A stretch of DNA of 64,000 nt from Acidobacteriota bacterium. Lineage in GTDB: Bacteria > Acidobacteriota > Terriglobia > Terriglobales > Acidobacteriaceae. A program made the translations under genes and the position numbers. The stretch is from positions 1 to 64,000 of the forward strand of contig JAJYSV010000008.1 of assembly GCA_021793405.1 (NCBI GenBank), read 5' to 3'. The stretch's first letter is position 1, and every line of letters begins with the position of its first letter. The notes beneath the pieces were generated by a model, which was not told the origin of the DNA, made no database searches, and was given only the letters and a program-made list of their open reading frames with translations. Below, piece by piece: positions 1 to 64,000 of the stretch.

Positions 1-576
1 CCTCACGTGCGCATTGTGGACATGCACCCAGTGCAGCGCGCCGAAGGGGTGGTCGTACTGGGGGAACTTCTAAATGAAGACGTTGTGCCCGCTTATGTTT
101 CGGTCAGGGCGACCCTGCAGTCAAAGAATGGATCGCCGATCGCCAGTGAAGGCAGCTTCGACAAAATTTCTCACATTTTGTTGCCAAAACAAGTGACGCC
201 ATTCCTCATTAATTTTCCAAATGCAAATTTGTCCGAAGTCGGCAGCATTCGGATGGAGCCTTTGTCGAGCTTGGTCTCGGCCTCGGCAGACCCAGTAATC
301 GAGATTGAGAACCAGCAATTGAATCCGGCGCCAGGAGCATCGGTGACCGGACAACTGGTGAATCAAAGTGGTCAGGTAGTGAATATCGCGCATGTTCTTG
401 AAACTCTCTACGACAAAACTGGCCAGGTAGTCTGGGTGGCGGACCAATATACTGATCGCGCACTCTTGCCCCAGACCCCGGTTCCGTTCGATATCCATAT
501 TCCTGAGGATCTCGCAAGGAAAGTCAGCAGTGAGCGCACGATTACCTCGACCTATAGCGTCGGAGGTTTCCAGTGA
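1..576 (+). CDS. Partial protein with two FxLYD-like beta domains (5' end outside window)
   Basis: The frame is open from the first base of the window, so the true start lies upstream and only the C-terminal part (about 191 residues) is visible. Two similar beta-rich repeats can be read, one starting near VLGELLNEDV and one near VTGQLVNQSG. Each has the layout of the FxLYD-type extracellular domain: a G-x-x-x-N strand, a central Y-D or R-A-T-L strand, and a closing P-F-x-I strand. It overlaps the next gene by four bases (GTGA at 573-576), which suggests an operon with two further secreted proteins. Function is unknown. A surface or matrix role is inferred only from its neighbours. Confidence 0.7.
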   Translation, partial: PHVRIVDMHPVQRAEGVVVLGELLNEDVVPAYVSVRATLQSKNGSPIASEGSFDKISHILLPKQVTPFLINFPNANLSEVGSIRMEPLSSLVSASADPVIEIENQQLNPAPGASVTGQLVNQSGQVVNIAHVLETLYDKTGQVVWVADQYTDRALLPQTPVPFDIHIPEDLARKVSSERTITSTYSVGGFQ

Positions 577-1445
577 GAAGGAGATTCGCACTCCTGATCG
601 TCTGCATGGCTTTCGCAACTATGCAGTGGGCTCGTGCCGAAGGCGGGAGCATAAGTCTGAGGCCGCCCGGAACCGTGGAAGCCGGCAATGCGTTCGCGAT
701 TCAGACCACGGGTAGTGGGCAAGCGATTCTATATATCGTTGGGCTAGGGCAGGTAATTAGGCGCAATGTGCAATTGGGAGAGACGACGTCTTTTCCTGCT
801 GGAGTCCTCTACAATGCGGGTCATTACGTTGCGATCCTGGTGGCGGGATCCAATACGTACAACACCGCGTTCGACGTGGTGCCTGCAAGTCGACCTACAA
901 GCCTGAGTTTTCTTGCGAGACCTTCTCGTCTATCAGTCGGCCTGCATGATGGCATCAGCGGTTGCGTGTATATCTTCGATGCCTATCACAATCTAATCAC
1001 AGCGCCCACATCGGTTTCATTCAAACTATCGAACCCATCGGGAGCTGCACAGGAGCGCGCAGTCGTCACACATGATGGCGCCGCGTGGACAGCAGTGGAC
1101 TCCACCGCCAAGGAAGGCGTCGATAAATTTGAGGCTCAGGTAGACGGAGTTTCCAGCACGCGAGTCGTGGAACAAGTTCCGGGCGATCCGTGCGGGTTGA
1201 AAATGAGCGCGACACAATCAGGGAAGGAGCTTGAGTTGGCAACGAGTCCGGTGCGCGACTGTAGTGGCAATGCCGTCCCGGACGGAACCGTTGTAACTTT
1301 CACTGAGACCTACAACGGCGCCCAATCGACGGTGGACGTACCTCTTAAACGAGGAATTGCGCAGGTGGAAATGCCGGTCCACGACGGAGCAACGATTTCC
1401 GTGGCGAGTGGAGTTGTGATGGGAAATGAGATTCACTGGCGATGA
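573..1445 (+). CDS. Secreted protein with Ig-like (invasin/BIG-type) domains
   Basis: A 290-residue protein with a GTG start that overlaps the previous stop. An N-terminal signal peptide is visible (basic MRRRF, hydrophobic stretch to about residue 20, then ARAEGG). The rest looks like two or three beta sandwiches. The last contains a D-x-x-GN-x-VPDGT-x-VTF motif typical of bacterial Ig-like group 1 folds found in invasins and intimins. There is no beta-barrel or membrane anchor, so it is probably free in the periplasm or outside the cell. It overlaps the next gene by four bases (1442-1445). No enzymatic motif was found. Confidence 0.75.
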   Translation: MRRRFALLIVCMAFATMQWARAEGGSISLRPPGTVEAGNAFAIQTTGSGQAILYIVGLGQVIRRNVQLGETTSFPAGVLYNAGHYVAILVAGSNTYNTAFDVVPASRPTSLSFLARPSRLSVGLHDGISGCVYIFDAYHNLITAPTSVSFKLSNPSGAAQERAVVTHDGAAWTAVDSTAKEGVDKFEAQVDGVSSTRVVEQVPGDPCGLKMSATQSGKELELATSPVRDCSGNAVPDGTVVTFTETYNGAQSTVDVPLKRGIAQVEMPVHDGATISVASGVVMGNEIHWR

Positions 1446-1948
1446 TGACGAGAATAAGGAGCGTGCTGGTCATTTTCTTTGTCTTTGTTGTTCCGGCCGC
1501 CGGCTGGGCCGAACATCCGGCGGTGCGGGTGGAGCCCTCGAATTTGCATGGGCCTCGGACGCTTCAGAAGGAGACCGCGACGGCGGTGATTCGCGATTAT
1601 CTGCAATCTTGGCAAAGCCTGAGTACGGCGCTTGAGCAAAACAGCGCGGAACTGCTCGATCAAGATTTTGTGGGAACCGCTAAAGACAAATTGACGGGAA
1701 CGATGCACGAGCAGGCCGCTCTCGGAATTCATACCCGCTATCGGGATCGGGCGCACGATCTCCAAATCGTCTTTTACTCACCGGACGGGCTCTCGATTCA
1801 ACTGATCGACAATGTCGAATACGATGAACAGATCTTCGAGCATGACAATGTGCTGACGATGCAGCGGGTGCACGCACGCTACGTCGTGGTCTTGACCCCA
1901 ACAGAAACGCGATGGAGAGTGCGAATCTTTCAGGCCGAGATCGAATGA
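1442..1948 (+). CDS. Secreted protein of unknown function
   Basis: A 168-residue protein whose ATG overlaps the stop of the Ig-like gene. The N-terminus is a clear signal peptide (RIRS, hydrophobic run, AAGWAEH). The mature part has a helical stretch (about residues 40-75) followed by alternating beta strands ending in RWRVRIFQAEIE. This arrangement resembles NTF2-like or SnoaL-like folds, but no catalytic residues can be assigned. It is the last gene of the three-gene secreted-protein operon; 252 bases without a gene follow. Confidence 0.65.
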   Translation: MMTRIRSVLVIFFVFVVPAAGWAEHPAVRVEPSNLHGPRTLQKETATAVIRDYLQSWQSLSTALEQNSAELLDQDFVGTAKDKLTGTMHEQAALGIHTRYRDRAHDLQIVFYSPDGLSIQLIDNVEYDEQIFEHDNVLTMQRVHARYVVVLTPTETRWRVRIFQAEIE

Positions 1949-2200
1949 CGAGCAGGTTTCAAAAACCAAGATCGTCTCTCTCCCAAACCCAATTCGGCGA
2001 TCGTGCGATACGCGCCAATCAAAAGAACGTTGCAGAAAACGAATCAGCGAGTCTAGGCATCTTATTGGTTGCTGTATGAATGTCAGATGAATTTCAGAAG
2101 TAACTCGACCCATTCAAAATCCGGCTGGCACCGTTGATGTTGCAAACGGTCGGGTAGCGACTAGGGTATTTCCGTTTTGAGATGATGATCCGGGGGCAAA

Positions 2201-3217
2201 ATGATCTCTGTAGTCGTGCCTATCTACAATGAAGAGGAACTAATTTCCCAATTCCATGAAGCTGTTGCGGATGCATTAAGCACTGTGGACGAGGATTGGG
2301 AGGTAGTGTATGTGAATGATGGTTCCAAAGACTCGTCTTTGGAACTGCTCAGGGAACTGCAGACCTCCGACTCCCACGTAGTGGTGGTCGATCTGTCGCG
2401 CAACTGGGGACACATGGGCGCCATCTCAGCCGGCTTGCGAACTGCGCGCGGCGAGGCAGTCATTCTAATGGATGGAGATTTCCAGGATCCACCAGAAGTT
2501 TTGCCCCAACTGATCCATGCCTGGCGCGGCGGCGCTCAGGTGGTGATCGGCGTGAGGCGGAGCCGCAAGGAACGGCGCAAGATTCTGGCGAAGTTATTTC
2601 CTCTCTTCTATCGTGTTCTTGCCTCTCTCTCCGACTACCCCATCCCCTTAAATGCCGGCATATTCGGCCTGATGGATCGTCAAGTCGTTGACTCAATCAA
2701 TGGCCTGCGAGAAGGCAACCGGTACTTGCCCGGTTTGCGTGCCTGGGTAGGTTATAAAAATGCCGTCGTTTTCTATGATCGTCAGGACCGGGCGGCTGGC
2801 GAGGGTAAACTCTCGTTCATCAGCCGGATCAAGTACGCGATGGATGCGATCACAAGTTTCAGCTATAAGCCTCTGCGATTGTCTTTCGTATTATTCTGTT
2901 TTTCTGAGTGCATAGTTGCCATTCTTGCGATATGTTCCATCCTCGCCAAAAGTCCAGTCGACTCTATGGGACTCGGTGTGGCGGCAGCAGTATTCCTAGT
3001 CGGAGGTATGCTGCTGCTGTGTCTGGGATTGATCGGCGAGTATCTCGGACGCGTGTACGATGAAGTGCGAAGTCGGCCTATCTCTATCATCAATGATATC
3101 TACTGTGCTCCAGAGATGATCGCCGCTCAAACCACTACCGAGTTCAAAGCCATAGGTTCCACCCTCGAGTACGACGAAACAGAGCCCGCCATCAAACTGG
3201 CAAGGCGAGTAGGATAG
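2201..3217 (+). CDS. Family 2 glycosyltransferase with two C-terminal membrane helices
   Basis: A 338-residue GT-A glycosyltransferase of the GtrB/ArnC/dolichol-phosphate-mannose-synthase type, predicted to transfer a sugar from a nucleotide donor to polyprenyl phosphate. Visible motifs are VVVPIYNEEE at the N-terminus, the metal-binding DGD at residues 91-93, and QDPPE at 95-99. NWGHMGAISAGL at about 68-79 matches the conserved N-x-GH-x-A-A-x-x-AGL region of the family. Two transmembrane helices lie near residues 227-250 and 256-276, followed by the GEYLGRVYDEV segment typical of this subgroup. The ATG is preceded by a GGGGG ribosome-binding site. It lies close to a flippase gene, which fits an exopolysaccharide or glycolipid locus. 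Confidence 0.9.
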   Translation: MISVVVPIYNEEELISQFHEAVADALSTVDEDWEVVYVNDGSKDSSLELLRELQTSDSHVVVVDLSRNWGHMGAISAGLRTARGEAVILMDGDFQDPPEVLPQLIHAWRGGAQVVIGVRRSRKERRKILAKLFPLFYRVLASLSDYPIPLNAGIFGLMDRQVVDSINGLREGNRYLPGLRAWVGYKNAVVFYDRQDRAAGEGKLSFISRIKYAMDAITSFSYKPLRLSFVLFCFSECIVAILAICSILAKSPVDSMGLGVAAAVFLVGGMLLLCLGLIGEYLGRVYDEVRSRPISIINDIYCAPEMIAAQTTTEFKAIGSTLEYDETEPAIKLARRVG

Positions 3218-3261
3218 AACAATTCCACGGCAGGTATATCGAACGGTCTTGCATGTCCGCA

Positions 3262-3286
3262 GAGCTTTTCAGTGAAGGAAAAGCTC
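3262..3286. terminator. Hairpin downstream of the glycosyltransferase gene
   Basis: A perfect 9-bp stem (GAGCTTTTC / GAAAAGCTC) with a 7-base loop lies 45 bases after the glycosyltransferase stop. There is no long T run after it, so it may be a weak terminator or an RNA-stabilising structure rather than a classical Rho-independent terminator. Confidence 0.4.
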
Positions 3287-3451
3287 CACCAAGCGATTCT
3301 TCCCAGGGGACGTTCACCGCGGGACTATTCTTGGGATGAAATGAATTTATATCACCAGTGAGCCGTTCGAGCGCAGGGGACCGATCGAGGCAAGAATCGA
3401 CATCCCGGAGAATCACTTCTGCTGGTTTTCCGCCGGAGTCGTTGTGTTCGC

Positions 3452-4426
3452 CTAGTGGCTCTTTAGAGGAAGCTGTTGTGACTGCTTTCCGCAGGTGGGA
3501 ATCCCCGGTTCAATCGCCGTGCCCTCTTCGTAATCGTTCCATGTTTCCAGCATCAGAAATGGAATCGGTTCATCGGCTGGGAGGTACTTGCGCCAGAAGT
3601 TGAACGTGTCCTGAAACGTCTGGCCGCAGCGCGCAGACATGTGCCGATTCAAGGTCCACGACGCTTTGCTGTCGTTGAACTGAGACCATGCACCGCCGAC
3701 GATGATCTTGTCAGAATATTTAGAAAGCATGGTCTTATAGAAGGTATTTAGATATTCCTCGCCCCAGTGGCTGCCGTCGGCAGCCCATCCCTGCGGTCCA
3801 GGGTTGATCCATGGGTAGAATCCGTCAAACGCATCCGCGTACTGCCCAGGCGGATTTTCATCTATTAGCAGCGGCGCAGGATTCCACTTGTTGACTACGG
3901 ACCTTACCTGGTCCCAGTTTGTGTGCCTTCCGTTCGGCCAAATGAAGATTATCGGACGGCCTTCATAAGTGAGGTACGCCTGATGTCCCGGCGACTTTGG
4001 CAAAAGATAGGTGTCGTGAAACATCGTGAAATCGGCGATGGCTTCGTCGGTGGCTCCATCTTCTTCGCTGGTCTCGTCATACATCATCGCGACGTGGAAG
4101 TTCTGTTTCGCGGCAGTGGTCTGCATCCGGGCATAGCTTTGATCGATGAAGGGCTCGCGATCCCCGTACCAATCCACCACGAACGCTGAAATTCCCATGC
4201 CTTTCGCCTCCTGAATCTGCCGGCGTATCACAGCAGGATCGTGAGACGAATAGCCGACGGAGATGTGCTTGGAGAATCCGAACCATGCTTCGTAGAGAGC
4301 CAAAATTTCCGGGGATGTTCCGGTGCCCTTGAATTTCAAATGTACCGGCGCGGGTAATCCGGCGCTCGAGCACCCATGGGGCAGAAGAAAAAGAAGAAAC
4401 AGAGTTAGGACTGCACGACCTAGCAT
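3452..4426 (-). CDS. GH99-like glycoside hydrolase, secreted
   Basis: About 324 residues from the preferred ATG at 4426; a GTG seven codons upstream is also possible. A signal sequence ends in LLPHGCSS, which could be a lipobox with the Cys at residue 19. The body resembles the GH71/GH99 group (endo-alpha-mannosidase-like TIM barrels): an N-terminal LYEAWFGF segment, GISAFVVDWYG, AMMYDET, RPIIFIW, and a C-terminal LETWNDYEEGTAIEP segment in which the W-N-x-x-E-G-T core is conserved in the family. The product is probably an extracytoplasmic hydrolase acting on mannose-type or exopolymer glycans. It is transcribed against the surrounding polysaccharide genes. Confidence 0.75.
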   Translation of the reverse strand: MLGRAVLTLFLLFLLPHGCSSAGLPAPVHLKFKGTGTSPEILALYEAWFGFSKHISVGYSSHDPAVIRRQIQEAKGMGISAFVVDWYGDREPFIDQSYARMQTTAAKQNFHVAMMYDETSEEDGATDEAIADFTMFHDTYLLPKSPGHQAYLTYEGRPIIFIWPNGRHTNWDQVRSVVNKWNPAPLLIDENPPGQYADAFDGFYPWINPGPQGWAADGSHWGEEYLNTFYKTMLSKYSDKIIVGGAWSQFNDSKASWTLNRHMSARCGQTFQDTFNFWRKYLPADEPIPFLMLETWNDYEEGTAIEPGIPTCGKQSQQLPLKSH

Positions 4427-4594
4427 AGGAATATCTATTAGAAGCACTGAAGAATGTGTTGGGTTGTCGCCATGATGATAAATATTTGGTTTCCATTGCG
4501 ATTCCGGGCAGCCAGAACCTTGGTTCTAGCATCGAAATGAGTTATTGCGAATTGAACCTCATCTCCGAGCATTCCCGGCAGCCCATGCCGACCT

Positions 4595-6619
4595 TTGCTG
4601 GTCGGACTTCACCGGACTTCCCCTGCTTGGCAGCTGGAGCCTCAAGAAGTGTTAACAACCACGACACAGAAGCCGACAACGCTGCGAGCACGGGTTCTGT
4701 CGGGGAGCTTCATCCTGCTCTCTGGTTCGGGCCTTGCGACCGCGACCAATTTTGTTTACAACATCGCTGTCGCGCGATTTCTGGGCCCGAAAGGCTTCGG
4801 TGACGCTACCGCAGTCTATACTCTGCTGACCTTGGTCTCGGCGGTGACGCTTTCCTTTCAGATCATTTCCGCGAAGGTCGTGGCGCAGCAGAAGTCTCTG
4901 GAGGAAAAATCCGCCGGGTATCGAAGCTTTCATCGTGGCGCGTGGGCGTGCGGCATAGTCATTGCAACGATGTTACTGCTGTTTTACAGACCCATTGCCA
5001 GTTATCTGAATATAGCTGATCCGATTCTCATTGTGCTGCTCGCGATAGGAGTTGCATTCTACATTCCACTGGGGAGCCGACGCGGTTACCTTCAAGGCGC
5101 CTACGGGTTCCGTCGCCTCGCTCACAACCTCGTCTTCGAGGGGGTGATGCGACTCGGCGGTTCGGTGCTTCTTATTTTGCTAGGCTTCGGCGTTCGGGGG
5201 GTGATAGCGGCAAATTCCGCGGCTGTTGTGGCGGCCTATCTCGCGATAGTGCCCAAACTGGCGCTCCGGATTCCGAGCCCTCTTCGTGGTTCCTATGCCC
5301 TTCGCGAAATGGCGCAGGCGGTAGTCTTTTTTTCCGGCCAGATGTTGATCAACAACTGTGACATCGTGCTGGTGAAGCATTTTTTTCTCCTCAGAGAAGC
5401 AGGTCTATATGCCGCTGTGGCGATGGTGGGTCGAGTAGTGTTTTCCTTCTCTCAGGCTGTCGTTAATAGCATGTTCCCGCTTGTGGCAGGCACGGATAAG
5501 GAGGAAAGAAAAGATCTCACCGTCATAGCAACTGCGTTGCTGCTGGTATTGACAATCGGTTCTATCTTGGCCTTAGGCCTGCGACTGACACCCGATTGGA
5601 TATGGAAAGGCTTCTTCGGATCCAAGTTTGAAATCGCCGGACCTTACGGTCTTTCTTATTTATTGGCGTTGTATGCCATCACTGCGGTTGTGTACTCCCT
5701 GAGTGCCGTGATCATCACATACGAGATGTCGTACAAGATTGCGAACACCAGCTGGGTGCAGTTGGCGTTCAGTGGTGTCGTCATAGTCGGAATCTGTCTC
5801 TTTCATTCGTCTTTACGGCAAGTCATCCTGGTACAGCTAGTGCTGATGTCCATTCTTCTAGTTCTTGTGGCATTGCCTTTCCTCTTTAGCTCGTTGAGCG
5901 ATCCATACAAGGCGCAGAAGAATGGGATGTTTCAACCGGTCAGGGTGCTTCGGCGCGTCTCGGAAGATGAGGTCATCGCAGAATTTCTAAAGAGTGATTT
6001 TCATAATCCCGTTTTCCGCGAGTACCATGAATCGCTGCGTGGCATTGTAATCAACCCTGACATTGATGACGCAGACGAAAATGCAAAACGACGCGCTCTG
6101 TTCTTTATTCGGCATCGGGCTTTGTGGAATGAGCTTCCCGCTGGAACGGCGTGGTATGAACTGGAACTAAGGGCAGCAGATCTCGCTCAGATTCGGGTCT
6201 TTCCGCGGGCTCAATGGCGGAAAATCGCGCAGGGAAATTTCTCGATCGTCGCAGTGGCCGAGTGCCTGAGTAGGTGTCAAAGCGCAATCGACAATCAATT
6301 TCTAATGAAACTCGCTGAGATCGGCGATCGACTCGGCCAGCAAGATCCCAAGATCGGCCCTGTGGTCCTGATCGGCGTTAGCGAGAGCGAGACTCTCACG
6401 ATTTTGGATGGAAATCATCGTCTTGTCGGGGCCATGCTGGCGTCGCCAAGCTGCGTGTATAAGCTTCGGTTTCTATGCGGCCTATCGCCACGGATGACCG
6501 AGTGTTGTTGGTACAACACGAACTTCGAGACTCTATTTCGGTATGGGAGAAACGTTCTACGAAACGGCGTACGGAGTCCGAGAGCTGAACTAGCGCGCCT
6601 TTTGCAGAGCTCGGGATAG
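4595..6619 (+). CDS. Wzx-type polysaccharide flippase fused to a ParB-like C-terminal domain
   Basis: A 674-residue fusion. Residues about 35-440 form a polytopic membrane protein of the MOP/oligosaccharide flippase family, with about 12 helices. The opening segment ARFLGPKGFG is typical of Wzx proteins, which flip lipid-linked oligosaccharides across the inner membrane. After the last helix (near LPFLFSSL) there are about 220 cytoplasmic residues. They contain GPVVLIGVSES followed by LDGNHRLVGAM near residue 604, the D-G-x-H-R-x-x-A pattern of ParB N-terminal-like/sulfiredoxin-fold domains. The start is uncertain: the longest form uses TTG at 4595, and a GTG at 4649 (VLTTTTQK) is equally plausible. 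I do not know of a characterised Wzx with this tail. Confidence 0.8.
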   Translation: MLVGLHRTSPAWQLEPQEVLTTTTQKPTTLRARVLSGSFILLSGSGLATATNFVYNIAVARFLGPKGFGDATAVYTLLTLVSAVTLSFQIISAKVVAQQKSLEEKSAGYRSFHRGAWACGIVIATMLLLFYRPIASYLNIADPILIVLLAIGVAFYIPLGSRRGYLQGAYGFRRLAHNLVFEGVMRLGGSVLLILLGFGVRGVIAANSAAVVAAYLAIVPKLALRIPSPLRGSYALREMAQAVVFFSGQMLINNCDIVLVKHFFLLREAGLYAAVAMVGRVVFSFSQAVVNSMFPLVAGTDKEERKDLTVIATALLLVLTIGSILALGLRLTPDWIWKGFFGSKFEIAGPYGLSYLLALYAITAVVYSLSAVIITYEMSYKIANTSWVQLAFSGVVIVGICLFHSSLRQVILVQLVLMSILLVLVALPFLFSSLSDPYKAQKNGMFQPVRVLRRVSEDEVIAEFLKSDFHNPVFREYHESLRGIVINPDIDDADENAKRRALFFIRHRALWNELPAGTAWYELELRAADLAQIRVFPRAQWRKIAQGNFSIVAVAECLSRCQSAIDNQFLMKLAEIGDRLGQQDPKIGPVVLIGVSESETLTILDGNHRLVGAMLASPSCVYKLRFLCGLSPRMTECCWYNTNFETLFRYGRNVLRNGVRSPRAELARLLQSSG

Positions 6620-6737
6620 CTCTAGTTTTGTGTGCGAGGAGCCGGAGGATTCAATCCGTACGAGGCGTGGGTGGCTTCGTTGTTTGAAGTCAGGGATGTT
6701 GGATGTAAGAGACACAAGAATGTCAGGAGGCGGGAAG

Positions 6738-7136
6738 ATGACAAATATAAAGCGCGCTGTGGTGGTGAAGCGGTTGCCGGAAATCAAAAGCGTGAAACAG
6801 GGGCGGATATTTCTTCGTGAAATGCAGAGCTGCATGAACGTCGACCGTCCTCGTGTCGTCCTGGACTGTTCGAATGGGCACCAATTGGACCGGTCCGTTA
6901 TTTACCTGCTGTTATGTTGCCTAGAGGAAGCGATGAAGCGAAATGGCGATGTGAAGCTCGCAGCTTTGCCCACAGGCGCAGGTGCGATTCTGGAGCGCAA
7001 CGGAGTACACCGTCTTTTTGATATCCATGACACGACTGCTGGCGCGGTGAGCAGCTTTCATCATCTACCGGTAGGAGCTGTTTCACACGCGTTTGTGCCC
7101 ATGCACTCCCAAGACGAGCCTGAAAGTGCAGCGTAA
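6738..7136 (+). CDS. STAS-domain protein (anti-sigma-antagonist-like)
   Basis: A 132-residue protein. The ATG at 6738 is chosen because AGGAGGCGGGA lies just upstream; the open frame runs further 5' without a better start. The fold pattern is SpoIIAA/STAS-like: a first strand with VVKRLPEI, then RPRVVLDCSNG (strand), QLDRSVIYLLLCCLEEAMKR (helix with the usual phosphorylatable-Ser position), VKLAALPTGA and the closing helix ILERNGVHRLFDI. Such proteins act in partner-switching with serine kinases or anti-sigma factors, but no kinase or phosphatase gene is adjacent. It sits between the flippase and a small secreted protein, so a role in controlling polymer production is possible but unproven. 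Confidence 0.8.
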   Translation: MTNIKRAVVVKRLPEIKSVKQGRIFLREMQSCMNVDRPRVVLDCSNGHQLDRSVIYLLLCCLEEAMKRNGDVKLAALPTGAGAILERNGVHRLFDIHDTTAGAVSSFHHLPVGAVSHAFVPMHSQDEPESAA

Positions 7137-7191
7137 TCAGTGGATGTCCTCATTCGTACGCGAAACAAATGGGTGGGATCGGGAAAACTCA

Positions 7192-7677
7192 ATGAGAATC
7201 TCAGGTGATTGGCAGAGGAAATGGATGGCTAGCTGCTTGGTGATATTTCTAGCTATGCCGTTCGGAGAAGCAGCCACAACGCGGCAGCAAGCGATAGTCC
7301 CCGGCCAGCAGGCGGCAACCCGATCTTCCACACAGACTCAGCCTCAAAGCTCCGATAGCACAAACAACAAACCAGTGGGGGATATTGTTGAGCCAGAAGG
7401 ATCGCCGACTATCGACCACAATCAGCAGTCGGGTACGCCGCCCCCGGCCCCCGAACAACAGCAAAACAGCACTTCGCAGCCGGTGGGTGCAGCTGCAGCG
7501 CCATATGAAGCGACCACGGGAGTGGCGGCCTCCAGACCTGCGGGAGCCGTGATTGCGCCGGCGAAACAGAGACGAGCTCGTTCCTTCCTGATCAGGGTAG
7601 GCCTGCTTGTGGGGGCAGGCGTCGCTATTGGAACTGTAATGGCACTATCGAGTGCGAGTCCCAGCCGGCCACATTGA
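7192..7677 (+). CDS. Small secreted or membrane-anchored Gln/Ser/Pro-rich protein
   Basis: A 161-residue protein from ATG 7192 (MRISGDWQRK). In-frame alternatives exist at 7144 and at 7093, the latter inside the STAS gene. The N-terminal hydrophobic segment MASCLVIFLAMPFGEAA looks like a signal peptide. The middle is low-complexity and rich in Gln, Ser, Thr and Pro. Near the C-terminus a basic patch (KQRRARS) precedes a single hydrophobic helix (VGLLVGAGVAIGTVMALSS), so the protein may be anchored by its C-terminus. No homologous family is recognised. Its position suggests co-transcription with the STAS and kinase-like genes. Confidence 0.55.
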   Translation: MRISGDWQRKWMASCLVIFLAMPFGEAATTRQQAIVPGQQAATRSSTQTQPQSSDSTNNKPVGDIVEPEGSPTIDHNQQSGTPPPAPEQQQNSTSQPVGAAAAPYEATTGVAASRPAGAVIAPAKQRRARSFLIRVGLLVGAGVAIGTVMALSSASPSRPH

Positions 7678-7720
7678 CGGAGAACGGGAAAACACCCCGA
7701 ATCTACCGCGGAGTATATTC

Positions 7721-8431
7721 ATGCGTGCAAACCAAGAAAATCGGCGCTGCAAAGTTGTTAGTTTCTCCGGCATCGATGGCGCCGGGAAGAGCACTCAGAT
7801 CGCAAATCTTTACACACGGCTGAAAGATGCTCGTCTATCCGTTCTATTAATTACTTTCTGGGACGACGTTGCTAGGCTTAAAAGAATTCGCGAAGGCGCC
7901 GGGCAAACTCTGTTTAAGGGAGATAAAGGCGTCGGAACTCCGGCGGCACCAATCAACCGGCGAGATAAGAACGTCCAGTCATGGCCGATGAGCGGGGTGA
8001 GGCTGGGCCTTTACCTTGTCGATGCCGTCTCGCTTCGATTTGCAGTTGAGAAAGCAGTGCGATCTGGTGCGGATCTTGTCATTTGTGATCGCTATGCCTA
8101 TGACGAGCTTGCGAACCTGACGCTGAGCAATCCAATTATTCGCGCGTATGTTCGGTTCATCATGAAGATTGTTCCTAAGCCGGATATCAGTTATTTTCTG
8201 GATGCGGATCCGGTTCAGGCTCGCGCACGAAAGCCGGAGTACCCTCTAGATTTTCTCTATACAAGCCGCGCCTCTTATCTGGCGCTGAGCGAATTCGTGG
8301 GTGGGATTACGATCATACCTCCGACTTCAATCCAGGATGCCGAGCGGCAGGTGACGCAACTCGTGCTGAGACTGCTTTCCTTAGATGTGACCAAAAATCA
8401 ACTGGCGGAAAGGCTTGTAGGCGAAAGCTAG
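7721..8431 (+). CDS. Thymidylate-kinase-like P-loop protein
   Basis: A 236-residue P-loop NTPase. The ATG at 7721 is preferred because it opens just before the kinase domain. A Walker A motif (SGIDGAGKST) follows the first strand and a DRYAYDEL segment matches the conserved D-R-x motif of dTMP kinases. SYFLDADPVQARARKP matches the strand and helix preceding the lid. The region between Walker A and DRY is longer than in housekeeping Tmk and includes a basic stretch (INRRDKNVQSW). Kinase-like paralogues of this kind occur in polysaccharide clusters, so this is probably not the sole cellular Tmk. The substrate is unknown. Confidence 0.75.
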   Translation: MRANQENRRCKVVSFSGIDGAGKSTQIANLYTRLKDARLSVLLITFWDDVARLKRIREGAGQTLFKGDKGVGTPAAPINRRDKNVQSWPMSGVRLGLYLVDAVSLRFAVEKAVRSGADLVICDRYAYDELANLTLSNPIIRAYVRFIMKIVPKPDISYFLDADPVQARARKPEYPLDFLYTSRASYLALSEFVGGITIIPPTSIQDAERQVTQLVLRLLSLDVTKNQLAERLVGES

Positions 8432-8646
8432 TGCTCCAATTTCAGCCCGTTCGATGGGAGGAGATTCATTTCCAGTTTGTGTATAACACGCCATGGATTC
8501 ACTTGTTGAAGGTTCATCGAGACAGTTACTTTTGTTTTAACCTAACGCAGAAGTATCCACCGGGAGTAGGTAGACACTTCCGCATCTCAGCAAACTTGGT
8601 CAGGTCGAATTCTCAACATGAATTTCACGGCGAGGGTTGTCCTGTT

Positions 8647-9675
8647 TCACCAGCGATAGATGGTCAGATCGTCCAGATACACGGTGGACGATCCACTTGA
8701 ACCAAGCCCGTCAACCTGGAAGTTGGTCAATAATGTTGGACCCCATCCGAGCGCGAAAGCTGACGGTACAGTAGCCCATATTGACTGTCGAACTCCATCC
8801 AACCACACATACTTATAGGTGACTGTGCCATAGTTGTTACGGGAATAGTTGATTTGAACATGATGCCACGTATACCTGCTCCAATTGCGTGGGTTGCACG
8901 CCGCGCCAGAGTGCGCCCAATGGTCTTTAGGTGCCTGAGGCGTTCCCAGGTTCTCCGTGTAATCCCACGTATTTGAGTAGCCGTCGCACTGGAACCCAAA
9001 GATCACAGTCTGGCCATTAGCCATGGTCTGATTCAAATCCATTTCCAGATTGGCGATATGAGTGACGGAATCCGTGAGGTACACCCACCCGTCGTACATA
9101 AAATTCGTGGAGGTCGTATCGTCGCCAAAAGACATGTGATACCGTTCGTCGCCATAGTTTGAGTAATTGGTCACAAACTCACGCGAAGAGCCGCTATGGA
9201 CCGGCGAGCCCACGAGACTCATATATCCGCTGGACCATCCACCCGAGCCGCCACCGTCATGGGTTGCTTGCCAGTTACTAAAAGTCTGGAGGCTGCTGAC
9301 GCTGACTGCATCCGAGGGAACAATGGAAGTGTTAGTTGCAGCATCGTTCGTGACACTCGTGACCGTGATCGTGACATCTGCGACGCATACAGCGCCCTTA
9401 TCGCCCCATGACTTGACATGCAACGTGTGCGTGCCGAGGGAAGCCGAGACCTTGGTGTTGATGGACGTGCTACCTTTCAAGATGGTTGTATCGCCGTAAT
9501 CGAACGAATAGCCCATGGAACTAATAGGTTGATACGAGCAGGCTGTGGCATAAGCCGTAAGCGTAAATGGCGAGCTAACACTCTCACCATTTTGAGGGCT
9601 ATTGATCGTAACACTTGCGAATGCAGTTGCTGTCGAGATGCAAAGTATCAGTAGGGAGTAGGAAAGAAATTTCAT
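8647..9675 (-). CDS. Secreted Ig-like/lectin-like protein (paralogue of the gene at 10330)
   Basis: A 342-residue protein from ATG 9675 (MKFLSYSLLILC), which begins a good signal peptide ending at FAS. Longer in-frame starts upstream would bury this signal and are rejected. An N-terminal Ig-like domain (VTINSPQNGESVSSPFTLTA) resembles the Bacterial Ig domains common in acidobacterial secreted proteins. A second domain of about 200 residues has a concanavalin/LamG-like beta pattern ending in VYLDDLTIYRW. That half aligns by eye with the C-terminal half of the lipoprotein at 10330-11442: both share F-x-YD, IWG/IFG-x-QC, W-D, HW-x-x-(S)G-x-x-C, W-N/S and LDG motifs. A carbohydrate-binding or adhesion role is inferred. 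Confidence 0.7.
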   Translation of the reverse strand: MKFLSYSLLILCISTATAFASVTINSPQNGESVSSPFTLTAYATACSYQPISSMGYSFDYGDTTILKGSTSINTKVSASLGTHTLHVKSWGDKGAVCVADVTITVTSVTNDAATNTSIVPSDAVSVSSLQTFSNWQATHDGGGSGGWSSGYMSLVGSPVHSGSSREFVTNYSNYGDERYHMSFGDDTTSTNFMYDGWVYLTDSVTHIANLEMDLNQTMANGQTVIFGFQCDGYSNTWDYTENLGTPQAPKDHWAHSGAACNPRNWSRYTWHHVQINYSRNNYGTVTYKYVWLDGVRQSIWATVPSAFALGWGPTLLTNFQVDGLGSSGSSTVYLDDLTIYRW

Positions 9676-10329
9676 CAAATTTGCCTCGGCACGGTTTGTC
9701 TCGAGTACGTGCATGTTGTGGTCCGCGTAGGGCTCCTGGCACTGCACAGTGTCAGTGGGGGGAACCGAGTATTTCGTTAGTCTCACAGGGCTGATCTGAG
9801 CGACGAGACGTGATGCGTCTGGCAAGAACCCAACAACCTCTTTTTATCTGCCTCGCGAGATGCGAAGACATGCAACACAACTAGGGGCCGAAGTCTGACT
9901 CAAGTGCAATCGTAGTTCGGGCAGAGCCTGCGTTCGGCTTTTCCGCGGTGCTAAGGTTAGTCGCTCAACATCTCAACTTGAGATGTTGAATTCGGCACCA
10001 TGCGGCAGAAAATATGCAAGTGATTTCTAGATGGATAATACACAATTCTTCCAGCTTGGAAAGCCCTTATTTGGCAAATTGTGAAATAAATTGTGGATCA
10101 CAGGCATCCTTTTAGCGAGCTGTGTAAATTGTGCATGAATCCAGAAAGAAATGCCCGGGGGTGCTGGAAGAATTTGCACGCTGTCTGGCGCCAAAGCTCG
10201 GCGATGGCAGACCCACGAGCGGCTGCTAGATGCATCTCGGAAGCGATCATATCGCGTGGAAATTCTATTATTTTATGTACGACGGCAGCCGCGTGCTTGA
10301 GCAATCATCATGTCTGTACGGGCTGCGAC
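9676..10329. other. 654-base intergenic region between the two lectin-like genes
   Basis: No supported gene was found; the short frames here have no recognisable product. It holds the promoter side of the 8647-9675 gene and a perfect 25-base palindrome at 9965-9989. The stretch from about 10020 to 10100 is relatively AT-rich. Confidence 0.5.
9965..9989. promoter_or_regulatory. Perfect 25-base palindrome, operator candidate
   Basis: Two 12-base arms (left arm TCAACATCTCAA, right arm its exact reverse complement) surround a single central C. The site is about 290 bases upstream of the start codon of the 8647-9675 gene. Its length and perfect symmetry are typical of dimeric repressor operators. 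A hairpin or factor-independent role cannot be excluded. Confidence 0.5.
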
Positions 10330-11442
10330 TCACCAGTATGTAAGGCTGAAATTATCCAGGTACGTGGTATTCGCATCCGGTTTGGAATCTCCATCCATCT
10401 GGTAGTTAACTGTGACTCCCCACCATGTGGAGTCGGCGGTTCCTGGAGGATAGGTCTTATCCAGTGTGTAAGTGGTCCCATCCAGTTCTATAGATTGATA
10501 CAGGAGCGTGTTATCTGACTCCCTTTGCGCATGAATGGTCAGGTGGTTCCATCCATTCACGAAGTTGCATGGAATGCCTGCGGAGATCCAATGTTTATTG
10601 GCGTTGTCCCAGATATCCCAGTCTTTGTCGCCAAGATAGTTGCATTGAGTCCCCCATATCATCCCTATGCCGTTCATGTACATGCTGATATCGAACTCCA
10701 GCACCTGGGTAATCGAGGCGTCTGTCACATAGAAGTCTACGTCGTAAATGAAGTTATTCAAGGTCGGCAGGAGCGTGTGATCGGCATCTCTCAACTGCGG
10801 TGAATTTGTTCCCATGAGTTGTGCCGAGAACAGCGCATCCCCATATGACTTCGTGCCATCAATAATAAACTGCGTTGCGTCGTTGCTCAGGGAGGGTAAG
10901 GTGATCCCATACTGCATCGACCAGGCATAGCCATTGCAAGGGGATGGACTGCAATCTACGTAGTTCGGTGCCCCCTGTCCCCAGGATTTCCAGTTTCCAG
11001 AAGCTGTCTGAATATCGGAGATTACAGTTCCTACGGTTCCAGATCCTCCGACAGTTCCGGATGTGCTGCCTGTCCCTGAAGTACCAGAAGTGCCGCCGGT
11101 TCCAGCAGTTTCGGTCGTCCCGGAACTACCACTTGTTGCGGATGTGCCGCTTGTCTCTGAAGTGCCAGAGGTGCCGCCGGTAATAGTTCCGGTCGTCCCA
11201 GAACTGCCATTTGTTGCGGATGTGCTGCTTGTCCCTGAAGTTCCAGAAGTGCTGCTACTGTCAGAAGTTCCGGTCGTCCCAGAACTGCCACTTGTTCCAG
11301 ACGTTCCACTCATCCCTGAACTTCCGCTGGTTCCGGCAGTGGAGGAGGACGGATACGCCAGTGGGTTGGAAGGTCCGCCTCCGCACCCAGCAAGGAAAAT
11401 AGGAACAGCAAGACCCGCGAACACTGCTATCAGTCGCATCAT
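10330..11442 (-). CDS. Lipoprotein with Gly-Thr-Ser stalk and lectin-like domain
   Basis: A 370-residue protein from ATG 11442. The signal peptide ends in the lipobox LAGC with Cys20, followed by GGG, indicating a lipid-anchored envelope protein. Residues about 28-140 are a low-complexity stalk made of imperfect SGTSGT/SGSSGT units; the DNA at about 11030-11335 is correspondingly repetitive. The C-terminal 220 residues form a beta-rich domain (FIYDVDFYVTDA, IWGTQCNYLG, HWISAGIPC, TYLDNFSLTYW) homologous to the neighbouring secreted protein at 8647-9675. The stalk would project the domain from the cell surface. A ligand is unknown; carbohydrate binding is inferred from the fold pattern. Confidence 0.75.
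   Translation of the reverse strand: MMRLIAVFAGLAVPIFLAGCGGGPSNPLAYPSSSTAGTSGSSGMSGTSGTSGSSGTTGTSDSSSTSGTSGTSSTSATNGSSGTTGTITGGTSGTSETSGTSATSGSSGTTETAGTGGTSGTSGTGSTSGTVGGSGTVGTVISDIQTASGNWKSWGQGAPNYVDCSPSPCNGYAWSMQYGITLPSLSNDATQFIIDGTKSYGDALFSAQLMGTNSPQLRDADHTLLPTLNNFIYDVDFYVTDASITQVLEFDISMYMNGIGMIWGTQCNYLGDKDWDIWDNANKHWISAGIPCNFVNGWNHLTIHAQRESDNTLLYQSIELDGTTYTLDKTYPPGTADSTWWGVTVNYQMDGDSKPDANTTYLDNFSLTYW
11031..11335. repeat. Degenerate tandem repeat encoding the Gly-Thr-Ser stalk
   Basis: The plus strand shows many copies of a short unit around GTTCCAGAAGT / GTCCCAGAACT, interleaved with CTTGTTGCGGATGT-like units. These encode the SGTSGT stalk on the minus strand. Copies vary mainly at codon level. 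Such tracts expand or contract by slippage, so stalk length may vary between strains. Confidence 0.7.
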
Positions 11443-12086
11443 ATTCCGCCTAGCCCAGGACCGGACTAGCGGTTTTTGCAGTAGACAACGAGGGCGTTTG
11501 TTTCTGATCACTACCTTGGGGCGGTGCTCGCGCCATTGACTCCACTCAGGGCAGGCTACGGTACGGTCAACGGACAGACGAGCCCAAACGTACCGGGAGA
11601 TTACCGGTCCAAACAGACAAGAAAGTACCTTAAAGCGATCCATAGATCCTCTCGTGGAGGTTTCGCTGAGCCATGAACACGCGCGGAAAAGTACCGGTGA
11701 GGATGGATCGAGGCAGTCTGAAAATTGTTTGGTGACTCATAGTACCCTATAAACTGAACAACAGTACCCACAAAAAATGGTTACCAAAGTCCATAACGTA
11801 ACTGTTTAGGCATTAAATATTTTGAAGGGAAGAAGCGAAAGGGGACGGTACCAGAGCGAAATATCGTAGATGTCCGGCCTTCACGGGGCTGAAGGGGAGG
11901 CTCCAGCATCAGAAACGAAGGGGGGACGATGCCAGGTTTGCTGGAGCATTTCTTTTGCCGGCTGCGGCAAGGTGGAGAAGGTGGATGCCAACTATTCGGT
12001 GAATCGGGTATCTTCAGGTTATCTTCAGCCATGATCCATACAAATGAGCTATGTGCTTTCTCGCCACGGTTCATCACAGCCCAACG
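11443..12086. other. 644-base divergent intergenic region (lipoprotein / RND operon)
   Basis: No gene is supported here. It must contain the promoters of the lipoprotein (minus strand) and the efflux operon (plus strand). Visible sites are two AGTACCC copies exactly 22 bases apart (11741 and 11763) and a GGTTACC at 11779-11785, followed by GTAAC near 11797. An AT-rich stretch around 11815 could hold a -10 element. Confidence 0.5.
11741..11801. promoter_or_regulatory. AGTACCC direct repeats and GGTTACC motif
   Basis: AGTACCC occurs at 11741-11747 and 11763-11769, a spacing of 22 bases (two helical turns), which suits a regulator binding the same DNA face twice. GGTTACC follows at 11779-11785 and GTAAC near 11797-11801. 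The target gene and regulator are not identified. Confidence 0.35.
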
Positions 12087-13532
12087 ATGAGCCAGTCGCG
12101 GACCCAAGGAAATCCTCGCCCGAAGACATGGTCGGCAATGTTGCTCTTGCTGGGGCTGGCAATGTGCTGGCATCGATGTGAGGGCCAGGTTCTCGTGCAG
12201 GCGCCGATGCCTGCAGCCGATGGATCGCAAACTGCTTCAGCGCTGGAGACCTCGCAGCCGGCCGCGACGACTGCCGGTGCTCCCGCCGCCATTACGCTAC
12301 AGGAGGCAATCGATCGAGCGAGTCGTTATTACGCGCAATACAGAGCCGCAGTGACGAACGCCGAACTTGCCAAGCAGGACCGTCTGCAGGCTCGAGCCTC
12401 GCTGCTTCCGTCACTCAGCTATACCCAGCAATATCTGAACACGCAAGGGAACGGTGTTATCCCAACTGGGCGTTTCGTTACTAATGACGGCGTCCACGTG
12501 TACCGGGCATGGGGCGTGTTTCACCAGGACATGCCGGCAGGCTTCTTTACGCTGGCACCGTATCGACGCGCCGAAGCGGCCGATGCTTTTGCCCAGGCAC
12601 AGGCCGAAATCGCGAGACGAGGGCTGACGGTGACGGTGACGACTCTTTATTACAACGTCATCGTTGCGCAACGCGAAAATGTCAGCGCCCAGCAAAACCT
12701 AGATTCTGCGACCGAATTTCTGACGACGACGAAAGAACTGGAGAAGGGCGGAGAAATTCCTCACGCCGATGTTGTGAAGGCGCAGCTACAGTTCGATCAG
12801 GAGAAGATCGCGCTTCAGGAAGCGCAATTGGCGATGGCGCGGGCGCATCTGGCGCTGGCTGTTCTGCTGTCGCCAGTTCTGGATGAAAATTTCACGACCA
12901 TCGATGATCTTGACAATCCTCCAGCACTGCCTTCAGTGGATCAGGTGGATACACTGGCCGAACATGCCAACCCGTACGTGCGCTCGGCCATGGCTGCGCT
13001 GAAACAGGCGAACGTGGATGTGTCGATCGCCCGGGCTGGTTTTTTCCCGACCTTCACAATCGATGCGGACTATGGCATTGAGGCCAACGCGTTCGCACTG
13101 CACAGCAGGGTAGCAGCCTTTCCAGAAAAGGGAGTTCTGCCAAATCTAGGGTATTTCCTAACCGCAGGCATGAATATTCCAATCTGGAACTGGGGCTCAA
13201 CGGAAAGCAAGTTGCGCCAGGCAAAATACCGGCGTCAGCAAGCGCAGGTGGAATTGTCGCAAGCGCAACGGGAGGCGCTCAGCAATTTGAGCGCGTACTA
13301 TAACGAGGCCAAGGTCGCCCGCTCGGAGCTTGCGACCCTGCAACAGGACAAGAATCTTGCTTCCGATTCTCTCCGCCTGACAAAGTTGCAGTATAAGGCG
13401 GGGGATGCGATTGAGCTTGAAGTGTTGAGTGCGCAAACAGCGCTTTCTTCCGCGAAGAATGCATTGGATATGGGAGAGGCCCGTTATCGAGTCGCTCTGG
13501 CAACGCTGCAGACCATGACAGGAGAGTTTTAA
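12087..13532 (+). CDS. TolC-family outer-membrane efflux channel
   Basis: About 481 residues from ATG 12087; an ATG at 12051 would add 12 residues, and neither has a strong ribosome-binding site. A signal peptide (AMLLLLGLAMCWHRCEG) precedes the mature protein. The two-fold repeated OEP architecture is visible. Each half has a long coiled-coil helix (for example NAELAKQDRLQARASLLPSL and QANVDVSIARAGFFPTF) with conserved A-R-A-x-x-x-P residues before the membrane strand. The product should form a trimeric outer-membrane duct for the RND pump encoded downstream. Its stop overlaps the adaptor start by one base (TAATG), indicating translational coupling. Confidence 0.9.
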   Translation: MSQSRTQGNPRPKTWSAMLLLLGLAMCWHRCEGQVLVQAPMPAADGSQTASALETSQPAATTAGAPAAITLQEAIDRASRYYAQYRAAVTNAELAKQDRLQARASLLPSLSYTQQYLNTQGNGVIPTGRFVTNDGVHVYRAWGVFHQDMPAGFFTLAPYRRAEAADAFAQAQAEIARRGLTVTVTTLYYNVIVAQRENVSAQQNLDSATEFLTTTKELEKGGEIPHADVVKAQLQFDQEKIALQEAQLAMARAHLALAVLLSPVLDENFTTIDDLDNPPALPSVDQVDTLAEHANPYVRSAMAALKQANVDVSIARAGFFPTFTIDADYGIEANAFALHSRVAAFPEKGVLPNLGYFLTAGMNIPIWNWGSTESKLRQAKYRRQQAQVELSQAQREALSNLSAYYNEAKVARSELATLQQDKNLASDSLRLTKLQYKAGDAIELEVLSAQTALSSAKNALDMGEARYRVALATLQTMTGEF

Positions 13533-14875
13533 TGCATCGGGTGAAGGAAGCGGGATGTCTCGGACTGGCCGCTCGTAGGGGCTCGGGAGCGGATCGAGTG
13601 CGCTCTCGGGTTTTCTCATTCGGTGTGGCGACGATCGTGGCGTCGGCACTGATGGCGATGTCGTTCGGGTGCAGCAGTGGCAATACGGTGCCGCCACCGG
13701 AGGCGGTTGTAAGTGTCGAGACGGTGACTGTGAAGGCGCAAAGTATCGCCAATGTTGTGTCTGCTGAGGGCGTCTTGTATCCCGTCCATCAGGCTTCCAT
13801 CTCTCCGAAAATTACAGCGCCGGTACGCAGGTTCTATGTGCAGCGTGGCGACAAGGTTCATCGTGGGGAGCTGCTGGCGGTGCTGGAGAATAAGGATCTC
13901 GCCGCTGCCGCTATGTCGGCGCAAGGTGGCTACGATCAAGCGCAGGCGACGTATGCTTCGACGACTTCGTCAGCGTTGCCGGAAGAAATTCAGACAGCGA
14001 ATCTGAACTTGGTGAATACCAAGGCTACCCTGGCGGCCCAGCAGAAGCTGTACGACAGCGAGAACAAGCTGTACCAGCAGGGCGCGATTGCGCGCAAGCA
14101 ATTGGATGCGACGAAAGTCGCGCTGACAGCGGCTCAGAGCGCGTACGAGACAGCGGAGAAACACTTGCAAAACCTGCAAGCAGCTGGAATGTCGCAGCAG
14201 AAGAAAGCGGCGCAAGGGCAACTTGAAACGGCGCATGGACAATATCTGGGAGCGGCGGCGCAATTGGGATATACCGAAATCTGCAGCCCGATTGATGGCG
14301 TTGTTGCAAGTCGCGCTGTCTATCCCGGTGACATTGCGCCGGCAGGGACGCCGCTGCTGATTGTGATTGACACGTCGAAGGTTGTGGTGCAGCTACATAT
14401 TCCGCAACTACAGTCGGAGTTGTTGCGAATGGGCCAGAAAGCTACGATTCGGGTTCCTGGCCTCGACAAAGATGTTCCTGCCAAGGTGACCGTGCTAAGT
14501 CCTGCGCTCGATCCCAACAGCACGACAGAAGAAGTGTGGGTGGAGGCGGACAATCCGAAGGGCGAACTGAAACCTGGAACGACGGCACAAGTTTCGATCA
14601 CGGCGAAAACTGTCGCGAACGCGCTGGTGATTCCCGCTGCTGCGATATTGGCGGGAGCAAACGGGCCAACGTCCGTAATGGTGGTGAAGTCGGATGGCCG
14701 CGCCTATTCGCAAAACGTGAAAACGGGGATTCAGCAGGGCAACTTGATCCAGATTGTGAACGGGCTTGAGCCGGGCGAGCAGGTGATCGTCAGCGGCCAG
14801 TATGGATTGCCCGACAAGACAAAAGTGAAGGTCACGCCAGTCAGCGCCAACGCTGATACGAAGACAGGGGCATAG
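13532..14875 (+). CDS. RND efflux periplasmic adaptor (membrane fusion protein), probable lipoprotein
   Basis: 447 residues. The N-terminus carries a signal-like hydrophobic stretch ending in AMSFGCSSGN, so Cys at about residue 47 may be lipidated. The biotinyl-lipoyl-like halves (ISPKITAPVRRFYVQRGDKVHRGELLAVLENKDL and TEICSPIDGVVASRAVYPGDI in the two flanks) enclose a long alpha-helical hairpin rich in Gln, Ala and Lys. The beta-barrel and membrane-proximal domains follow. The family connects an RND pump to a TolC-type channel. It is coupled by a one-base overlap to the upstream channel gene and lies six bases from the pump gene. Confidence 0.92.
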   Translation: MHRVKEAGCLGLAARRGSGADRVRSRVFSFGVATIVASALMAMSFGCSSGNTVPPPEAVVSVETVTVKAQSIANVVSAEGVLYPVHQASISPKITAPVRRFYVQRGDKVHRGELLAVLENKDLAAAAMSAQGGYDQAQATYASTTSSALPEEIQTANLNLVNTKATLAAQQKLYDSENKLYQQGAIARKQLDATKVALTAAQSAYETAEKHLQNLQAAGMSQQKKAAQGQLETAHGQYLGAAAQLGYTEICSPIDGVVASRAVYPGDIAPAGTPLLIVIDTSKVVVQLHIPQLQSELLRMGQKATIRVPGLDKDVPAKVTVLSPALDPNSTTEEVWVEADNPKGELKPGTTAQVSITAKTVANALVIPAAAILAGANGPTSVMVVKSDGRAYSQNVKTGIQQGNLIQIVNGLEPGEQVIVSGQYGLPDKTKVKVTPVSANADTKTGA

Positions 14876-14881
14876 AAGTCG

Positions 14882-17800
14882 ATGGCGGATATTCCTTCGA
14901 AGGCGCCCGATCCAGAGCAGCGACCGGAGACGGACGCGCAAAGTGGCGTGCAGCCCCAGCGCGAAATAAACCCGCGTGCGGTGGGCGATGAAGAGAAGCC
15001 TGCCTGGTTCGTCACCTATTCAAAGGCTGTGATCTCGGTGATTGTCGCGTTGTCGCTGGGGGGAGCGATCATGGCATTGAGCATTCCCATCGCTGTATTT
15101 CCCACGACAAATTTTCCGCGGGTGCTGATTGCTATCGACAACGGTGTGATGCCGATCGATCAGATGCTGGTCACGATTACGCGTCCCATTGAAGAAGCCG
15201 TGAACAGCGTGCAGGGATTGCAGACGGTACGGTCGATCACCAGCCGTGGCACGGCGGAAGTAGACCTGTTTTTCGACTGGAAAGTCGACATGTTCCAGAC
15301 GTTGCAGCGGGTGAATTCTGCAATGGCTGCAGTTCAAACCTCGCTGCCACCCACGGCGAGAATTGAAGCGACGCGCCTGCGCTTCTCCAGCTTTCCTATT
15401 CTTGGATTTGGTCTGACGTCCAGTACGATGCCGGCGACCAGGCTGTGGGAAGTGGCGACATACGACATGAAGCCGCGCTTGAACCGCGTGAACGGCGTCG
15501 CTACAGTGCTGGTCCAGGGCGGGGAAGTGCCGGAATTCCACATTATTCCCGATCCGGCAAAACTGCTGCGGACCTCAGTGACGGTGACAGAAATTTTGGA
15601 TGCAGTGCGCAGGACGAACCTGGTCGAATCTCCCGGGCTGATTTCAGAACATCACAACCTGGTGCTGGACCTAGTCGATAGCCAGGTGCATGATCCCAGC
15701 GAAATCGCCAATATCGTCATCAGGAACACCTCTGCGGGTGTGCCTGTTCACATTGGCGATGTTGCCCAGGTGAAAGCTGGCGTCAAGCCTGTTTACACGG
15801 TGGTTACGGCAGACGGCAAACCTGGCGTGCTGCTGAGCATCAATCGTCAGCCGGGAACTAATACGGTGGCGGTGGCGGATGGAGTGTACGCGGAGCTGGC
15901 GCAGATCAGAAAAAATCTTCCGCCCGGAATTGACATCTCTGTGTACTACGACCAGGCGCAGTTGGTGAAAGAAGCCATTGCCAGCGTCCGCGACGCCATC
16001 CTGATCGGCATCGTTCTTTCGTGCATTGTGCTGATCGTTTTTCTGCGGGACTGGGGAAGCTCGCTGGTGGCGGGGATGGTCATTCCGGTGACGATCGCGC
16101 TGACATTCGTCGTGCTGAAGCTGCTGGGACAAACCTTCAATCTGATGACCCTGGGTGGACTGGCGGCCGCTGTAGGCCTGGTGATTGACGACGCCATCGT
16201 GGTGGTGGAGAACGTCGTCCTGCACCGCGATGCGGGTCAGGGAAGAATGCAGGCGGTTCAAAGCGCGCTGAGCGAGCTGAAGGTGCCGCTGGTGGGCTCG
16301 ACGCTGACGCCGGTAGTGATTTTTCTGCCGCTGATTCTCATCGCTGGCGTCACGGGAACTTTCTTCCGCGCGTTGGCGATTACGATGGGCTCCGCCCTGA
16401 TCTCGTCGCTGTTTCTGGCCCTGACGTGGACACCGACGCTGAGTCAATATTTTGTTCGGCGCAAGGACACGGTGCGACCATCGGATCGGATCGGCACGTT
16501 CGCTTCGCATGAGGATGAAACTCGACGGATGATGGAAGCCGAAGAGGCCAGCATCAGCGGTTTCATGAAGCGAATTATTGGTGCCTATGAGCGACTGCTG
16601 ACAGTTGTTCTGGCGCGACCGTTGTGGCTGGCCGTTTTCGCCGTGGTATTGATTGTGATTTCTTACTTCTCGTATTCCTCCCTCGGTTCCGATCTGTTGC
16701 CGAAAATGGATGAAGGCGCTTTTACGGTGGACTACATTATGCCGCCCGGAAGCTCTTTGGCGGAGACAGACCGTGTGGTCGGCCACGTCGTCCAGATCAT
16801 TCGCTCCATCCCGGAGGTGAAGGCAACTTCGCGCCGTACGGGACTGCAACTGGGTTTGGCCGCAGTAACAGAAGCAAACACCGGGGATATTTCGGTGAAC
16901 CTGAAAAGTCATCGCAGCCGCGATATATACGCCATCATGGACGAGGTGCAGGATAAGGTCAGTCGAGCGGAACCGGCGCTGGATATCGACCTGCATCAGA
17001 CGCTGGAGGACATGATCGGCGATCTGACGAATGCGCCGCAGCCAGTCGACATCAAGTTGTTCAGCGAAGATCCGAATCTGCTGCGACATTGGGCACCGAT
17101 CGTCGCCGATAAAATCTCGAATGTTCCGGGAGTGGTGGGAGTATTGAACGGAATCGATGACACCATCAGCAGTCCGGAGACGGTGTATCACATTCAACCG
17201 TCCGTGACCGCGACCAGCGGGTTCACTCCAGAAGAGGTGGCGACGAATGCAACTGCGTTGCTGCAGGGCGAGACGGCACCAACGCCATTGGTGGTGAACA
17301 ATCGCGCGTATAACATCCGTGTTCGCTTTCCGGAGCAGAATCGCGCTTCGCCGCAAGCGATGGACAACACAATATTGGTCAGCTCCGCGGGAACGACAGC
17401 GACACTGGGTGCGCTGGCGACGGTGCAAAATCTTCCTGGGCAGACAGAGATTCTGCGCGAGAACCTGCAACGGCTGGTAGAGGTTTCCGCGCGCCTGCAG
17501 GGGACAAGCTTGGGGCAGGCGATTGTCGGCGTAAAAAAAGCGGTGGCGTCGCTGAACCTGCCACCGCAGATTCGAGTGGAATATGGCGGGACGTACGCGA
17601 CACAGCAGCAGTCCTTTCACGACTTGCTGATGGTGCTGTTTGCGGGGCTGCTACTGGTATTTCTGGTGCTGCTGTTTGAGTTCCGATCCTTTTCCGCTCC
17701 GGTGTCCATTCTGGCGTCGGCGGTACTGTCTACATCGGGAGTGTTTCTCGCGCTGATGATTACCGGAACCGACTTCAACATTTCCTCTTTCATGGGATTG

Positions 17801-18106
17801 ATCATGGTGGTGGGCATTGTTGCGAAGAATGGAATTTTGCTGCTGGATGCTGATGTGAAATTTCGCGCGCTGGGCATGTCTCCGAAGGATGCCATGATCC
17901 AGGCGGGTCGCAGGCGGTTGCGGCCGATCATGATGACAGCGGTCGCCGCGGTAGCGGGAATGTTCCCGCTAGCCCTGGCCCTGGGCGCCGGGTCGCAGAT
18001 GCTGCAGCCGTTGGCGATCGCTGTGATCGGCGGCATTCTCATTTCCATGGTGCTGTCGCTGGTCATCACTCCAGCGGTGCACTATTACATGACCGGAAAG
18101 GGCTAG
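14882..18106 (+). CDS. RND-family efflux pump (AcrB/CusA-like permease)
   Basis: A 1,074-residue inner-membrane proton-drug or proton-metal antiporter. Length, the duplicated 6-helix plus large periplasmic loop layout, and the TM4 sequence GLVIDDAIVVVENV with the paired proton-relay aspartates identify the family. The N-terminal helix is followed by PTTNFPRVLIAIDNG, similar to the FPxxxxP-x-V-x-V region of AcrB and CusA types. The second half ends in FMGLIMVVGIVAKNGILLLD. It cannot be sorted confidently between hydrophobic-compound and heavy-metal pumps: no methionine-rich or metal-site motif stands out. No dedicated regulator adjoins the operon. Confidence 0.92.
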   Translation: MADIPSKAPDPEQRPETDAQSGVQPQREINPRAVGDEEKPAWFVTYSKAVISVIVALSLGGAIMALSIPIAVFPTTNFPRVLIAIDNGVMPIDQMLVTITRPIEEAVNSVQGLQTVRSITSRGTAEVDLFFDWKVDMFQTLQRVNSAMAAVQTSLPPTARIEATRLRFSSFPILGFGLTSSTMPATRLWEVATYDMKPRLNRVNGVATVLVQGGEVPEFHIIPDPAKLLRTSVTVTEILDAVRRTNLVESPGLISEHHNLVLDLVDSQVHDPSEIANIVIRNTSAGVPVHIGDVAQVKAGVKPVYTVVTADGKPGVLLSINRQPGTNTVAVADGVYAELAQIRKNLPPGIDISVYYDQAQLVKEAIASVRDAILIGIVLSCIVLIVFLRDWGSSLVAGMVIPVTIALTFVVLKLLGQTFNLMTLGGLAAAVGLVIDDAIVVVENVVLHRDAGQGRMQAVQSALSELKVPLVGSTLTPVVIFLPLILIAGVTGTFFRALAITMGSALISSLFLALTWTPTLSQYFVRRKDTVRPSDRIGTFASHEDETRRMMEAEEASISGFMKRIIGAYERLLTVVLARPLWLAVFAVVLIVISYFSYSSLGSDLLPKMDEGAFTVDYIMPPGSSLAETDRVVGHVVQIIRSIPEVKATSRRTGLQLGLAAVTEANTGDISVNLKSHRSRDIYAIMDEVQDKVSRAEPALDIDLHQTLEDMIGDLTNAPQPVDIKLFSEDPNLLRHWAPIVADKISNVPGVVGVLNGIDDTISSPETVYHIQPSVTATSGFTPEEVATNATALLQGETAPTPLVVNNRAYNIRVRFPEQNRASPQAMDNTILVSSAGTTATLGALATVQNLPGQTEILRENLQRLVEVSARLQGTSLGQAIVGVKKAVASLNLPPQIRVEYGGTYATQQQSFHDLLMVLFAGLLLVFLVLLFEFRSFSAPVSILASAVLSTSGVFLALMITGTDFNISSFMGLIMVVGIVAKNGILLLDADVKFRALGMSPKDAMIQAGRRRLRPIMMTAVAAVAGMFPLALALGAGSQMLQPLAIAVIGGILISMVLSLVITPAVHYYMTGKG

Positions 18107-18123
18107 AGAAAATTCCCTCTAGC
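18102..18123. terminator. Short hairpin at the end of the RND operon
   Basis: GCTAGAG and CTCTAGC form a 7-bp stem spanning the stop codon of the pump gene. There is no T run, so it is a weak candidate for a transcription end. Confidence 0.3.
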
Positions 18124-18382
18124 ATGCGCCGAAGCCGCGCAGAATGGACGCTTTTCCGCTACTGGAACCAGTTTCTGGGATATTCGGACGCCCGCGTAGT
18201 CTGCCAGCTCAATTCTGGGGCAGCCGCCCTTTAATGGCAGATAGATATGCGCCCGGCAACGCTGCCGGGAGTTTGAACAGTTACAGCTGCTCTTGCAGTT
18301 CGATTCTTGAGGCAGAATTCTTAGTTTGCAAGGAAAAAGATTGCATGATAAACATGGGACCGGCCAGGCGAAGAACCGTCCA

Positions 18383-19402
18383 CTAACATCCCTTTTGCAG
18401 CACGGACGAATTGCGAACCACCAAAGTAGGAGCGATGCGAATATTTTGCGTAGTGCATCCTCCCTCGCGGATCAATTGCAGCGCTAAGTTTCCGACCCGC
18501 TCACCAAGTACGCTGGTCGACTGGTCGATTGAGGTGAGGGGGATACGCAGGTAGTCCGAATACCTCACATTGCCACAGCCTACAAAAGCAATGTCCTCTG
18601 GTACGGAAAGCCCCGCCTCCAGTGTCGACTGTATCGCTCCTATGGCAATTAAATCGTTGTAGCAAAAGACCGCGTCGGGTCGCCGGTTTAGCCGAAGTAA
18701 TTTAGACATCTCGTGATGGCCCGCGGCTTCGCCAGTTTCTTCCACACGAGGGCTCATAAGGACGTAAGATTCATCTCGTTGAATGCCGCTTTGCGCGAGA
18801 GCAGTACTATATCCGAGAAGGCGGTCGTACCCGGGCGAGAGTTCTGGGCCCCCAATGTAGGCAATCTTCTGCTTTCCTATGGCAATCAAATGCTGGGTTG
18901 CTATCAGTCCCGCCTGGAAGTCATCGGTACCAACGAAGTTCGCCCGCAAGTGCGGAAAATTGCGATCCACCAGGATGAAAGGAGTTTTCTGGTTTTCAAC
19001 ACCATAGAAACCCTGCAGAGTCGGCTGGCAAGATGCTATCAACATGGCATCGACTCCACGGGCAAGCATCGTACGTATTTCACTTTGCTCAACTAACGGA
19101 TTGTCCTCCGATGACGTGAGTATGAGGCCGTAATGATTCTGCCGGAGGATGCCACTCAGGGATTTCGCGAATTCCGCAAAGAAGGGGTGCAGCAGGTCCG
19201 GCACAACAAGCCCGATAGTAAAGGACTTTCCGCTGGCCAGACCTCTTGCAAGCATATTGGGCTGATAGTTCAACTCTGCCATTTTTTTTAATACACGCTG
19301 CCGTGTTTTTTCGCTGATGTCGTCGGCTTCACGCAAAACCTTCGAGACAGTGACAGTCGAAACTCCCAAATCTCTCGCGATATCTTTCAGGCGAATCGCC
19401 AT
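18383..19402 (-). CDS. LacI-family transcriptional regulator
   Basis: A 339-residue protein. The ATG at 19402 has AAGGA eight bases upstream; a TTG two codons earlier is possible. The N-terminal helix-turn-helix (RLKDIARDLGVSTVTVSKVL) and the hinge region with NYQPNMLARGLASGKS are classical LacI features. The periplasmic-binding-protein-like sensor domain follows (IGLVVPDLLHPFF, AFVGCGNVRYSDY, LTSIDQS). It is transcribed away from the M20-TonB-PIG-L-APC-PfkB-GH4 gene series and probably represses it until a sugar-like ligand binds. The ligand cannot be read from sequence. Confidence 0.92.
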   Translation of the reverse strand: MAIRLKDIARDLGVSTVTVSKVLREADDISEKTRQRVLKKMAELNYQPNMLARGLASGKSFTIGLVVPDLLHPFFAEFAKSLSGILRQNHYGLILTSSEDNPLVEQSEIRTMLARGVDAMLIASCQPTLQGFYGVENQKTPFILVDRNFPHLRANFVGTDDFQAGLIATQHLIAIGKQKIAYIGGPELSPGYDRLLGYSTALAQSGIQRDESYVLMSPRVEETGEAAGHHEMSKLLRLNRRPDAVFCYNDLIAIGAIQSTLEAGLSVPEDIAFVGCGNVRYSDYLRIPLTSIDQSTSVLGERVGNLALQLIREGGCTTQNIRIAPTLVVRNSSVLQKGC

Positions 19403-19590
19403 AGTCAAAATCCTTTATGAACCTCGTATTTGAAGCAACACTCATTATGTATCTACTCGATAGCTTGTTTCTTTCGTTCACAAAAAATTATCCAAGCAAT
19501 CGACGATAGCAAATACTCGATTTTGGGGCACTACGGTACACTATCTTTCCCGGACAGGCGGGCACGGGCAATACCATTCGAGGTGCTTCG
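19403..19590. promoter_or_regulatory. Divergent LacI / M20-hydrolase promoter region
   Basis: 188 AT-rich bases separate the two divergent genes. An AATCGA...TCGATT inverted pair (about 19498-19521) is a weak operator candidate. A clear -35/-10 pair cannot be assigned. Confidence 0.35.
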
Positions 19591-21048
19591 GTGCGCAAGC
19601 AGTATCGCTACTGTTATCTCATTTTGCATCTTTTTCTGGCTACGGCGGTGTGCCGCGCCCAAACGACTCAAACATCCCCAACTGCCGAATTGCTAGAACA
19701 GTTGATTCGCATCAATACCAGCAATCCTCCCGGCAACGAAGTTCAGGTTGACAGGTTTTTGGCAGCGAAATTGAAACCACTGGGCTTCGAGACGGAGATT
19801 ATTCCGACTCCTGAAGCCGGCAAAGCTCATTTTCTTGCTCGCCTGAAAGGGAATGGATCCAAGAAGCCAATTCTGCTGGCAGCTCATGCGGACGTTGTAG
19901 GGGTGGAGCGGTCACAGTGGAGCGTGGATCCTTTTGCGGGCATCGAGAAAGATGGGTATGTATATGGACGCGGCGCTCTCGATAATAAAGGATCACTGGC
20001 AGTTTTTACAGAGGCTTTAATAGAGCTTGCGAAAAATAAAGTTCCGCTGGACCGTGACATCATCCTACTTTCAGAAGCGGATGAAGAAAGCGGAAAGTAC
20101 AACACGGAGTGGCTGGCAGAACATTATTTCGACAAGATCGACTGTGCCGCTTCCTTGAATGAAGGCGGCTGGATCATGGAAAACCCACGAGGCGCCGTGC
20201 AATATGTGAGCATCTCCACCGCGGACAAGCTGTCGGTGTGGCTGACGCTGACCTCGCACGGGACCTCAACGCATTCCTCAATGCCTGTACCCAATGATGC
20301 GATCTTTACTCTGGCGCAGGCACTTGCGAAACTTTCCAATTATGGAACCAGGTTGCAGTTCACGCCTGGCTCCCGGCAGTTTTTGCTGACGCTTTCCGAG
20401 ACGAGCCCGGAGCCGATGTCGAAGACCTACTCTGACCTGGTGCAGAACTCAGATCCAGCACAGGTTGTGGCTGCGGACAAGACCGTTAGCAAAAATCCGC
20501 TACTCCATGCCATACTGCATAACACTATTGCGCCTGTTTTTTTGAATGCTGGTTTTCGCCGCAATGTCATCCCGGGCACGGCTCAAGCGATGATCAACAT
20601 GCGGCTTATTCCTGGAAGCAAAATCGACGACGTGATCCGTGAAATTCAGACCGTGGTCGATAATCCACGCGTGGATGTCAAACTCTCCGATGGCGCAGGC
20701 CTTTCGAGCGCGTCATCTATGATTTCGGGCGACGAGAAACTGCGGGCTCACATCCGGGCGCTGAGTGAAATCCAGCAGTCTCCGACGGATACAGCCCTAT
20801 ATAAAGCGCTCGCTTCACAAGCGGAGGCTGAATTCCATGCGCCCGTCACACCTTACCTGTTTCAGGCGGGAACAGATGCTTTCGCGTGGCGCAAGCGCGG
20901 CATTCCGGTCTATGGGATATATCCCTACCCTGTCAGTTCCTCGGACATTCAACGTATGCACGGCAATGATGAACGAATCAGTGTGCGCTCCCTGGATCAG
21001 GGAACCGTCATGATCTACAAAGTATTGATTCAAGTCGCCGCCCAGTAA
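19591..21048 (+). CDS. Secreted M20-family metallo-hydrolase (carboxypeptidase/deacylase)
   Basis: 485 residues with a GTG start and a signal peptide (YLILHLFLATAVCRAQ). The di-zinc M20/ArgE/DapE architecture is intact. HAD sits at residues 99-101, the bridging Asp131 in GRGALDNKG, the catalytic/metal Glu pair in EADEESG (about 162-168), and a late His in RMHGNDE near the C-terminus. A lid/dimerisation domain (SISTADKLSVWLTLTSHGTSTHSS) lies in the middle. M20 enzymes cleave peptide or N-acyl amide bonds. With a signal peptide it should act in the periplasm. It opens the putative amide-glycoside catabolic operon facing the LacI gene. Confidence 0.88.
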   Translation: MRKQYRYCYLILHLFLATAVCRAQTTQTSPTAELLEQLIRINTSNPPGNEVQVDRFLAAKLKPLGFETEIIPTPEAGKAHFLARLKGNGSKKPILLAAHADVVGVERSQWSVDPFAGIEKDGYVYGRGALDNKGSLAVFTEALIELAKNKVPLDRDIILLSEADEESGKYNTEWLAEHYFDKIDCAASLNEGGWIMENPRGAVQYVSISTADKLSVWLTLTSHGTSTHSSMPVPNDAIFTLAQALAKLSNYGTRLQFTPGSRQFLLTLSETSPEPMSKTYSDLVQNSDPAQVVAADKTVSKNPLLHAILHNTIAPVFLNAGFRRNVIPGTAQAMINMRLIPGSKIDDVIREIQTVVDNPRVDVKLSDGAGLSSASSMISGDEKLRAHIRALSEIQQSPTDTALYKALASQAEAEFHAPVTPYLFQAGTDAFAWRKRGIPVYGIYPYPVSSSDIQRMHGNDERISVRSLDQGTVMIYKVLIQVAAQ

Positions 21049-21476
21049 CAAGAAACCCAAAATGTCGTTTTGGACTGCGCCGCGTAGAGGAATGCCACTA
21101 TCGTGCCCATAGTGTAGTGAGGTGAGCGCATTTGTTCCATTCTGTTCGGCGACCGATGGCTGAAGGTGGTCCAGTCCTCGCATCGCGAGCACGCTTGATT
21201 TTCGTCATCGATAACGCAAAGATCCTGCCTCGGCAAAATGTGCAATTTAAAAAGATTAAAGTTTAATAAGTTGTATATATATCAGATAGCTACAGAAAAT
21301 AGTTTAGATGGAAGGATTGAACGCTGCAATTTTTTTATTGTATGTGCGATATCGATTATGTTACACACGTACCTCTAGGAGATGTAGCCAAAACAATCGA
21401 GAATCGACAAGAAGATTTGCGCAAAACACAGCCGGTTAACTCAGCAAGCAACCATGTGATTTAGGGGGGGAATGAC
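21049..21476. other. 428-base intergenic region before the TonB receptor
   Basis: No gene is supported. The second half (about 21240-21400) is strikingly AT-rich and probably contains the promoter of the receptor gene. It ends in a strong ribosome-binding site (AGGGGGGG at about 21463-21470). The receptor may therefore have its own promoter in addition to read-through from the M20 gene. Confidence 0.5.
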
Positions 21477-24400
21477 ATGCGGATGAAGATGCTTGGATTT
21501 GGTTATTTTTTTCGGTGCAAACAACTCAGTTTCACGTTTTGCGCATTTCTTACCTTGGCGACGGTCTGCCGCCCAGCATTCGCTCAAACCAACACCGGTT
21601 CGATCGTGGGCACCGTACGCGATCCCAGTGGCGCGGTTATTTCGGGCGCTCATGTAGACGTCACCAATAATGCGACCAATGTGACCATGTCGTTCGTGAC
21701 AAACGCCGCCGGCCAGTACCAGGCATTGCAACTCATTCCGGGCGTCTATAGCGTTAAAGGGACGAATCCGGGCTATTCCGTCGAGGTGCGGCCGAACATC
21801 ACCGTCAACGTGCAGTCCAGAGTTCAAGTAGACTTTGCTCTTGCCATAGGCAAGGTGCAGCAGCAAGTTCAGGTCACCGCAAATTCCCAAATCCTCCAGA
21901 CACAGTCCGCAGCCGTGACGGGAGTGCTGACTAGCCATGCGATCAACGATCTTCCTCTCAATGGCCGCGACTACGATCAGCTCGTACTTCTCCAGCCCGG
22001 TGTATTTCACGATCCCAACGTTTCAGTGGCCAATCCGGCCGAGGGACGATTCAGCTCCAATGGAAATCTGGAACTGCAGAATTACTTCGAGTTGGATGGC
22101 ATCGACAACAATTCTGGATCGGAGAACCTGCAGGAACAATCGACGCAAGCGGTGATCCCGCCTCCGGACGCGCTGCAGGAATTCGTGATCCAGACCAGGA
22201 CCTATTCCACGGAGTTCGGTACCTCCGCTGGAGCAGTGGTCAATGCTTCCACCAAGTCGGGGACGAATCAGTTCCATGGAGACGCATGGGATTACATCCA
22301 GAACAGCGCACTTGATGCCAACACCTGGTTCAACAATTATGGTGGGTTGCCGAAAGGTCACTTCAGCCAGAACCAGTTTGGGGGAACGGTCGGCGGCCCG
22401 ATCATCCGCAATCGTACGTTCTTTTTCGTCTCGTTTGAGACTCTGCTGAGCAGCCAGGCCGAGACGGTGACTACAACGGTGCCCACGCCGGACATGAAAA
22501 AGGGCGATTTCCGCGCTGTGGCCTCGATCCATCCCATGACAGCCTTGGCCAGTAACCAAGTTGGCTGTATTACCAACAATGTGGTCTCGCCGAGTTGTAT
22601 CGATCCGGTGGGCCAAGCCATCATGAACCTGTATCCGGATCCCAGCCCGCAGCTCTCTCCCGGCGGCAACATCAACGCGTTTAACGGGAGTGCAAACTAC
22701 CAGTTTGTGACTGCAGTTCCGAACGACACAAAGACGTTCGATGTGCGCATCGATCACACTCTCAACAAAATAAACCAGATCTTTGGCCGCTATGCCTTTG
22801 ACCGCTCCAACTATCAGTCGCCCATGTGGACTGCCAATCCCATCGCCGGGAACGGCAATTTTTCCACGCAGTACATTCTCCACGATCAATCCCTGGCTTT
22901 AGGGTGGACGTACACTCCATCATCTTCGCTGGTCAACACGGCCCATTTCGGTTTTCTCCGGGATTTTTCGCATAGCGATCCCGTAGACCTTCCCCTTGGG
23001 GTTTCGGATGCTCCGAAGTTCGGTCTGACGGGCATTCCGGTCACGCCGGAGACCGCCGGAATCCCTCCTAACTACATCTTCGGTTTTCAGACCATCGGCT
23101 CATCGATTTACCGGCCTCAGTTTCAGGTGGCGCAGGTATATCAGTTTGTCGATGACCTGTATAAGCTGATCGGAAATCACAGTCTGCAGTTCGGCTATGA
23201 ATATCACGAAAACTCCCTGAATTTCTTCGATCTTGAGGCCCCGCAGGGCGTGATCCTTACCAGCGGCATTTACAGCAATACACAGGGATTCGGCGCCGCG
23301 GACTATCTTATGGGAGATGTGTTCGAAGCGATCTATGAAACTGCCCTCAGAGTGAATAACTATATCCGGGGCAATTCACTGTATGGGCAAGATACATGGC
23401 GTGTCAATCCCAAGCTCACGGTCAACTATGGCGTTCGCTATGAGTTGTATCCTCCGTTTTGGTTGGAACGCGACAACCGGACGTCGAACTTCAGTCCGGC
23501 CAATGGGGGAGAGATCGTCACCGCAACAGGCAACAACGGCATCTATGGCCGCACGCTGATCCATCCCGACAATCTGAATTTTGCGCCCCGCATCGGCTTC
23601 GCATATCACGCCGCTCGGCCTTTGGTCATACGTGGGGGATACGGTATCTTTCATCAGTTCATCAACAGAATCGGGTCGGAATCGATGCTGCAGCTCAACC
23701 CACCCCAGTTGCTCGACGTTTCTCTCGCTCAGTCCCTGGGCAGCACCACCCCGGTTTTCCAACTCAAGAATGGATTCCCCGTCCAGAAGCTGATAAACGA
23801 AGGCATAGTTCTCCCCAATCTGCAAATCCGGGCGCAGGATCCGAATGAACGCACCACCTATGTGGAGCAGGTGAGCTTCGGACCGCAAGTACAGCTCAGC
23901 AACAATACTGTTCTGAACCTTACCTATGTTGGGAACTGGGGACGCAAGGAAAACCGTCTGCGGAATGCCAACCAAGGCCGACTCACTGGCTTCAGCGGCA
24001 CGTCGCCGCTCATTACCTTTCCATATGCCAACCTGAATACTCAGGGGGTCACCACTCCTGCATTGAAAGGCGCGGGCCAGCACTCTTTCCTGGAACTCGC
24101 GACGAATGATGGCAACACCGATTACAACGCACTGGAAGTCGATCTCCAGCGCCAGCTCAGCCATCGGTTGATGTATCAGATCAGCTACACCTGGTCGCAT
24201 AACATGGCGGATTATGTGGACAACCTGACGGGAGGCTCAACTCCGCAAAATGCCTATGACTATGCTCATGAAATGAGTAACTCGCCGCAGGACGTTCGGC
24301 ATCGATTTGTGGGCAGCGGCACCTGGCTGTTGCCCATTGGTGAGGGCGGTTGGGTGATGAACAACAACAGTAAGGCTGCCCAATTCCTCGGTAACTGGCA

Positions 24401-24860
24401 AGTAAATGCAATTGTTTCTTTACAAACCGGCGTACCGTTTACCGTAACTGCTCCGGATCAGAGCTTTTCAGGTCCGAACCATGCCTCCTATCCGAACTGC
24501 GTGGGAGATCCCTATGCCGGAACCTCCACGAATCCAAAGGAATATGCCGGCAGCAAGGCTCCCGGCGCCTTCCTGAACGTGAATGCCTTCGCTTTGCCGG
24601 CGCCGGGAACTTTTGGCACCTGCCGTCCACGCGCATTCCACGGCCCTGGACTGAACGAGTCGGATCTGAGTCTATTCAAGAGCTTTCCACTGGGAGGTGC
24701 GCGTCGATTTGAATTTCGGGCGGAATTCTTCAACGCATTCAATCACCCCAGCTTCCAGAATCCCTCCGCCAACATCTCCATTCCAGGTGCGTTTGGCAAG
24801 AGCACGGGTACGACAACCAACCCCCGCGAAATTCAGTTTGCCGGGAAGTTCTTCTTCTAG
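21477..24860 (+). CDS. TonB-dependent receptor with N-terminal carboxypeptidase-regulatory-like domain (Oar-type)
   Basis: A 1,127-residue outer-membrane transporter. The signal peptide ends at RPAFAQ. A CarboxypepD_reg-like beta sandwich follows (GSIVGTVRDPSGAVISGA, about residues 40-125). The plug domain then contains INDLPLNGRDYDQLVLLQPGV, a hallmark of acidobacterial and Oar-type receptors. The remainder alternates short turns and aromatic-rich strands of a 22-strand barrel and ends in KFFF, a typical C-terminal aromatic signature. Its place in the LacI locus suggests it imports the sugar-containing substrate. A strong terminator hairpin follows directly. Confidence 0.9.
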   Translation: MRMKMLGFGYFFRCKQLSFTFCAFLTLATVCRPAFAQTNTGSIVGTVRDPSGAVISGAHVDVTNNATNVTMSFVTNAAGQYQALQLIPGVYSVKGTNPGYSVEVRPNITVNVQSRVQVDFALAIGKVQQQVQVTANSQILQTQSAAVTGVLTSHAINDLPLNGRDYDQLVLLQPGVFHDPNVSVANPAEGRFSSNGNLELQNYFELDGIDNNSGSENLQEQSTQAVIPPPDALQEFVIQTRTYSTEFGTSAGAVVNASTKSGTNQFHGDAWDYIQNSALDANTWFNNYGGLPKGHFSQNQFGGTVGGPIIRNRTFFFVSFETLLSSQAETVTTTVPTPDMKKGDFRAVASIHPMTALASNQVGCITNNVVSPSCIDPVGQAIMNLYPDPSPQLSPGGNINAFNGSANYQFVTAVPNDTKTFDVRIDHTLNKINQIFGRYAFDRSNYQSPMWTANPIAGNGNFSTQYILHDQSLALGWTYTPSSSLVNTAHFGFLRDFSHSDPVDLPLGVSDAPKFGLTGIPVTPETAGIPPNYIFGFQTIGSSIYRPQFQVAQVYQFVDDLYKLIGNHSLQFGYEYHENSLNFFDLEAPQGVILTSGIYSNTQGFGAADYLMGDVFEAIYETALRVNNYIRGNSLYGQDTWRVNPKLTVNYGVRYELYPPFWLERDNRTSNFSPANGGEIVTATGNNGIYGRTLIHPDNLNFAPRIGFAYHAARPLVIRGGYGIFHQFINRIGSESMLQLNPPQLLDVSLAQSLGSTTPVFQLKNGFPVQKLINEGIVLPNLQIRAQDPNERTTYVEQVSFGPQVQLSNNTVLNLTYVGNWGRKENRLRNANQGRLTGFSGTSPLITFPYANLNTQGVTTPALKGAGQHSFLELATNDGNTDYNALEVDLQRQLSHRLMYQISYTWSHNMADYVDNLTGGSTPQNAYDYAHEMSNSPQDVRHRFVGSGTWLLPIGEGGWVMNNNSKAAQFLGNWQVNAIVSLQTGVPFTVTAPDQSFSGPNHASYPNCVGDPYAGTSTNPKEYAGSKAPGAFLNVNAFALPAPGTFGTCRPRAFHGPGLNESDLSLFKSFPLGGARRFEFRAEFFNAFNHPSFQNPSANISIPGAFGKSTGTTTNPREIQFAGKFFF

Positions 24861-24861
24861 C

Positions 24862-24908
24862 ATTCAGCGGCACGATTCGGTAATTGTGCCGCTGAATTTT
24901 ATCTTTTT
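24862..24908 (+). terminator. Rho-independent terminator after the TonB receptor gene
   Basis: A perfect 12-bp GC-rich stem (ATTCAGCGGCAC / GTGCCGCTGAAT) with a 12-base loop is followed by TTTATCTTTTTG. It lies between the receptor stop and the PIG-L gene, so it may lower expression of the downstream enzymes relative to the receptor. Confidence 0.8.
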
Positions 24909-24936
24909 GATTATCCACTCGCCTTAGGAGAAACCT

Positions 24937-27810
24937 ATGAAGGCTCGCGCATTTTCTTTCCCCGTGATGGCTGGGACGCTGGCGCTAGTGCAAATGGTTG
25001 TCCCTCTGCAGGGTGCAAGCGCCCAGACCCCGCGTCAAGTGAAGGTCAATTCGCGCCAGGACGCGTTTGCGATTCCAGCGGACCGAGGTGCGGCCGCACT
25101 GTGGCAGAGCCTCATGAAGCTCCATACCCGTGCCAGCATGCTAATGATTACCGCGCATCCGGACGATGAGGATGGACCCACGTTGGCCTATGAATCCCGC
25201 GGGTTGGGGGCGCGAGTGGCGTTGTTGACACTGAATCGGGGAGAAGGCGGAGCCAATGAGATGTCTTCCGACCTATGGGACGCGCTCGGTTTAGTGCGGA
25301 CGGAGGAACTCCTCCAGGCGGATCGTTATTATGGCGTCCAGCAGTACTTCTCCACGGTTGCCGATTACGGCTTTTCGAAGAGCCTGGCGGAGGCAACGCA
25401 AAAGTGGACGCAGGAACGGCTCCTTTACAACGTAGTGCGAGTCGTGCGGATCACGCGACCGCTGGTGATCACTTCTGTCTTTGTGGGCGGACCTTCTGAC
25501 GGCCATGGCAACCACCAGGCTGCTGGAATGATGGCGCAGGAGGTCTTCAAGGCTGCGGGGAACCCGAATGTTTTCCCCGATCAGATCAAAGCCGGTCTTC
25601 GTCCCTGGAACCCGATGAAGGGGTACGCCCGCGTCCCATTTTTTCTGGAAAAGGGAAGCGTTTCTCCCAAGGGTTTGTACGACTACGCCGACCATCGTTG
25701 GTATCCGGCTGGAGTGAAAAACTACATTACAGGTAAGTGGGAGCCGGGCGCCGTTTCCGCAGATGTGTCTGTCCCGGTTGGCGAAGATAGCAACATCGTT
25801 GGCTTAAGTTATGAACAAATCGCCCGAGAAGGACTCGGTTTTCAGAAGTCGCAAAATGGAGGCGTGGGGATTCCCGATGCCGGCCCCGATTTCTCCGCAT
25901 ATCATCGCTTTGGTTCCCTCATTCCAGTGACTGGACCGGAGAAATCGTTTTATAGCGGCATCGATGTCTCCTTGTTGGGCATCGCGAGCCTTGCCGAAGG
26001 TCAGGAACATGGGTTTTTGACGCAGGGGCTGACCCAGATCAATCAGTTGGTTGAGCAGGCGATGAACAATTTTTCAGCCACCCATCCCAGCGGTATATCC
26101 GACACCCTGGCGAAAGGACTCAGCGCAACCAATACGCTGATACAAAAGGTGAATGACAGCACGCTGTCCGATTCCGCGAAATACGACGTCTTGCACGAAT
26201 TGCGCATTAAGCAAGCGCAATTCAATGACGCCCTCTGTCAGGCGCTGGGTGTATCGATTGCGTCCAATATAGCGCCTGAACACCCACCCACTGGGATGTT
26301 TGCCCGCTTTTTCAGGATGCAGCCGAGTTTCCAGATGGCAATTCCTGGACAGCAGTTTTCGGTGAGAGTCCATCTGGCAGATGGTGGCGGTCTCCCAGTA
26401 CAGATAAAAAATGTTTCGTTGGAAACTGTCCAAACCTCCAAGTGGAATGCAGCGATTGACAAGCCTGTAGCGGGCACCCTGGATGCCGGCCAGGCTATTG
26501 ACGCACATTTTCACGTAAGCGTTCCGGAGGATGCCAGTTATACTCAGCCATATTTTCAACGTCCGGATATTGAGCAGCCATATTATGATGTGCTCGATAA
26601 GAAGTACCTGAACTTGCCACTCGCACCTTATCCGCTGGATGCCTGGGTCACGCTTGAATTCCAAGGCGTGGAATTGCATTTAGGAGAGGTGGTGCAGACT
26701 GTGAAACGGGAAGTTGGTCCAGGTCTCGTTCAGTATCCCATGCCTGTCGGTCCTGCCATTTCGCTCACAATGAACCAGACGGCTGGAATTGTGCCTCTCA
26801 ATAAGAGCTCATTTACCATCAACGCGCTGGTGCATAGCAACGTCAAGGGACCTGCTAAGGGAACAGTCAGTCTGGATTTGCCGACAGGCTGGCGGTCTGA
26901 GCCTGCCACAGCCAATTTCTCCACGGCGCAGGAAGGCGATCAGCAGTCCGTGGCATTTACCGTCTATCCGCACAGTGTGGAAGAAAAGAGCTATACGCTT
27001 ACTGCGATAGCAAACTACGATGGTCGTCCCTACAAACAGGGATATACGACGGTCGGGTACGCGGGGCTGCGCCCATATTTTCTATATCGTCCATCGACGT
27101 ATACGACGACTGGCACGAACGTCGAAGTTGAACCCGGCCTGACGGTAGGCTATATCGAGGGCAGCGGGGATGATGTCCCGCAGTCACTGGAAAATCTGGG
27201 CATCCATGTCCAGTTCATCACCAAGGACGGTCTTGCAACGGGAGATCTTCAGAAATACAAAGTGATTCTGGTCGGCGTGCGCGCCTATGCAGTGCGAGAT
27301 GACCTACGTACCTACAATGGAAGAATTATGAATTATGTGAAAGACGGCGGGGTGGTAGTCGTTCAATACCAGACTCCGGAGTTCGATCACAATTACGGGC
27401 CGTATCCTTATACGATGACCTCGGATCCGGAAGAGGTTACCGATGAAAGCTCTTTTGTCAAGATCCTCCAGCCGACGAATCCCGTGCTTTCATGGCCGAA
27501 TAAGATTACTGAAAAAGACTTTCAAGGATGGATTGAAGAGCGCGGTTCGAAATTCATGAAATCCTGGGACCCTCATTACCAAGCGCTGCTCGAGACTCAT
27601 GATCCTGATCAGGCCCCACAGGAAGGCGGCATGCTATACGCAAAGTACGGGAAAGGCATCTATGTCTACACAGCGTACGCCTTTTATCGTGAATTACCTC
27701 TCGGAGTGCCCGGGGCCTATCGACTCTTCGCCAATCTCTTGAGTCTGCCGCATAGCCTCGGTAGCATACAGGCTCTCAACCATGCGACAGGGACGGGCAA
27801 CACCAATTGA
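24937..27810 (+). CDS. Secreted PIG-L (LmbE-like) deacetylase, multidomain
   Basis: 957 residues with a signal peptide (cleavage near GASAQ) and a good AGGAG ribosome-binding site. The zinc-dependent N-deacetylase domain occupies about residues 60-330 with the AHPDDE motif at 73-78 and a DGHGNHQ segment supplying the later metal His. Family members remove acetyl or similar acyl groups from GlcNAc-type amino sugars. The middle (about 450-720) is made of beta-sandwich domains. Residues about 735-945 resemble a ThuA/GATase-like alpha/beta fold (ENLGIHVQFI, YKVILVGVRAY, VKDGGVVVVQYQ). It lies between the receptor and a permease, fitting periplasmic deacylation of the imported substrate. Confidence 0.88.
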   Translation: MKARAFSFPVMAGTLALVQMVVPLQGASAQTPRQVKVNSRQDAFAIPADRGAAALWQSLMKLHTRASMLMITAHPDDEDGPTLAYESRGLGARVALLTLNRGEGGANEMSSDLWDALGLVRTEELLQADRYYGVQQYFSTVADYGFSKSLAEATQKWTQERLLYNVVRVVRITRPLVITSVFVGGPSDGHGNHQAAGMMAQEVFKAAGNPNVFPDQIKAGLRPWNPMKGYARVPFFLEKGSVSPKGLYDYADHRWYPAGVKNYITGKWEPGAVSADVSVPVGEDSNIVGLSYEQIAREGLGFQKSQNGGVGIPDAGPDFSAYHRFGSLIPVTGPEKSFYSGIDVSLLGIASLAEGQEHGFLTQGLTQINQLVEQAMNNFSATHPSGISDTLAKGLSATNTLIQKVNDSTLSDSAKYDVLHELRIKQAQFNDALCQALGVSIASNIAPEHPPTGMFARFFRMQPSFQMAIPGQQFSVRVHLADGGGLPVQIKNVSLETVQTSKWNAAIDKPVAGTLDAGQAIDAHFHVSVPEDASYTQPYFQRPDIEQPYYDVLDKKYLNLPLAPYPLDAWVTLEFQGVELHLGEVVQTVKREVGPGLVQYPMPVGPAISLTMNQTAGIVPLNKSSFTINALVHSNVKGPAKGTVSLDLPTGWRSEPATANFSTAQEGDQQSVAFTVYPHSVEEKSYTLTAIANYDGRPYKQGYTTVGYAGLRPYFLYRPSTYTTTGTNVEVEPGLTVGYIEGSGDDVPQSLENLGIHVQFITKDGLATGDLQKYKVILVGVRAYAVRDDLRTYNGRIMNYVKDGGVVVVQYQTPEFDHNYGPYPYTMTSDPEEVTDESSFVKILQPTNPVLSWPNKITEKDFQGWIEERGSKFMKSWDPHYQALLETHDPDQAPQEGGMLYAKYGKGIYVYTAYAFYRELPLGVPGAYRLFANLLSLPHSLGSIQALNHATGTGNTN

Positions 27811-27858
27811 CACAGAGCCCGCCAGATCGAAGTAGCGTCCGAAAAACAAGAATACGTA

Positions 27859-29220
27859 TTGCCGAGGCCCCGTTTGGAGGAAAATAATCCGCATCTCATC
27901 CGCGGCATCGGCCTAGGTGGTGCAGTTTCTGCCAATATTCTGAATATGGTGGGAATCGGCCCATTTCTCACCATTCCGATAGCATTAGCTGCCATGGGTG
28001 GCCCCCAGGCAATCCTGGGTTGGATCCTCGGAGCATTCATTTCCGTTTGCGATGGCATGGTGTGGGCGGAGTTAGGATCTGCCATGCCAGTTTCCGGTGG
28101 CCCGTACTACTACCTCCTGGAGATATTCGGTCCACGAAGTTTTGGCAGATTGATTAGTTTTATCTTTCTTGGGCAAGCCTTGATCATTGGCCCACTGTCC
28201 GCTGCGTCCGGTGCGGTTGGCTTTGCAGAGTACAGTCGATACCTTGTTCCGTGGCTTTCCCACTCGGATATGATCGGGTTGGCTGTGCTGGTGGTTCTTG
28301 CGAATACCGCGCTAGTCTATCGTAATATTCGGTCGATTGGGCTGATATCTATGCTGATCACGGTAGTTGTGATCGGCACCAGCTTATGGATCATCTTTTC
28401 TGGAGTTACACATTTCCATGCAGCGACCGCATTTAGCTTCCCCGCCGGCGCGTTCCGTCTATCTCGGGGTTTCTTTGTGGGGCTTGGCGCCGCAACGCTG
28501 ATCGCTCTCTACGACTACGGAGGTTACTATAACGTCTGTCTGTTTGGTGAAGAGGTGCGTGATCCTACTAAGACAATCCCCAGGGCGATTCTTCTGTCGA
28601 TTGCCTGTGTGGCATTTCTCTATCTCGCCATGAATATTTCAATTCTCGGAGTTTTGCCGTGGCAGCGTGGTATCCAGTCGCATGCAATTGTTGCTGATTT
28701 TATGGAGTTGATCTATGGCCCGCTGGGTGGTAAAGCTGTATCGTGGCTAATTTTGGTCGCCAGCTTTGCATCTGTGTTTGCCATTCTTCTTGGTTACTCG
28801 CGAATTCCTTACGCTGCGGCGGTGGATGGAAGATTTTTTGCTCCCTTTGCAAAGTTGCATTCTACAGGAAAATTTCCCTATGTTTCCGTGCTTGCCATGG
28901 GCTTGCTTTCTGCCCTGGCTTGTGTGTTTAGTTTGGCTGCTCTTATTACCGTTTTAATTATTGTTCAGACGATGGTTCAGTTCATAGGGCAGTGTATTGC
29001 GGTCATGGTTTTGCGGCAGCGCGCGGGCAAGAAGTTTCAGTCTTACAAGATGCCGCTCTACCCAGTTCCAGCGCTGATTGCGCTTGCGGGTTGGGTGTAT
29101 ATCGTAGTCACAAGCGAGTGGAAATATATTGGGCTTAGCCTTATTCTGATTACTTTTGGAATAGCGGTTTATATGGTTCGTGCATATCGCGCCGCAGAAT
29201 GGCCGTTTGGTGCAGTATGA
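27859..29220 (+). CDS. APC-superfamily permease
   Basis: 453 residues from a TTG start; no ATG or GTG is available before the first helix. About 12 transmembrane helices can be counted. The first helix region (GLGGAVSANILNMVGIGPFL) has the unwound G-x-G-x-x-x-x-x-x-x-G-x-G pattern of amino acid/polyamine/organocation transporters, and a F-G-E-E-V-R-D-P segment (about 232-239) matches the conserved loop of the family. It overlaps the PfkB gene by four bases (ATGA). In this operon it is the only inner-membrane transporter, so it should carry the processed substrate, possibly an amino-sugar or aminoacyl glycoside. The substrate is inferred. Confidence 0.85.
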   Translation: MPRPRLEENNPHLIRGIGLGGAVSANILNMVGIGPFLTIPIALAAMGGPQAILGWILGAFISVCDGMVWAELGSAMPVSGGPYYYLLEIFGPRSFGRLISFIFLGQALIIGPLSAASGAVGFAEYSRYLVPWLSHSDMIGLAVLVVLANTALVYRNIRSIGLISMLITVVVIGTSLWIIFSGVTHFHAATAFSFPAGAFRLSRGFFVGLGAATLIALYDYGGYYNVCLFGEEVRDPTKTIPRAILLSIACVAFLYLAMNISILGVLPWQRGIQSHAIVADFMELIYGPLGGKAVSWLILVASFASVFAILLGYSRIPYAAAVDGRFFAPFAKLHSTGKFPYVSVLAMGLLSALACVFSLAALITVLIIVQTMVQFIGQCIAVMVLRQRAGKKFQSYKMPLYPVPALIALAGWVYIVVTSEWKYIGLSLILITFGIAVYMVRAYRAAEWPFGAV

Positions 29221-30140
29221 CGAAGAAGTATGAAGTCGCTGTCGTCGGAGAAATTTTCGCCGATCACATTCTCTCGGGATTTAAAGAGTGGCCTGTGCCC
29301 GGTACGGAAATCTTTACAGACAAATACATGCGCGAAATTGGTGGTGGCGCACCGAATACCGCATGCGCCCTGGCAAAACTGGGACGTCGTACACTTTTGT
29401 GTGGCATCGCTGGGGCGGAGGATCAATTGTGGCTGTCTCGACGAATGCAAGGTTTCGGGGTTTTACTCGATGGGATCCGATATGCGAATGAAAGCACGGG
29501 AGTCACAATCAGCATTTCTACACCGGAAGATCGCACCTTTTTTACGTATCGAGGATCCAATTCGCAATTGGACGAATACTTGCAAGATCCGGTATTGATT
29601 CGAAGGCTGTTGGAGGCTTCTCACGTTCATTTCGCGATGCCCTTGACTTATACCACTGCTCGATCGTTGTTACCCCAATTGAAACAGGCAGGCTGTACTC
29701 TTTCTATTGACGTCGGTTGGCAGCCGGAATGGCTTACCAATGTGCACAATCTGGCTATCTGCAAAAGTTACGACTTGTTTCTCCCCAATGAAAAGGAAGC
29801 GGAGATATTTACGGGACTCGAGGGACCAGCCGAGATGCTTCGGGCTTTTATGCAGTCAGGCATTTCAGGGGCCGTGATTAAGCTTGGGCCCAGAGGTGCG
29901 GCAACCATGCTCGATGGAAAGCTGCACCCTGTCGGCTCCATCCATGTGACTCCAGTGGATACGACGGGAGCCGGCGATGCTTTCGATGCCGGACTCATCG
30001 ACGCATTTCTCGATAAGGTTTCTGTGGATGGAATGCTTCGCCGCGCTTGTATCTGCGGTGCATTGTCCACACGCGTCAGTGGAGCGTTGAATGGACTACC
30101 CACACGCAAGGAATTAGACGAGAGTTATGAGAGGAGTTAA
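29217..30140 (+). CDS. PfkB-family sugar or nucleoside kinase
   Basis: A 307-residue protein starting at the ATG that overlaps the permease stop. The N-terminal signature GGGAPNTACALAKLG and the C-terminal ATP/catalytic signature DTTGAGDAFDAGLIDAFL with the catalytic Asp are intact. The family phosphorylates ribose, fructose, nucleosides and related sugars using ATP. Nine bases separate it from the GH4 gene. Because GH4 enzymes usually act on 6-phosphorylated glycosides and no PTS is nearby, this kinase is the likely source of the phosphorylated substrate, or it may phosphorylate the released sugar. Confidence 0.9.
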   Translation: MTKKYEVAVVGEIFADHILSGFKEWPVPGTEIFTDKYMREIGGGAPNTACALAKLGRRTLLCGIAGAEDQLWLSRRMQGFGVLLDGIRYANESTGVTISISTPEDRTFFTYRGSNSQLDEYLQDPVLIRRLLEASHVHFAMPLTYTTARSLLPQLKQAGCTLSIDVGWQPEWLTNVHNLAICKSYDLFLPNEKEAEIFTGLEGPAEMLRAFMQSGISGAVIKLGPRGAATMLDGKLHPVGSIHVTPVDTTGAGDAFDAGLIDAFLDKVSVDGMLRRACICGALSTRVSGALNGLPTRKELDESYERS

Positions 30141-30149
30141 GCAAAAGTT

Positions 30150-31529
30150 ATGAGCAAGCCGGCAAATTGTAAGATAGCTCTGCTGGGTGGAGGAAGTGTG
30201 CGGGCTCCCCTGGTAGTTTTTGGCGTCAACGAGTCAGCCAGGCACTTAGGTGTCGACGAATTCGTCCTGTATGACCCCGACATGGAGCGTGTGCAGATCA
30301 TCGGGGAGCTATGCAAGGCTCTGGTCGAACGGGAAAATGGAAATCTTCGTATTCGAGTTGCTTCGACGGTTGAAGACGCGGTCAGCGATGCCGCTTTTAT
30401 TTTAAGTAGTATTCGCGTCGGTGGTGCTCAGGCGCGCGCCATCGATGAAAAAATTGCCATTCGGCATGGGTATCCAGGACAGGAAACTACCGGACCCGCT
30501 GGTGCAGCGATGGCCTTGCGCACAATTCCAGTTGCGATAGAGCAGGCGCGAATCGTTGAAAAGCTCAGTCCAAGCGGCTGGCTGATTAACTTCACCAATC
30601 CTGCTGGGCTAATTACTCAAGCCATCCTTCATCATACTGGGGCAAAATGTGTGGGCATCTGCGATACCCCTACTGAATTGTTTCATCGGATTGCCCTGGC
30701 GCTGCATGCTCCTCCGCAAGAGGTTCAGTGCGATTACATGGGTCTGAATCATCTGGGGTGGGTATATCGTGTGAGACTCCGCGGTGAGGATGTTATGGAA
30801 CGTATTCTTGCCGACGATGAACTGTTAGATAGCCTATATTCGGCACCGCTGTTCGACCATGAGATGCTCCGTGCTCTCCGGCTTCTTCCCACAGAATACC
30901 TTTTTTTCTACTATGCTCGCCGTCGCGCGTTAGAAAATCAACGCCATGCCGGGACGACTCGCGGAGCCGAAGTCGTGCAGCTCAACGTAGAACTGATGCG
31001 CATCCTTTCTTCTCAGATAGGGTCTGGCGACAGCAGTGCCGCGCTTGGGACCTATGTGGATTACCTGAATCAGCGCTCGGGTTCCTACATGAAGTTGGAG
31101 GGAGTTTCAGTATCTGCTTTTGACATGTCGGACATCCCGTCAGACGATCCTTTCCGGGCTGCTACAGGGTATCATCGTATCGCGCTGGACGTGATGAATG
31201 GCCTGTGCAGCAATGAAGAAGTTCGAGTTGTCGTCAATGTCCGCAACAGTGGTTCGATCGCAGAAATCGCAGCGAACGACGTTGCCGAGGTCCCCTGCGC
31301 GATTGGTGGAAATTCAATCACTCCTGAACAATGCGGGTCGTTGCCAGAAAGCGTGCGCGGCCTTGTCCTCTCAGTGAAAGCATACGAACGAGCTATCATC
31401 GAGGCTGCTGTCACCAAGTCTGCATCTCTAGCCCAAAAGGCTTTGTTGTTGTTACCGACGGTTGGAGAATGGGAACCAAGCGGACGGATAGTATCCGATT
31501 TGATGAAGAGTAAATCGGTCATTCTATAA
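30150..31529 (+). CDS. GH4-family NAD-dependent (phospho)glycosidase
   Basis: 459 residues, normal length for GH4. The N-terminal Rossmann segment [13 protein letters not shown] binds [11 protein letters not shown] (about 146-153), Cys171 in VGICDTP and His201 in GLNHLGW are the metal-ligand positions of the family. They correspond closely to the Cys and His of the 6-phospho-alpha-glucosidase GlvA. GH4 enzymes cleave glycosides by an oxidation-elimination mechanism with NAD and a divalent metal. Substrates include 6-phospho-alpha/beta-glucosides but also some unphosphorylated sugars, so specificity is open. It is the last gene of the LacI-associated series. Confidence 0.9.
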
Positions 31530-31616
31530 AAGCGAGCCGGCCCCACGCAGCGTAGGGCGTTCCTGGTATACCTTCATTACCTCCCAGAGCCGACTAATGA
31601 GATGGTTCGCCGCTTG

Positions 31617-31638
31617 ATCACCCGCGAGAGCGGGTGAT
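31617..31638. other. Perfect hairpin at the IS110-remnant start
   Basis: A 9-bp stem (ATCACCCGC / GCGGGTGAT) with a GAGA loop spans the start of the IS110-like reading frame. There is no T tract, so it looks like part of the element end or its leader rather than a terminator for the GH4 gene. Confidence 0.45.
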
Positions 31639-31816
31639 TGAGATGGCAGGATTTAAGTTAAGAAAGAGGATCATCGGCGTGCAGATACATTCAGTTGGCA
31701 TCGACCTGGGCAAGACGACGTTCCATCTCGTGGTACTCGGCGCTGCCGGCAAGGTGCTTGTGCGGAAGAAATTCACCCGGAAGCAGCTTCTGGCCTATAC
31801 GGCGAACATGCTGGCA
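31634..31816 (+). pseudogene. IS110-family transposase remnant (N-terminus only)
   Basis: The frame encodes the N-terminal part of an IS110-type DEDD transposase: SVGIDLGKTTFHLVVLG, with the first catalytic Asp in GIDLGK, then KVLVRKKFTRKQLLAYTANM. Similarity stops after about 60 residues near 31816. The rest of the RuvC-like domain and the C-terminal transposase domain are absent, and the downstream DNA belongs to another element on the opposite strand. The gene is therefore dead. Start codon choice (GTG 31634 or ATG 31643) has no functional meaning. Confidence 0.75.
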
Positions 31817-31817
31817 T

Positions 31818-32319
31818 CTAACTCATCGTCCCGTTGCGGACGGTGCTGGCAGTTGCCTGTGCCGTCAAGGGTAGAAGCTCGCCAAGGAAATCAGCGACCT
31901 CTCGAAACGGCAACAACTCAGCCATCTTGGCCGTGATATACCGCAACTCGTGCGTGATGTGACTCTTATTCGTGAACAGCGTTGAGAAGCTGTGCGCCTG
32001 TGTCCAGAACAAGCGCATTCTCTCAGTCGCCGGGTACGCATGCCAACGTTACCGTGTACAGAACGAAGGGTGGACTAGTAATAGCCCTTTGGGCGGAATG
32101 CACTTCCGCATCCCGGCACGATTGAATGCTGGCGCCATGATGTTGAACCTGCGCGGTTACAATTTGCTTCTGCAGACTTGAAAGCAGCGCTTTGCCATCA
32201 GTTATCGTCAATCCCACGGTGGCCGGAGGGATTTCCTCCGTCCGCTCGATCGTGCCCACCTCGTGTTCGATGAGGCTACCTCGACTGACCTCAACTACCA
32301 GCTTCATTGTCCATTTCAT
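31818..32319 (-). pseudogene. ISKra4-family transposase remnant, frameshifted
   Basis: Read on the minus strand from 32319, the protein begins MKWTMKLVVEVSRGSLIEHE and includes the VGLTITDGKALLSSLQKQIV segment characteristic of ISKra4 transposases. Near 32110 the frame shifts; in the next frame FRPKGYY, then a stop codon, then STLRSVHGNVGMRTRRLRECACSG continue the zinc-finger-like region. A further shift leads to HELRYITAKMAELLPFREVADFLGELLPL, ending near TVRN at about 31822. Only about the first third of a full transposase is left and it contains at least two frameshifts and a stop, so it is inactive. Confidence 0.75.
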
Positions 32320-32435
32320 CCTCAGAGGTTAACCCACCCCACAACTTTGCACACTCTCGCGTCTTGGCCGCATGTCGGATTGTCTTCAAAAAGACGTTGA
32401 CAATGCCATCCCTAACGACTAGGGCGTGTTCACAC

Positions 32436-32942
32436 CTAGCCGTTCCATGCGCCGAGTTGTTTGCGCACCATTACCAGCTGGCCGACGTGGTAGCTGGTGT
32501 GGTCGCCGGCCAGCAGAATCTCTCGCAGGATCGTTTGCCCGTCTCCCCAGGGAATCTTGGCGGTCAGATCGGTCTTCGGGTCCTGCAGCAGCTTGTCGAG
32601 GCCTTTCAGTTCCTTGTGAATCGCGGCCACCGACTGCTTCCATGCCGCAGGAGATTTTGGCTCCTCATCGGTGGGCCAATATCCCTCCGGCCACTTGGGA
32701 GCTTGATACTTGGGATTGGTGCAGAAATCCAGAAGATCATGGAGCGTCAAGCGGATATGTTCGAGCAACTGCCACGCATTGTGCGGCGCGTCTGCCGGTT
32801 TCCGTGCGATCAACGCAGCGGGCATGTCCTTCACAGCGTCGTCGAGGCTGGCATGGGCGTGGCCGCCTTGCAGAAACTCCAATAATTCGTGTCGAATGGA
32901 TCGATCCTGAACAGACAGTCGAGTCGGTGTCTTTGTAGGCAT
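32436..32942 (-). CDS. DinB-like domain protein
   Basis: A 168-residue protein. The ATG at 32942 has an AAGGAG site nine bases upstream; a longer frame from 32990 lacks such a site. The four-helix-bundle pattern of DinB/YfiT proteins is visible: a helix with NAWQLLEHIRLTLHDLLDF carrying the first metal His, and a late GDHTSYHVGQLVMVRKQLG helix with the paired His residues. Members are metal-dependent, mostly uncharacterised thiol transferases or hydrolases. Substrate is unknown. It is separated from the IS scar by about 110 bases. Confidence 0.85.
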   Translation of the reverse strand: MPTKTPTRLSVQDRSIRHELLEFLQGGHAHASLDDAVKDMPAALIARKPADAPHNAWQLLEHIRLTLHDLLDFCTNPKYQAPKWPEGYWPTDEEPKSPAAWKQSVAAIHKELKGLDKLLQDPKTDLTAKIPWGDGQTILREILLAGDHTSYHVGQLVMVRKQLGAWNG

Positions 32943-33019
32943 ACGATCGCTCCTTGGGCCATCCGATTGGATGCTTCGGGCGCTTTCCAAGTTTGTTCGC
33001 AGTGTAGTTTGAGCAGGCT

Positions 33020-33355
33020 CTAGCTCAGTACTACTTCGTTGCCACCCAGATGTTCGCGAATCAGTCGAGCCACCAACGGCTTCAGGGACTCGCCGGTTTT
33101 TGGCAGCACGAACGTTTGCGAGACGTCGTCCCAGTCCAGCTTAAAGCTGGTGGAGAGTGCCGAAATCCATATTTGCCGGACGGGAGCGTTGGGAGTGAGG
33201 ACAAACTTGGAGGGCGGCTCGTCGAAGCTGACGTTCAGCACGCCGTTTTGTTCTTCCACCTCGAAGTCGGCGTCGCTCTCCGCCAGGATCAGGGCCTTTT
33301 TGAGCGATTCCAGGGCGCTGTCCGCATGGCGCCGAAAGGTAATTTCATCCAGCAT
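33020..33355 (-). CDS. cyaY: Frataxin-like iron-binding protein CyaY
   Basis: 111 residues, the usual size for bacterial frataxin. The acidic first helix (ITFRRHADSALESLKKALILAESDADFEVEEQ in parts) is followed by the conserved beta sheet: GVLNVSF, KFVLTPNAPVRQIWISA and FKLDW, matching the F-V-I-N-x-Q-x-P-x-x-Q-I-W-x-(S/A) core of the family. The protein binds iron and modulates iron-sulfur cluster assembly in the cytoplasm. No isc or suf genes adjoin. It lies next to the DinB-like gene in the same direction with 77 bases between them. Confidence 0.88.
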   Translation of the reverse strand: MLDEITFRRHADSALESLKKALILAESDADFEVEEQNGVLNVSFDEPPSKFVLTPNAPVRQIWISALSTSFKLDWDDVSQTFVLPKTGESLKPLVARLIREHLGGNEVVLS

Positions 33356-33418
33356 GGAGCCAGTGTACCAACATTCAGCCGATGCCTGCCGTCTGTAAAA
33401 TGCATCTAAGCGATGAAT

Positions 33419-34762
33419 ATGAAAGCATTCCGTCCGGGAAGCCGGTCAGCCGCGAACAGCACGCGAGCACAGGTTTCCGCAGTCCATCTGCTGATCGCGC
33501 TGCTGCTTGTTTTCAGCATTCCGCGGCACGTCGAAGCCTACTCTTTTCTCACCCATCAGGACATCGTCGATGTTGCGTGGGAGGGATCGATCCGTCCAGC
33601 ACTGCTGGCGCGATTTCCCACAATCACGCACTCTCAGTTGCGGGAGGCGCGAGCCTATGCTTATGGGGGCGGGACGATCCAGGACATGGGCTATTATCCG
33701 TTTGGCGATGAATTTTTCAGCGACCTGACCCACTACGTGCGGTCCGGGGAATTTGTGAACAACCTGTTCCAGGATGCGCAGACGGTGGATGAATATGCGT
33801 TTGCGATTGGAGCCCTGGCCCATTATGTGGGCGACAATGACGGACACCGCTACGCGACCAATCCTGCCACGCCGCTGGAATTTCCGCCGTTGGGCAAGAA
33901 GTTTGGACCGATTGTGACTTATGACCAGGCCCCGCATGCACATATTCGCACCGAGTTCGCTTATGATGTCGAGCAGTTGAGCAACGACGAGTTTGCGCCG
34001 ATCTCGTATCGGCATTCTGTTCGCTTTCTGGTTGCGCAGAGGCTGCTGGAACAGGCATTTTTCGACACATATGGTTTGCGTCTCCGGTCGGTGCTGGGCC
34101 GGCCCAGGCCCGCGATCGCAAGCTATCGCTCATCCATGCAAAATCTGCTGCCCAAAGCCGCGCGCGCGGAGGTCTTGATTCATCGCAAGAATTTTCCGCC
34201 TGCGGAAGACACTCCTGCCTTTCACCAATTCGCAACGCGCCAGTCTCAGGCGGGGATCGACAATGGATGGGCCAAGTACAGCCGTAAAGATGGATTTGAA
34301 GTTCATTTCATCGCCTTTCTCATCCGCATAGTGCCGAAGGTCGGAACAATTTCCGATCTGGCCATTCGCGGGCCCAATGCGGAGACGAATCGCTGGTACA
34401 TCGAAAGCGTGAATCGCACCACGGATGATTACGAACGGATGCTGCGCGAATTGGCAAAAGATCCAAGGCATCGACTGGATCTGCCTGATCGCGACCTGGA
34501 TACGGGCAATCTGGAGCAGCCCGGTTCCTATCCGTTGACGGACAAGACCTATGCCGAGTTACTTACCAAATTGACGGCGCGGCCAAACCACACCATTCCA
34601 GCCGGCCTGCAGCAGAATATTTTGAGTTACTACTCGAACCCCGATGCGCCCATCACCACAAAGAAGAATCGGGGCGCATGGAACCGCGTGCAGACAAGTC
34701 TGACGAAATTGCGTGGAATGCAAACTGTGGGGGACAAGAGCGTTGCCATGCTGCATCCGTAA
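33419..34762 (+). CDS. Secreted zinc-dependent phospholipase C-like protein
   Basis: About 447 residues from ATG 33419 (MKAFRP); an ATG two codons earlier is equivalent. A signal peptide ends near RHVEAYSF. The PLPC/S1-P1-like helical core is seen in SFLTHQDIVDVAW with the first zinc His, the YAYGGGTIQDMGYYPFG segment, LAHYVGDNDGHRYATN with Asp and His zinc ligands, and HAHIRTEFAYD. These match the zinc-dependent phospholipase C family, which hydrolyses phospholipids, but substrate and activity are unproven. It stands alone on the plus strand. Confidence 0.8.
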   Translation: MKAFRPGSRSAANSTRAQVSAVHLLIALLLVFSIPRHVEAYSFLTHQDIVDVAWEGSIRPALLARFPTITHSQLREARAYAYGGGTIQDMGYYPFGDEFFSDLTHYVRSGEFVNNLFQDAQTVDEYAFAIGALAHYVGDNDGHRYATNPATPLEFPPLGKKFGPIVTYDQAPHAHIRTEFAYDVEQLSNDEFAPISYRHSVRFLVAQRLLEQAFFDTYGLRLRSVLGRPRPAIASYRSSMQNLLPKAARAEVLIHRKNFPPAEDTPAFHQFATRQSQAGIDNGWAKYSRKDGFEVHFIAFLIRIVPKVGTISDLAIRGPNAETNRWYIESVNRTTDDYERMLRELAKDPRHRLDLPDRDLDTGNLEQPGSYPLTDKTYAELLTKLTARPNHTIPAGLQQNILSYYSNPDAPITTKKNRGAWNRVQTSLTKLRGMQTVGDKSVAMLHP

Positions 34763-34869
34763 AATATGTCTGCTCGATCGGTAGGACAAACGGCTAGATT
34801 GCCGCAACGAGCGCTTGCAAGGTCCCACTCCCATTGACGATGCCGCCGGCCATAACCCACAATAGCCGC

Positions 34870-35283
34870 ATGACAAAGTCTGCAGGTTTAGGTTCCAACG
34901 CCAGCGATTTCGGGCTGCTGGTATTGCGTCTTTTTTGTGGAATTAACCTTTTCGCCCGGCATGGCGTGGAAAAAATCACGCACTTTTCTCAGATGTCCTC
35001 TCACTTTCCCAATCCGCTTCATATCGGATCGCATGCCAGCCTGATCTATGCGCTGATTTCCGATGGGATCTGCTCCCTGCTGGTGGCCGTGGGATTGGGC
35101 ACCCGTCTGGCTGCGTTCATCGTCTTCATCAACATCGGCGTGGTGTTCTACTTTGTCGATCACCACACGCTCTTCGGTGGACAGAGGGAGCTTCTGCTGC
35201 TCTACATCGGCGGTTTTCTGGCGCTTGTCTGTACCGGTGGCGGCCGCTTCAGCCTGGATATGAAGTTCTGGGGACGAAGCTAG
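34870..35283 (+). CDS. DoxX-family membrane protein
   Basis: A 137-residue protein from ATG 34870 (MTKSAG). Four transmembrane helices can be drawn: FGLLVLRLFCGINLFARHGVEK, ALISDGICSLLVAVGLG, LAAFIVFINIGVVFYF and LLLLYIGGFLALVCTGGG. The R-x-x-x-G-x-x-F-x-x-H-G-x-x-K pattern in the first helix and the ending GGGRFSLD are typical of DoxX/YphA-like proteins. The role is unknown; some members associate with thiol oxidoreductases. No partner gene adjoins. Confidence 0.85.
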   Translation: MTKSAGLGSNASDFGLLVLRLFCGINLFARHGVEKITHFSQMSSHFPNPLHIGSHASLIYALISDGICSLLVAVGLGTRLAAFIVFINIGVVFYFVDHHTLFGGQRELLLLYIGGFLALVCTGGGRFSLDMKFWGRS

Positions 35284-35498
35284 ATGTGAAGTGTCAATAG
35301 GTTGTCCATGGAAGAAGCGCTGCTGTGGTTCTTCGTTCGCCGGGCGGTAAGCCGGCAGGCCACTGCTGTCTGGCAAGCGCGTCACATCAGAGTTTGTGAT
35401 GCAACGTGTGTTTCAGCAGGTGAACCCGGCACGTACGAAGCCTTCTCCGGAGAGAATAGTAAGGTGCCAGCCCACCCTTTGCATTCCAGCGGGGCCCC

Positions 35499-35523
35499 TC
35501 GATAACGCGTTAGTAATTATCGA
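35499..35523. promoter_or_regulatory. Inverted repeat upstream of the SRPBCC protein gene
   Basis: TCGATAA and TTATCGA are separated by 11 bases, 16 bases before the longest start of the next gene. Symmetry and position suit a repressor site or a small RNA hairpin. Evidence is from symmetry alone. Confidence 0.35.
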
Positions 35524-35538
35524 AGACGACCACCCGGA

Positions 35539-36450
35539 ATGTTTATCCAAGTTGCAGCCTGTTTAAGATGGGTACAAGTGAACATCGAGACACTCTCCTA
35601 CAAGTCGCTCTCCAAGACAGCGCGGTCTGTTCTGCTCTGCGGGATGCTGGTTTGGCTTGTTGTTCAAACGGTCCATGCGTCCGAGTTGAAAAAGCAAACC
35701 GCAGCGGCTTTTGACCGCTATATTGCCGCGTCCGTAGCGCGCATGCAGGCGGAGCTCCCGAATGGTCACTTCCTTTTTATCGATGGCCTGCCAGAGGAGC
35801 GCATCGAGGAAGCCTATGCCCAGCTTCGTGCAGGACAAATTCTGGTGAACCCGGTGAACGCAAAGGCGCAGGATTCTCCCATAAAAGTACCTGGCGGCCT
35901 GATTCACGACTGGATTGGCGTGGTCTTCATCCCAAACATATCCCTGGCGCAAATGCTCGCCGTTGCCCAGGACTATGACAATTATAAGGAAATCTACAAA
36001 CCCGACGTGCGTCGTTCCAGACTGTTGCAGCGCAGCGACGACGATTACAAAGTGTATCTCCAGTTCTACAAGAAATCGCTGGTCACGGTCGTGCTCAACG
36101 CGGACTACGACATCCATTACAAACGCCTCGGCCCAGATCGCGTGGTGAGCAATTCCTACTCGACGCGGATCGCAGAGGTGAAGGACGCTGGACAGGTGGA
36201 CGAGCGGGAATTGCCGGTCGATGGGGGGCACGGCTATCTCTGGCGCCTCGACAGCTACTGGCGGCTGGAAGAAAGAGATGGCGGCGTGTATGTCCAGCTT
36301 GAATCGATCGGGCTGAGCCGCAGTGTCCCGGCAGTTTTCGCCTGGCTGGTGAATCCGCTGCTACGAAGTATCCCCCGTGGGGCTCTCACGGATATGCTGG
36401 GCGCAACGCGTAGGTTTGTAGCCAAATCCAACCTGAAGACGCGTCCATGA
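35539..36450 (+). CDS. Secreted SRPBCC/START-like protein
   Basis: Up to 303 residues; ATG 35539 and GTG 35578 are both possible, the latter placing the signal peptide (LLCGMLVWLVVQTVHA) closer to the start. The mature region resembles a START/polyketide-cyclase-like fold: LIHDWIGVVFIPNISLAQMLAVAQDYDNYKEIYKPDVRRS (first strand, helices) and the long C-terminal helix VFAWLVNPLLRSIPRGALTDML are recognisable in parts. Such cavities bind lipids or other hydrophobic ligands. Unlike most family members it carries a signal peptide, so it should act in the periplasm. It is convergent with ssb. Confidence 0.7.
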   Translation: MFIQVAACLRWVQVNIETLSYKSLSKTARSVLLCGMLVWLVVQTVHASELKKQTAAAFDRYIAASVARMQAELPNGHFLFIDGLPEERIEEAYAQLRAGQILVNPVNAKAQDSPIKVPGGLIHDWIGVVFIPNISLAQMLAVAQDYDNYKEIYKPDVRRSRLLQRSDDDYKVYLQFYKKSLVTVVLNADYDIHYKRLGPDRVVSNSYSTRIAEVKDAGQVDERELPVDGGHGYLWRLDSYWRLEERDGGVYVQLESIGLSRSVPAVFAWLVNPLLRSIPRGALTDMLGATRRFVAKSNLKTRP

Positions 36451-36538
36451 CCAGAATCGATAGGATTGACCTATCTCCGTTCCGGACTCCCATCTCATGT
36501 TTGAGACGCGGGAATGTAGCAATACACGGAAATTCGCG

Positions 36539-36997
36539 TTAGAAGGGGATGTCGTCGTCGGTGATCTCGGTGGATTGGGAGAAATCTTCGGCAGGGCCGC
36601 GTTGATCGAACGATGCCGTGTTCGACTTGTTGTAGCCTCCGCCGCTCTCGCCGCCTTCGCCGCGTCCGGAGAGCAGGGACAGATCGTTGACGATGATCTC
36701 CGTCTTATATTTCTTCTGGCCGGTGGTCTTGTCATCCCAGGATGAGGTTTGCAGGCGGCCTTCGACGTAGAGCTTGTTGCCTTTCTTCACGTAGTCGCGG
36801 ACGATCTCCGCGGTGCGCTGGTAGGCGACGAGATTGTGCCATTCCGTGCGGTCCTGCCAGTTGCCGGTCTTGTCTTTGAACCGCTCGCTGGTGGCAATGG
36901 AAAACGTGGCGACCACTGTGCCGCTGGCCGTGGCTTTGATCTCAGGGTCTTTGCCCACGTTGCCGAGAAGAATCACTTTGTTGACGCTTTTTGCCAT
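36539..36997 (-). CDS. ssb: Single-stranded DNA-binding protein
   Basis: 152 residues from the ATG at 36997, preceded by AAGGAAC; the longer frame to 37171 has no family similarity. The OB fold begins MAKSVNKVILLGNVGKDPE and contains FSIATSE, RTEWHNLVAY and GNKLYVEGRLQTSSW, all standard SSB features. A Gly-rich flexible linker follows, and the tail is the acidic DDDIPF that recruits repair and replication partners. The product coats single-stranded DNA during replication and recombination. It is monocistronic here, convergent with the SRPBCC gene. Confidence 0.97.
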   Translation of the reverse strand: MAKSVNKVILLGNVGKDPEIKATASGTVVATFSIATSERFKDKTGNWQDRTEWHNLVAYQRTAEIVRDYVKKGNKLYVEGRLQTSSWDDKTTGQKKYKTEIIVNDLSLLSGRGEGGESGGGYNKSNTASFDQRGPAEDFSQSTEITDDDIPF

Positions 36998-37215
36998 GTT
37001 GGACCTGTTCCTTTGCGGAAATTTGCTGGAGTGGAGGAGTTTCCAGGCTTGCTTGAACTCTCCGGCCACGGAATGCGACCGACAGCGGAGCAACGAATCA
37101 TGGACCATTATATGCACAGATACTGCGGGTTGCTGAGCCACCGGGGAAACAAGTGCAGCGGGCGAGGGCACTCTTTGACCTCAGGTGTGAGGTTCCGCGC
37201 ATCGCTCTGCAAGCC

Positions 37216-40200
37216 TCACCAGAGAAGCTTCAATCCAAACTGGATCTGTCGCGAGGTCGTCGAGGTGCCGGTGATCACGCCCGCGGTCGGCGAAGCCCCG
37301 GAGGGGGTGAAGACAACCAGATTGGGCGTGTTGAAATTGGCGCGGTTGAGGATGTTAAAGATCTCCGCGCGGAACTGCAGGTTGAGGCGTCCATGCAGCG
37401 ACGTATCCTTCAGCATCGACATGTCCCAGGTTGCGACGCCCGGACCTGTCAAGGTGTCGCGTCCAAGATTTCCATAAAATCCGCTGTTGACGGGAGGCGG
37501 TAGAAATGCAGCCGGGTCAAACCACTGCGTGGGTTTGCCAATAATCGCGGAGCCGTGGAAAGCGGGATTTGCAAACGGGCGCACGGGATTCTTGGTATCG
37601 CCGTTGTTGGATGGGTTGTAGCTGAGTTGCGGGGTGAAGGGAAAGCCGGACTGCAGCGTCACAATCGAGTTCGCTGTCCAGCCGCTTACGAGCATATTGG
37701 GGACTCCGCTCAGTCCATGCAGGTACTGGCTGTGCCTTCCCAGCGGCAGCGTATAGATTCCATCGATCACGGCGACATTGCGCACGTCGTAGGTCGCCGG
37801 CCCCCAGTCCGCTTTCACATCGAAGGGATTTGAGACAAGCCCGGGCGCGTTGCCCGCAGCGGTAGCATTCAGCGAATCTCCGTCATCCAAAGCTTTCGAC
37901 CAGGTGTAGACGCCGCGCAGCATTAGGCCGCCGCTGAGGCGATGGTTGATCTCCATCTGCAGCGCATTGTAGGAACTGGTGCCCACGGAGAACCATGCCC
38001 ACGCGCTCCCCAGGGCTGGATTGGCCGCAGGCGTTCCCACAGGGACATAATACGAGCCGGTCGGCACTGCGGCGCCACTCAGAGGCACCGGGAATGTGGC
38101 GGGATAACTGGCCGGGCATTGGCCGGCGGGACAAATCGTGGGCGTGGGCTCGTTGTCATCCAGGCTGACGATCTGATGGTACCCGTGAGAACCCACGTAT
38201 CCGACCGTGAGCACCGTATTGGTAGACAACTCCTGCTCGACCCCGAACGACCAGAAGATCAGGGTCGGGGTGTGCATGTCGGGTTGAACTCCGGCGGGTG
38301 CGATCTTGGCGTTGGCAGGGACTGGGGAGATGGGAAGAGGCAGACGGGCGACAGGAAGGTTGGAGATGCCATAGGACGGGTTGAAGGGCGCATTCTGGTC
38401 CATCCTGTAGCCGAGCGCGTCCTGCAAGTCGTTGTAGATTCCGAAGCCGCCGCGCAAGACCGTCTTCCGGCTGAATGGACTCCATGCGACACCGACTCGA
38501 GGCTGCGGCAGAAACTTCGCGTTGTTGATGGTGAATGCGGAGTTCGCAATGCGCGGCTGTGTCTGAATGACGCCATTGTTGAAGATGAAATTCGCGGCGC
38601 GGCCATGCGCCTCGTTCCATCCAGTGGTGAATTCGTCACGCAATCCCACCGACACCGTCAGTTTGGGAGTCACGCGAATGACATCCTGCGCATACCATGC
38701 GCCGAGCAGCGAGCGCCAGTTCATCTCTGTGGGCGCCGGATCGTAGAGGAAGCTTCCCACGGTGCCTTGCAGAAACTGCTGCAGCCCGGTAAAGGTCGCC
38801 TGTCCAAATTGCGTAAGTGCTAGATCTTCGTTGGATTGCAAGGGCTGCAGCCATACTCCGGCGCTGAATTGGTGGCGCCCTCGCGTCAGGGTCGCGTGAT
38901 CCTGGAAGGTGAAGAGATTGCGCGCGATATGGAGATTGCTGCCGACGTTGCTGCCTGCCAGGCTCACCTGTGCAGCGGGATTGGCCGCGGAACTTCCGCC
39001 AACCACGACTGCGCCCACCGGCTTGCCCGCTACAAACCCCGGGACATCGGCAGCGGGCGTGCCGGGCGTGGGCTCGCCGGTATAGAAATAGGCCGCTCGT
39101 GAATAGCCAACGCGTGCAATGTTGAGCAACGCTGGAGAAAAGATGTGCGTCGCCTCCACACTCACAACCTGTTCGCGCAGGTTTTCAAGATCGGTGCTGT
39201 ACAGATTGGTGCTGGTCGGGGTCGTGTCGGCGCTGTCGTCGATGGTGTAGACGCCGGTCAGAGAGTCGCTTTCGGAAAACACGTAGTCCAGACGGGCGGT
39301 CCCAAAGTCGTCGCGGATGATTTGCAAGGGGCTGTTGAAGGCTTCCGCGATGCCTCCGAAGTCGGGCGCATTCGCGCTTTGCGTGGGCCAAAGGGCAAGC
39401 AGCGGAGCGACTCCGGGGCCGACTCCAACGTTGACCAGACCGGAAGGCGGGCAGGGGTTCGGCGACGGGGTTACGAGCTTGCAAGGCAGCAGTCCGTTGC
39501 GCGCATTTGTATCCGGAACAAGATCGACGCCTGTCTGGTGCAGATGCTGGCGAAGTCCCTCGTAATTGACGAAAAGAAATGCCTTGTTCTTGCGGATCGG
39601 GCCGCCCAGGGAGGCTCCAAACTGGTTGCGTTGAAAGGGCGGAGCGGAGCCCTTGTCGAAGTAGTTCGGGGCATCGAGCGCATTGTTGCGCAAAAACTCG
39701 TATAAGGACCCGTGCAGTCGGTTGGTCCCGCTCTGGGTCACAATCAACACCTGGGCTCCGGGTCGCTTGCCGTATTCCGCGCCATACGAATCGCGGAGCA
39801 CATTGAACTCGCGGACTGCATCCACGCCCAGCAGTTCCCCACTGGTGCCGCCGGGCTGCATGTTGTTCTCTGCCGCTCCGGTAAATTCCACGCCATTCAA
39901 CAGAAACAGATTCTGCTGCGGACGATTACCGGAGACTGCGAAATTGTTGCCAACCGTTGAATTGGACACACCGACTCCGCCCGTTTTTTCTGACGTGAAG
40001 TTCACGATGCCCGGGTTGAGGGTGAGCAACTCATCGTAACTTCGTCCGTTGAGAGGCAGATCTTTTATCTGTTGCTCGCCAACCAGTCCCGAGATATCTG
40101 TCATGGTGGGACTTACCGCGGAAGCATCCGCGTCGACTGTCACCTGTTGTTGCACTTTCCCGACGCGAAGGCTGAGGTCGACGGCTGCCACCTGGCCAAC

Positions 40201-40536
40201 CGCCAGATGAATTCCAGTTCGGATTTCTTTGGCAAAGCCATGTTTGCCGATGAGGATTTCGTAGTCGCCGACCGGCAAGGATAGAACCTGATACCGGCCG
40301 GAATGACCGGTGATCGTGATGCGCTCTACCCCGGTATTCACGTTTCTGACTGTTATGTCGGCACCGGATACCGCCGCACCAGAGGAATCCGTGACCAGGC
40401 CGGTGATGCTCGCGGACGTTTGGGCTGCGGCAGCAGGGCTATACAACAGTAGAGCGACGCTCAAAGCGGCGAACAGCGAAGGCACGATTGAGAGAAAAAG
40501 ATGCAGCTGGCGCTTCCGGCACGCATACGAACTCAT
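37216..40536 (-). CDS. Second Oar-type TonB-dependent receptor
   Basis: About 1,106 residues from the ATG at 40536 (MSSYACRKRQ); ATG 40578 would add 14 residues. A long signal peptide ends near AAAAQT. The carboxypeptidase-regulatory-like domain (ASITGLVTDSSGAAVSGA) is followed by IKDLPLNGRSYDELLTLNPGI in the plug and a barrel ending in GLKLLW. It resembles the 21477-24860 receptor in architecture but the sequences differ substantially. The nearest genes (ssb and a respiratory cluster) give no hint of its substrate. About 200 bases separate it from the small membrane protein gene upstream. Confidence 0.9.
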   Translation of the reverse strand: MSSYACRKRQLHLFLSIVPSLFAALSVALLLYSPAAAAQTSASITGLVTDSSGAAVSGADITVRNVNTGVERITITGHSGRYQVLSLPVGDYEILIGKHGFAKEIRTGIHLAVGQVAAVDLSLRVGKVQQQVTVDADASAVSPTMTDISGLVGEQQIKDLPLNGRSYDELLTLNPGIVNFTSEKTGGVGVSNSTVGNNFAVSGNRPQQNLFLLNGVEFTGAAENNMQPGGTSGELLGVDAVREFNVLRDSYGAEYGKRPGAQVLIVTQSGTNRLHGSLYEFLRNNALDAPNYFDKGSAPPFQRNQFGASLGGPIRKNKAFLFVNYEGLRQHLHQTGVDLVPDTNARNGLLPCKLVTPSPNPCPPSGLVNVGVGPGVAPLLALWPTQSANAPDFGGIAEAFNSPLQIIRDDFGTARLDYVFSESDSLTGVYTIDDSADTTPTSTNLYSTDLENLREQVVSVEATHIFSPALLNIARVGYSRAAYFYTGEPTPGTPAADVPGFVAGKPVGAVVVGGSSAANPAAQVSLAGSNVGSNLHIARNLFTFQDHATLTRGRHQFSAGVWLQPLQSNEDLALTQFGQATFTGLQQFLQGTVGSFLYDPAPTEMNWRSLLGAWYAQDVIRVTPKLTVSVGLRDEFTTGWNEAHGRAANFIFNNGVIQTQPRIANSAFTINNAKFLPQPRVGVAWSPFSRKTVLRGGFGIYNDLQDALGYRMDQNAPFNPSYGISNLPVARLPLPISPVPANAKIAPAGVQPDMHTPTLIFWSFGVEQELSTNTVLTVGYVGSHGYHQIVSLDDNEPTPTICPAGQCPASYPATFPVPLSGAAVPTGSYYVPVGTPAANPALGSAWAWFSVGTSSYNALQMEINHRLSGGLMLRGVYTWSKALDDGDSLNATAAGNAPGLVSNPFDVKADWGPATYDVRNVAVIDGIYTLPLGRHSQYLHGLSGVPNMLVSGWTANSIVTLQSGFPFTPQLSYNPSNNGDTKNPVRPFANPAFHGSAIIGKPTQWFDPAAFLPPPVNSGFYGNLGRDTLTGPGVATWDMSMLKDTSLHGRLNLQFRAEIFNILNRANFNTPNLVVFTPSGASPTAGVITGTSTTSRQIQFGLKLLW

Positions 40537-40781
40537 GCAAATCTCCGCGGGTCCCGTCATATCCGGAAGCTGTTTCACAGCTCGATGACGTCGGCGAATG
40601 TATACGATTTACTGTAACTAGCATGATTATATCAATGCGTTCTTATACTATTTCAAGTCCAGGAACGCATTTCTGCGACGCAGCATTCCAATCACCGGTT
40701 CACGGTGCAGAGTGGAGTGAATCACTCTCTGAAGAAACTTGGGGGAGGGGTTGGTATTCGCCCTCCGTGAAGTGGATCGGT

Positions 40782-41132
40782 CTAGATTGGTCTGCGCCGC
40801 AGCCGTCGGTTGCGCAGCCACTTGGCGACGCCGAGCACCAGCAGCATCAAGCCGAACGGCAGGCCCATCATGGCAAACATCAAGGACAGCCAGCCCAGGT
40901 TCGAGCGGGCTCCATAGATGCCGATGCCTCCGAAGACTGTCTCCGTTAACAGCAGTGACAGCAGACTCCCGAGCATAATCCAGAAGCCCGCCTTGAGCAG
41001 CGCGCGGGTCCCGTCGTCGGATGCAGGCACAGCCCGACCGGCGGTTCCATTCGCCCCCGTACCGGGCTCCGACAGGTCTCCCACATAGGGCTTGGAAGAA
41101 GCCTTCGGCGGTGTTGGATCGACTGTGCGCAT
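40782..41132 (-). CDS. Small two-helix membrane protein
   Basis: A 116-residue protein with a Pro/Gly/Ala-rich, probably disordered first 40 residues. Two hydrophobic helices follow (LLKAGFWIMLGSLLSLLLTETVFGGIGIYG and LSLMFAMMGLPFGLMLLVLGVAKWL in parts). The C-terminus is very basic (RNRRLRRRPI), placing it in the cytoplasm by the positive-inside rule. I do not recognise the family. It is the last gene of the ctaB-ABC-DUF420 series, 15 bases after DUF420, so an accessory role in that cluster is likely. Confidence 0.65.
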   Translation of the reverse strand: MRTVDPTPPKASSKPYVGDLSEPGTGANGTAGRAVPASDDGTRALLKAGFWIMLGSLLSLLLTETVFGGIGIYGARSNLGWLSLMFAMMGLPFGLMLLVLGVAKWLRNRRLRRRPI

Positions 41133-41147
41133 AGGCGTTTCCAGCGC

Positions 41148-41696
41148 TCAGCGCCACGCCGCGAGCATCGCGTACACCACGACGCCGGTGACCGAGACGT
41201 AGAGCCAAATGGGGAAGGTGAAGCGCGCGATCCGTTTATGCTGGGCGAATCGTCCGCTCAATGAGAAAAAGAAGGTGATGAGAATCAGCGGCAGCACCAC
41301 GACGGATAGAAAAATATGGCTGATCAGAATTGTGAGATACGCCGTGCGCACTGTGCCGTGGCCAAGGAAAATCATGTCGCCGTGGAGCGCATGGTTGGCG
41401 ACGTAGCTGACCAGAAATAGAGAGGAAAAGATGAACGCCGTAAACATGGAGGCGCGATGCCGCGCAATCTGCCTGCGGCGGATGAAGACGAAGCCCGTTA
41501 CCAGCGCAATCGCGCTAAGGCCGTTCAATAGCGCATTCAGCGCGGGCAGAAAGAGTAATCTCCCGGAAAATTGCGGAGGCGGCGGATGCACATAGATCAG
41601 CCACAGCAGGAAGATGACGGCCACAATGCTGAGCAGCACAATTCCGACGATGGGAGCGCGTGAACCAGTCGGCGTGCTTGGAGTTACGGTTGACAC
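41148..41696 (-). CDS. DUF420 membrane protein
   Basis: A 182-residue integral membrane protein with about five helices. The segments LPALNALLNGLSAIALVTGFVFIRR and RHRASMFTAFIFSSLFLVSYVANH with conserved His and Asn residues, and the FxGHGTVRTAYLTILISH segment, match DUF420 (YozB/CtaM-like). Members are found beside cytochrome c oxidase and heme A/O genes and are thought to aid oxidase maturation. This fits the adjacent ctaB. The gene follows the ABC permease by 23 bases on the same strand. Confidence 0.88.
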   Translation of the reverse strand: MSTVTPSTPTGSRAPIVGIVLLSIVAVIFLLWLIYVHPPPPQFSGRLLFLPALNALLNGLSAIALVTGFVFIRRRQIARHRASMFTAFIFSSLFLVSYVANHALHGDMIFLGHGTVRTAYLTILISHIFLSVVVLPLILITFFFSLSGRFAQHKRIARFTFPIWLYVSVTGVVVYAMLAAWR

Positions 41697-41719
41697 TGGT
41701 TTGAATTCCTCATATCGCT

Positions 41720-42562
41720 CTACGCTGCCGGCTTATTGGTGCGGCGATTCACCACCGCCCACGATCCGACAAACACCACCGCGCAAAATGCCAGCGTGAC
41801 GATGAGATTGATCTCAGGGGAAAAGGTCGTGACCTCGGCGGGGAACAGGCCGTTGCGAAGCGCGTCCACACCGTAGGTGAGCGGATTCAGCAGCATTACC
41901 AGGCGCAACCAGCCGGAAGCGCCGCTGGCCGGAAACAGCGCGCCGGAGAGCAGCCACAACGGGATCAGGACCAGATTGATGATGGCATGGAAGGCCTGCG
42001 TCGAGTCCATAGGCCAGGCAATGATGAAGCCGAGCGCGGTGAGGGCGAACGACGTAAGCGCGATAATCGCCATGGCGTACAGAATGTCGAGCGGGCTGGC
42101 ATGAACTCCGGCGAGGGGCGAGAACGCCAGAAAAACCCATCCCTGGATGGCGGCCAATGTCGCGCCGCCGAGAACTTTGCCGAGCACAATGGCGGAACGG
42201 CTGATGGGCGCGGCCAGCACTGAGAGCAGAAAGCCCTCGTTGCGGTCCTGGATGAGCGACATCATGCTGAAGATGGCGGTGAACAGCACGATCATGATGA
42301 TGGCGCCGGGGAAGAAATAGCTCAAATAATGCGAAGAATCGGCAGCAGCGGCAGAAGCGGCGCCGTGGCTTTGGAAGGTCTTCGAAAATCCCGAGCCCAG
42401 GACCAACCAGAACAGCAGCGGGGAAGCGATGACGCCGACGACGCGCGCCTTCTGGCGATAGAAGCGGACCAGTTCGCGCCGCCAAAGAGAATAGGCGGGC
42501 GTCCAAAGGCTGGCGGAGAGGGAACTCTTCACAGGCGCCAGATGTGCAGTAGCGGTTGCCAT
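41720..42562 (-). CDS. ABC-2 type transporter permease
   Basis: 280 residues. The ATG at 42562 overlaps the ATPase stop by one base (TAATG). Six transmembrane helices are visible, with the family features SLWRRELVRFYRQKARV at the N-terminus, FFPGAIIMIVLFTAIFSMM, IQDRNEGFLLSVLAAPISR (the conserved amphipathic signature) and LLNPLTYGVDALRN near the C-terminus. It pairs with the upstream ATPase to form an export complex. In this gene order the transporter probably serves the cytochrome/heme pathway, but the cargo is unknown. Confidence 0.92.
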   Translation of the reverse strand: MATATAHLAPVKSSLSASLWTPAYSLWRRELVRFYRQKARVVGVIASPLLFWLVLGSGFSKTFQSHGAASAAAADSSHYLSYFFPGAIIMIVLFTAIFSMMSLIQDRNEGFLLSVLAAPISRSAIVLGKVLGGATLAAIQGWVFLAFSPLAGVHASPLDILYAMAIIALTSFALTALGFIIAWPMDSTQAFHAIINLVLIPLWLLSGALFPASGASGWLRLVMLLNPLTYGVDALRNGLFPAEVTTFSPEINLIVTLAFCAVVFVGSWAVVNRRTNKPAA

Positions 42563-43581
42563 TACGATTTCTCCTCGTCTTTGTCGAGCCAAAAGCGATG
42601 GCCGGTATGCTGGATGAACACATCTTCCAGACTCGGCTTCGATACGGAGACCGCGATGATTTCGCCGGGGAACGCTTCGACCACTTCGGTCAGAAAGCGA
42701 TGTCCCTGCTCGCGTTCGATGCGAACCGCGTTTCCAACCACTATAGGCGCGACGGCGAATCGCGCGGCGATGCGCGCGCCCAAGGCGGTTGCGGCGTCTG
42801 ACGTCGCGGTTTCAAACTGCACGATGTCGCCGCCAATCTCCGCCTTCAACTCCGCCGGGCTGCCCAGAGCGACCAGTTTGCCTTCGCTCAGAATGGCGAG
42901 CCGATCGCAATGTTCGGCTTCTTCCATCAAGTGGGTGGTCACCAGCACGGTGACGCCCTGCTGATCACGCAGAATGCGCAGATAGTTCCACAGATCGATA
43001 CGCGCGCCGGGATCGAGGCCGGTGGTGGGTTCGTCGAGCAACAGCACGGAGGGCGAATGAATCAGGCCCTTCGCCAATTCGACGCGGCGCTTCTGCCCGC
43101 CGGAAAGCGTTTCTACGAGGTCATGCGTGCGGTCTGTTAAACCAACACGATCCAGCACTTCTTTCGAGCGTAACTTTAAGTGTGAACCGCTCAGTCCATA
43201 CAGATGCCCCTGGTGCATCAGGTTCTCGCCGACCGTCAGCTTCACATCCAGACTGGTTTGCTGGAACACGATGCCAGTCCGAAGGCGAACCTGGTTGGGC
43301 GCGGTGGCAACATCGAATCCGGCGATGCGGGCATGGCCGCCGGTGGGAACCATCAACGTGGAAAGAATGCGGAACAGGGTGGTTTTGCCGCTGCCGTTCG
43401 GTCCCAGGAGGCCAAAGATTTCCGCCGGTCGAACGTCGAAGGTCAGGCCATCGAGCGCCAGCCTGGAGCCGTAATCGTGAGATAGCCAATCGAGTTGGAT
43501 GGGCGCCTGTCCGGCGATTTCGATTGCTGGCGCGCCTGCCGGCACGGCGCTGGCGGCATGGGTCTGTTGGATTGTGGCCAC
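42562..43581 (-). CDS. ABC transporter ATP-binding protein
   Basis: 339 residues from the GTG at 43581, chosen because AGGAGGGG lies eight bases upstream; that site overlaps the last codons of ctaB. An ATG at 43605 would overlap ctaB by 20 bases. Walker A (GPNGSGKTT), the Q-loop (GIVFQQTS), the signature LSGGQKRR, Walker B (VLLLDEPTTGLD) and the switch His (TTHLMEEAE) are intact. A C-terminal regulatory domain of about 100 residues ends in VSVSKPSLEDVFIQHTG, typical of DrrA/NatA-type exporters. It energises the permease encoded immediately downstream. Confidence 0.95.
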   Translation of the reverse strand: MATIQQTHAASAVPAGAPAIEIAGQAPIQLDWLSHDYGSRLALDGLTFDVRPAEIFGLLGPNGSGKTTLFRILSTLMVPTGGHARIAGFDVATAPNQVRLRTGIVFQQTSLDVKLTVGENLMHQGHLYGLSGSHLKLRSKEVLDRVGLTDRTHDLVETLSGGQKRRVELAKGLIHSPSVLLLDEPTTGLDPGARIDLWNYLRILRDQQGVTVLVTTHLMEEAEHCDRLAILSEGKLVALGSPAELKAEIGGDIVQFETATSDAATALGARIAARFAVAPIVVGNAVRIEREQGHRFLTEVVEAFPGEIIAVSVSKPSLEDVFIQHTGHRFWLDKDEEKS

Positions 43582-43585
43582 GGTG

Positions 43586-44620
43586 TTATCCCCTCCTGGT
43601 GGCATTCAGCATAAGCACTGCCAGAAGCAGCGGCAAATACGTCACACTGACTTTCAGCAGCGCGCGCGCGTAGAGCCGCGATGCGCTGTCTGAGGATCGG
43701 GTGATGCGAGTGAATCGAATCGTGTAGGCCAAGTACCAGAGGCCCAGCAACAGAGCGCCTACCCAATAGATACGTCCCGCGATGTGGAGGTAATAGGGCG
43801 CGAGACTGACCGGAATGATCAAGACCGCATAAATCAGCGCCACGGCGGCGGTTGACCATCCGTCGGGCTGCACGACTGGAAGCATACGGATGCCGGCGCG
43901 GGCATAGTCCTCGCGGTAGAGCCAGGCGATCGACATGAAATGCGGAAACTGCCAGAGGAACAGAATGGCAAACAACGCGACCGCGGGCCATTCAATGCTG
44001 CCGCGGGCCGCGGTCCAGCCGATCAGCGGCGGCATGGCGCCGGGAAACGCGCCAACGAAGGTTGCCATCGACGTGAAGCGCTTGAGCGGTGTGTAGATGC
44101 CGACGTAGACGACCGCTGTCAGCAGCGTCAGCGTGCCGGTAATCGGATTGGTGCGCACCACCAGCCACAGAGATCCGGAAATGATGGCGAGCATTCCGAT
44201 CAGCACGCCGTAGCCCAGACCGAGCCTGCCGGTCGCCAGCGGCCTTTGCGCCGTTCGTATCATCAGGGCGTCCGTGCGCCGCTCCAGTGCCTGATTCAAT
44301 GCGCTGGCGCCGCAGGAGACCAGGGCCACTCCAATCAGCGTGTCCAGCATGGTGAAATTGAAGGAATCGATCCCCGACTGTGCCGCGCCCAGGTAATAGC
44401 CAGCCCACGCGGTCATCACGACCAGCGCCGTCACCCGCAACTTGAAGATCGCAATGGTATCGCTGACCAGGCTCCGCCACCCATGCGCGATGCTGGGATG
44501 CGCCGCTCCCGCCTCGCGGGCGGAAAGGTTGCCGGGGCCGGACAAAACAGTAGGCAGACTGCCAGGTGGAAGTCCGCTCGGCTCAAGTTCCGATGGTGTT
44601 TGTGTGACCGCAGTCACCAT
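43586..44620 (-). CDS. ctaB: Protoheme IX farnesyltransferase (heme O synthase)
   Basis: 344 residues, including an N-terminal extension of about 50 residues beyond the usual size. The UbiA-superfamily motifs are intact: ALNQALERRTDALMIRTAQRPL carries the first Asp-rich prenyl-diphosphate site, and YTPLKRFT with VGAFPGAMPPLIGW is specific for heme O synthases. Nine helices are expected. The enzyme adds farnesyl to heme B to make heme O for cytochrome oxidases. It leads the ctaB-ABC ATPase-ABC permease-DUF420 cluster. A longer than usual divergent region lies upstream. Confidence 0.95.
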   Translation of the reverse strand: MVTAVTQTPSELEPSGLPPGSLPTVLSGPGNLSAREAGAAHPSIAHGWRSLVSDTIAIFKLRVTALVVMTAWAGYYLGAAQSGIDSFNFTMLDTLIGVALVSCGASALNQALERRTDALMIRTAQRPLATGRLGLGYGVLIGMLAIISGSLWLVVRTNPITGTLTLLTAVVYVGIYTPLKRFTSMATFVGAFPGAMPPLIGWTAARGSIEWPAVALFAILFLWQFPHFMSIAWLYREDYARAGIRMLPVVQPDGWSTAAVALIYAVLIIPVSLAPYYLHIAGRIYWVGALLLGLWYLAYTIRFTRITRSSDSASRLYARALLKVSVTYLPLLLAVLMLNATRRG

Positions 44621-45031
44621 ACTCTCTCACTCCGGCAACCAGCAGGGAGGCCAGCCCGAACGTCTGCTCGGTAAAAGAAAGAGCTGGATAACCATCCGCG
44701 TTGGAACGAACTGGATTGGAACGACTGGGGGTAGTACAAAAATCTGCGCACGCTTCAGGATAACAAACGGAGCGCAACATTCGGTTCCGAGAGACGGGGG
44801 TGAAATGGGTCGGTTACCTTATGACAGTTGACGGTTTCCATAATCACTTTTGCCGACCTGCTGCTCGATGCCGGATTGGGATTCCATTGCGGGAACAAGG
44901 GTAACCTTCTACCGGGTAACTATAGTTACACGAAAACTTTTTATTGCGTTACTCTTTATTACGTTACTATAAGGCTCTGTCGGACGTGATTCATCCAGAG
45001 TATTTCGATGGCAAATATGGAGAGCTCAATT
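44621..45031. other. 411-base divergent intergenic region with repeat array
   Basis: No gene is supported. The region divides ctaB from the DUF4382 lipoprotein gene and contains a GGTTACC at 44812-44818 and the organised repeat array at 44899-44968. It should hold promoters in both directions. Confidence 0.55.
44899..44968. promoter_or_regulatory. Array of GGGTAAC and CGTTACT repeats with a 14-bp palindrome
   Basis: GGGTAAC occurs at 44899-44905 and again at 44914-44920, 15 bases apart. CGTTACT occurs at 44947-44953 and 44962-44968, also 15 bases apart and roughly the reverse complement of the first pair. Between them the perfect palindrome GTAACTATAGTTAC covers 44916-44929. The array ends about 60 bases before the lipoprotein start. 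This reads as a multi-site operator for one regulator. Confidence 0.55.
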
Positions 45032-46468
45032 ATGTCAACAATAAAAAGAATGCAAAAGCGCGTACTGAATGTTATGGGCATGGCAGGGCTGTGCGCCCTG
45101 CTCGGTTGCAGTTCCTCCGGCCCAACGGCATCCACAATGTCCTCAGCGACACCCATGGTCGTTACGGTCAGCGATGCGCCGCTCGGCAATATTCTGTCCG
45201 CGAAGGTGACGATTTCCGCTATCGGCCTGAGCACGGGCAGCGGAGGCAGTACTGTCTCTTTGGTGACGCAGCCGGTGACAGTGGAACTCTCCAGTCTTGG
45301 CGCCGTGCAGGAACCCATTGAGATCACCAATCTTGCTTCCGGCACGTATAACTCCGCGACTGTGACCGTGTCGTCGGCGCAGGTCACGTATATCAGCAGT
45401 TCCGGTCAGGTGACGATGGCAACAGCGACCCTGAGCCAGCCCACCGTTACGGTGGCGCTCGCGCCCGCTCTCAATGTAAGCGGCCAGGGTGAGGTCCAGT
45501 TGCGACTTGCATTCAACCTGGCGCAGTCCTTCAGTGTATCTGGCAGTACGGTCACCTTCACGCCGGCCATCAACACGGCGGCAGCGCAGGTCAGCGCGGA
45601 GAACAGTAGCGACCGGGAGGTTGAGGTGAGCGGTCAGGTGATCAGCGTGAGTTCATCCTCCATCACTGTGCAGTCCGGCGATTCAGGAAAGCAGTTCTCC
45701 TTCACTATCGATAGTTCGACCCAATTCCCCAATGGCGTGACGGCGAGTTCGATCAAGACGGGATCGATTGTGCAAGTGCATGGACAGACACAAGCGGACG
45801 GCAGCTTGTTAGCTCTGATGATTACTCCCGAGTCGGCTGAAAATTCCTCTGGTCAGCAGGAAGACGGAGCCAAGGGCATCATCGTCAGCGTGACGAAAAA
45901 TAGCTCTGGAGCGGTCACCGCATTCACGATGGTGCCGCGAGAGTGCTTTGGAACCGCATCGAGCAGCGCATCATTGAGCGTTGCCTTGTCTTCTTCGACA
46001 ACGTACGGAATTCCTGAAGATGCGCAACAGGCCGGAGTGGTTTCGACCGCATTTACGGCTGCCGAAATCTTTCCGGGCCAGTCGGTGGTCGTTACTGGGG
46101 CAGCAGGCAGCTCGGGCACATTGAATGCGCAGCAGGTGATGCTGGCGGCAGAGAGTATTCCGGGCACGCTGGTGGCTACGCCCCAAGGCAGCAGCCCCGA
46201 CTTCACTTTCGCGCTGACCCTGGCCAGTTCCTCGTTTTTGACCACGTATGACAGCCTTGCGTCGCTCAACGTTTCCACCAGCCAGGCCACGGAGTACGGC
46301 AATGGCTTAAGCGCTTCCTCGTTTGCCGTGCTGGCCGCCGGCGCCAGTGTGGAGACCCATGGATACCTGCTCCAGAACAGCGGTGGGAACTTCGTATTGT
46401 ATGCTTCGAAGATCGCTCAGGTGGAATCCCCGGAATCCCCTGAAAGCGGAAGTGGCGGAGGAAATTAG
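45032..46468 (+). CDS. DUF4382/DUF5666-type lipoprotein
   Basis: 478 residues from ATG 45032 (MSTIKRMQ), which has GGAG nine bases upstream. The signal peptide ends in the lipobox ALLGCSSSG. Residues about 45-190 match the DUF4382 layout (VTVSDAPLGNILSAKVTISAIGL at its start). At least two DUF5666-like OB-type repeats follow (VEVSGQVISVSSSSITVQ ... GSIVQVHGQT; GTLVATPQGSS ... GASVETHGYL). The tail is Glu/Ser/Gly-rich. Such proteins are common in acidobacteria, but their function is unknown; a surface or mineral/metal-interacting role is speculation. A structured operator-like array lies upstream. Confidence 0.8.
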   Translation: MSTIKRMQKRVLNVMGMAGLCALLGCSSSGPTASTMSSATPMVVTVSDAPLGNILSAKVTISAIGLSTGSGGSTVSLVTQPVTVELSSLGAVQEPIEITNLASGTYNSATVTVSSAQVTYISSSGQVTMATATLSQPTVTVALAPALNVSGQGEVQLRLAFNLAQSFSVSGSTVTFTPAINTAAAQVSAENSSDREVEVSGQVISVSSSSITVQSGDSGKQFSFTIDSSTQFPNGVTASSIKTGSIVQVHGQTQADGSLLALMITPESAENSSGQQEDGAKGIIVSVTKNSSGAVTAFTMVPRECFGTASSSASLSVALSSSTTYGIPEDAQQAGVVSTAFTAAEIFPGQSVVVTGAAGSSGTLNAQQVMLAAESIPGTLVATPQGSSPDFTFALTLASSSFLTTYDSLASLNVSTSQATEYGNGLSASSFAVLAAGASVETHGYLLQNSGGNFVLYASKIAQVESPESPESGSGGGN

Positions 46469-46505
46469 AGAGGATTTAAAGTTTGGACAGTTTTTGTGGC
46501 AGGGA

Positions 46506-46629
46506 GTCATTCTGAACCCCTCGGCTACGCTCAGGGCAGGCTCCGCGCAGCGAAGTGAAGAATCCAGAGGATAAGCGCATAGTGAACTTTTCCATCCCTT
46601 TCTGGATTCTTCGCTGCGCACAGAATGAC
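46506..46629. repeat. Inverted-repeat element (REP/MITE-like)
   Basis: The right arm (46601-46629) is the reverse complement of the two ends of the left arm (46506-46568). GTCATTCTG, then GCGCAGCGAAG and GAATCCAGA are shared, while the left arm carries about 30 extra bases between them. Transcribed, it would fold into a long hairpin between the convergent lipoprotein and AI-2E transporter genes. Similar GTCATTCTG...GAATCC units are dispersed in acidobacterial genomes as I recall; only one copy is in this window. Confidence 0.65.
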
Positions 46630-46701
46630 ATCTCATTTTTGAATGCGGTATCTGTATAGCCGCCATAGGCGCGGGAAATCCACTCCAGTTTTCGGTCGGG
46701 C

Positions 46702-47847
46702 CTAACGGGGCAGCGGGCCGCTGACGCCAATCATGTCGTGGGGGCCAGGACCGCCGGCGGCATGGATGATGTATTCGTCCACGAGGACAGCGACCAGCAC
46801 AGCGGTGGGGACGGCCACCAAAGCTCCGGCGACCCCAGCCAGGCTCACTCCCATCAGCAGGGCGATGAAGACAGCGGTTCCGGCGAGGTCGACTCGTGCA
46901 TGCATGATGCGCGGAGTCAGGAAGCCATTTTCAATCTGCACGTAGATCAGCTCAAAAATAAGGACTCCCAGCACTTTTTCCCAGGAATCGCCGGCCGCGA
47001 CCAGCATGGCAATCGAGGTACTGACCAGGGCCCCGACAACCGGAATGATGTTGAAAGCGCCCATGAGCACGGCCAGTGCAAACGCATACCGCAAATGGAG
47101 GGCTCCAAACACAATGGCGCTCAAAACCCCCAGGATTAGCATCAGGGCCAACTGCCCGAGCAGCCATCCTCCCATCCGTTGGGCTGCCTGGCGAAGGGTT
47201 TCGTCGAGACGCGTGCGGCGTGCTTCCGGAATCAGGGACAGGAACCAGTGATAGACATGCTCGCCTTCCGCCAGGAAGTAGATGGTAAGAACAATCCCGG
47301 TAATAATTTCGAAAAATTTGGCAGCCCAGTCACTGACAGAAGAGATAAATGTGCCCGCATGCTGGGTCACATCCTGTTTCAGCTTGACTTCAATGACGTC
47401 CACATTCATGTCACGGATGACTGGCAGTGCTTCCATTCTTTTCAGAAATGCGGGCGTGTGGCCGGGGAATGTTTTTACAAAGCTTGTGACCTCCCGCACG
47501 AGAGGCGGCAAGGTGAGAGCCAAAAAGAAGGTGATGGACCCGATCGTGGCGACCATGATAATCAGGATGGCAATGCCATGGCTGGGGTGCCATTTTCCGA
47601 TACGGAGCCGCTGGACCCCGCGCACGACCCGCATGAGAACGACGGCGGCGAGGGCACTGACGTACAGCAGGGTCAGCACGTCGCGCAACAGCCATGCCAC
47701 ATACAAGCCGATGCCGATGGCAAACGCAAATAGAATATCGCCGCGTGTCGTTCGACGCGTTCGTGGAACCACAGGCGGCGGTAACTCTCCAATCATCCAG
47801 CGTTCACTCTCTTCACTCGCCTGTCGGCTGGTCGTTATTGCCAGCAT
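46702..47847 (-). CDS. AI-2E family membrane transporter
   Basis: 381 residues with about eight helices. The typical order of the PerM/TqsA/YdgG family is seen: two N-terminal helices with a short loop, then a helix pair around the GIAILIIMVATIGSITFFLAL segment, a large extracytoplasmic helical region (about 130-210), and the C-terminal bundle. The latter contains FALAVLMGAFNIIPVVGALVS and VQIENGFLTPRIM, the conserved family signature. Members export varied small molecules or act as Na/H antiporters; AI-2 export is only one case. It is the last gene in a minus-strand series starting with the ThiF-like gene. Confidence 0.9.
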   Translation of the reverse strand: MLAITTSRQASEESERWMIGELPPPVVPRTRRTTRGDILFAFAIGIGLYVAWLLRDVLTLLYVSALAAVVLMRVVRGVQRLRIGKWHPSHGIAILIIMVATIGSITFFLALTLPPLVREVTSFVKTFPGHTPAFLKRMEALPVIRDMNVDVIEVKLKQDVTQHAGTFISSVSDWAAKFFEIITGIVLTIYFLAEGEHVYHWFLSLIPEARRTRLDETLRQAAQRMGGWLLGQLALMLILGVLSAIVFGALHLRYAFALAVLMGAFNIIPVVGALVSTSIAMLVAAGDSWEKVLGVLIFELIYVQIENGFLTPRIMHARVDLAGTAVFIALLMGVSLAGVAGALVAVPTAVLVAVLVDEYIIHAAGGPGPHDMIGVSGPLPR

Positions 47848-47869
47848 GGGTTGGTACAGCCGGAATGCA

Positions 47870-48457
47870 TCAGGCGCTCTCCGTGCATTCTATCCAAGGG
47901 GTCTGTTTCCACTGCAGTAAGATCGCATCGACGATTTCCTCCGGACTTCGCCCGCTAGTGTGGAGCGTCCAATGCGCAGATTCATAAAGCGGCTGTCTGC
48001 GCAGAAATCGCTGTGCAAGTTCTGCTCGTCTTTCCATCACTGGACGCCGTACCGCTTTGTTTTCCATCTGCTGCTGCTCGCATCGCGTCATCAGCACATC
48101 CAGAGGCGCTTCCAAATACAACAGTAATGTCTCGCGATCTTCCTGGAGCAACTGCCGGTTCGCGTCGGTTTCGATAGCGCCTCCGCCCAGCGCCAGGACG
48201 ATTCGCTCATGTTGCAGGGTCTGGGCCAGTGCGGCGCGTTCCAATTCGCGAAAACTGCTTTCGCCGATCGACGCAAAGATGTCCGCGATACTCTTTTGTT
48301 CGGCGCGAACAATCTCTTCATCCAGGTCGACGAAGATCCAGCCCAGCCGACGCGCCAGCAGGGCTCCCAGGGTGCTTTTGCCCGCACCCATAAAGCCGGT
48401 GAGGGCGATGCGCTTGGGCAGGAGGAGGCCGTCACGAGTTGGACTCGAAATCGTCAG
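47870..48457 (-). CDS. aroK: Shikimate kinase, probable CTG start
   Basis: The recognisable kinase needs the strand KRIALTGF before the Walker A motif MGAGKST. The first ATG (48391) lies inside that motif, and no ATG, GTG or TTG occurs in frame between it and the stop at 48488-48490. A CTG at 48457 lies seven bases after GGAGG and yields a 195-residue protein of normal size. Other features are complete: VDLDEEI (shikimate-binding DxD), FRELE, ALGGGA, and the lid RRPVMERR. The enzyme phosphorylates shikimate in aromatic amino acid synthesis; a prephenate dehydratase gene starts at the end of this window. Start assignment is inference. Confidence 0.85.
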   Translation of the reverse strand: MTISSPTRDGLLLPKRIALTGFMGAGKSTLGALLARRLGWIFVDLDEEIVRAEQKSIADIFASIGESSFRELERAALAQTLQHERIVLALGGGAIETDANRQLLQEDRETLLLYLEAPLDVLMTRCEQQQMENKAVRRPVMERRAELAQRFLRRQPLYESAHWTLHTSGRSPEEIVDAILLQWKQTPWIECTESA

Positions 48458-48462
48458 GAGAG

Positions 48463-48469
48463 CCCCTCC
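48463..48469 (-). promoter_or_regulatory. Ribosome-binding site supporting the CTG start of aroK
   Basis: GGAGGGG on the minus strand lies a normal distance upstream of the in-frame CTG at 48457. It is the reason for placing the aroK start there. Confidence 0.45.
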
Positions 48470-48538
48470 AGCGGCCTTTGCTGGATTTTAAATGAGATAC
48501 GACTGCGTGGCGGACAAGTTTTCGTATCTCGACCTCGG

Positions 48539-48802
48539 TCAGGAGCTCTTATCGTCATCTTTCTGCTGGCGGGTAAGCGCGTTGTGAATGTTTTCCCAAA
48601 CCACGGGGCTGGGGTCGTGGATGGGAAGCAGCAATTTCGCTTGGTCGGCGATATATTCCAGATCGCGCACCAGCGAGGAACAATTCTGGCATGACTGCAC
48701 GTGCCGATGCACGAGAAGGTCCTGGCCTGAATCGAAGAACTCCGGCAATTGACGCTGGAATTCTTCGCAGTCTTTGGGCGTTCGACCGCTGTTGGATGTC
48801 AT
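48539..48802 (-). CDS. Zinc-finger anti-sigma factor
   Basis: An 87-residue protein; its ATG overlaps the sigma-factor stop by four bases, which fixes the start and indicates coupled translation. The core [11 protein letters not shown] contains the H-x-x-x-C-x-x-C zinc-binding motif of ZAS-type anti-sigma domains. There is no transmembrane helix, so it is a soluble regulator rather than a membrane sensor. It should bind and inhibit the adjacent ECF sigma factor, releasing it upon redox or other cytoplasmic stress. Confidence 0.85.
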
Positions 48803-49530
48803 GCCTCTCCCTTCCCGATCGCTTTTTGACGAAGCAGACTGCGCAGACGCATGCGTGCCTTGTGCAATTGAGATTTGCTGTTGCCGATGGAGCATTGCAA
48901 CATGGCCGCGATCTCGTTGTGCTCGTAGCCTTCCACATCGTGCAGAACAAATACCAGTCGATAGCCCGGCGGCAATTCTTCCACGGCTCGTTCCAAAGTA
49001 ACACGATCGATAGAGCCGGAGAGGGTGAGGTCGCGGGTACCAAAGTCCTTGCGGGGACCGTCGTCCTGGGCTGGTTCGAGCGTTTCCTCCAGTGAGACCA
49101 GAGGCAGGCCTTTCTTCCGCAGATGCATCAGCACAACGTTGACGGCCATTCTGTGCAGCCAGGTGGAAAACGCGGAATCGCCACGAAATGTTCCAATCTT
49201 GCGGTGGAGCTGCAAGAATGCTTCCTGCGTCAGGTCCTCCGCCTCGGCGACATTGCCCAGCATGCGCAGACAGAGCGAGTACACGCGGCGTTTGTGCATG
49301 TTGTAGAGAATTTCAAAGGACGCGCCGTCGCCCTGCTGAGCCTGAGCAATCGCGGCCAACTCTCCAGCGATGGGAGGGTTGCGACGCTGTTGCTGCTGCA
49401 CCGGCCTGGCTTCGGGGGTGAGTGGCTGAGCGGGAGTCGGGGAGGTCTTGTCGGCAGTTCGCAGCGTGTTTTTCATCGTGGAGTCGATATGCGTTCCGCC
49501 CTTTCCTGGGAGTATTTTGGCATCATCCAT
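48799..49530 (-). CDS. ECF-type RNA polymerase sigma factor
   Basis: 243 residues; an internal ATG at 49476 would shorten the unstructured N-terminus. Region 2 is seen as [20 protein letters not shown] with [25 protein letters not shown] and [20 protein letters not shown]. Region 4 is seen as [26 protein letters not shown] with a helix-turn-helix [17 protein letters not shown]. This is an RpoE-like group IV sigma factor. It is paired with the zinc-finger anti-sigma gene by a four-base overlap. The target promoters are not known. Confidence 0.93.
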
Positions 49531-49598
49531 GTGTCTTTTAGCGGCTGCTCAGTGGCTTAGAAGGCATTGTTCCGGTGGGAGTTGCCCGCGTTAATTTT

Positions 49599-50654
49599 TC
49601 AACTTCCTATAAAGCGCGAGTACAAGCCGCGCGCCAATCCGACGTCAGTAGTGCCTTGCACAATGGCGCGACCATCTCTGAAAATGGTGATCCTGTGTTC
49701 GCCGCGATCGAATCGGAGTAGCATCTCGTTGCGTCGGACGGTTCCGTGCGCCTGCAGCTTGCGCTCCAGCTCTGCGAAATCGATGGGCCGATGATGTTCA
49801 TGGATCTGGACCGAGTTTCTGCCGCACAAGGTGATTTGCGGACGGCCCACGCCGGCCAGATGCGGAAATTGGCGCTGGCCACATACGGTGCAGTGCGCGC
49901 GCGGACGGGAGGCGTCAATTTGAGAGATTTCGTTGCTCCAGACATCGCACGAAAAAAGGGTGCGCCGCATTCGATCGTGCGCGCCGACGATCCACTTGAT
50001 CGCCTCGACCGCCTCCATCGATGCGGCCAGGTTCACTGCGGGATTCAAAATGCCGCTGGTGTCGCAGGTTTCGACCAATCCAGTCGGAGGTTCTGGAAAG
50101 ATGCAGGCCAGGCAGGCGGTCTTGCCTGGCACGATGTTCATGGTGACGGCGTAGGAACCGATGGCTCCGGCATAGATCCACGGCTTATTCTGTTCGACCG
50201 CATAGTCGTTCAGCAGGTAGCGGGTTTCAAAATTGTCAGTTGCATCCAGCACCAGTTGAGCATGCGCGAAGATCGCGTGGATGTTGCCGGGAATCAGGTC
50301 CGCGACATGCGCATGAACATGGGTCTGGCTGTTGAAGCGCGCAATTCTGCGTCGAGCCGCTTCCGCCTTGGGCAGTCCTTCGGCAGCATCTTCTTCCTCG
50401 AACAGCACTTGACGCTGCAGATTGCTCCATTCTACGTAATCGCGATCGATCAGAGTCAGGGTGCCCACTCCGGCGCGCGCGAGGAGGCCAGCGACGGCTG
50501 CCCCGGTCGCGCCACAACCCACGATAGCGACGTGCGCAGCGAACAGTTTTTGCTGACCATGGTCCCCAATCCCAGGAAAAAGAACTTGCCGGGAATAGCG
50601 ATCCTGCGAGGAGAAGGCGGGTGAGGGAAAGTCCGCATTGGGAGCCAGAGTCAT
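49599..50654 (-). CDS. ThiF/MoeB/HesA-family adenylyltransferase
   Basis: 351 residues. The N-terminal RYSRQVLFPGIGDHGQ and Rossmann motif VAIVGCGATGAAVAGLLARAG, then LIDRDYVEWSNLQRQVL and the DATDNFETR segment, define E1-like enzymes that adenylate a C-terminal glycine of a sulfur-carrier protein. Two CxxC pairs (CLAC and CTVC) should hold zinc, and VETCDTSGIL supplies the conserved Cys. A C-terminal extension (HRITIFRDGRAIVQGTTDVGLARGLYSRFIG in parts) matches that of many soil-bacterial members. No carrier protein gene (moaD, thiS) is adjacent, so the partner is unknown. Confidence 0.9.
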   Translation of the reverse strand: MTLAPNADFPSPAFSSQDRYSRQVLFPGIGDHGQQKLFAAHVAIVGCGATGAAVAGLLARAGVGTLTLIDRDYVEWSNLQRQVLFEEEDAAEGLPKAEAARRRIARFNSQTHVHAHVADLIPGNIHAIFAHAQLVLDATDNFETRYLLNDYAVEQNKPWIYAGAIGSYAVTMNIVPGKTACLACIFPEPPTGLVETCDTSGILNPAVNLAASMEAVEAIKWIVGAHDRMRRTLFSCDVWSNEISQIDASRPRAHCTVCGQRQFPHLAGVGRPQITLCGRNSVQIHEHHRPIDFAELERKLQAHGTVRRNEMLLRFDRGEHRITIFRDGRAIVQGTTDVGLARGLYSRFIGS

Positions 50655-50922
50655 ACATTCCCAGTATATGGAATGGGCGACGCAGTGCCTCTTCGGCGAC
50701 AGTCGATGAAAAAATTAGTCCTTTCGCATCGCAGGCAAGACGCGCGACAGGCAGGTTGAGTATGCTAGCCACAGGCAAATGGAGCCTCCCATCAACTGTG
50801 CGCCAAGGCAACTTCGGTTCATAGACGATTCGCGGGAACGGAACCATTCGCACCAACTCGCTGTCGCAACAACGATTCAGGGGTGCAACGGTCTCTAGCT
50901 GGCCGTTCATGAGCATATTTCT

Positions 50923-53900
50923 TTGCAGAAAAGTTACGTTCACAGTGGATTTGCGAGCCTCCAGCAGGCGGCGAGGATGGGGCTTTGCGCTGCGGGAATT
51001 TTTTTGTCGACGGCGACGTTTGCGGCCGTTTCCAGCGGCGCTCAGCAAGCGGCCAGCGCATCTCGCGCGGCCGAGCCCCAGGCGGCTTCTCCGGCAAGCC
51101 CGTCTCCAGCTGTCCTGCGCTACCGCGATCTGAAAGACTGGTACGGTTTGACGGTGCGGAGCATTCGCTTTGAAGGCGTTTCCGAGCAGGACCTAAACGG
51201 TCTGCGCGAGAAACTCGCACTGAAACCCGGAGACAAGTTACGTCCGCAAGACATCCAAAGCAGCTTACATGCTCTGTTTGCCTCCGGTCTCTATCGCAAC
51301 ATTGTCGCGCGGGGGATTCGAATCGATGGCCAGGTCACGGTCATTTTTTGTGGAGTTCCGCAGCTGTTTCTGCGGAGACTGTACATACGCGGGATGAAGC
51401 AGGAGACGCTGGCGGCGCAAATTCAGCGCGCCACGCGCCTGGAACTGGGCGAGCCTTTCACGGCGTCGGAACTGGACCAGGCCACCGTGCAATTGAAGCA
51501 GGCGCTGGTGCGCAATGGTTTCAACGAACCCACGGTGGAGGAGAAGACGATCCCTGCCGGCAGCAACCATTTGGTGGACGTCATTTATACGGTCAAGACG
51601 GGCAAGCAAGCGAAGATTGGTTCCGTCGTAATCACAGGCGATACGGACATGACGATGGCTAAATTTCGCAAGGTCGCCAAGCTGAAGCAGGGATCCGCGG
51701 TCACAGTGAATACCGTACCGAGGGCCCTGACACGATTGCGGAAACAGTATCAGAAGCAAGACCGGTTGGAGGCTACTGTTCGGGCCGGCCCGCAGACATT
51801 CAACCCTGCGACGGGCGAGGTGGCATATCAGTTTGAGGTCAAGGGTGGCCCAGTGGTGCGGATCAGCGCCGTCGGCGCGAAGATTTCCAAGCGCGATTTA
51901 AAGCGTCTGATACCCGTCTACGAAGAGGGGGCCGTCGATCCGGATCTGCTGGACGAAGGAGACGAGAATCTTCGCAATCATTTCCAGAAGCAGGGTTATT
52001 TCGATGTGCGCGTGACGCACGTGGTAGAGCATCCGGAGCCCAACGAAGAGCGGATCGTATATCGGGTCCATCCAGGCTCTCCGCATAAAGTTGTGTCAGT
52101 CACGGTCACAGGCAATCGCTATTTCGACCAGGACATCGTGAAAGAGCGACTGAGCGTGCAGGCCGCCGATCACGTCCATTCACACGGAATTTTCAGCGAG
52201 GTATTACTGTCACAGGACGTGGATGCCATTCAAGCTCTTTACAAGAGCAACGGGTTCGGCAATGTCAGCGTGACTGCCAACGTGAAGGACTCGGACAAAG
52301 AGCCTGGAGCCCCGAATGGCAAGGTGGCTGCCATCCGCGTCACGTATGAAATTCACGAAGGTGCGCAGCAGAAAATTGGACATATTCAACTTACCGGCGT
52401 AAGGCAGGTTCCATATGGCACACTGCTGACGCAAATGAACACGCGGCCCGGCGAACCGTATTCGCTGGCGACATTGGGCGGGGATCGGCTGCAACTCTAC
52501 GACTACTACTACCGGCATGGATTTTCCCAGGTAGAACTGACGTTTGAGCAGCATCCGGAACAGGACGATCCTAATTTGATTGATATCGATGTACGGATCG
52601 ACGAAGGCAATCCTTTTTACGTCCACCAGGTCTTGATCAGCGGAGTGCATTACACCAAACCGCAGGTCGTGCAACGAGAGTTGCAGATTCATCCGGGCGA
52701 TCCGCTCAATCGCAATGCCATTCTGGATACGCAGAAGCAGCTTTACAACCTGGCGCTATTCAATGAAGTCGCTACGGGCATTGTGAACCAGCGCGGAACC
52801 GAGCCGCAGAAAGACGTCCTGGTGAACGTGACCGAAGCGCATCGCTGGAACTATGACTATGGTTTTGGTTTTGAAGTCCAGACGGGCAATCCGCAAACCA
52901 ATTGCCCTACGGCCGCATCGCTGATCGACCTGGGGGTACCCAATCCGTCGGCGTTTGTATGTAGCCCGAACGGAAAGTTTGGCGTGAGCCCGCGTATTTC
53001 CTTCGACGTGAGCCGCATCAACCTGGGGGGCAGAAACCGGACCATCAGCTTGCAGACGGCGTACGGCACGCTGGAACAGCAAGCGATCATGACCTACGAC
53101 GTACCGAAATTTTACGATCACAAAACGTTCGATTTTTCCATCTCCGGCGGTTATATCAGCAACCAGAATGTGACGACCTATCAAGCCTCGACCCTGAGCG
53201 GTTCCGTGGTCTTTACCGAGCGGCCCAACAGGGCCAATACGCTGATCTATTCCATGACGTACCGGTACGTCTATGTCAATCCCAGTAGCCTGCAAGTCAG
53301 CGCGGCGTTGATCCCGCTGCTGTCGCAGCCGACGCGCGTCAGCGGTCCGGGCATCACCTGGGTGCATGACACGCGCGACAATCCATTGAATGCCGCCAGC
53401 GGCTGGTATCTTTCCGCGCAGCAATTCTTCGCATGGGAAGGATTTGCGTCGCAGGCAAACTTCAATCGAATCGACATTCAGGAATCGAATTATCACCGAT
53501 TGAACAAGCGCGGCTGGATTCTGGCACGCAGCACGCGTGTTGCGTTTGAAAACACCTACGGCTCTCCTAAATATAACTTGATCCCGCTGCCGGAACGCCT
53601 GTACGCCGGAGGCGCGACTTCGCATCGAGGATTCTCAGTGAATTCCGCGGGTCCGCGCGATCTGCAAACCGGTTATCCAGTGGGCGGTTCCGGAGGGTTT
53701 GTGAACAGCACCGAGCTGCGCATTCCGCCCGTACCGTTGCCATTGATTGGGGACAATCTGGGGTTCGCCGTATTCGAAGATATGGGCAACGTGTACGAAA
53801 ATGCGTCGGGCATTTTTCCATCGCTCTTGCGGTTCTATCAGCCCAACGTAAAGACCTGCTACAACCTGACCGGTCCAGAGGGGACCTGCAACTTCAACTA

Positions 53901-54111
53901 CGATTCGCAGGCCGTAGGCTTGGGGTTGCGCTATAAGACACCTGTAGGTCCGATCCGTCTGGATTTCAGCTATAACATGAATCCAACGGTATACCCGGTG
54001 GTCAGCGATCCGAAACTGTTGCCGGCGATTCTCGACTACAACGGCCAACCGCCGTATGTCGGCAACTCCGGCCACTTCAACTTTTTCTTCAGCATTGGAC
54101 AATCGTTTTGA
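50923..54111 (+). CDS. Omp85-family outer-membrane assembly protein with seven POTRA-like repeats
   Basis: 1,062 residues from a TTG start; ATG 50977 is an alternative that keeps the signal peptide (MGLCAAGIFLSTATFAA). I count seven POTRA-like repeats at about residues 73-147, 148-230, 231-311, 312-388, 389-483, 484-565 and 566-642. Each has the pattern strand-helix-helix-strand-strand with G-V/G-N at the start and a late G-Y/F. The C-terminal 420 residues form the barrel, with SHRGF near 893-897 (the conserved RGF/VRGY lock) and GLGLRYKTPVGPIRLDFSY near the end. The stop overlaps the next gene by four bases. It is either the main BamA or a TamA equivalent. Confidence 0.9.
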   Translation: MQKSYVHSGFASLQQAARMGLCAAGIFLSTATFAAVSSGAQQAASASRAAEPQAASPASPSPAVLRYRDLKDWYGLTVRSIRFEGVSEQDLNGLREKLALKPGDKLRPQDIQSSLHALFASGLYRNIVARGIRIDGQVTVIFCGVPQLFLRRLYIRGMKQETLAAQIQRATRLELGEPFTASELDQATVQLKQALVRNGFNEPTVEEKTIPAGSNHLVDVIYTVKTGKQAKIGSVVITGDTDMTMAKFRKVAKLKQGSAVTVNTVPRALTRLRKQYQKQDRLEATVRAGPQTFNPATGEVAYQFEVKGGPVVRISAVGAKISKRDLKRLIPVYEEGAVDPDLLDEGDENLRNHFQKQGYFDVRVTHVVEHPEPNEERIVYRVHPGSPHKVVSVTVTGNRYFDQDIVKERLSVQAADHVHSHGIFSEVLLSQDVDAIQALYKSNGFGNVSVTANVKDSDKEPGAPNGKVAAIRVTYEIHEGAQQKIGHIQLTGVRQVPYGTLLTQMNTRPGEPYSLATLGGDRLQLYDYYYRHGFSQVELTFEQHPEQDDPNLIDIDVRIDEGNPFYVHQVLISGVHYTKPQVVQRELQIHPGDPLNRNAILDTQKQLYNLALFNEVATGIVNQRGTEPQKDVLVNVTEAHRWNYDYGFGFEVQTGNPQTNCPTAASLIDLGVPNPSAFVCSPNGKFGVSPRISFDVSRINLGGRNRTISLQTAYGTLEQQAIMTYDVPKFYDHKTFDFSISGGYISNQNVTTYQASTLSGSVVFTERPNRANTLIYSMTYRYVYVNPSSLQVSAALIPLLSQPTRVSGPGITWVHDTRDNPLNAASGWYLSAQQFFAWEGFASQANFNRIDIQESNYHRLNKRGWILARSTRVAFENTYGSPKYNLIPLPERLYAGGATSHRGFSVNSAGPRDLQTGYPVGGSGGFVNSTELRIPPVPLPLIGDNLGFAVFEDMGNVYENASGIFPSLLRFYQPNVKTCYNLTGPEGTCNFNYDSQAVGLGLRYKTPVGPIRLDFSYNMNPTVYPVVSDPKLLPAILDYNGQPPYVGNSGHFNFFFSIGQSF

Positions 54112-54914
54112 TGACGGACGCCGACAATTCGCAAGCGATGATTTGGCGCCGCCGCGGACTTCGACAGGAGAGGCGACCCGTGGCGGGCGGGCTCGCTTTG
54201 CTGGGTTGTCTGCTGTGCTACGTCGTGGCTGCGGCGAACGCGCAGGTGCCTGCAGCCGGGCCGCAGCGCACTGTTGTTCTTGACCGCGTCGTGGCCGATC
54301 TGGACGGCCAGGCGATTCTAGCCAGCGACGTGGACGATGAGATGCGCTTTTCCGCGCTGCAACCGGAGTTTGAGCCAGCGGCCGATAACACCCCGCAGCG
54401 GGCGCTGGAACGGGTGATCGACCGCACCCTGATCGTTCAGCAGCGGGCGCTGCAGCCCGGCGTCGCGGAGATTTCGCAGAAAGATGTGGACCAGGCGGTT
54501 GCCGAACTGCGCAAGCAAATCCAGCTAACAGACCACGTAGATTGCGAGACGGATGCCGGATGGAAAGCATTCCTGGCAGCGCACGGATTTACGCCGGAAG
54601 AGATTGAGGACCGGATGCGGGAACGGCTGGCAATCCTGAAATTTGTCGACGTGCGTTTTGGGGTGGCAGCCCAGGTCTCAAATTCCGATGTCAGAAACTA
54701 CTACGATCAGGTGTTGGTACCAGAGTTGAAAAAGGACCATGCCGCGGTGCCGACCCTCGACTCCGTCGTTCCCCGGATACGCGAAATTCTTCGTCAACAA
54801 CAGGTCAGCAAGTCGATCGATTTGTGGCTAAAAAATCTGCGAGCTGAGGGACAGGTGCAAATTCTCGATCCCGCCTATGGAGAAGTCGGAGCGGACGGGG
54901 AAGGTAGCCAATGA
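54108..54914 (+). CDS. Periplasmic SurA-like chaperone without PPIase domain
   Basis: 268 residues with overlapping ATGs at both ends, firmly placing it between the Omp85 and TamB genes. A signal/anchor helix (ALLGCLLCYVVAAANA) precedes a SurA_N-like region: VVLDRVVADLDGQAILASDVDDEMR, ALERVIDRTLIVQQRAL, and ISQKDVDQAVAELRKQI in parts. The C-terminal helix (VPRIREILRQQQVSKSIDLWLKNLRAEGQVQIL) packs on the N-domain in SurA. No parvulin domain is present. It probably holds unfolded outer-membrane proteins or guides them to the Omp85 partner. A Cys in the signal region could alternatively make it a lipoprotein. Confidence 0.82.
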   Translation: MMTDADNSQAMIWRRRGLRQERRPVAGGLALLGCLLCYVVAAANAQVPAAGPQRTVVLDRVVADLDGQAILASDVDDEMRFSALQPEFEPAADNTPQRALERVIDRTLIVQQRALQPGVAEISQKDVDQAVAELRKQIQLTDHVDCETDAGWKAFLAAHGFTPEEIEDRMRERLAILKFVDVRFGVAAQVSNSDVRNYYDQVLVPELKKDHAAVPTLDSVVPRIREILRQQQVSKSIDLWLKNLRAEGQVQILDPAYGEVGADGEGSQ

Positions 54915-57900
54915 CAGAGGGCGCTTCTGCGAACCGGGAGAACGGAGCTGCGAAAACGCGCCGGTCGCGCTGGCGCATGGTTGCCTATGCGGTCGCAGCC
55001 ATGCTGGCATTGGTTGTCGCGCTGATAGGAGCGCTGGTCTGGTATGCCAACACGCCGCAGTTTGCAGCCCGCGTCCATCATGCGGTGGTCGATGTGCTAG
55101 AACGGACGACTGGCGGCCGGGTGGAGATGCGTTCCTTCCGGTGGAGTCTACGGCATTTCGCGATCGAAGTGAATGACCTGACGATCCATGGCAAAGAAGC
55201 TGCCGGCGAAGTCCCATATTTTCACGTCAGCCATCTCGTGCTCCATGCCAGCATCCTTACCCTACTGAGTCCGAAGATCAGTTTGACCAGTCTGACCGCA
55301 GAGAGCCCGACCATCCATCTGATCGTGTATCCAGATGGAACGACGAATCAACCGCAGCCCCGGGTGGCCAGCCAACAACCCTTGCCGCAGGCACTGCTCA
55401 GCATGGCGATCGATGATACTCGCGTCGAGAATGGGGTTTTCCTGCTCAACAATCGCAAGATCCCATTCAACCTGGCGGCTGGGCCGATCCAGTTGGCGAT
55501 GCGGTATGTGAGCGATCCAGCCGAGTACCAGGCGTCGCTGGATATAAGGAACATTACGTTTCGCTTGAAGAGCGATAGCGGGGCGCATTCGCGTCTGAAG
55601 GTTAGCCTGCGTCTGCGCCGGGATGAAGTCAAGATTGAGAATCTCGATCTCGAAACAGGGAACTCGCGCTTGATCGGAAGCGGTGAGTTGCAGAATTTTT
55701 CCTCCCCCAGCTGGCAGGCGAACATTCGTGGCTCGGTTGACGCCCGCCAGATCGGAGCGATGATGGGTGTGGATGCAATGCGCGCCGGGATAGCACAACT
55801 CTCCATCGACGCCCATGGAGCTGCGAATGGGACGTTTCAGGTATCGGGCCACGTCGTCATGCGCTCGGGAGCGTGGGTAGCTCCCTGGCTGACTCTTCGC
55901 AATGTCGATTTGCGAACCAACATCTATGTCGACAACGATACATGCTCTCTGACGGACTTTTCTTCCGTACTCGACGACCAGGGCAGAATCGCGGGAAGTA
56001 TGGTGTTGAAACATTGCGTGGGGCCGTCCGCGCCAGTGATCGCGCCAGGCACCAAGGGAAAGGCTCGACCTGCGGAATCCCTGCGGCAGCGGATGAGCCC
56101 GAGGGAACTGCTGGAGCACCTGCACCAGAAATTTGAGCCGAAGGCGGCGAAGGCTGTCGAGCAGGAGTATCAGCCGCTGCAGGCCGATATCGAAGCCCAG
56201 GTTTCCAACGTTACCCTGCCGTTAATTCTGGCTGCAACAGCTCCCCGCCGGGACTGGAATATTGGATTTACAACCGCTGCCTCCGGCAAAGTGACCGTCC
56301 ACTGGACGGGCGATGGAAATGGCCTGGATGTGCATGGCGACTTGATGCTGAGCGTACCGCAACACACCCTGGGTCTGGTACCAGTCAGCGGACCGGCACA
56401 CGCCGACTATCTTGGGGACCATCGCCATCTGGTGATTCAGGATGCGAATCTGCATACGCCAGCAACGCAGGTGCACGGCGCGGGCACGCTGGATTTGCTG
56501 GAGAAGGACCTGCACAGCTCGCTGCGGCTGGATGTCGTTGGAAGGGACCTGGGCGAGTTCGACCAACTGCTGACGATTACGGATCTGCGGGCCACGCCAG
56601 TTGGCGCCCCTCACGCCCTGCCATTGAAATTGCTGGGAAGCGCAAGCTTCCATGGAATCGTTCACGGCTCATTCTTCGCGTTGCAAGCGGTTGGGCATCT
56701 GGATTCCGGACCGTTTGAGATGGTGGTGGAACGGGCTCGGCAAGAGAATGCGGGGGACACGATGCACGAGCATCTTCTGACATGGGACCAATTTCACGGC
56801 GACATTTCCTATGCTCCGGCGCGACTCGTCGTGCGCAACGGGGAACTGGTTCGAGGCAACGCAGTGATTCATGCCGACCTGGATTTATCACCGGACCGCA
56901 CGGCGCCGGACACGTATACCTACAACAATCAAACCCAGGTAACGGCGACCATGCAGTCGACGAATGCATCCGTGGCCGACCTGCAGTCGGTATTCGGTAC
57001 CTCGTACCCCGTTGCTGGAACGCTGGAAGTCCATGCGCATGTGGCTGGGACGTTGGATGATCTGGAAGGTTCCGGGCAGGTGGACCTCACTCACGGTGTC
57101 ATTGACGGGCAGGCCATTCCAAGCGCAATGGCGGTGCTGGCCGCCGAGGGCCATCGGCTGGAAGCGACTCATGTACGGATTGCGACTGCAGGAGGCATCG
57201 CAACCGGACATCTCTCGTATGACGACGCGAGCGGAAAGTTGCAAGGCGAACTGACAGGCGAGCATTTTGAACTGTCGCAGATCGCGCTGCTGGAAAACTC
57301 GCGCCTGAAGCCCGACGGCACGATGGGTTTTCATTTTCAGGGAGGCGGAACTTTGGCCGCTCCGGTGGCGACCGGCGCCATGCAAGTTGAGAACTTGACT
57401 CTGAATGGCCGGCCGATGGGCCGCGCGCAAGCCGAGACCCACTACCAGGGCGGAATACTCTACATGACATCGCGCGCGGAGGTATTGCGAGCGCGCCTGG
57501 ATATGAGTGGACAGGTTCAACTGGGCGGGAAGTATCCCGCCCAGATGGAGCTGACATTTGCAGATTTCAATATCGATCCGCTGCTGCGCAGCTTGACGAC
57601 TTCCGGGATCAGCGCCCAATCCTCGCTGCAGGGAAAGATTACGATGTCCGGGCCACTGGCTGAGCCATCCGCGATCCAAGCGGATGCGGATATGAACACT
57701 TTCAGCGTAACTATCGGCAACCTTCCCATCCATTCCGAGGGGCCAATCGAAGCCTCGTTGCGGGATGGAAAATTGCAGCTGAAGCAGGTACATCTCCAAG
57801 GCGCGGATATGGATCTGACCGCGGGCGGGACGATCGACCTGCTGCGCGGCTATGCGCTTCGTCTGCATTCCGAAGGTACGGTGAATGCAAGACTGGCCTC

Positions 57901-59128
57901 CGTCACGAACAAGGCGCTGCAGTCTACGGGCCAGGTCAGCTTTGTAGTGAATGTGCGCGGCACGGTTCACCAGCCGAACATGCAGGGGCGCGCTCAATTC
58001 AGCAACATTAACATGCACCTGCAGAACATCACCAATGGTCTGACGGACATGAACGGAACGATGGTGTTCGATCAGAACCGGCTGGTGGTGCAGCAGTTGA
58101 AGGGATCCTCGGGCGGCGGGGAGCTGGATGTCAAAGGCTTCATCGGCTATCAGAACGGCATATTTACCGATTTGACAGTTACCAGCCAGGGAGTGCGGAT
58201 TCGATATCCAAAAGGAATTTCCAGTTCAGTAGACGCCAAGCTGCGCGTATTGGGGAACGTGGACGATCTGTTGGTCAGCGGCAACGTGCAGCTGATGCGT
58301 TTTGGAGTCGACAGCAACATCGACCTGACCTCGCTGGCCGTGGGTGGCGGCGGAGTTTCAACTCCGATCGATCCATCGTCGCCGCTGAATCGGGTGCATC
58401 TTGATATTCACGTCACATCTGCCCCGCAACTGGGATTCCAGAACTCGTTTGCATCGCTCGCCGGCGATGTGAACCTGCGCATCCGCGGCACCGTCGAAAA
58501 CCCCTCCGTTCTGGGACGGATTGATATCACCGAAGGATCCGCTTCATTCGCGGGGACAAAATACCAGTTGCAACAGGGCGACATTATTTTTGCCAATCCT
58601 GTGACTATTGCTCCGGAGATCGACCTGGAAGCCACTGCGCAGGTACAGAATTACGACATCATCATCACCTTGCACGGACCGCCCAGCAAGCTGGAGATTT
58701 CCTATCGTTCCGAGCCGCCTCTGACGCAGGCCGACGTGTTGGCCCTGCTGGCGCTGGGCCGCACCAATGAGCAGGCGGCGATGTATGGCGAGCAGCAGCA
58801 GGCGGGCGCCAATCTGACCACTGAAGCTTTGCTGGGAGGGGCACTGAATGCGGCGGTCAGCAGCCGCGTGCAGAAATTGTTTGGGGTGGGCAGCGTGCGT
58901 GTGGATCCCAACTTCGTCGGCACACTGGGCGAGTCGACCGCGCGCATCACGGTGGAACAGCAAGTGGGACGAAACTTGATCCTGACTTTTGCCACGAATG
59001 TGAACACCACGGCGCAGCAGTTGATTCAGGGCCAATTGAATCTGACCCGCAACGTGTCTATCATCGCGGTGCGCGACGAAGCGAATGTTTTCAGCATGTA
59101 TCTGCAGATTCGCGGACGGCATCAGTAA
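54911..59128 (+). CDS. tamB: TamB-like translocation and assembly module protein
   Basis: 1,405 residues. A single N-terminal helix (MVAYAVAAMLALVVALIGALVWY) anchors it in the inner membrane, followed by an AsmA-like first segment (RSFRWSLRHFAIEVNDLTI). The long middle is repetitive beta strand with G-x-L-x-L-x-x-G periodicity, expected to form a hydrophobic groove spanning the periplasm. The C-terminal TamB/DUF490 domain is recognisable: GSASFAGTKYQLQQGDIIFANP, PPLTQADVLALLALGR and LNLTRNVSIIAVRDE. In E. coli, TamB works with the Omp85 protein TamA and in phospholipid transport; here the direct neighbour is the seven-POTRA Omp85. Confidence 0.92.
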   Translation: MTEGASANRENGAAKTRRSRWRMVAYAVAAMLALVVALIGALVWYANTPQFAARVHHAVVDVLERTTGGRVEMRSFRWSLRHFAIEVNDLTIHGKEAAGEVPYFHVSHLVLHASILTLLSPKISLTSLTAESPTIHLIVYPDGTTNQPQPRVASQQPLPQALLSMAIDDTRVENGVFLLNNRKIPFNLAAGPIQLAMRYVSDPAEYQASLDIRNITFRLKSDSGAHSRLKVSLRLRRDEVKIENLDLETGNSRLIGSGELQNFSSPSWQANIRGSVDARQIGAMMGVDAMRAGIAQLSIDAHGAANGTFQVSGHVVMRSGAWVAPWLTLRNVDLRTNIYVDNDTCSLTDFSSVLDDQGRIAGSMVLKHCVGPSAPVIAPGTKGKARPAESLRQRMSPRELLEHLHQKFEPKAAKAVEQEYQPLQADIEAQVSNVTLPLILAATAPRRDWNIGFTTAASGKVTVHWTGDGNGLDVHGDLMLSVPQHTLGLVPVSGPAHADYLGDHRHLVIQDANLHTPATQVHGAGTLDLLEKDLHSSLRLDVVGRDLGEFDQLLTITDLRATPVGAPHALPLKLLGSASFHGIVHGSFFALQAVGHLDSGPFEMVVERARQENAGDTMHEHLLTWDQFHGDISYAPARLVVRNGELVRGNAVIHADLDLSPDRTAPDTYTYNNQTQVTATMQSTNASVADLQSVFGTSYPVAGTLEVHAHVAGTLDDLEGSGQVDLTHGVIDGQAIPSAMAVLAAEGHRLEATHVRIATAGGIATGHLSYDDASGKLQGELTGEHFELSQIALLENSRLKPDGTMGFHFQGGGTLAAPVATGAMQVENLTLNGRPMGRAQAETHYQGGILYMTSRAEVLRARLDMSGQVQLGGKYPAQMELTFADFNIDPLLRSLTTSGISAQSSLQGKITMSGPLAEPSAIQADADMNTFSVTIGNLPIHSEGPIEASLRDGKLQLKQVHLQGADMDLTAGGTIDLLRGYALRLHSEGTVNARLASVTNKALQSTGQVSFVVNVRGTVHQPNMQGRAQFSNINMHLQNITNGLTDMNGTMVFDQNRLVVQQLKGSSGGGELDVKGFIGYQNGIFTDLTVTSQGVRIRYPKGISSSVDAKLRVLGNVDDLLVSGNVQLMRFGVDSNIDLTSLAVGGGGVSTPIDPSSPLNRVHLDIHVTSAPQLGFQNSFASLAGDVNLRIRGTVENPSVLGRIDITEGSASFAGTKYQLQQGDIIFANPVTIAPEIDLEATAQVQNYDIIITLHGPPSKLEISYRSEPPLTQADVLALLALGRTNEQAAMYGEQQQAGANLTTEALLGGALNAAVSSRVQKLFGVGSVRVDPNFVGTLGESTARITVEQQVGRNLILTFATNVNTTAQQLIQGQLNLTRNVSIIAVRDEANVFSMYLQIRGRHQ

Positions 59129-59341
59129 AAATCTTCTATTTGCTGGAACCAGGCCAAGCCCGGCTGACGGACGAAGCGGCCCATTTCCTATTTCCTGCGT
59201 CTATATGGAACAAGGGAGGAGTGCCGCAGGAATTGGGTGAGCCTCATTCTTCTCGGGGCGTAGACTATTCGACATCGAGGCATCAGGGGACCCGGAAGGC
59301 GCGTGGGCCGGCCGATAAGAGAAGCAAGGGGGACAAGACAG

Positions 59342-60145
59342 ATGCGGAATAAGACAGTGATATCCCGTGTGTTGATCGCGGCGTGTTGTATGGGCATGTT
59401 GGTGGGGGCGCCGGGTTTCGTTGGCTCTTCCGCCTATGTGCTGGCTGCCGATATGGGCAGTTCAGACGCGCAACTGGCGGCCAGAGTAAAGCGCGAGCTG
59501 AAAGGCAAGAATTTTCAGGACGTGACCGTGCTCGCCAACGGCGGTACCGTAACACTTTCTGGGCAGGTTCCTCTCTATGGGTATAAAGCGCAAGCGATTA
59601 AGAAAGCGAAAAAGATATCCGGCGTGAAAGACGTTCGGGACAACATAGCCGTCGGCGGCCCGAACCTTCCAGATAATGTTCTGCAGAGGAACTTGATGGA
59701 GCGAATCGAAGTCGATCGGGTCGGCTACGGCCAGGTCTTCGATGCGATTGGCGCCCATGTGCAGAATGGCGTGGTGACCTTGGTGGGTCACGCGGTGGGT
59801 CCGATAGCCCAACAGTCGGCCGTTGCGCTGACGGAATTTACGCCAGGCGTCAAAGACGTCATCAACCAGATTCGGGTCGATCCGCTTTCCCCTATGGACG
59901 ATGGAATCCGGATCATGACGTTCCGCGCAATTTATGGATATCCGGCCTTGCAACAGTACGCCATCGTTCCGTCCCGTCCGATTCGAATTTCCGTGCAAAA
60001 CGGGGATGTGACTTTATACGGTATGGTGGACAACGATATGGACAAGCAACTCGCGTACATGCGCGCGATGCAGGTACCCAATGTATTCCATGTCACCAAC
60101 GATCTGATCGTTGCCAATGAGAAGCCGGAAAAGGGCAGCAAGTAA
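59342..60145 (+). CDS. Secreted BON-domain protein
   Basis: 267 residues from ATG 59342, preceded by GGGGGA; an upstream in-frame ATG at 59303 lacks support. A signal peptide ends near VLAADM. Three BON-like repeats can be drawn: DAQLAARVKRELKGKNFQDVTVLANGGTVTLSGQV in parts, QVFDAIGAHVQNGVVTLVGHAV, and PIRISVQNGDVTLYGMVDN. The G-x-V-T-L-x-G strand recurs in each. BON domains bind phospholipid or stabilise the envelope (OsmY-like). It stands alone after the tamB operon with 213 bases between. Confidence 0.88.
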   Translation: MRNKTVISRVLIAACCMGMLVGAPGFVGSSAYVLAADMGSSDAQLAARVKRELKGKNFQDVTVLANGGTVTLSGQVPLYGYKAQAIKKAKKISGVKDVRDNIAVGGPNLPDNVLQRNLMERIEVDRVGYGQVFDAIGAHVQNGVVTLVGHAVGPIAQQSAVALTEFTPGVKDVINQIRVDPLSPMDDGIRIMTFRAIYGYPALQQYAIVPSRPIRISVQNGDVTLYGMVDNDMDKQLAYMRAMQVPNVFHVTNDLIVANEKPEKGSK

Positions 60146-60274
60146 CTTGTCGATTTGAGCGGACGTTCGGTTTCCGCGCGGCAGTAAGGTGCAAACCCAT
60201 ATTGCGATCGACCGCCGGATTTATTTGCGAGCGGCTTTTCTTCCTCGTGAAAACCGGCCATCCACGCAGACATC

Positions 60275-61831
60275 TTATTCGGCGTGGATTACGCCTCTGC
60301 GGCCTTTCGCCCTGCGCAGCAGGAAGACCACGGGCAGACAGCCAAAGGAGGCGAGCGCCAGGTAGCGGAAGTCGTCCACATACGACAGCAGCAACGCCTG
60401 CACGTTGAGAGAACTATAGATTCGGCCCAGAGCTCCGGCCCCCGCCATGGCCGTGCCGATCTTCGGCCCGAGATGGGTCGCTCCCTCGCTGAGTTGCTGC
60501 TGGTATACGCGGCCGCTTGGGGTCAGGTTCTGGATCAGGTTCGCCTGATGCAGTTGCGAGTGCCGGGCCAGCAGCGTATCTGTAATCGAAATGCCAATAC
60601 TACCGCCCACATTGCGCAGCAGGTTGTAAAGGCCAGTTGCGTTTCCCATCTCCTGATTGGTCAAGCCTGCGACCGTTGTCGTAGAAAGAGGAACAAAAAC
60701 CATACCCGAGCCGAAGCCGCTCAAAATAATGGCCCAGATGAATGACCAGGGCGAAATGGCCAGGTTGACTTCGCCGAACCATATTCCGCAAATGCCGAAG
60801 AGTAAAAATCCTCCGCCGATCAGCCATCGATTGTCAATTTTGGCCGTGAGAAGCCCGATGATCGGCATGGCGACGACGGCCCCCAGTCCACGCGGGCTCA
60901 CGGCAATCCCAGCATTCAATGCTGGGTACAGCATAACCTCCTGATAGAAAAGCGGGAGCAGAGTAATCAGACCGTAGATACATCCACCGAAGAGCGCGAT
61001 CAGAATGCAGCCAAGGGCGAAATTTCGATGGAGAAAGACGCGCAGATTCACCAGCGGCCTTTCTTTAACCAGCATGCGCCAGATAAATGCGATGAATGAG
61101 ATGATCAGAATCGCCGTCGCCCAGCGGATCCATTCGGCGCCAAACCAGTCGTCCTCCTGACCCTTGTCGAGAATGATTTGCAGGCATCCGAGCCAGGTGG
61201 CCAACAGGCCAAGGCCTATCCCGTCCAGGGGGCCGGGTTTCGCATCGCGGATGTAGTCCGGATCGCGAACGAAGCGCGAAATCATAATCAGTGCCAGAAT
61301 TCCGATTGGGATATTGATGTAAAACGTCCACCGCCAGGAATAGGCGTCGGTCAAATATCCGCCGAGAGTTGGGCCAAGAATGGGAGCAACGACGACGCCG
61401 AGGCCATAGACGGCCATGGCCTGGCCGCGCTTCTCCTCGGGAAAACTTTCGAGCATGATGGCCTGGGAGATGGGCTGGAGCGCGCCTCCGCCCGCGCCCT
61501 GCACGGCCCGAGCCAGCAGGATCATGGCGAGACTGGTAGAGGCGCCGCAGGCAAAAGAGCTGACAGTGAAGATCACGATGCAGGTCAGCAGGAAACGCTT
61601 TCGTCCGAAGCGCTGCGCACACCATCCGCTGACCGGAAGAACGATGGCATTCGCAACCAGATAACTGGTGAGCACCCAAGTCGCTTCATTGGTGCTGGCC
61701 GAGAGGCTTCCGGCGATGTACGGCAGCGCCACCGACGCAATGGAGGTGTCGAGCACCTCCATGAAGGTCGGCAGAACCACCGAGAGCGCGATCAGCCACG
61801 GATTGATCTGCGGTTCTTTGTTGACGGTCAA
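60275..61831 (-). CDS. DHA2-family MFS drug efflux transporter (EmrB/QacA-like)
   Basis: 518 residues with 14 helices. Motifs: LDTSIASVALPYIAGSLS (motif D1 in helix 1), GWCAQRFGRKR (motif A), GAGGGALQPISQAIMLESFP, and YGLGVVVAPILGPTLGGYLTD, the antiporter motif C. The protein should export toxic compounds with protons. EmrB normally pairs with an EmrA adaptor; none is adjacent, and the gene is flanked by an unrelated BON gene and a 380-base divergent region, so it may use an adaptor encoded elsewhere or work alone. Confidence 0.92.
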   Translation of the reverse strand: MTVNKEPQINPWLIALSVVLPTFMEVLDTSIASVALPYIAGSLSASTNEATWVLTSYLVANAIVLPVSGWCAQRFGRKRFLLTCIVIFTVSSFACGASTSLAMILLARAVQGAGGGALQPISQAIMLESFPEEKRGQAMAVYGLGVVVAPILGPTLGGYLTDAYSWRWTFYINIPIGILALIMISRFVRDPDYIRDAKPGPLDGIGLGLLATWLGCLQIILDKGQEDDWFGAEWIRWATAILIISFIAFIWRMLVKERPLVNLRVFLHRNFALGCILIALFGGCIYGLITLLPLFYQEVMLYPALNAGIAVSPRGLGAVVAMPIIGLLTAKIDNRWLIGGGFLLFGICGIWFGEVNLAISPWSFIWAIILSGFGSGMVFVPLSTTTVAGLTNQEMGNATGLYNLLRNVGGSIGISITDTLLARHSQLHQANLIQNLTPSGRVYQQQLSEGATHLGPKIGTAMAGAGALGRIYSSLNVQALLLSYVDDFRYLALASFGCLPVVFLLRRAKGRRGVIHAE

Positions 61832-62211
61832 ATTCGCTTTTTCCTTACGACCTTCGTGCTGCGTTTTTGATCTTCGACAGGAGTAATACGAACTCGGTCT
61901 TCATCCTCTACCGGATTGAAATTAGATGCAGTTCGGAATCGATTTGAGGCAGGAATCTTGCCGAGGGATCGATGAATCTCGCGGTTCGCTCAGTACTGCA
62001 TCCATCTTATGAATTGTACTGAGGGATTGCGACGAGGGATGCGGCTGGCAAACGTAGAGGGAAAGAATTACTCCGCTTCCGGATCGGAGGCACGCGAGCG
62101 GGTGTGCAGGCCCTACACTGGAGGACAGGAACTCCACACGGAACGGGGATGGCTTTGCTCGTCCGTGGCGGAGAGAAAAAGAACAGACATATTGGGGAGA
62201 AGATACGTTCG
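61832..62211. other. 380-base divergent intergenic region
   Basis: No gene is supported. It contains an inverted repeat (TCAGTAC at 61990-61996 and GTACTGA at 62016-62022) that could be an operator for the efflux gene or the prenyltransferase gene. A reading frame running from 62104 into the UbiA gene has no family similarity before 62212. Confidence 0.45.
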
Positions 62212-63072
62212 ATGAGCGGCAACCTCCGCACGACGCTGGAAATGATCAAGTGGGAGCATTCCATCTTTGCGTTGCCCTTCGCGCTGACGGGCGCGATGCT
62301 GGCTGCACGGGGGATTCCGCCTTGGCGCGTACTTTTCTGGATCGTCGTCTGTATGATCGCGGCGCGTTCGGCCGCCATGGCATTCAATCGATGGGCAGAT
62401 GCGGAGATCGACATGGTCAATCCTCGCACGGCTTCGCGCGCGATTCCGGCCGGGTTGCTGAGCCGTCAATTCACGATTGGCTTCACGATTGTGTCGGCGG
62501 CGATTTTCATCTTCGGTGCCAGCCGGCTGAATCGCCTGACGCTGGAGCTTGCTCCCGTTGCGTTACTGGTAATTTTTTTCTACTCCTACGCAAAAAGGTT
62601 TACGCACTGGTCGCACCTGGTACTGGGGTTGGCGCTTGGCATCGCTCCTTCGGCAGCGTGGATTGCGGTGCGTGGCTCGCTCGATCCGCGCATCGTGGTA
62701 TTGACTGGCGCAGTGTTGTTCTGGGTGGGCGGGTTCGATGTCCTATACGCATGTCAGGACTACGAGCATGACATCCAGAAGGGCTTGCACAGCATTCCCC
62801 AGGCCTTCGGGTTGAATGCCGCTTTTTGGATTGCGCGGATGATGCACCTAGTGATGCTCATGCTATTAGTGGGATTGATTGTCTTGTTTCATCTGAGCTG
62901 GATCACCTGGGTGGGCGTTATCGCCGTGGCGGCGATGTTGTTTTATGAGCACCATCTGGTGTCTCCACGCGACCTGAGCCGACTGAACGCTGCTTTCTTT
63001 ACGATGAATGGAATCATCTCCTTTGTTTTTTTTCTGGCGGTTGCGGCAGACCTGCTGCATCGTGTGTACTAA
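62212..63072 (+). CDS. UbiA-like prenyltransferase (menaquinone type)
   Basis: 286 residues from ATG 62212 (MSGNLRTTL). UbiA-superfamily motifs are intact: MAFNRWADAEIDMVNPRTASR supplies the first Asp-rich motif and the R-A-I-P-A-G segment; YACQDYEHDIQKGLHSIP supplies the second. About eight helices are present. The sequence is closest in style to the 4-hydroxybenzoate/MqnP-like subgroup, which prenylates an aromatic quinone precursor. In an acidobacterium this probably serves menaquinone made by the futalosine route, but this subtype call is inferred. A terminator follows its stop. Confidence 0.88.
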   Translation: MSGNLRTTLEMIKWEHSIFALPFALTGAMLAARGIPPWRVLFWIVVCMIAARSAAMAFNRWADAEIDMVNPRTASRAIPAGLLSRQFTIGFTIVSAAIFIFGASRLNRLTLELAPVALLVIFFYSYAKRFTHWSHLVLGLALGIAPSAAWIAVRGSLDPRIVVLTGAVLFWVGGFDVLYACQDYEHDIQKGLHSIPQAFGLNAAFWIARMMHLVMLMLLVGLIVLFHLSWITWVGVIAVAAMLFYEHHLVSPRDLSRLNAAFFTMNGIISFVFFLAVAADLLHRVY

Positions 63073-63098
63073 GCCTGTACGGCACAGTTTCTGGCTAA

Positions 63099-63133
63099 AA
63101 ATGCCCTCACAGAATTTCTCTCTGAGGGCATTT
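63099..63133. terminator. Bidirectional-type terminator hairpin
   Basis: An 11-bp perfect stem (AAATGCCCTCA / TGAGGGCATTT) with a 13-base loop lies 27 bases after the prenyltransferase stop. With A-rich and T-rich flanks it can terminate transcription from both the prenyltransferase gene and the converging CsbD gene. Confidence 0.75.
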
Positions 63134-63192
63134 CCTGGCGACATAGGGACCAAGATCGTGCGTCCACTCTAAATTTTTCGCAGGCCAAATCT

Positions 63193-63498
63193 CTACGCGG
63201 TGCGGTTCTTGACTTCATTCATGCGATGCTGTTCCTTGATGGCATCGATCTTATCGTTGACTCGGTTTTTGGTGTCTTCGACATTGCGCGAGATGTTCTC
63301 GCGCGTGGCGTTGGCATTTTGTTCGGCATTCTTATTTGCTGCGTCTTTCACGTTGCCCCAGGTTTCCTTGGCCGCACCCTTTACCTGGTCGGCTACGCCG
63401 CGATTGGCGAGATTCTCATTGCCAACCGCCTCGCCAACTTTCTGCTTCACTTTGCCGGCGACCTGATCGGTTTTTCCTTCAACTTGATCCTTATTCAT
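63193..63498 (-). CDS. CsbD-like stress-response protein
   Basis: 101 residues from ATG 63498, with AAGGAG nine bases upstream; the longer frame to 63594 has no similarity before this Met. MNKDQVEGKTDQVAGKVKQ and GNENLANRGVADQVKGAAKE match the CsbD signature. The remaining C-terminal half is a charged, lysine- and asparagine-rich helix. CsbD proteins are small, hydrophilic, induced by general stress in Bacillus and many proteobacteria; the mechanism is unknown. It is followed upstream on the same strand by a small membrane protein gene of another stress-type family. Confidence 0.88.
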   Translation of the reverse strand: MNKDQVEGKTDQVAGKVKQKVGEAVGNENLANRGVADQVKGAAKETWGNVKDAANKNAEQNANATRENISRNVEDTKNRVNDKIDAIKEQHRMNEVKNRTA

Positions 63499-63630
63499 GG
63501 GAGTGCTCCTTGTGCTAACTTCTTTGCTTCGCATATCGACCCCGCGTGGATTATGAGATCGGATTTGCGAAGCAGTTGAGATGGAACGTCCCACAGTACC
63601 GCGGAACGGTCCACCTGCTTGGTGGATGAA

Positions 63631-63783
63631 CTAAATTACGCTACGTCTTCCGCCGATGATTGCGAAGATAAGAACAACCAATGCAATCACCAGAAGAATA
63701 TGGATATACGCGCCGAGCACGTGGAAGCCGATGAATCCGAGCAGCCACAAGATCAGAAGAATTACAAAGATGGTCCACAACAT
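63631..63783 (-). CDS. lmo0937-family small membrane protein
   Basis: A 50-residue protein, with AAGGAG eight bases before the ATG at 63783. It begins MLWTIFVILLILWLLGF and has a second helix HILLVIALVVLIFAIIGG, ending in RRSVI. This matches the lmo0937/DUF5670 type of two-helix proteins that often sit beside CsbD and other general-stress genes. No biochemical function is known. About 130 bases separate it from the CsbD gene on the same strand, suggesting co-regulation. Confidence 0.88.
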   Translation of the reverse strand: MLWTIFVILLILWLLGFIGFHVLGAYIHILLVIALVVLIFAIIGGRRSVI

Positions 63784-63898
63784 TCGTTTGTCTCCTTACG
63801 ATCGAAGCCAAGTACCTGTGATAAGTTGCGCGTAAGACGGCAGAAGGTTGCCGCCGGCATTGAATTAATTTCTTGTTTACATGTTCTGAGGAGGTTGC

Positions 63899-64000
63899 AT
63901 GGAAGTTGCCATCCAGGGAGAGCTGGGCTCGTTCAGTCATGAAGCTGCACTCACGCTGGTACCGGGTGTTGTAGTGGTTCCCTGTGCCGCGGCGGGGGCA
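63899..64000 (+). CDS. pheA: Prephenate dehydratase, N-terminal fragment (runs off the window)
   Basis: Starting at ATG 63899 after the ribosome-binding site GAGGAGG, 34 codons are visible. IQGELGSFSHEAAL matches the conserved opening (I-x-G-x-x-G-S-F-S-x-x-A) of prephenate dehydratase, which converts prephenate to phenylpyruvate in phenylalanine synthesis. The rest lies beyond the window, so monofunctional or fused form cannot be judged. Confidence 0.8.
   Translation, partial: MEVAIQGELGSFSHEAALTLVPGVVVVPCAAAGA

Follow-up and report, generated by a model that had tools for sequence, protein, structure and literature searches.

What does a soil bacterium take up with a locus in which a LacI-family regulator stands beside secreted amide-cleaving enzymes, an outer-membrane receptor, a permease, a sugar kinase and a GH4 glycosidase? 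The locus lies in a 64,000-nucleotide stretch of an Acidobacteriaceae contig (JAJYSV010000008.1), the window of this analysis. The reading favoured here, at somewhat better than even confidence, is a scavenging operon for N-acylated glucosamine glycosidically linked to inositol (GlcNAc-inositol or N-acyl-GlcN-inositol), of the kind found in mycothiol and in the head groups of glyco-inositol lipids. The observations behind it are the gene families present, their conservation and their linkage to inositol genes, together with a common operator-like site and conserved catalytic residues. Compounds that join an amino sugar to inositol are found in the GPI anchors of eukaryotic cell surfaces, in the mycothiol of actinobacteria and in sphingolipids that are abundant in plants and fungi.

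Which genes belong together? All seven genes of the first-pass annotation were recovered by open reading frame matching, and Pfam agrees with the family of each. The LacI-family regulator (18383–19408, reverse strand; LacI and Peripla_BP) is followed on the forward strand by a secreted, accessory M20-family amidohydrolase/peptidase (19591–21048; Peptidase_M20, 3.7e-26), a TonB-dependent-receptor-like outer-membrane protein, or TBDR (21477–24860; OMP_b-brl_4, 1.2e-222, and CarboxypepD_reg), a secreted PIG-L/LmbE-type N-deacylase with an NPCBM_assoc domain (24937–27810; PIG-L, 4e-14), an APC-superfamily inner-membrane permease (27859–29220; AA_permease_2, 1.2e-29), a PfkB-family sugar kinase (29199–30140; PfkB, 1.8e-35) and a phospho-glycosidase-like GH4 enzyme (30150–31529; Glyco_hydro_4, 3.7e-43; 4C, 9.9e-41). 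The N-termini of M20 and PIG-L carry signal-peptide-like stretches, as judged by eye. From TBDR to GH4 the spacing is operon-like: 76 bp, 48 bp, a 22-bp overlap and 9 bp. The M20 and TBDR genes lie 428 bp apart, and the gap contains an operator-like palindrome (TCGTCATCGATAACGC, core CGTNANCGNTNACG; 21202–21217). The single unit proposed earlier is therefore more aptly divided into LacI, M20 and, after these, an operon of five genes. A Zn-dependent phospholipase C-like gene (33413–34762) was considered as a GPI-lipase partner and set aside; it has no homologue in the related loci compared.

Is the grouping more than an accident of one genome? The TBDR–PIG-L–APC–PfkB–GH4 core is conserved in Acidobacteriota, and the set is found again in other genera at 45–72% identity (50–72% for TBDR across related loci), a co-occurrence far beyond chance. 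PfkB and GH4 genes are almost always adjacent in related loci, and in most relatives APC completes a trio with them. By itself the trio also forms an operon in Sphingomonas, Nitrospirillum, Asticcacaulis, Luteibacter, Dyella and Xanthomonas, with PIG-L absent nearby in most proteobacterial trio loci. The gene cluster is real and conserved across two phyla; the neighbourhood comparison on which the first-pass annotation had staked its proposal came out strongly in favour of conservation. M20 was rejected as a core gene: at 55% identity it adjoins PfkB–GH4, apart from the present locus, only in L033, L035 and L037 (3 of 114 scanned loci), and it is an accessory gene. GH4 itself is patchy, with matches in 22 of 200 family genomes at E ≤ 0.001 (18 of the 22 strong) and in none of nine other genomes of the same genus as the source genome.

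What do the enzymes themselves suggest? The two GH4 Pfam domains score 147.7 and 140.5 bits against cut-offs of 23.2 and 24.1, and the nearest solved structures are 6-phospho-beta-glucosidases. Across 11 aligned relatives C171, D172, H201 and R89 do not vary, which bears out the intact Cys171/His201 metal site described earlier. The RVGG...R..DE stretch (RxGG...R..DE) of characterised 6-phospho-glycosidases is kept; where characterised phospho-GH4 enzymes have the C-N-x-P motif (CNVP), 110 of 112 relatives have CDTP instead. In PIG-L, the zinc ligands H74, D77 and H193 are invariant in 12 proteins, as is the whole HPDDE motif (H74-P-D-D77-E), which with the distal His (H193) supplies the zinc ligands and the general base. 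MshB is a GlcNAc-inositol deacetylase and, like Mca, an enzyme of mycothiol metabolism. It matched the PIG-L profile at 3e-9 and is the closest solved enzyme of known function; diacetylchitobiose deacetylases match less well. The best NCBIfam matches of PIG-L are Mca (37.8 bits, cut-off 277) and then MshB (25.5 bits, cut-off 224), weak scores far below both equivalog cut-offs. The likeness to these two enzymes lies in a predicted LmbE/PIG-L fold and in conservation of the zinc ligands and of the equivalents of R68, D95 and H144, whereas the present protein is secreted, multidomain, about 950 aa long and set in a catabolic context. For PfkB, the nearest solved structures are ribokinase and YdjH, and there is also a weak resemblance to IolC.

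Which aglycone would such a GH4 enzyme release? The first-pass annotation missed a linkage to inositol genes. At about ten separate places in the GH4 tree, genes for MIOX (myo-inositol oxygenase) or iolB/D/E/A lie close to GH4. MIOX is directly upstream of GH4 in L084, L193, L199 and L178, in the first three between PfkB and GH4; iolBDEG follow GH4 in L143 and L175, and iolA does so in L085–L087, L186 and L194. The trio is adjoined by iol genes in Nitrospirillum, Azospirillum, Asticcacaulis and Sphingomonas, and a PIG-L–APC pair without GH4 also lies beside MIOX (L120, L243). LacI relatives with 56–61% identity adjoin MIOX or iolBDEG (L030/L032/L138/L201, L119, L143/L175, L213, L234). The palindromic LacI-type site that precedes TBDR here is conserved in position in relatives, where it precedes TBDR, MIOX or iol genes such as iolB; in genome G035 it precedes a MIOX gene on a different contig from GH4. 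The genomic linkage and the common operator-like site point to inositol as the probable aglycone.

MIOX or IolD is present in 17 of 18 GH4-positive and 10 of 20 GH4-negative family genomes (Fisher p=0.004, relatedness ignored); 6 of 7 GH4-negative congeners also carry one or the other. The window contains no iol or MIOX genes, and the source genome has an unlinked iol operon elsewhere (G000:C103). Counting against the inositol reading, neither IolD nor MIOX was found in trio-bearing Xanthomonas (5 of 5 genomes tested), one Dyella and one Luteibacter, or in genome G124, which also has the trio. Matches to IolD/IolA at 28–30% identity (L089, L093, L152) were discarded as weak and likely paralogues. 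Operator counts were not retained as standalone evidence: neither the genome nor the window shows a numerical enrichment of the core, and relatives also have sites that precede unrelated TBDRs. The genome's own iol operon was likewise dropped as a target of the same operator, the core being absent with no match within one mismatch.

How might the operon work? The conjugate would enter through TBDR, and secreted PIG-L would strip the N-acyl group to leave GlcN-inositol; M20 may further cleave the released N-acyl amino acid. The APC permease would then import the amine-bearing pseudo-disaccharide, and PfkB, taking the part of a PTS, would phosphorylate it, probably on the C6 position of GlcN. 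GH4 enzymes use an NAD+- and metal-dependent C3-oxidation/elimination chemistry, and here GH4 would yield GlcN-6-phosphate and inositol. The freed inositol would be used by MIOX or the Iol pathway, in the source genome possibly by the iol operon elsewhere, and LacI would hold the operon repressed until substrate or product arrives. Each reaction, the phosphorylation site and the inducer are predictions from sequence. The outline proposed earlier (outer-membrane entry, periplasmic deacylation, permease, PfkB, GH4) fits everything found; it lacked the probable inositol aglycone, and M20 is not part of its core. Nothing specific supports the GlcNAc conjugates or muropeptides it suggested, and none of the genes adjoining the cluster could be recognised as a muropeptide gene.

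In many relatives the trio is fused with, or borders on, iol operons or genes of the MIOX pathway. Known iol operons take up free inositol, whereas the present system would bring in a conjugate and split it before inositol could be used. A biochemical precedent is the chitobiose operon ChbBCA-R-F-G, where the deacetylase ChbG exposes the amine group of a glycoside of an amino sugar and ChbF, a GH4 enzyme, cleaves the de-N-acetylated 6-phosphate (PMC9402603); the present gene content would be compatible with such a route. In contrast to Chb, with its cytoplasmic YdjC-type ChbG, its PTS and ChbR, the present cassette has a secreted PIG-L, an APC permease and PfkB where a Chb-type PTS transporter would be expected, LacI, and linked inositol genes. 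On the favoured reading the route would resemble Chb in its logic but differ from it in transporter and aglycone.

Where would a glucosaminyl-inositol come from? One possible source, though on balance an unlikely one, is the glyco-inositol lipids of eukaryotes (GPI anchors and the GIPCs of plants and fungi) with their head groups; phospholipase C and exo-mannosidases/galactosidases would trim them to GlcN(Ac)-inositol for the operon to import and split. Sphingomonas and Nitrospirillum join the trio, iol genes, GH92, GH125, GH2 and phospholipase C in one region, a ceramidase-like gene follows GH4 in L193 and L199, and GH125 is present in 7 of 9 group-1 GH4-positive genomes versus 1 of 20 GH4-negative ones. 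The GPI core, Man3-GlcN-inositol, fits GH92 plus GH125 plus GlcN-inositol. However, the window locus has no mannosidase and the source genome no GH125, and since GPI glucosamine is already de-N-acetylated, the PIG-L step would be needed only for GlcNAc-bearing GIPCs. Mycothiol (AcCys-GlcN-inositol) or its conjugates from soil actinobacteria, a rather doubtful source, would give every gene a step, with PIG-L as a mycothiol amidase, M20 deacylating N-acetylcysteine and the trio handling GlcN-inositol. The families appear compatible with an Mca-type amidase and an N-acetylcysteine deacylase; the best, if weak and far below cut-off, NCBIfam matches of PIG-L and the presence of M20 here and in three group-2 loci agree with this, but M20 is missing from most related loci, and mycothiol does not account for the mannosidase, galactosidase and phospholipase C genes that adjoin other loci.

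Could the substrate lack inositol, or the order of steps differ? An amino-sugar disaccharide (the N-glycan chitobiose core or a chitin fragment), with inositol genes adjoining through shared ecology only, seems improbable: MIOX inside the operon, recurrent adjoining iol operons and the common operator-like site would be hard to explain, and MshB fits the PIG-L profile better than diacetylchitobiose deacetylases do. On its side are ChbF, with its activity on deacetylated chitobiose-6-P, a PNGase A-like gene adjoining GH4 in L029/L203, GH130 in four loci, and the Xanthomonas trio, which lies in an N-glycan cluster without inositol genes. It is quite improbable that the conjugate is right but that GH4 takes the unphosphorylated glycoside, with the kinase acting on the inositol moiety or only once the bond has been cleaved; the ribokinase/YdjH and weak IolC resemblance of PfkB and the CDTP motif would agree with this, but GH4 is nearest to 6-phospho-glycosidases, keeps their arginine-containing stretch and is encoded almost always next to the kinase. 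A pathway for Amadori compounds or glycosyl-amino acids on the pattern of the Frl fructosamine operon (FrlA-B-D), with its PTS-free import and phosphorylation by APC permease and PfkB, is very improbable. The APC protein matches FrlA (61 bits against 800; 8.5e-17) and PfkB matches fructoselysine 6-kinase (43 against 247; 2.9e-11), and the Xanthomonas permease is annotated yhfM, presumably an older name of frlA. However, both scores miss the curated cut-offs by a wide margin, and higher scores come from other models; GH4 stands in place of FrlB, no FrlB-type deglycase was recognised among the scanned window genes, PIG-L and TBDR are present, and the inositol linkage would be left unexplained.

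Has such a pathway been described? The first-pass annotation knew of none with this exact set, and searches of open-access full text found nothing relevant on mycothiol or GlcN-inositol catabolism, on GH4 with inositol or on the gene set in acidobacteria. The trio, however, has already been noted, with no function attached to it, as the genes yhfM-rbk-celF of the Xanthomonas nix N-glycan cluster (PMC5700972); order and family are the same and GH4 identity is about 57%, whereas PIG-L and inositol genes are lacking and GH35, GH92 and GH125 are neighbours. The scavenging operon proposed here may, with a little less than even confidence, represent the first bacterial catabolic pathway for glucosaminyl-inositol glycans (GPI anchors, GIPCs or mycothiol): a PTS-free APC–PfkB–GH4 cassette, extending from Acidobacteriota to Pseudomonadota, whose GH4 enzyme would have a novel specificity, for GlcN-6-phosphate-inositol, and which would pass inositol to MIOX or Iol enzymes. 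If true, this would assign a role and a class of substrates to a cassette found in two phyla, explain the unassigned gene set in the Xanthomonas N-glycan cluster and add an inositol-releasing specificity to family GH4.

The seven genes described in the first-pass annotation are all present in the window: a LacI regulator (18383-19408, minus strand), an M20 hydrolase (19591-21048), a TonB-dependent-receptor-like outer-membrane protein (TBDR, 21477-24860), a PIG-L deacetylase (24937-27810), an APC permease (27859-29220), a PfkB kinase (29199-30140) and a GH4 enzyme (30150-31529). Their spacing (76 bp from TBDR to PIG-L, 48 bp from PIG-L to APC, a 22 bp overlap of APC and PfkB, and 9 bp from PfkB to GH4) suggests a division into LacI, M20 and a five-gene operon, TBDR–PIG-L–APC–PfkB–GH4. 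A zinc-dependent phospholipase C-like protein (33413-34762; PF00882, 1.6e-14), located ~1.9 kb downstream of GH4, has no homologue in any related locus fetched and is therefore probably unrelated. Upstream is an apparent RND-type efflux operon (12051-18106), in which an outer-membrane efflux protein (PF02321) is followed by ORFs of 447 aa and 1074 aa, the latter RND pump-like as judged by eye. Two secreted-looking proteins (8647-9825 and 10330-11643, minus strand) have no Pfam match and similar C-termini; the second contains a long Gly-Thr-Ser repeat linker.

Are these genes kept together elsewhere? The GH4 is patchily distributed, with a match in 22 of 200 sampled family genomes (E<=0.001; 18 strong) and in none of nine other genomes of its genus. 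The regions around 17 family GH4s sort into two groups. Group 1 (GH4 ~60% identity) mostly has TBDR, PIG-L, APC, PfkB and GH4, either in that order or with TBDR and PIG-L divergent, and several of these loci have a LacI 58-59% identical to that of the window; in two, one of them on a short contig, only the APC–PfkB–GH4 trio is visible. Group 2 (GH4 ~38%) keeps PIG-L, APC, PfkB and GH4, with M20 in three cases, within contig reach. A phylum-wide search found the same gene set in further families of Acidobacteriota; the association proposed from the window alone is thus borne out. In a scan of an 84,980-species genome collection, the trio was found in Acidobacteriota and in Xanthomonas, Luteibacter, Dyella, Pinirhizobacter, Sphingomonas, Nitrospirillum, Azospirillum and Asticcacaulis. 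The GH4s of these proteobacteria make up a single clade surrounded by acidobacterial GH4s in a 105-sequence tree (quick method, SH-aLRT support only), and we therefore read them as acquired by lateral transfer from Acidobacteriota.

Several loci carry additional genes. An extra PfkB, ~34% identical to that of the window, is found just upstream of TBDR in L030-L032, L127, L137, L138 and L201, in several cases with its own LacI. Four group-2 loci (L034, L035, L037, L039) have a creatininase-family protein, which might cleave another amide, and a TPR protein between PIG-L and APC. A ~490-aa family without Pfam match, both acidobacterial and sphingomonad, occurs near the trio in L085, L086, L186, L194, L147, L156 and L202, and is a candidate for a missing part of the pathway.

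The neighbours of the trio point to inositol. Group-2 neighbour genes encode myo-inositol oxygenase (MIOX), IolD-like, IolB/KduI, IolE-like and IolG-like proteins. In L084, L193 and L199 MIOX separates PfkB from GH4, and in L178 it is the gene immediately before GH4. Five loci (L085-L087, L186 and L194) have an IolA-like aldehyde dehydrogenase after GH4. Directly downstream of GH4 in L143/L175 is a LacI 58% identical to that of the window, then IolB-IolD-IolE-IolG. Inositol catabolism (iol) genes are also found next to the trio in Nitrospirillum, Azospirillum, Asticcacaulis and Sphingomonas, and loci bearing inositol genes occupy ~10 separate places in the GH4 tree, as read by eye. PIG-L and APC are tied to inositol separately, since an APC–PIG-L pair adjoins MIOX without any GH4 in L120 (G070) and L243 (congener G186). 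The window genome has a second, divergent APC–PIG-L pair (L242, G000:C104:5130-9530; 43% and 54% identical).

Genome-wide, 17 of 18 family genomes with this GH4 encode MIOX (PF05153) or an IolD that passes the TIGR04377 cut-off (the IolD of G076 is split across contigs), versus 4 of 13 genomes without the GH4 from other genera and 6 of 7 congeners without it. Fisher tests, both of which ignore relatedness, give p=0.0003 against the 13 other-genus genomes and p=0.004 against the pooled set. MIOX and true IolD are seemingly mutually exclusive in the 18 genomes (L025-L041), with one in each except G124, which has neither. The window genome lacks MIOX and has a complete-looking iol operon at G000:C103.

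A shared operator-like sequence is a further connection. The 428 bp separating M20 and TBDR contain a 16-bp imperfect palindrome, TCGTCATCGATAACGC (21202-21217), and the core CGTNANCGNTNACG was derived from palindromes inspected in a few regions. This core precedes TBDR in most group-1 loci, iolB in L143/L175 and MIOX in Sphingomonas L213, and lies between MIOX and LacI in L030, L032, L138 and L201. In G035 it is found 26 bp before a MIOX (L123) on a different contig from the GH4. A whole-genome core scan of G378 flagged a contig, and a separate search for MIOX subsequently matched it as well; the adjoining LacI is 61% identical to that of the window, and the core lies between MIOX and a TBDR there and in G034. 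Counts show no enrichment of the core (6 in G000 versus 11 for a backward control); the weight of the evidence is in repeated position, not count. The core may be common to several LacI paralogues, since at some sites in relatives it stands in front of other TBDRs.

The enzymes themselves were compared with known structures. The closest known structures to the GH4 are 6-phospho-beta-glucosidases (1s6y, 8e-61), whose RVGG...R..DE stretch it retains, along with the Cys/His pair. It has CDTP, fixed in 110 of 112 relatives, in place of the CNVP of known enzymes; as a speculation, the Asp might serve a C2 ammonium. The best PDB match of the PIG-L profile is LnmX (1e-15), and the best of known function is the GlcNAc-inositol deacetylase MshB (3e-9), with weaker matches to BshB (6e-4) and diacetylchitobiose deacetylases (1e-3). 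The zinc ligands, general base, R68, D95 and H144 of MshB (roles from PMC4101496; numbering counted by hand) align with invariant PIG-L residues, and Y142 and D146 do not.

Which substrate does the pathway serve? An amino-sugar–inositol conjugate is most likely. An amino-sugar disaccharide is kept alive by Xanthomonas, because none of five trio-bearing genomes tested has IolD or MIOX: either inositol is discarded there or the substrate is different. One Xanthomonas genome examined in detail has the trio among GH35, GH92, GH125 and other N-glycan-type genes, and the same insert, named yhfM-rbk-celF and given no role, already appears in a published description of the nix N-glycan cluster (PMC5700972). 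As to where an inositol conjugate would come from, GPI anchors or GIPCs are favoured as a candidate source by regions of Sphingomonas and Nitrospirillum that combine trio, iol genes, GH92 and GH125 alpha-mannosidases, GH2 and phospholipase C, by a ceramidase-like gene in L193/L199, and by the occurrence of GH125 in 7 of the 9 genomes of group 1, compared with 1 of 20 genomes without the GH4. For the window, whose genome lacks GH125, the presence of M20 and the nearest curated models of its PIG-L (Mca and MshB) favour mycothiol as the candidate.

The route outlined in the first-pass annotation, from periplasmic deacylation to GH4 cleavage of an amide-containing amino-sugar glycoside, is plausible, with an inositol conjugate as its most likely substrate. 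We infer that this conjugate would probably be deacylated outside the cytoplasm, the free amine imported via the APC carrier and phosphorylated in the cytoplasm, and the product cleaved by GH4 to GlcN-6-P and inositol. Deacetylation preceding GH4 action has a precedent in ChbG/ChbF (PMC9402603), and the window system would be a variant of such catabolism, in which a deacetylase is combined with a GH4 phospho-glycosidase.
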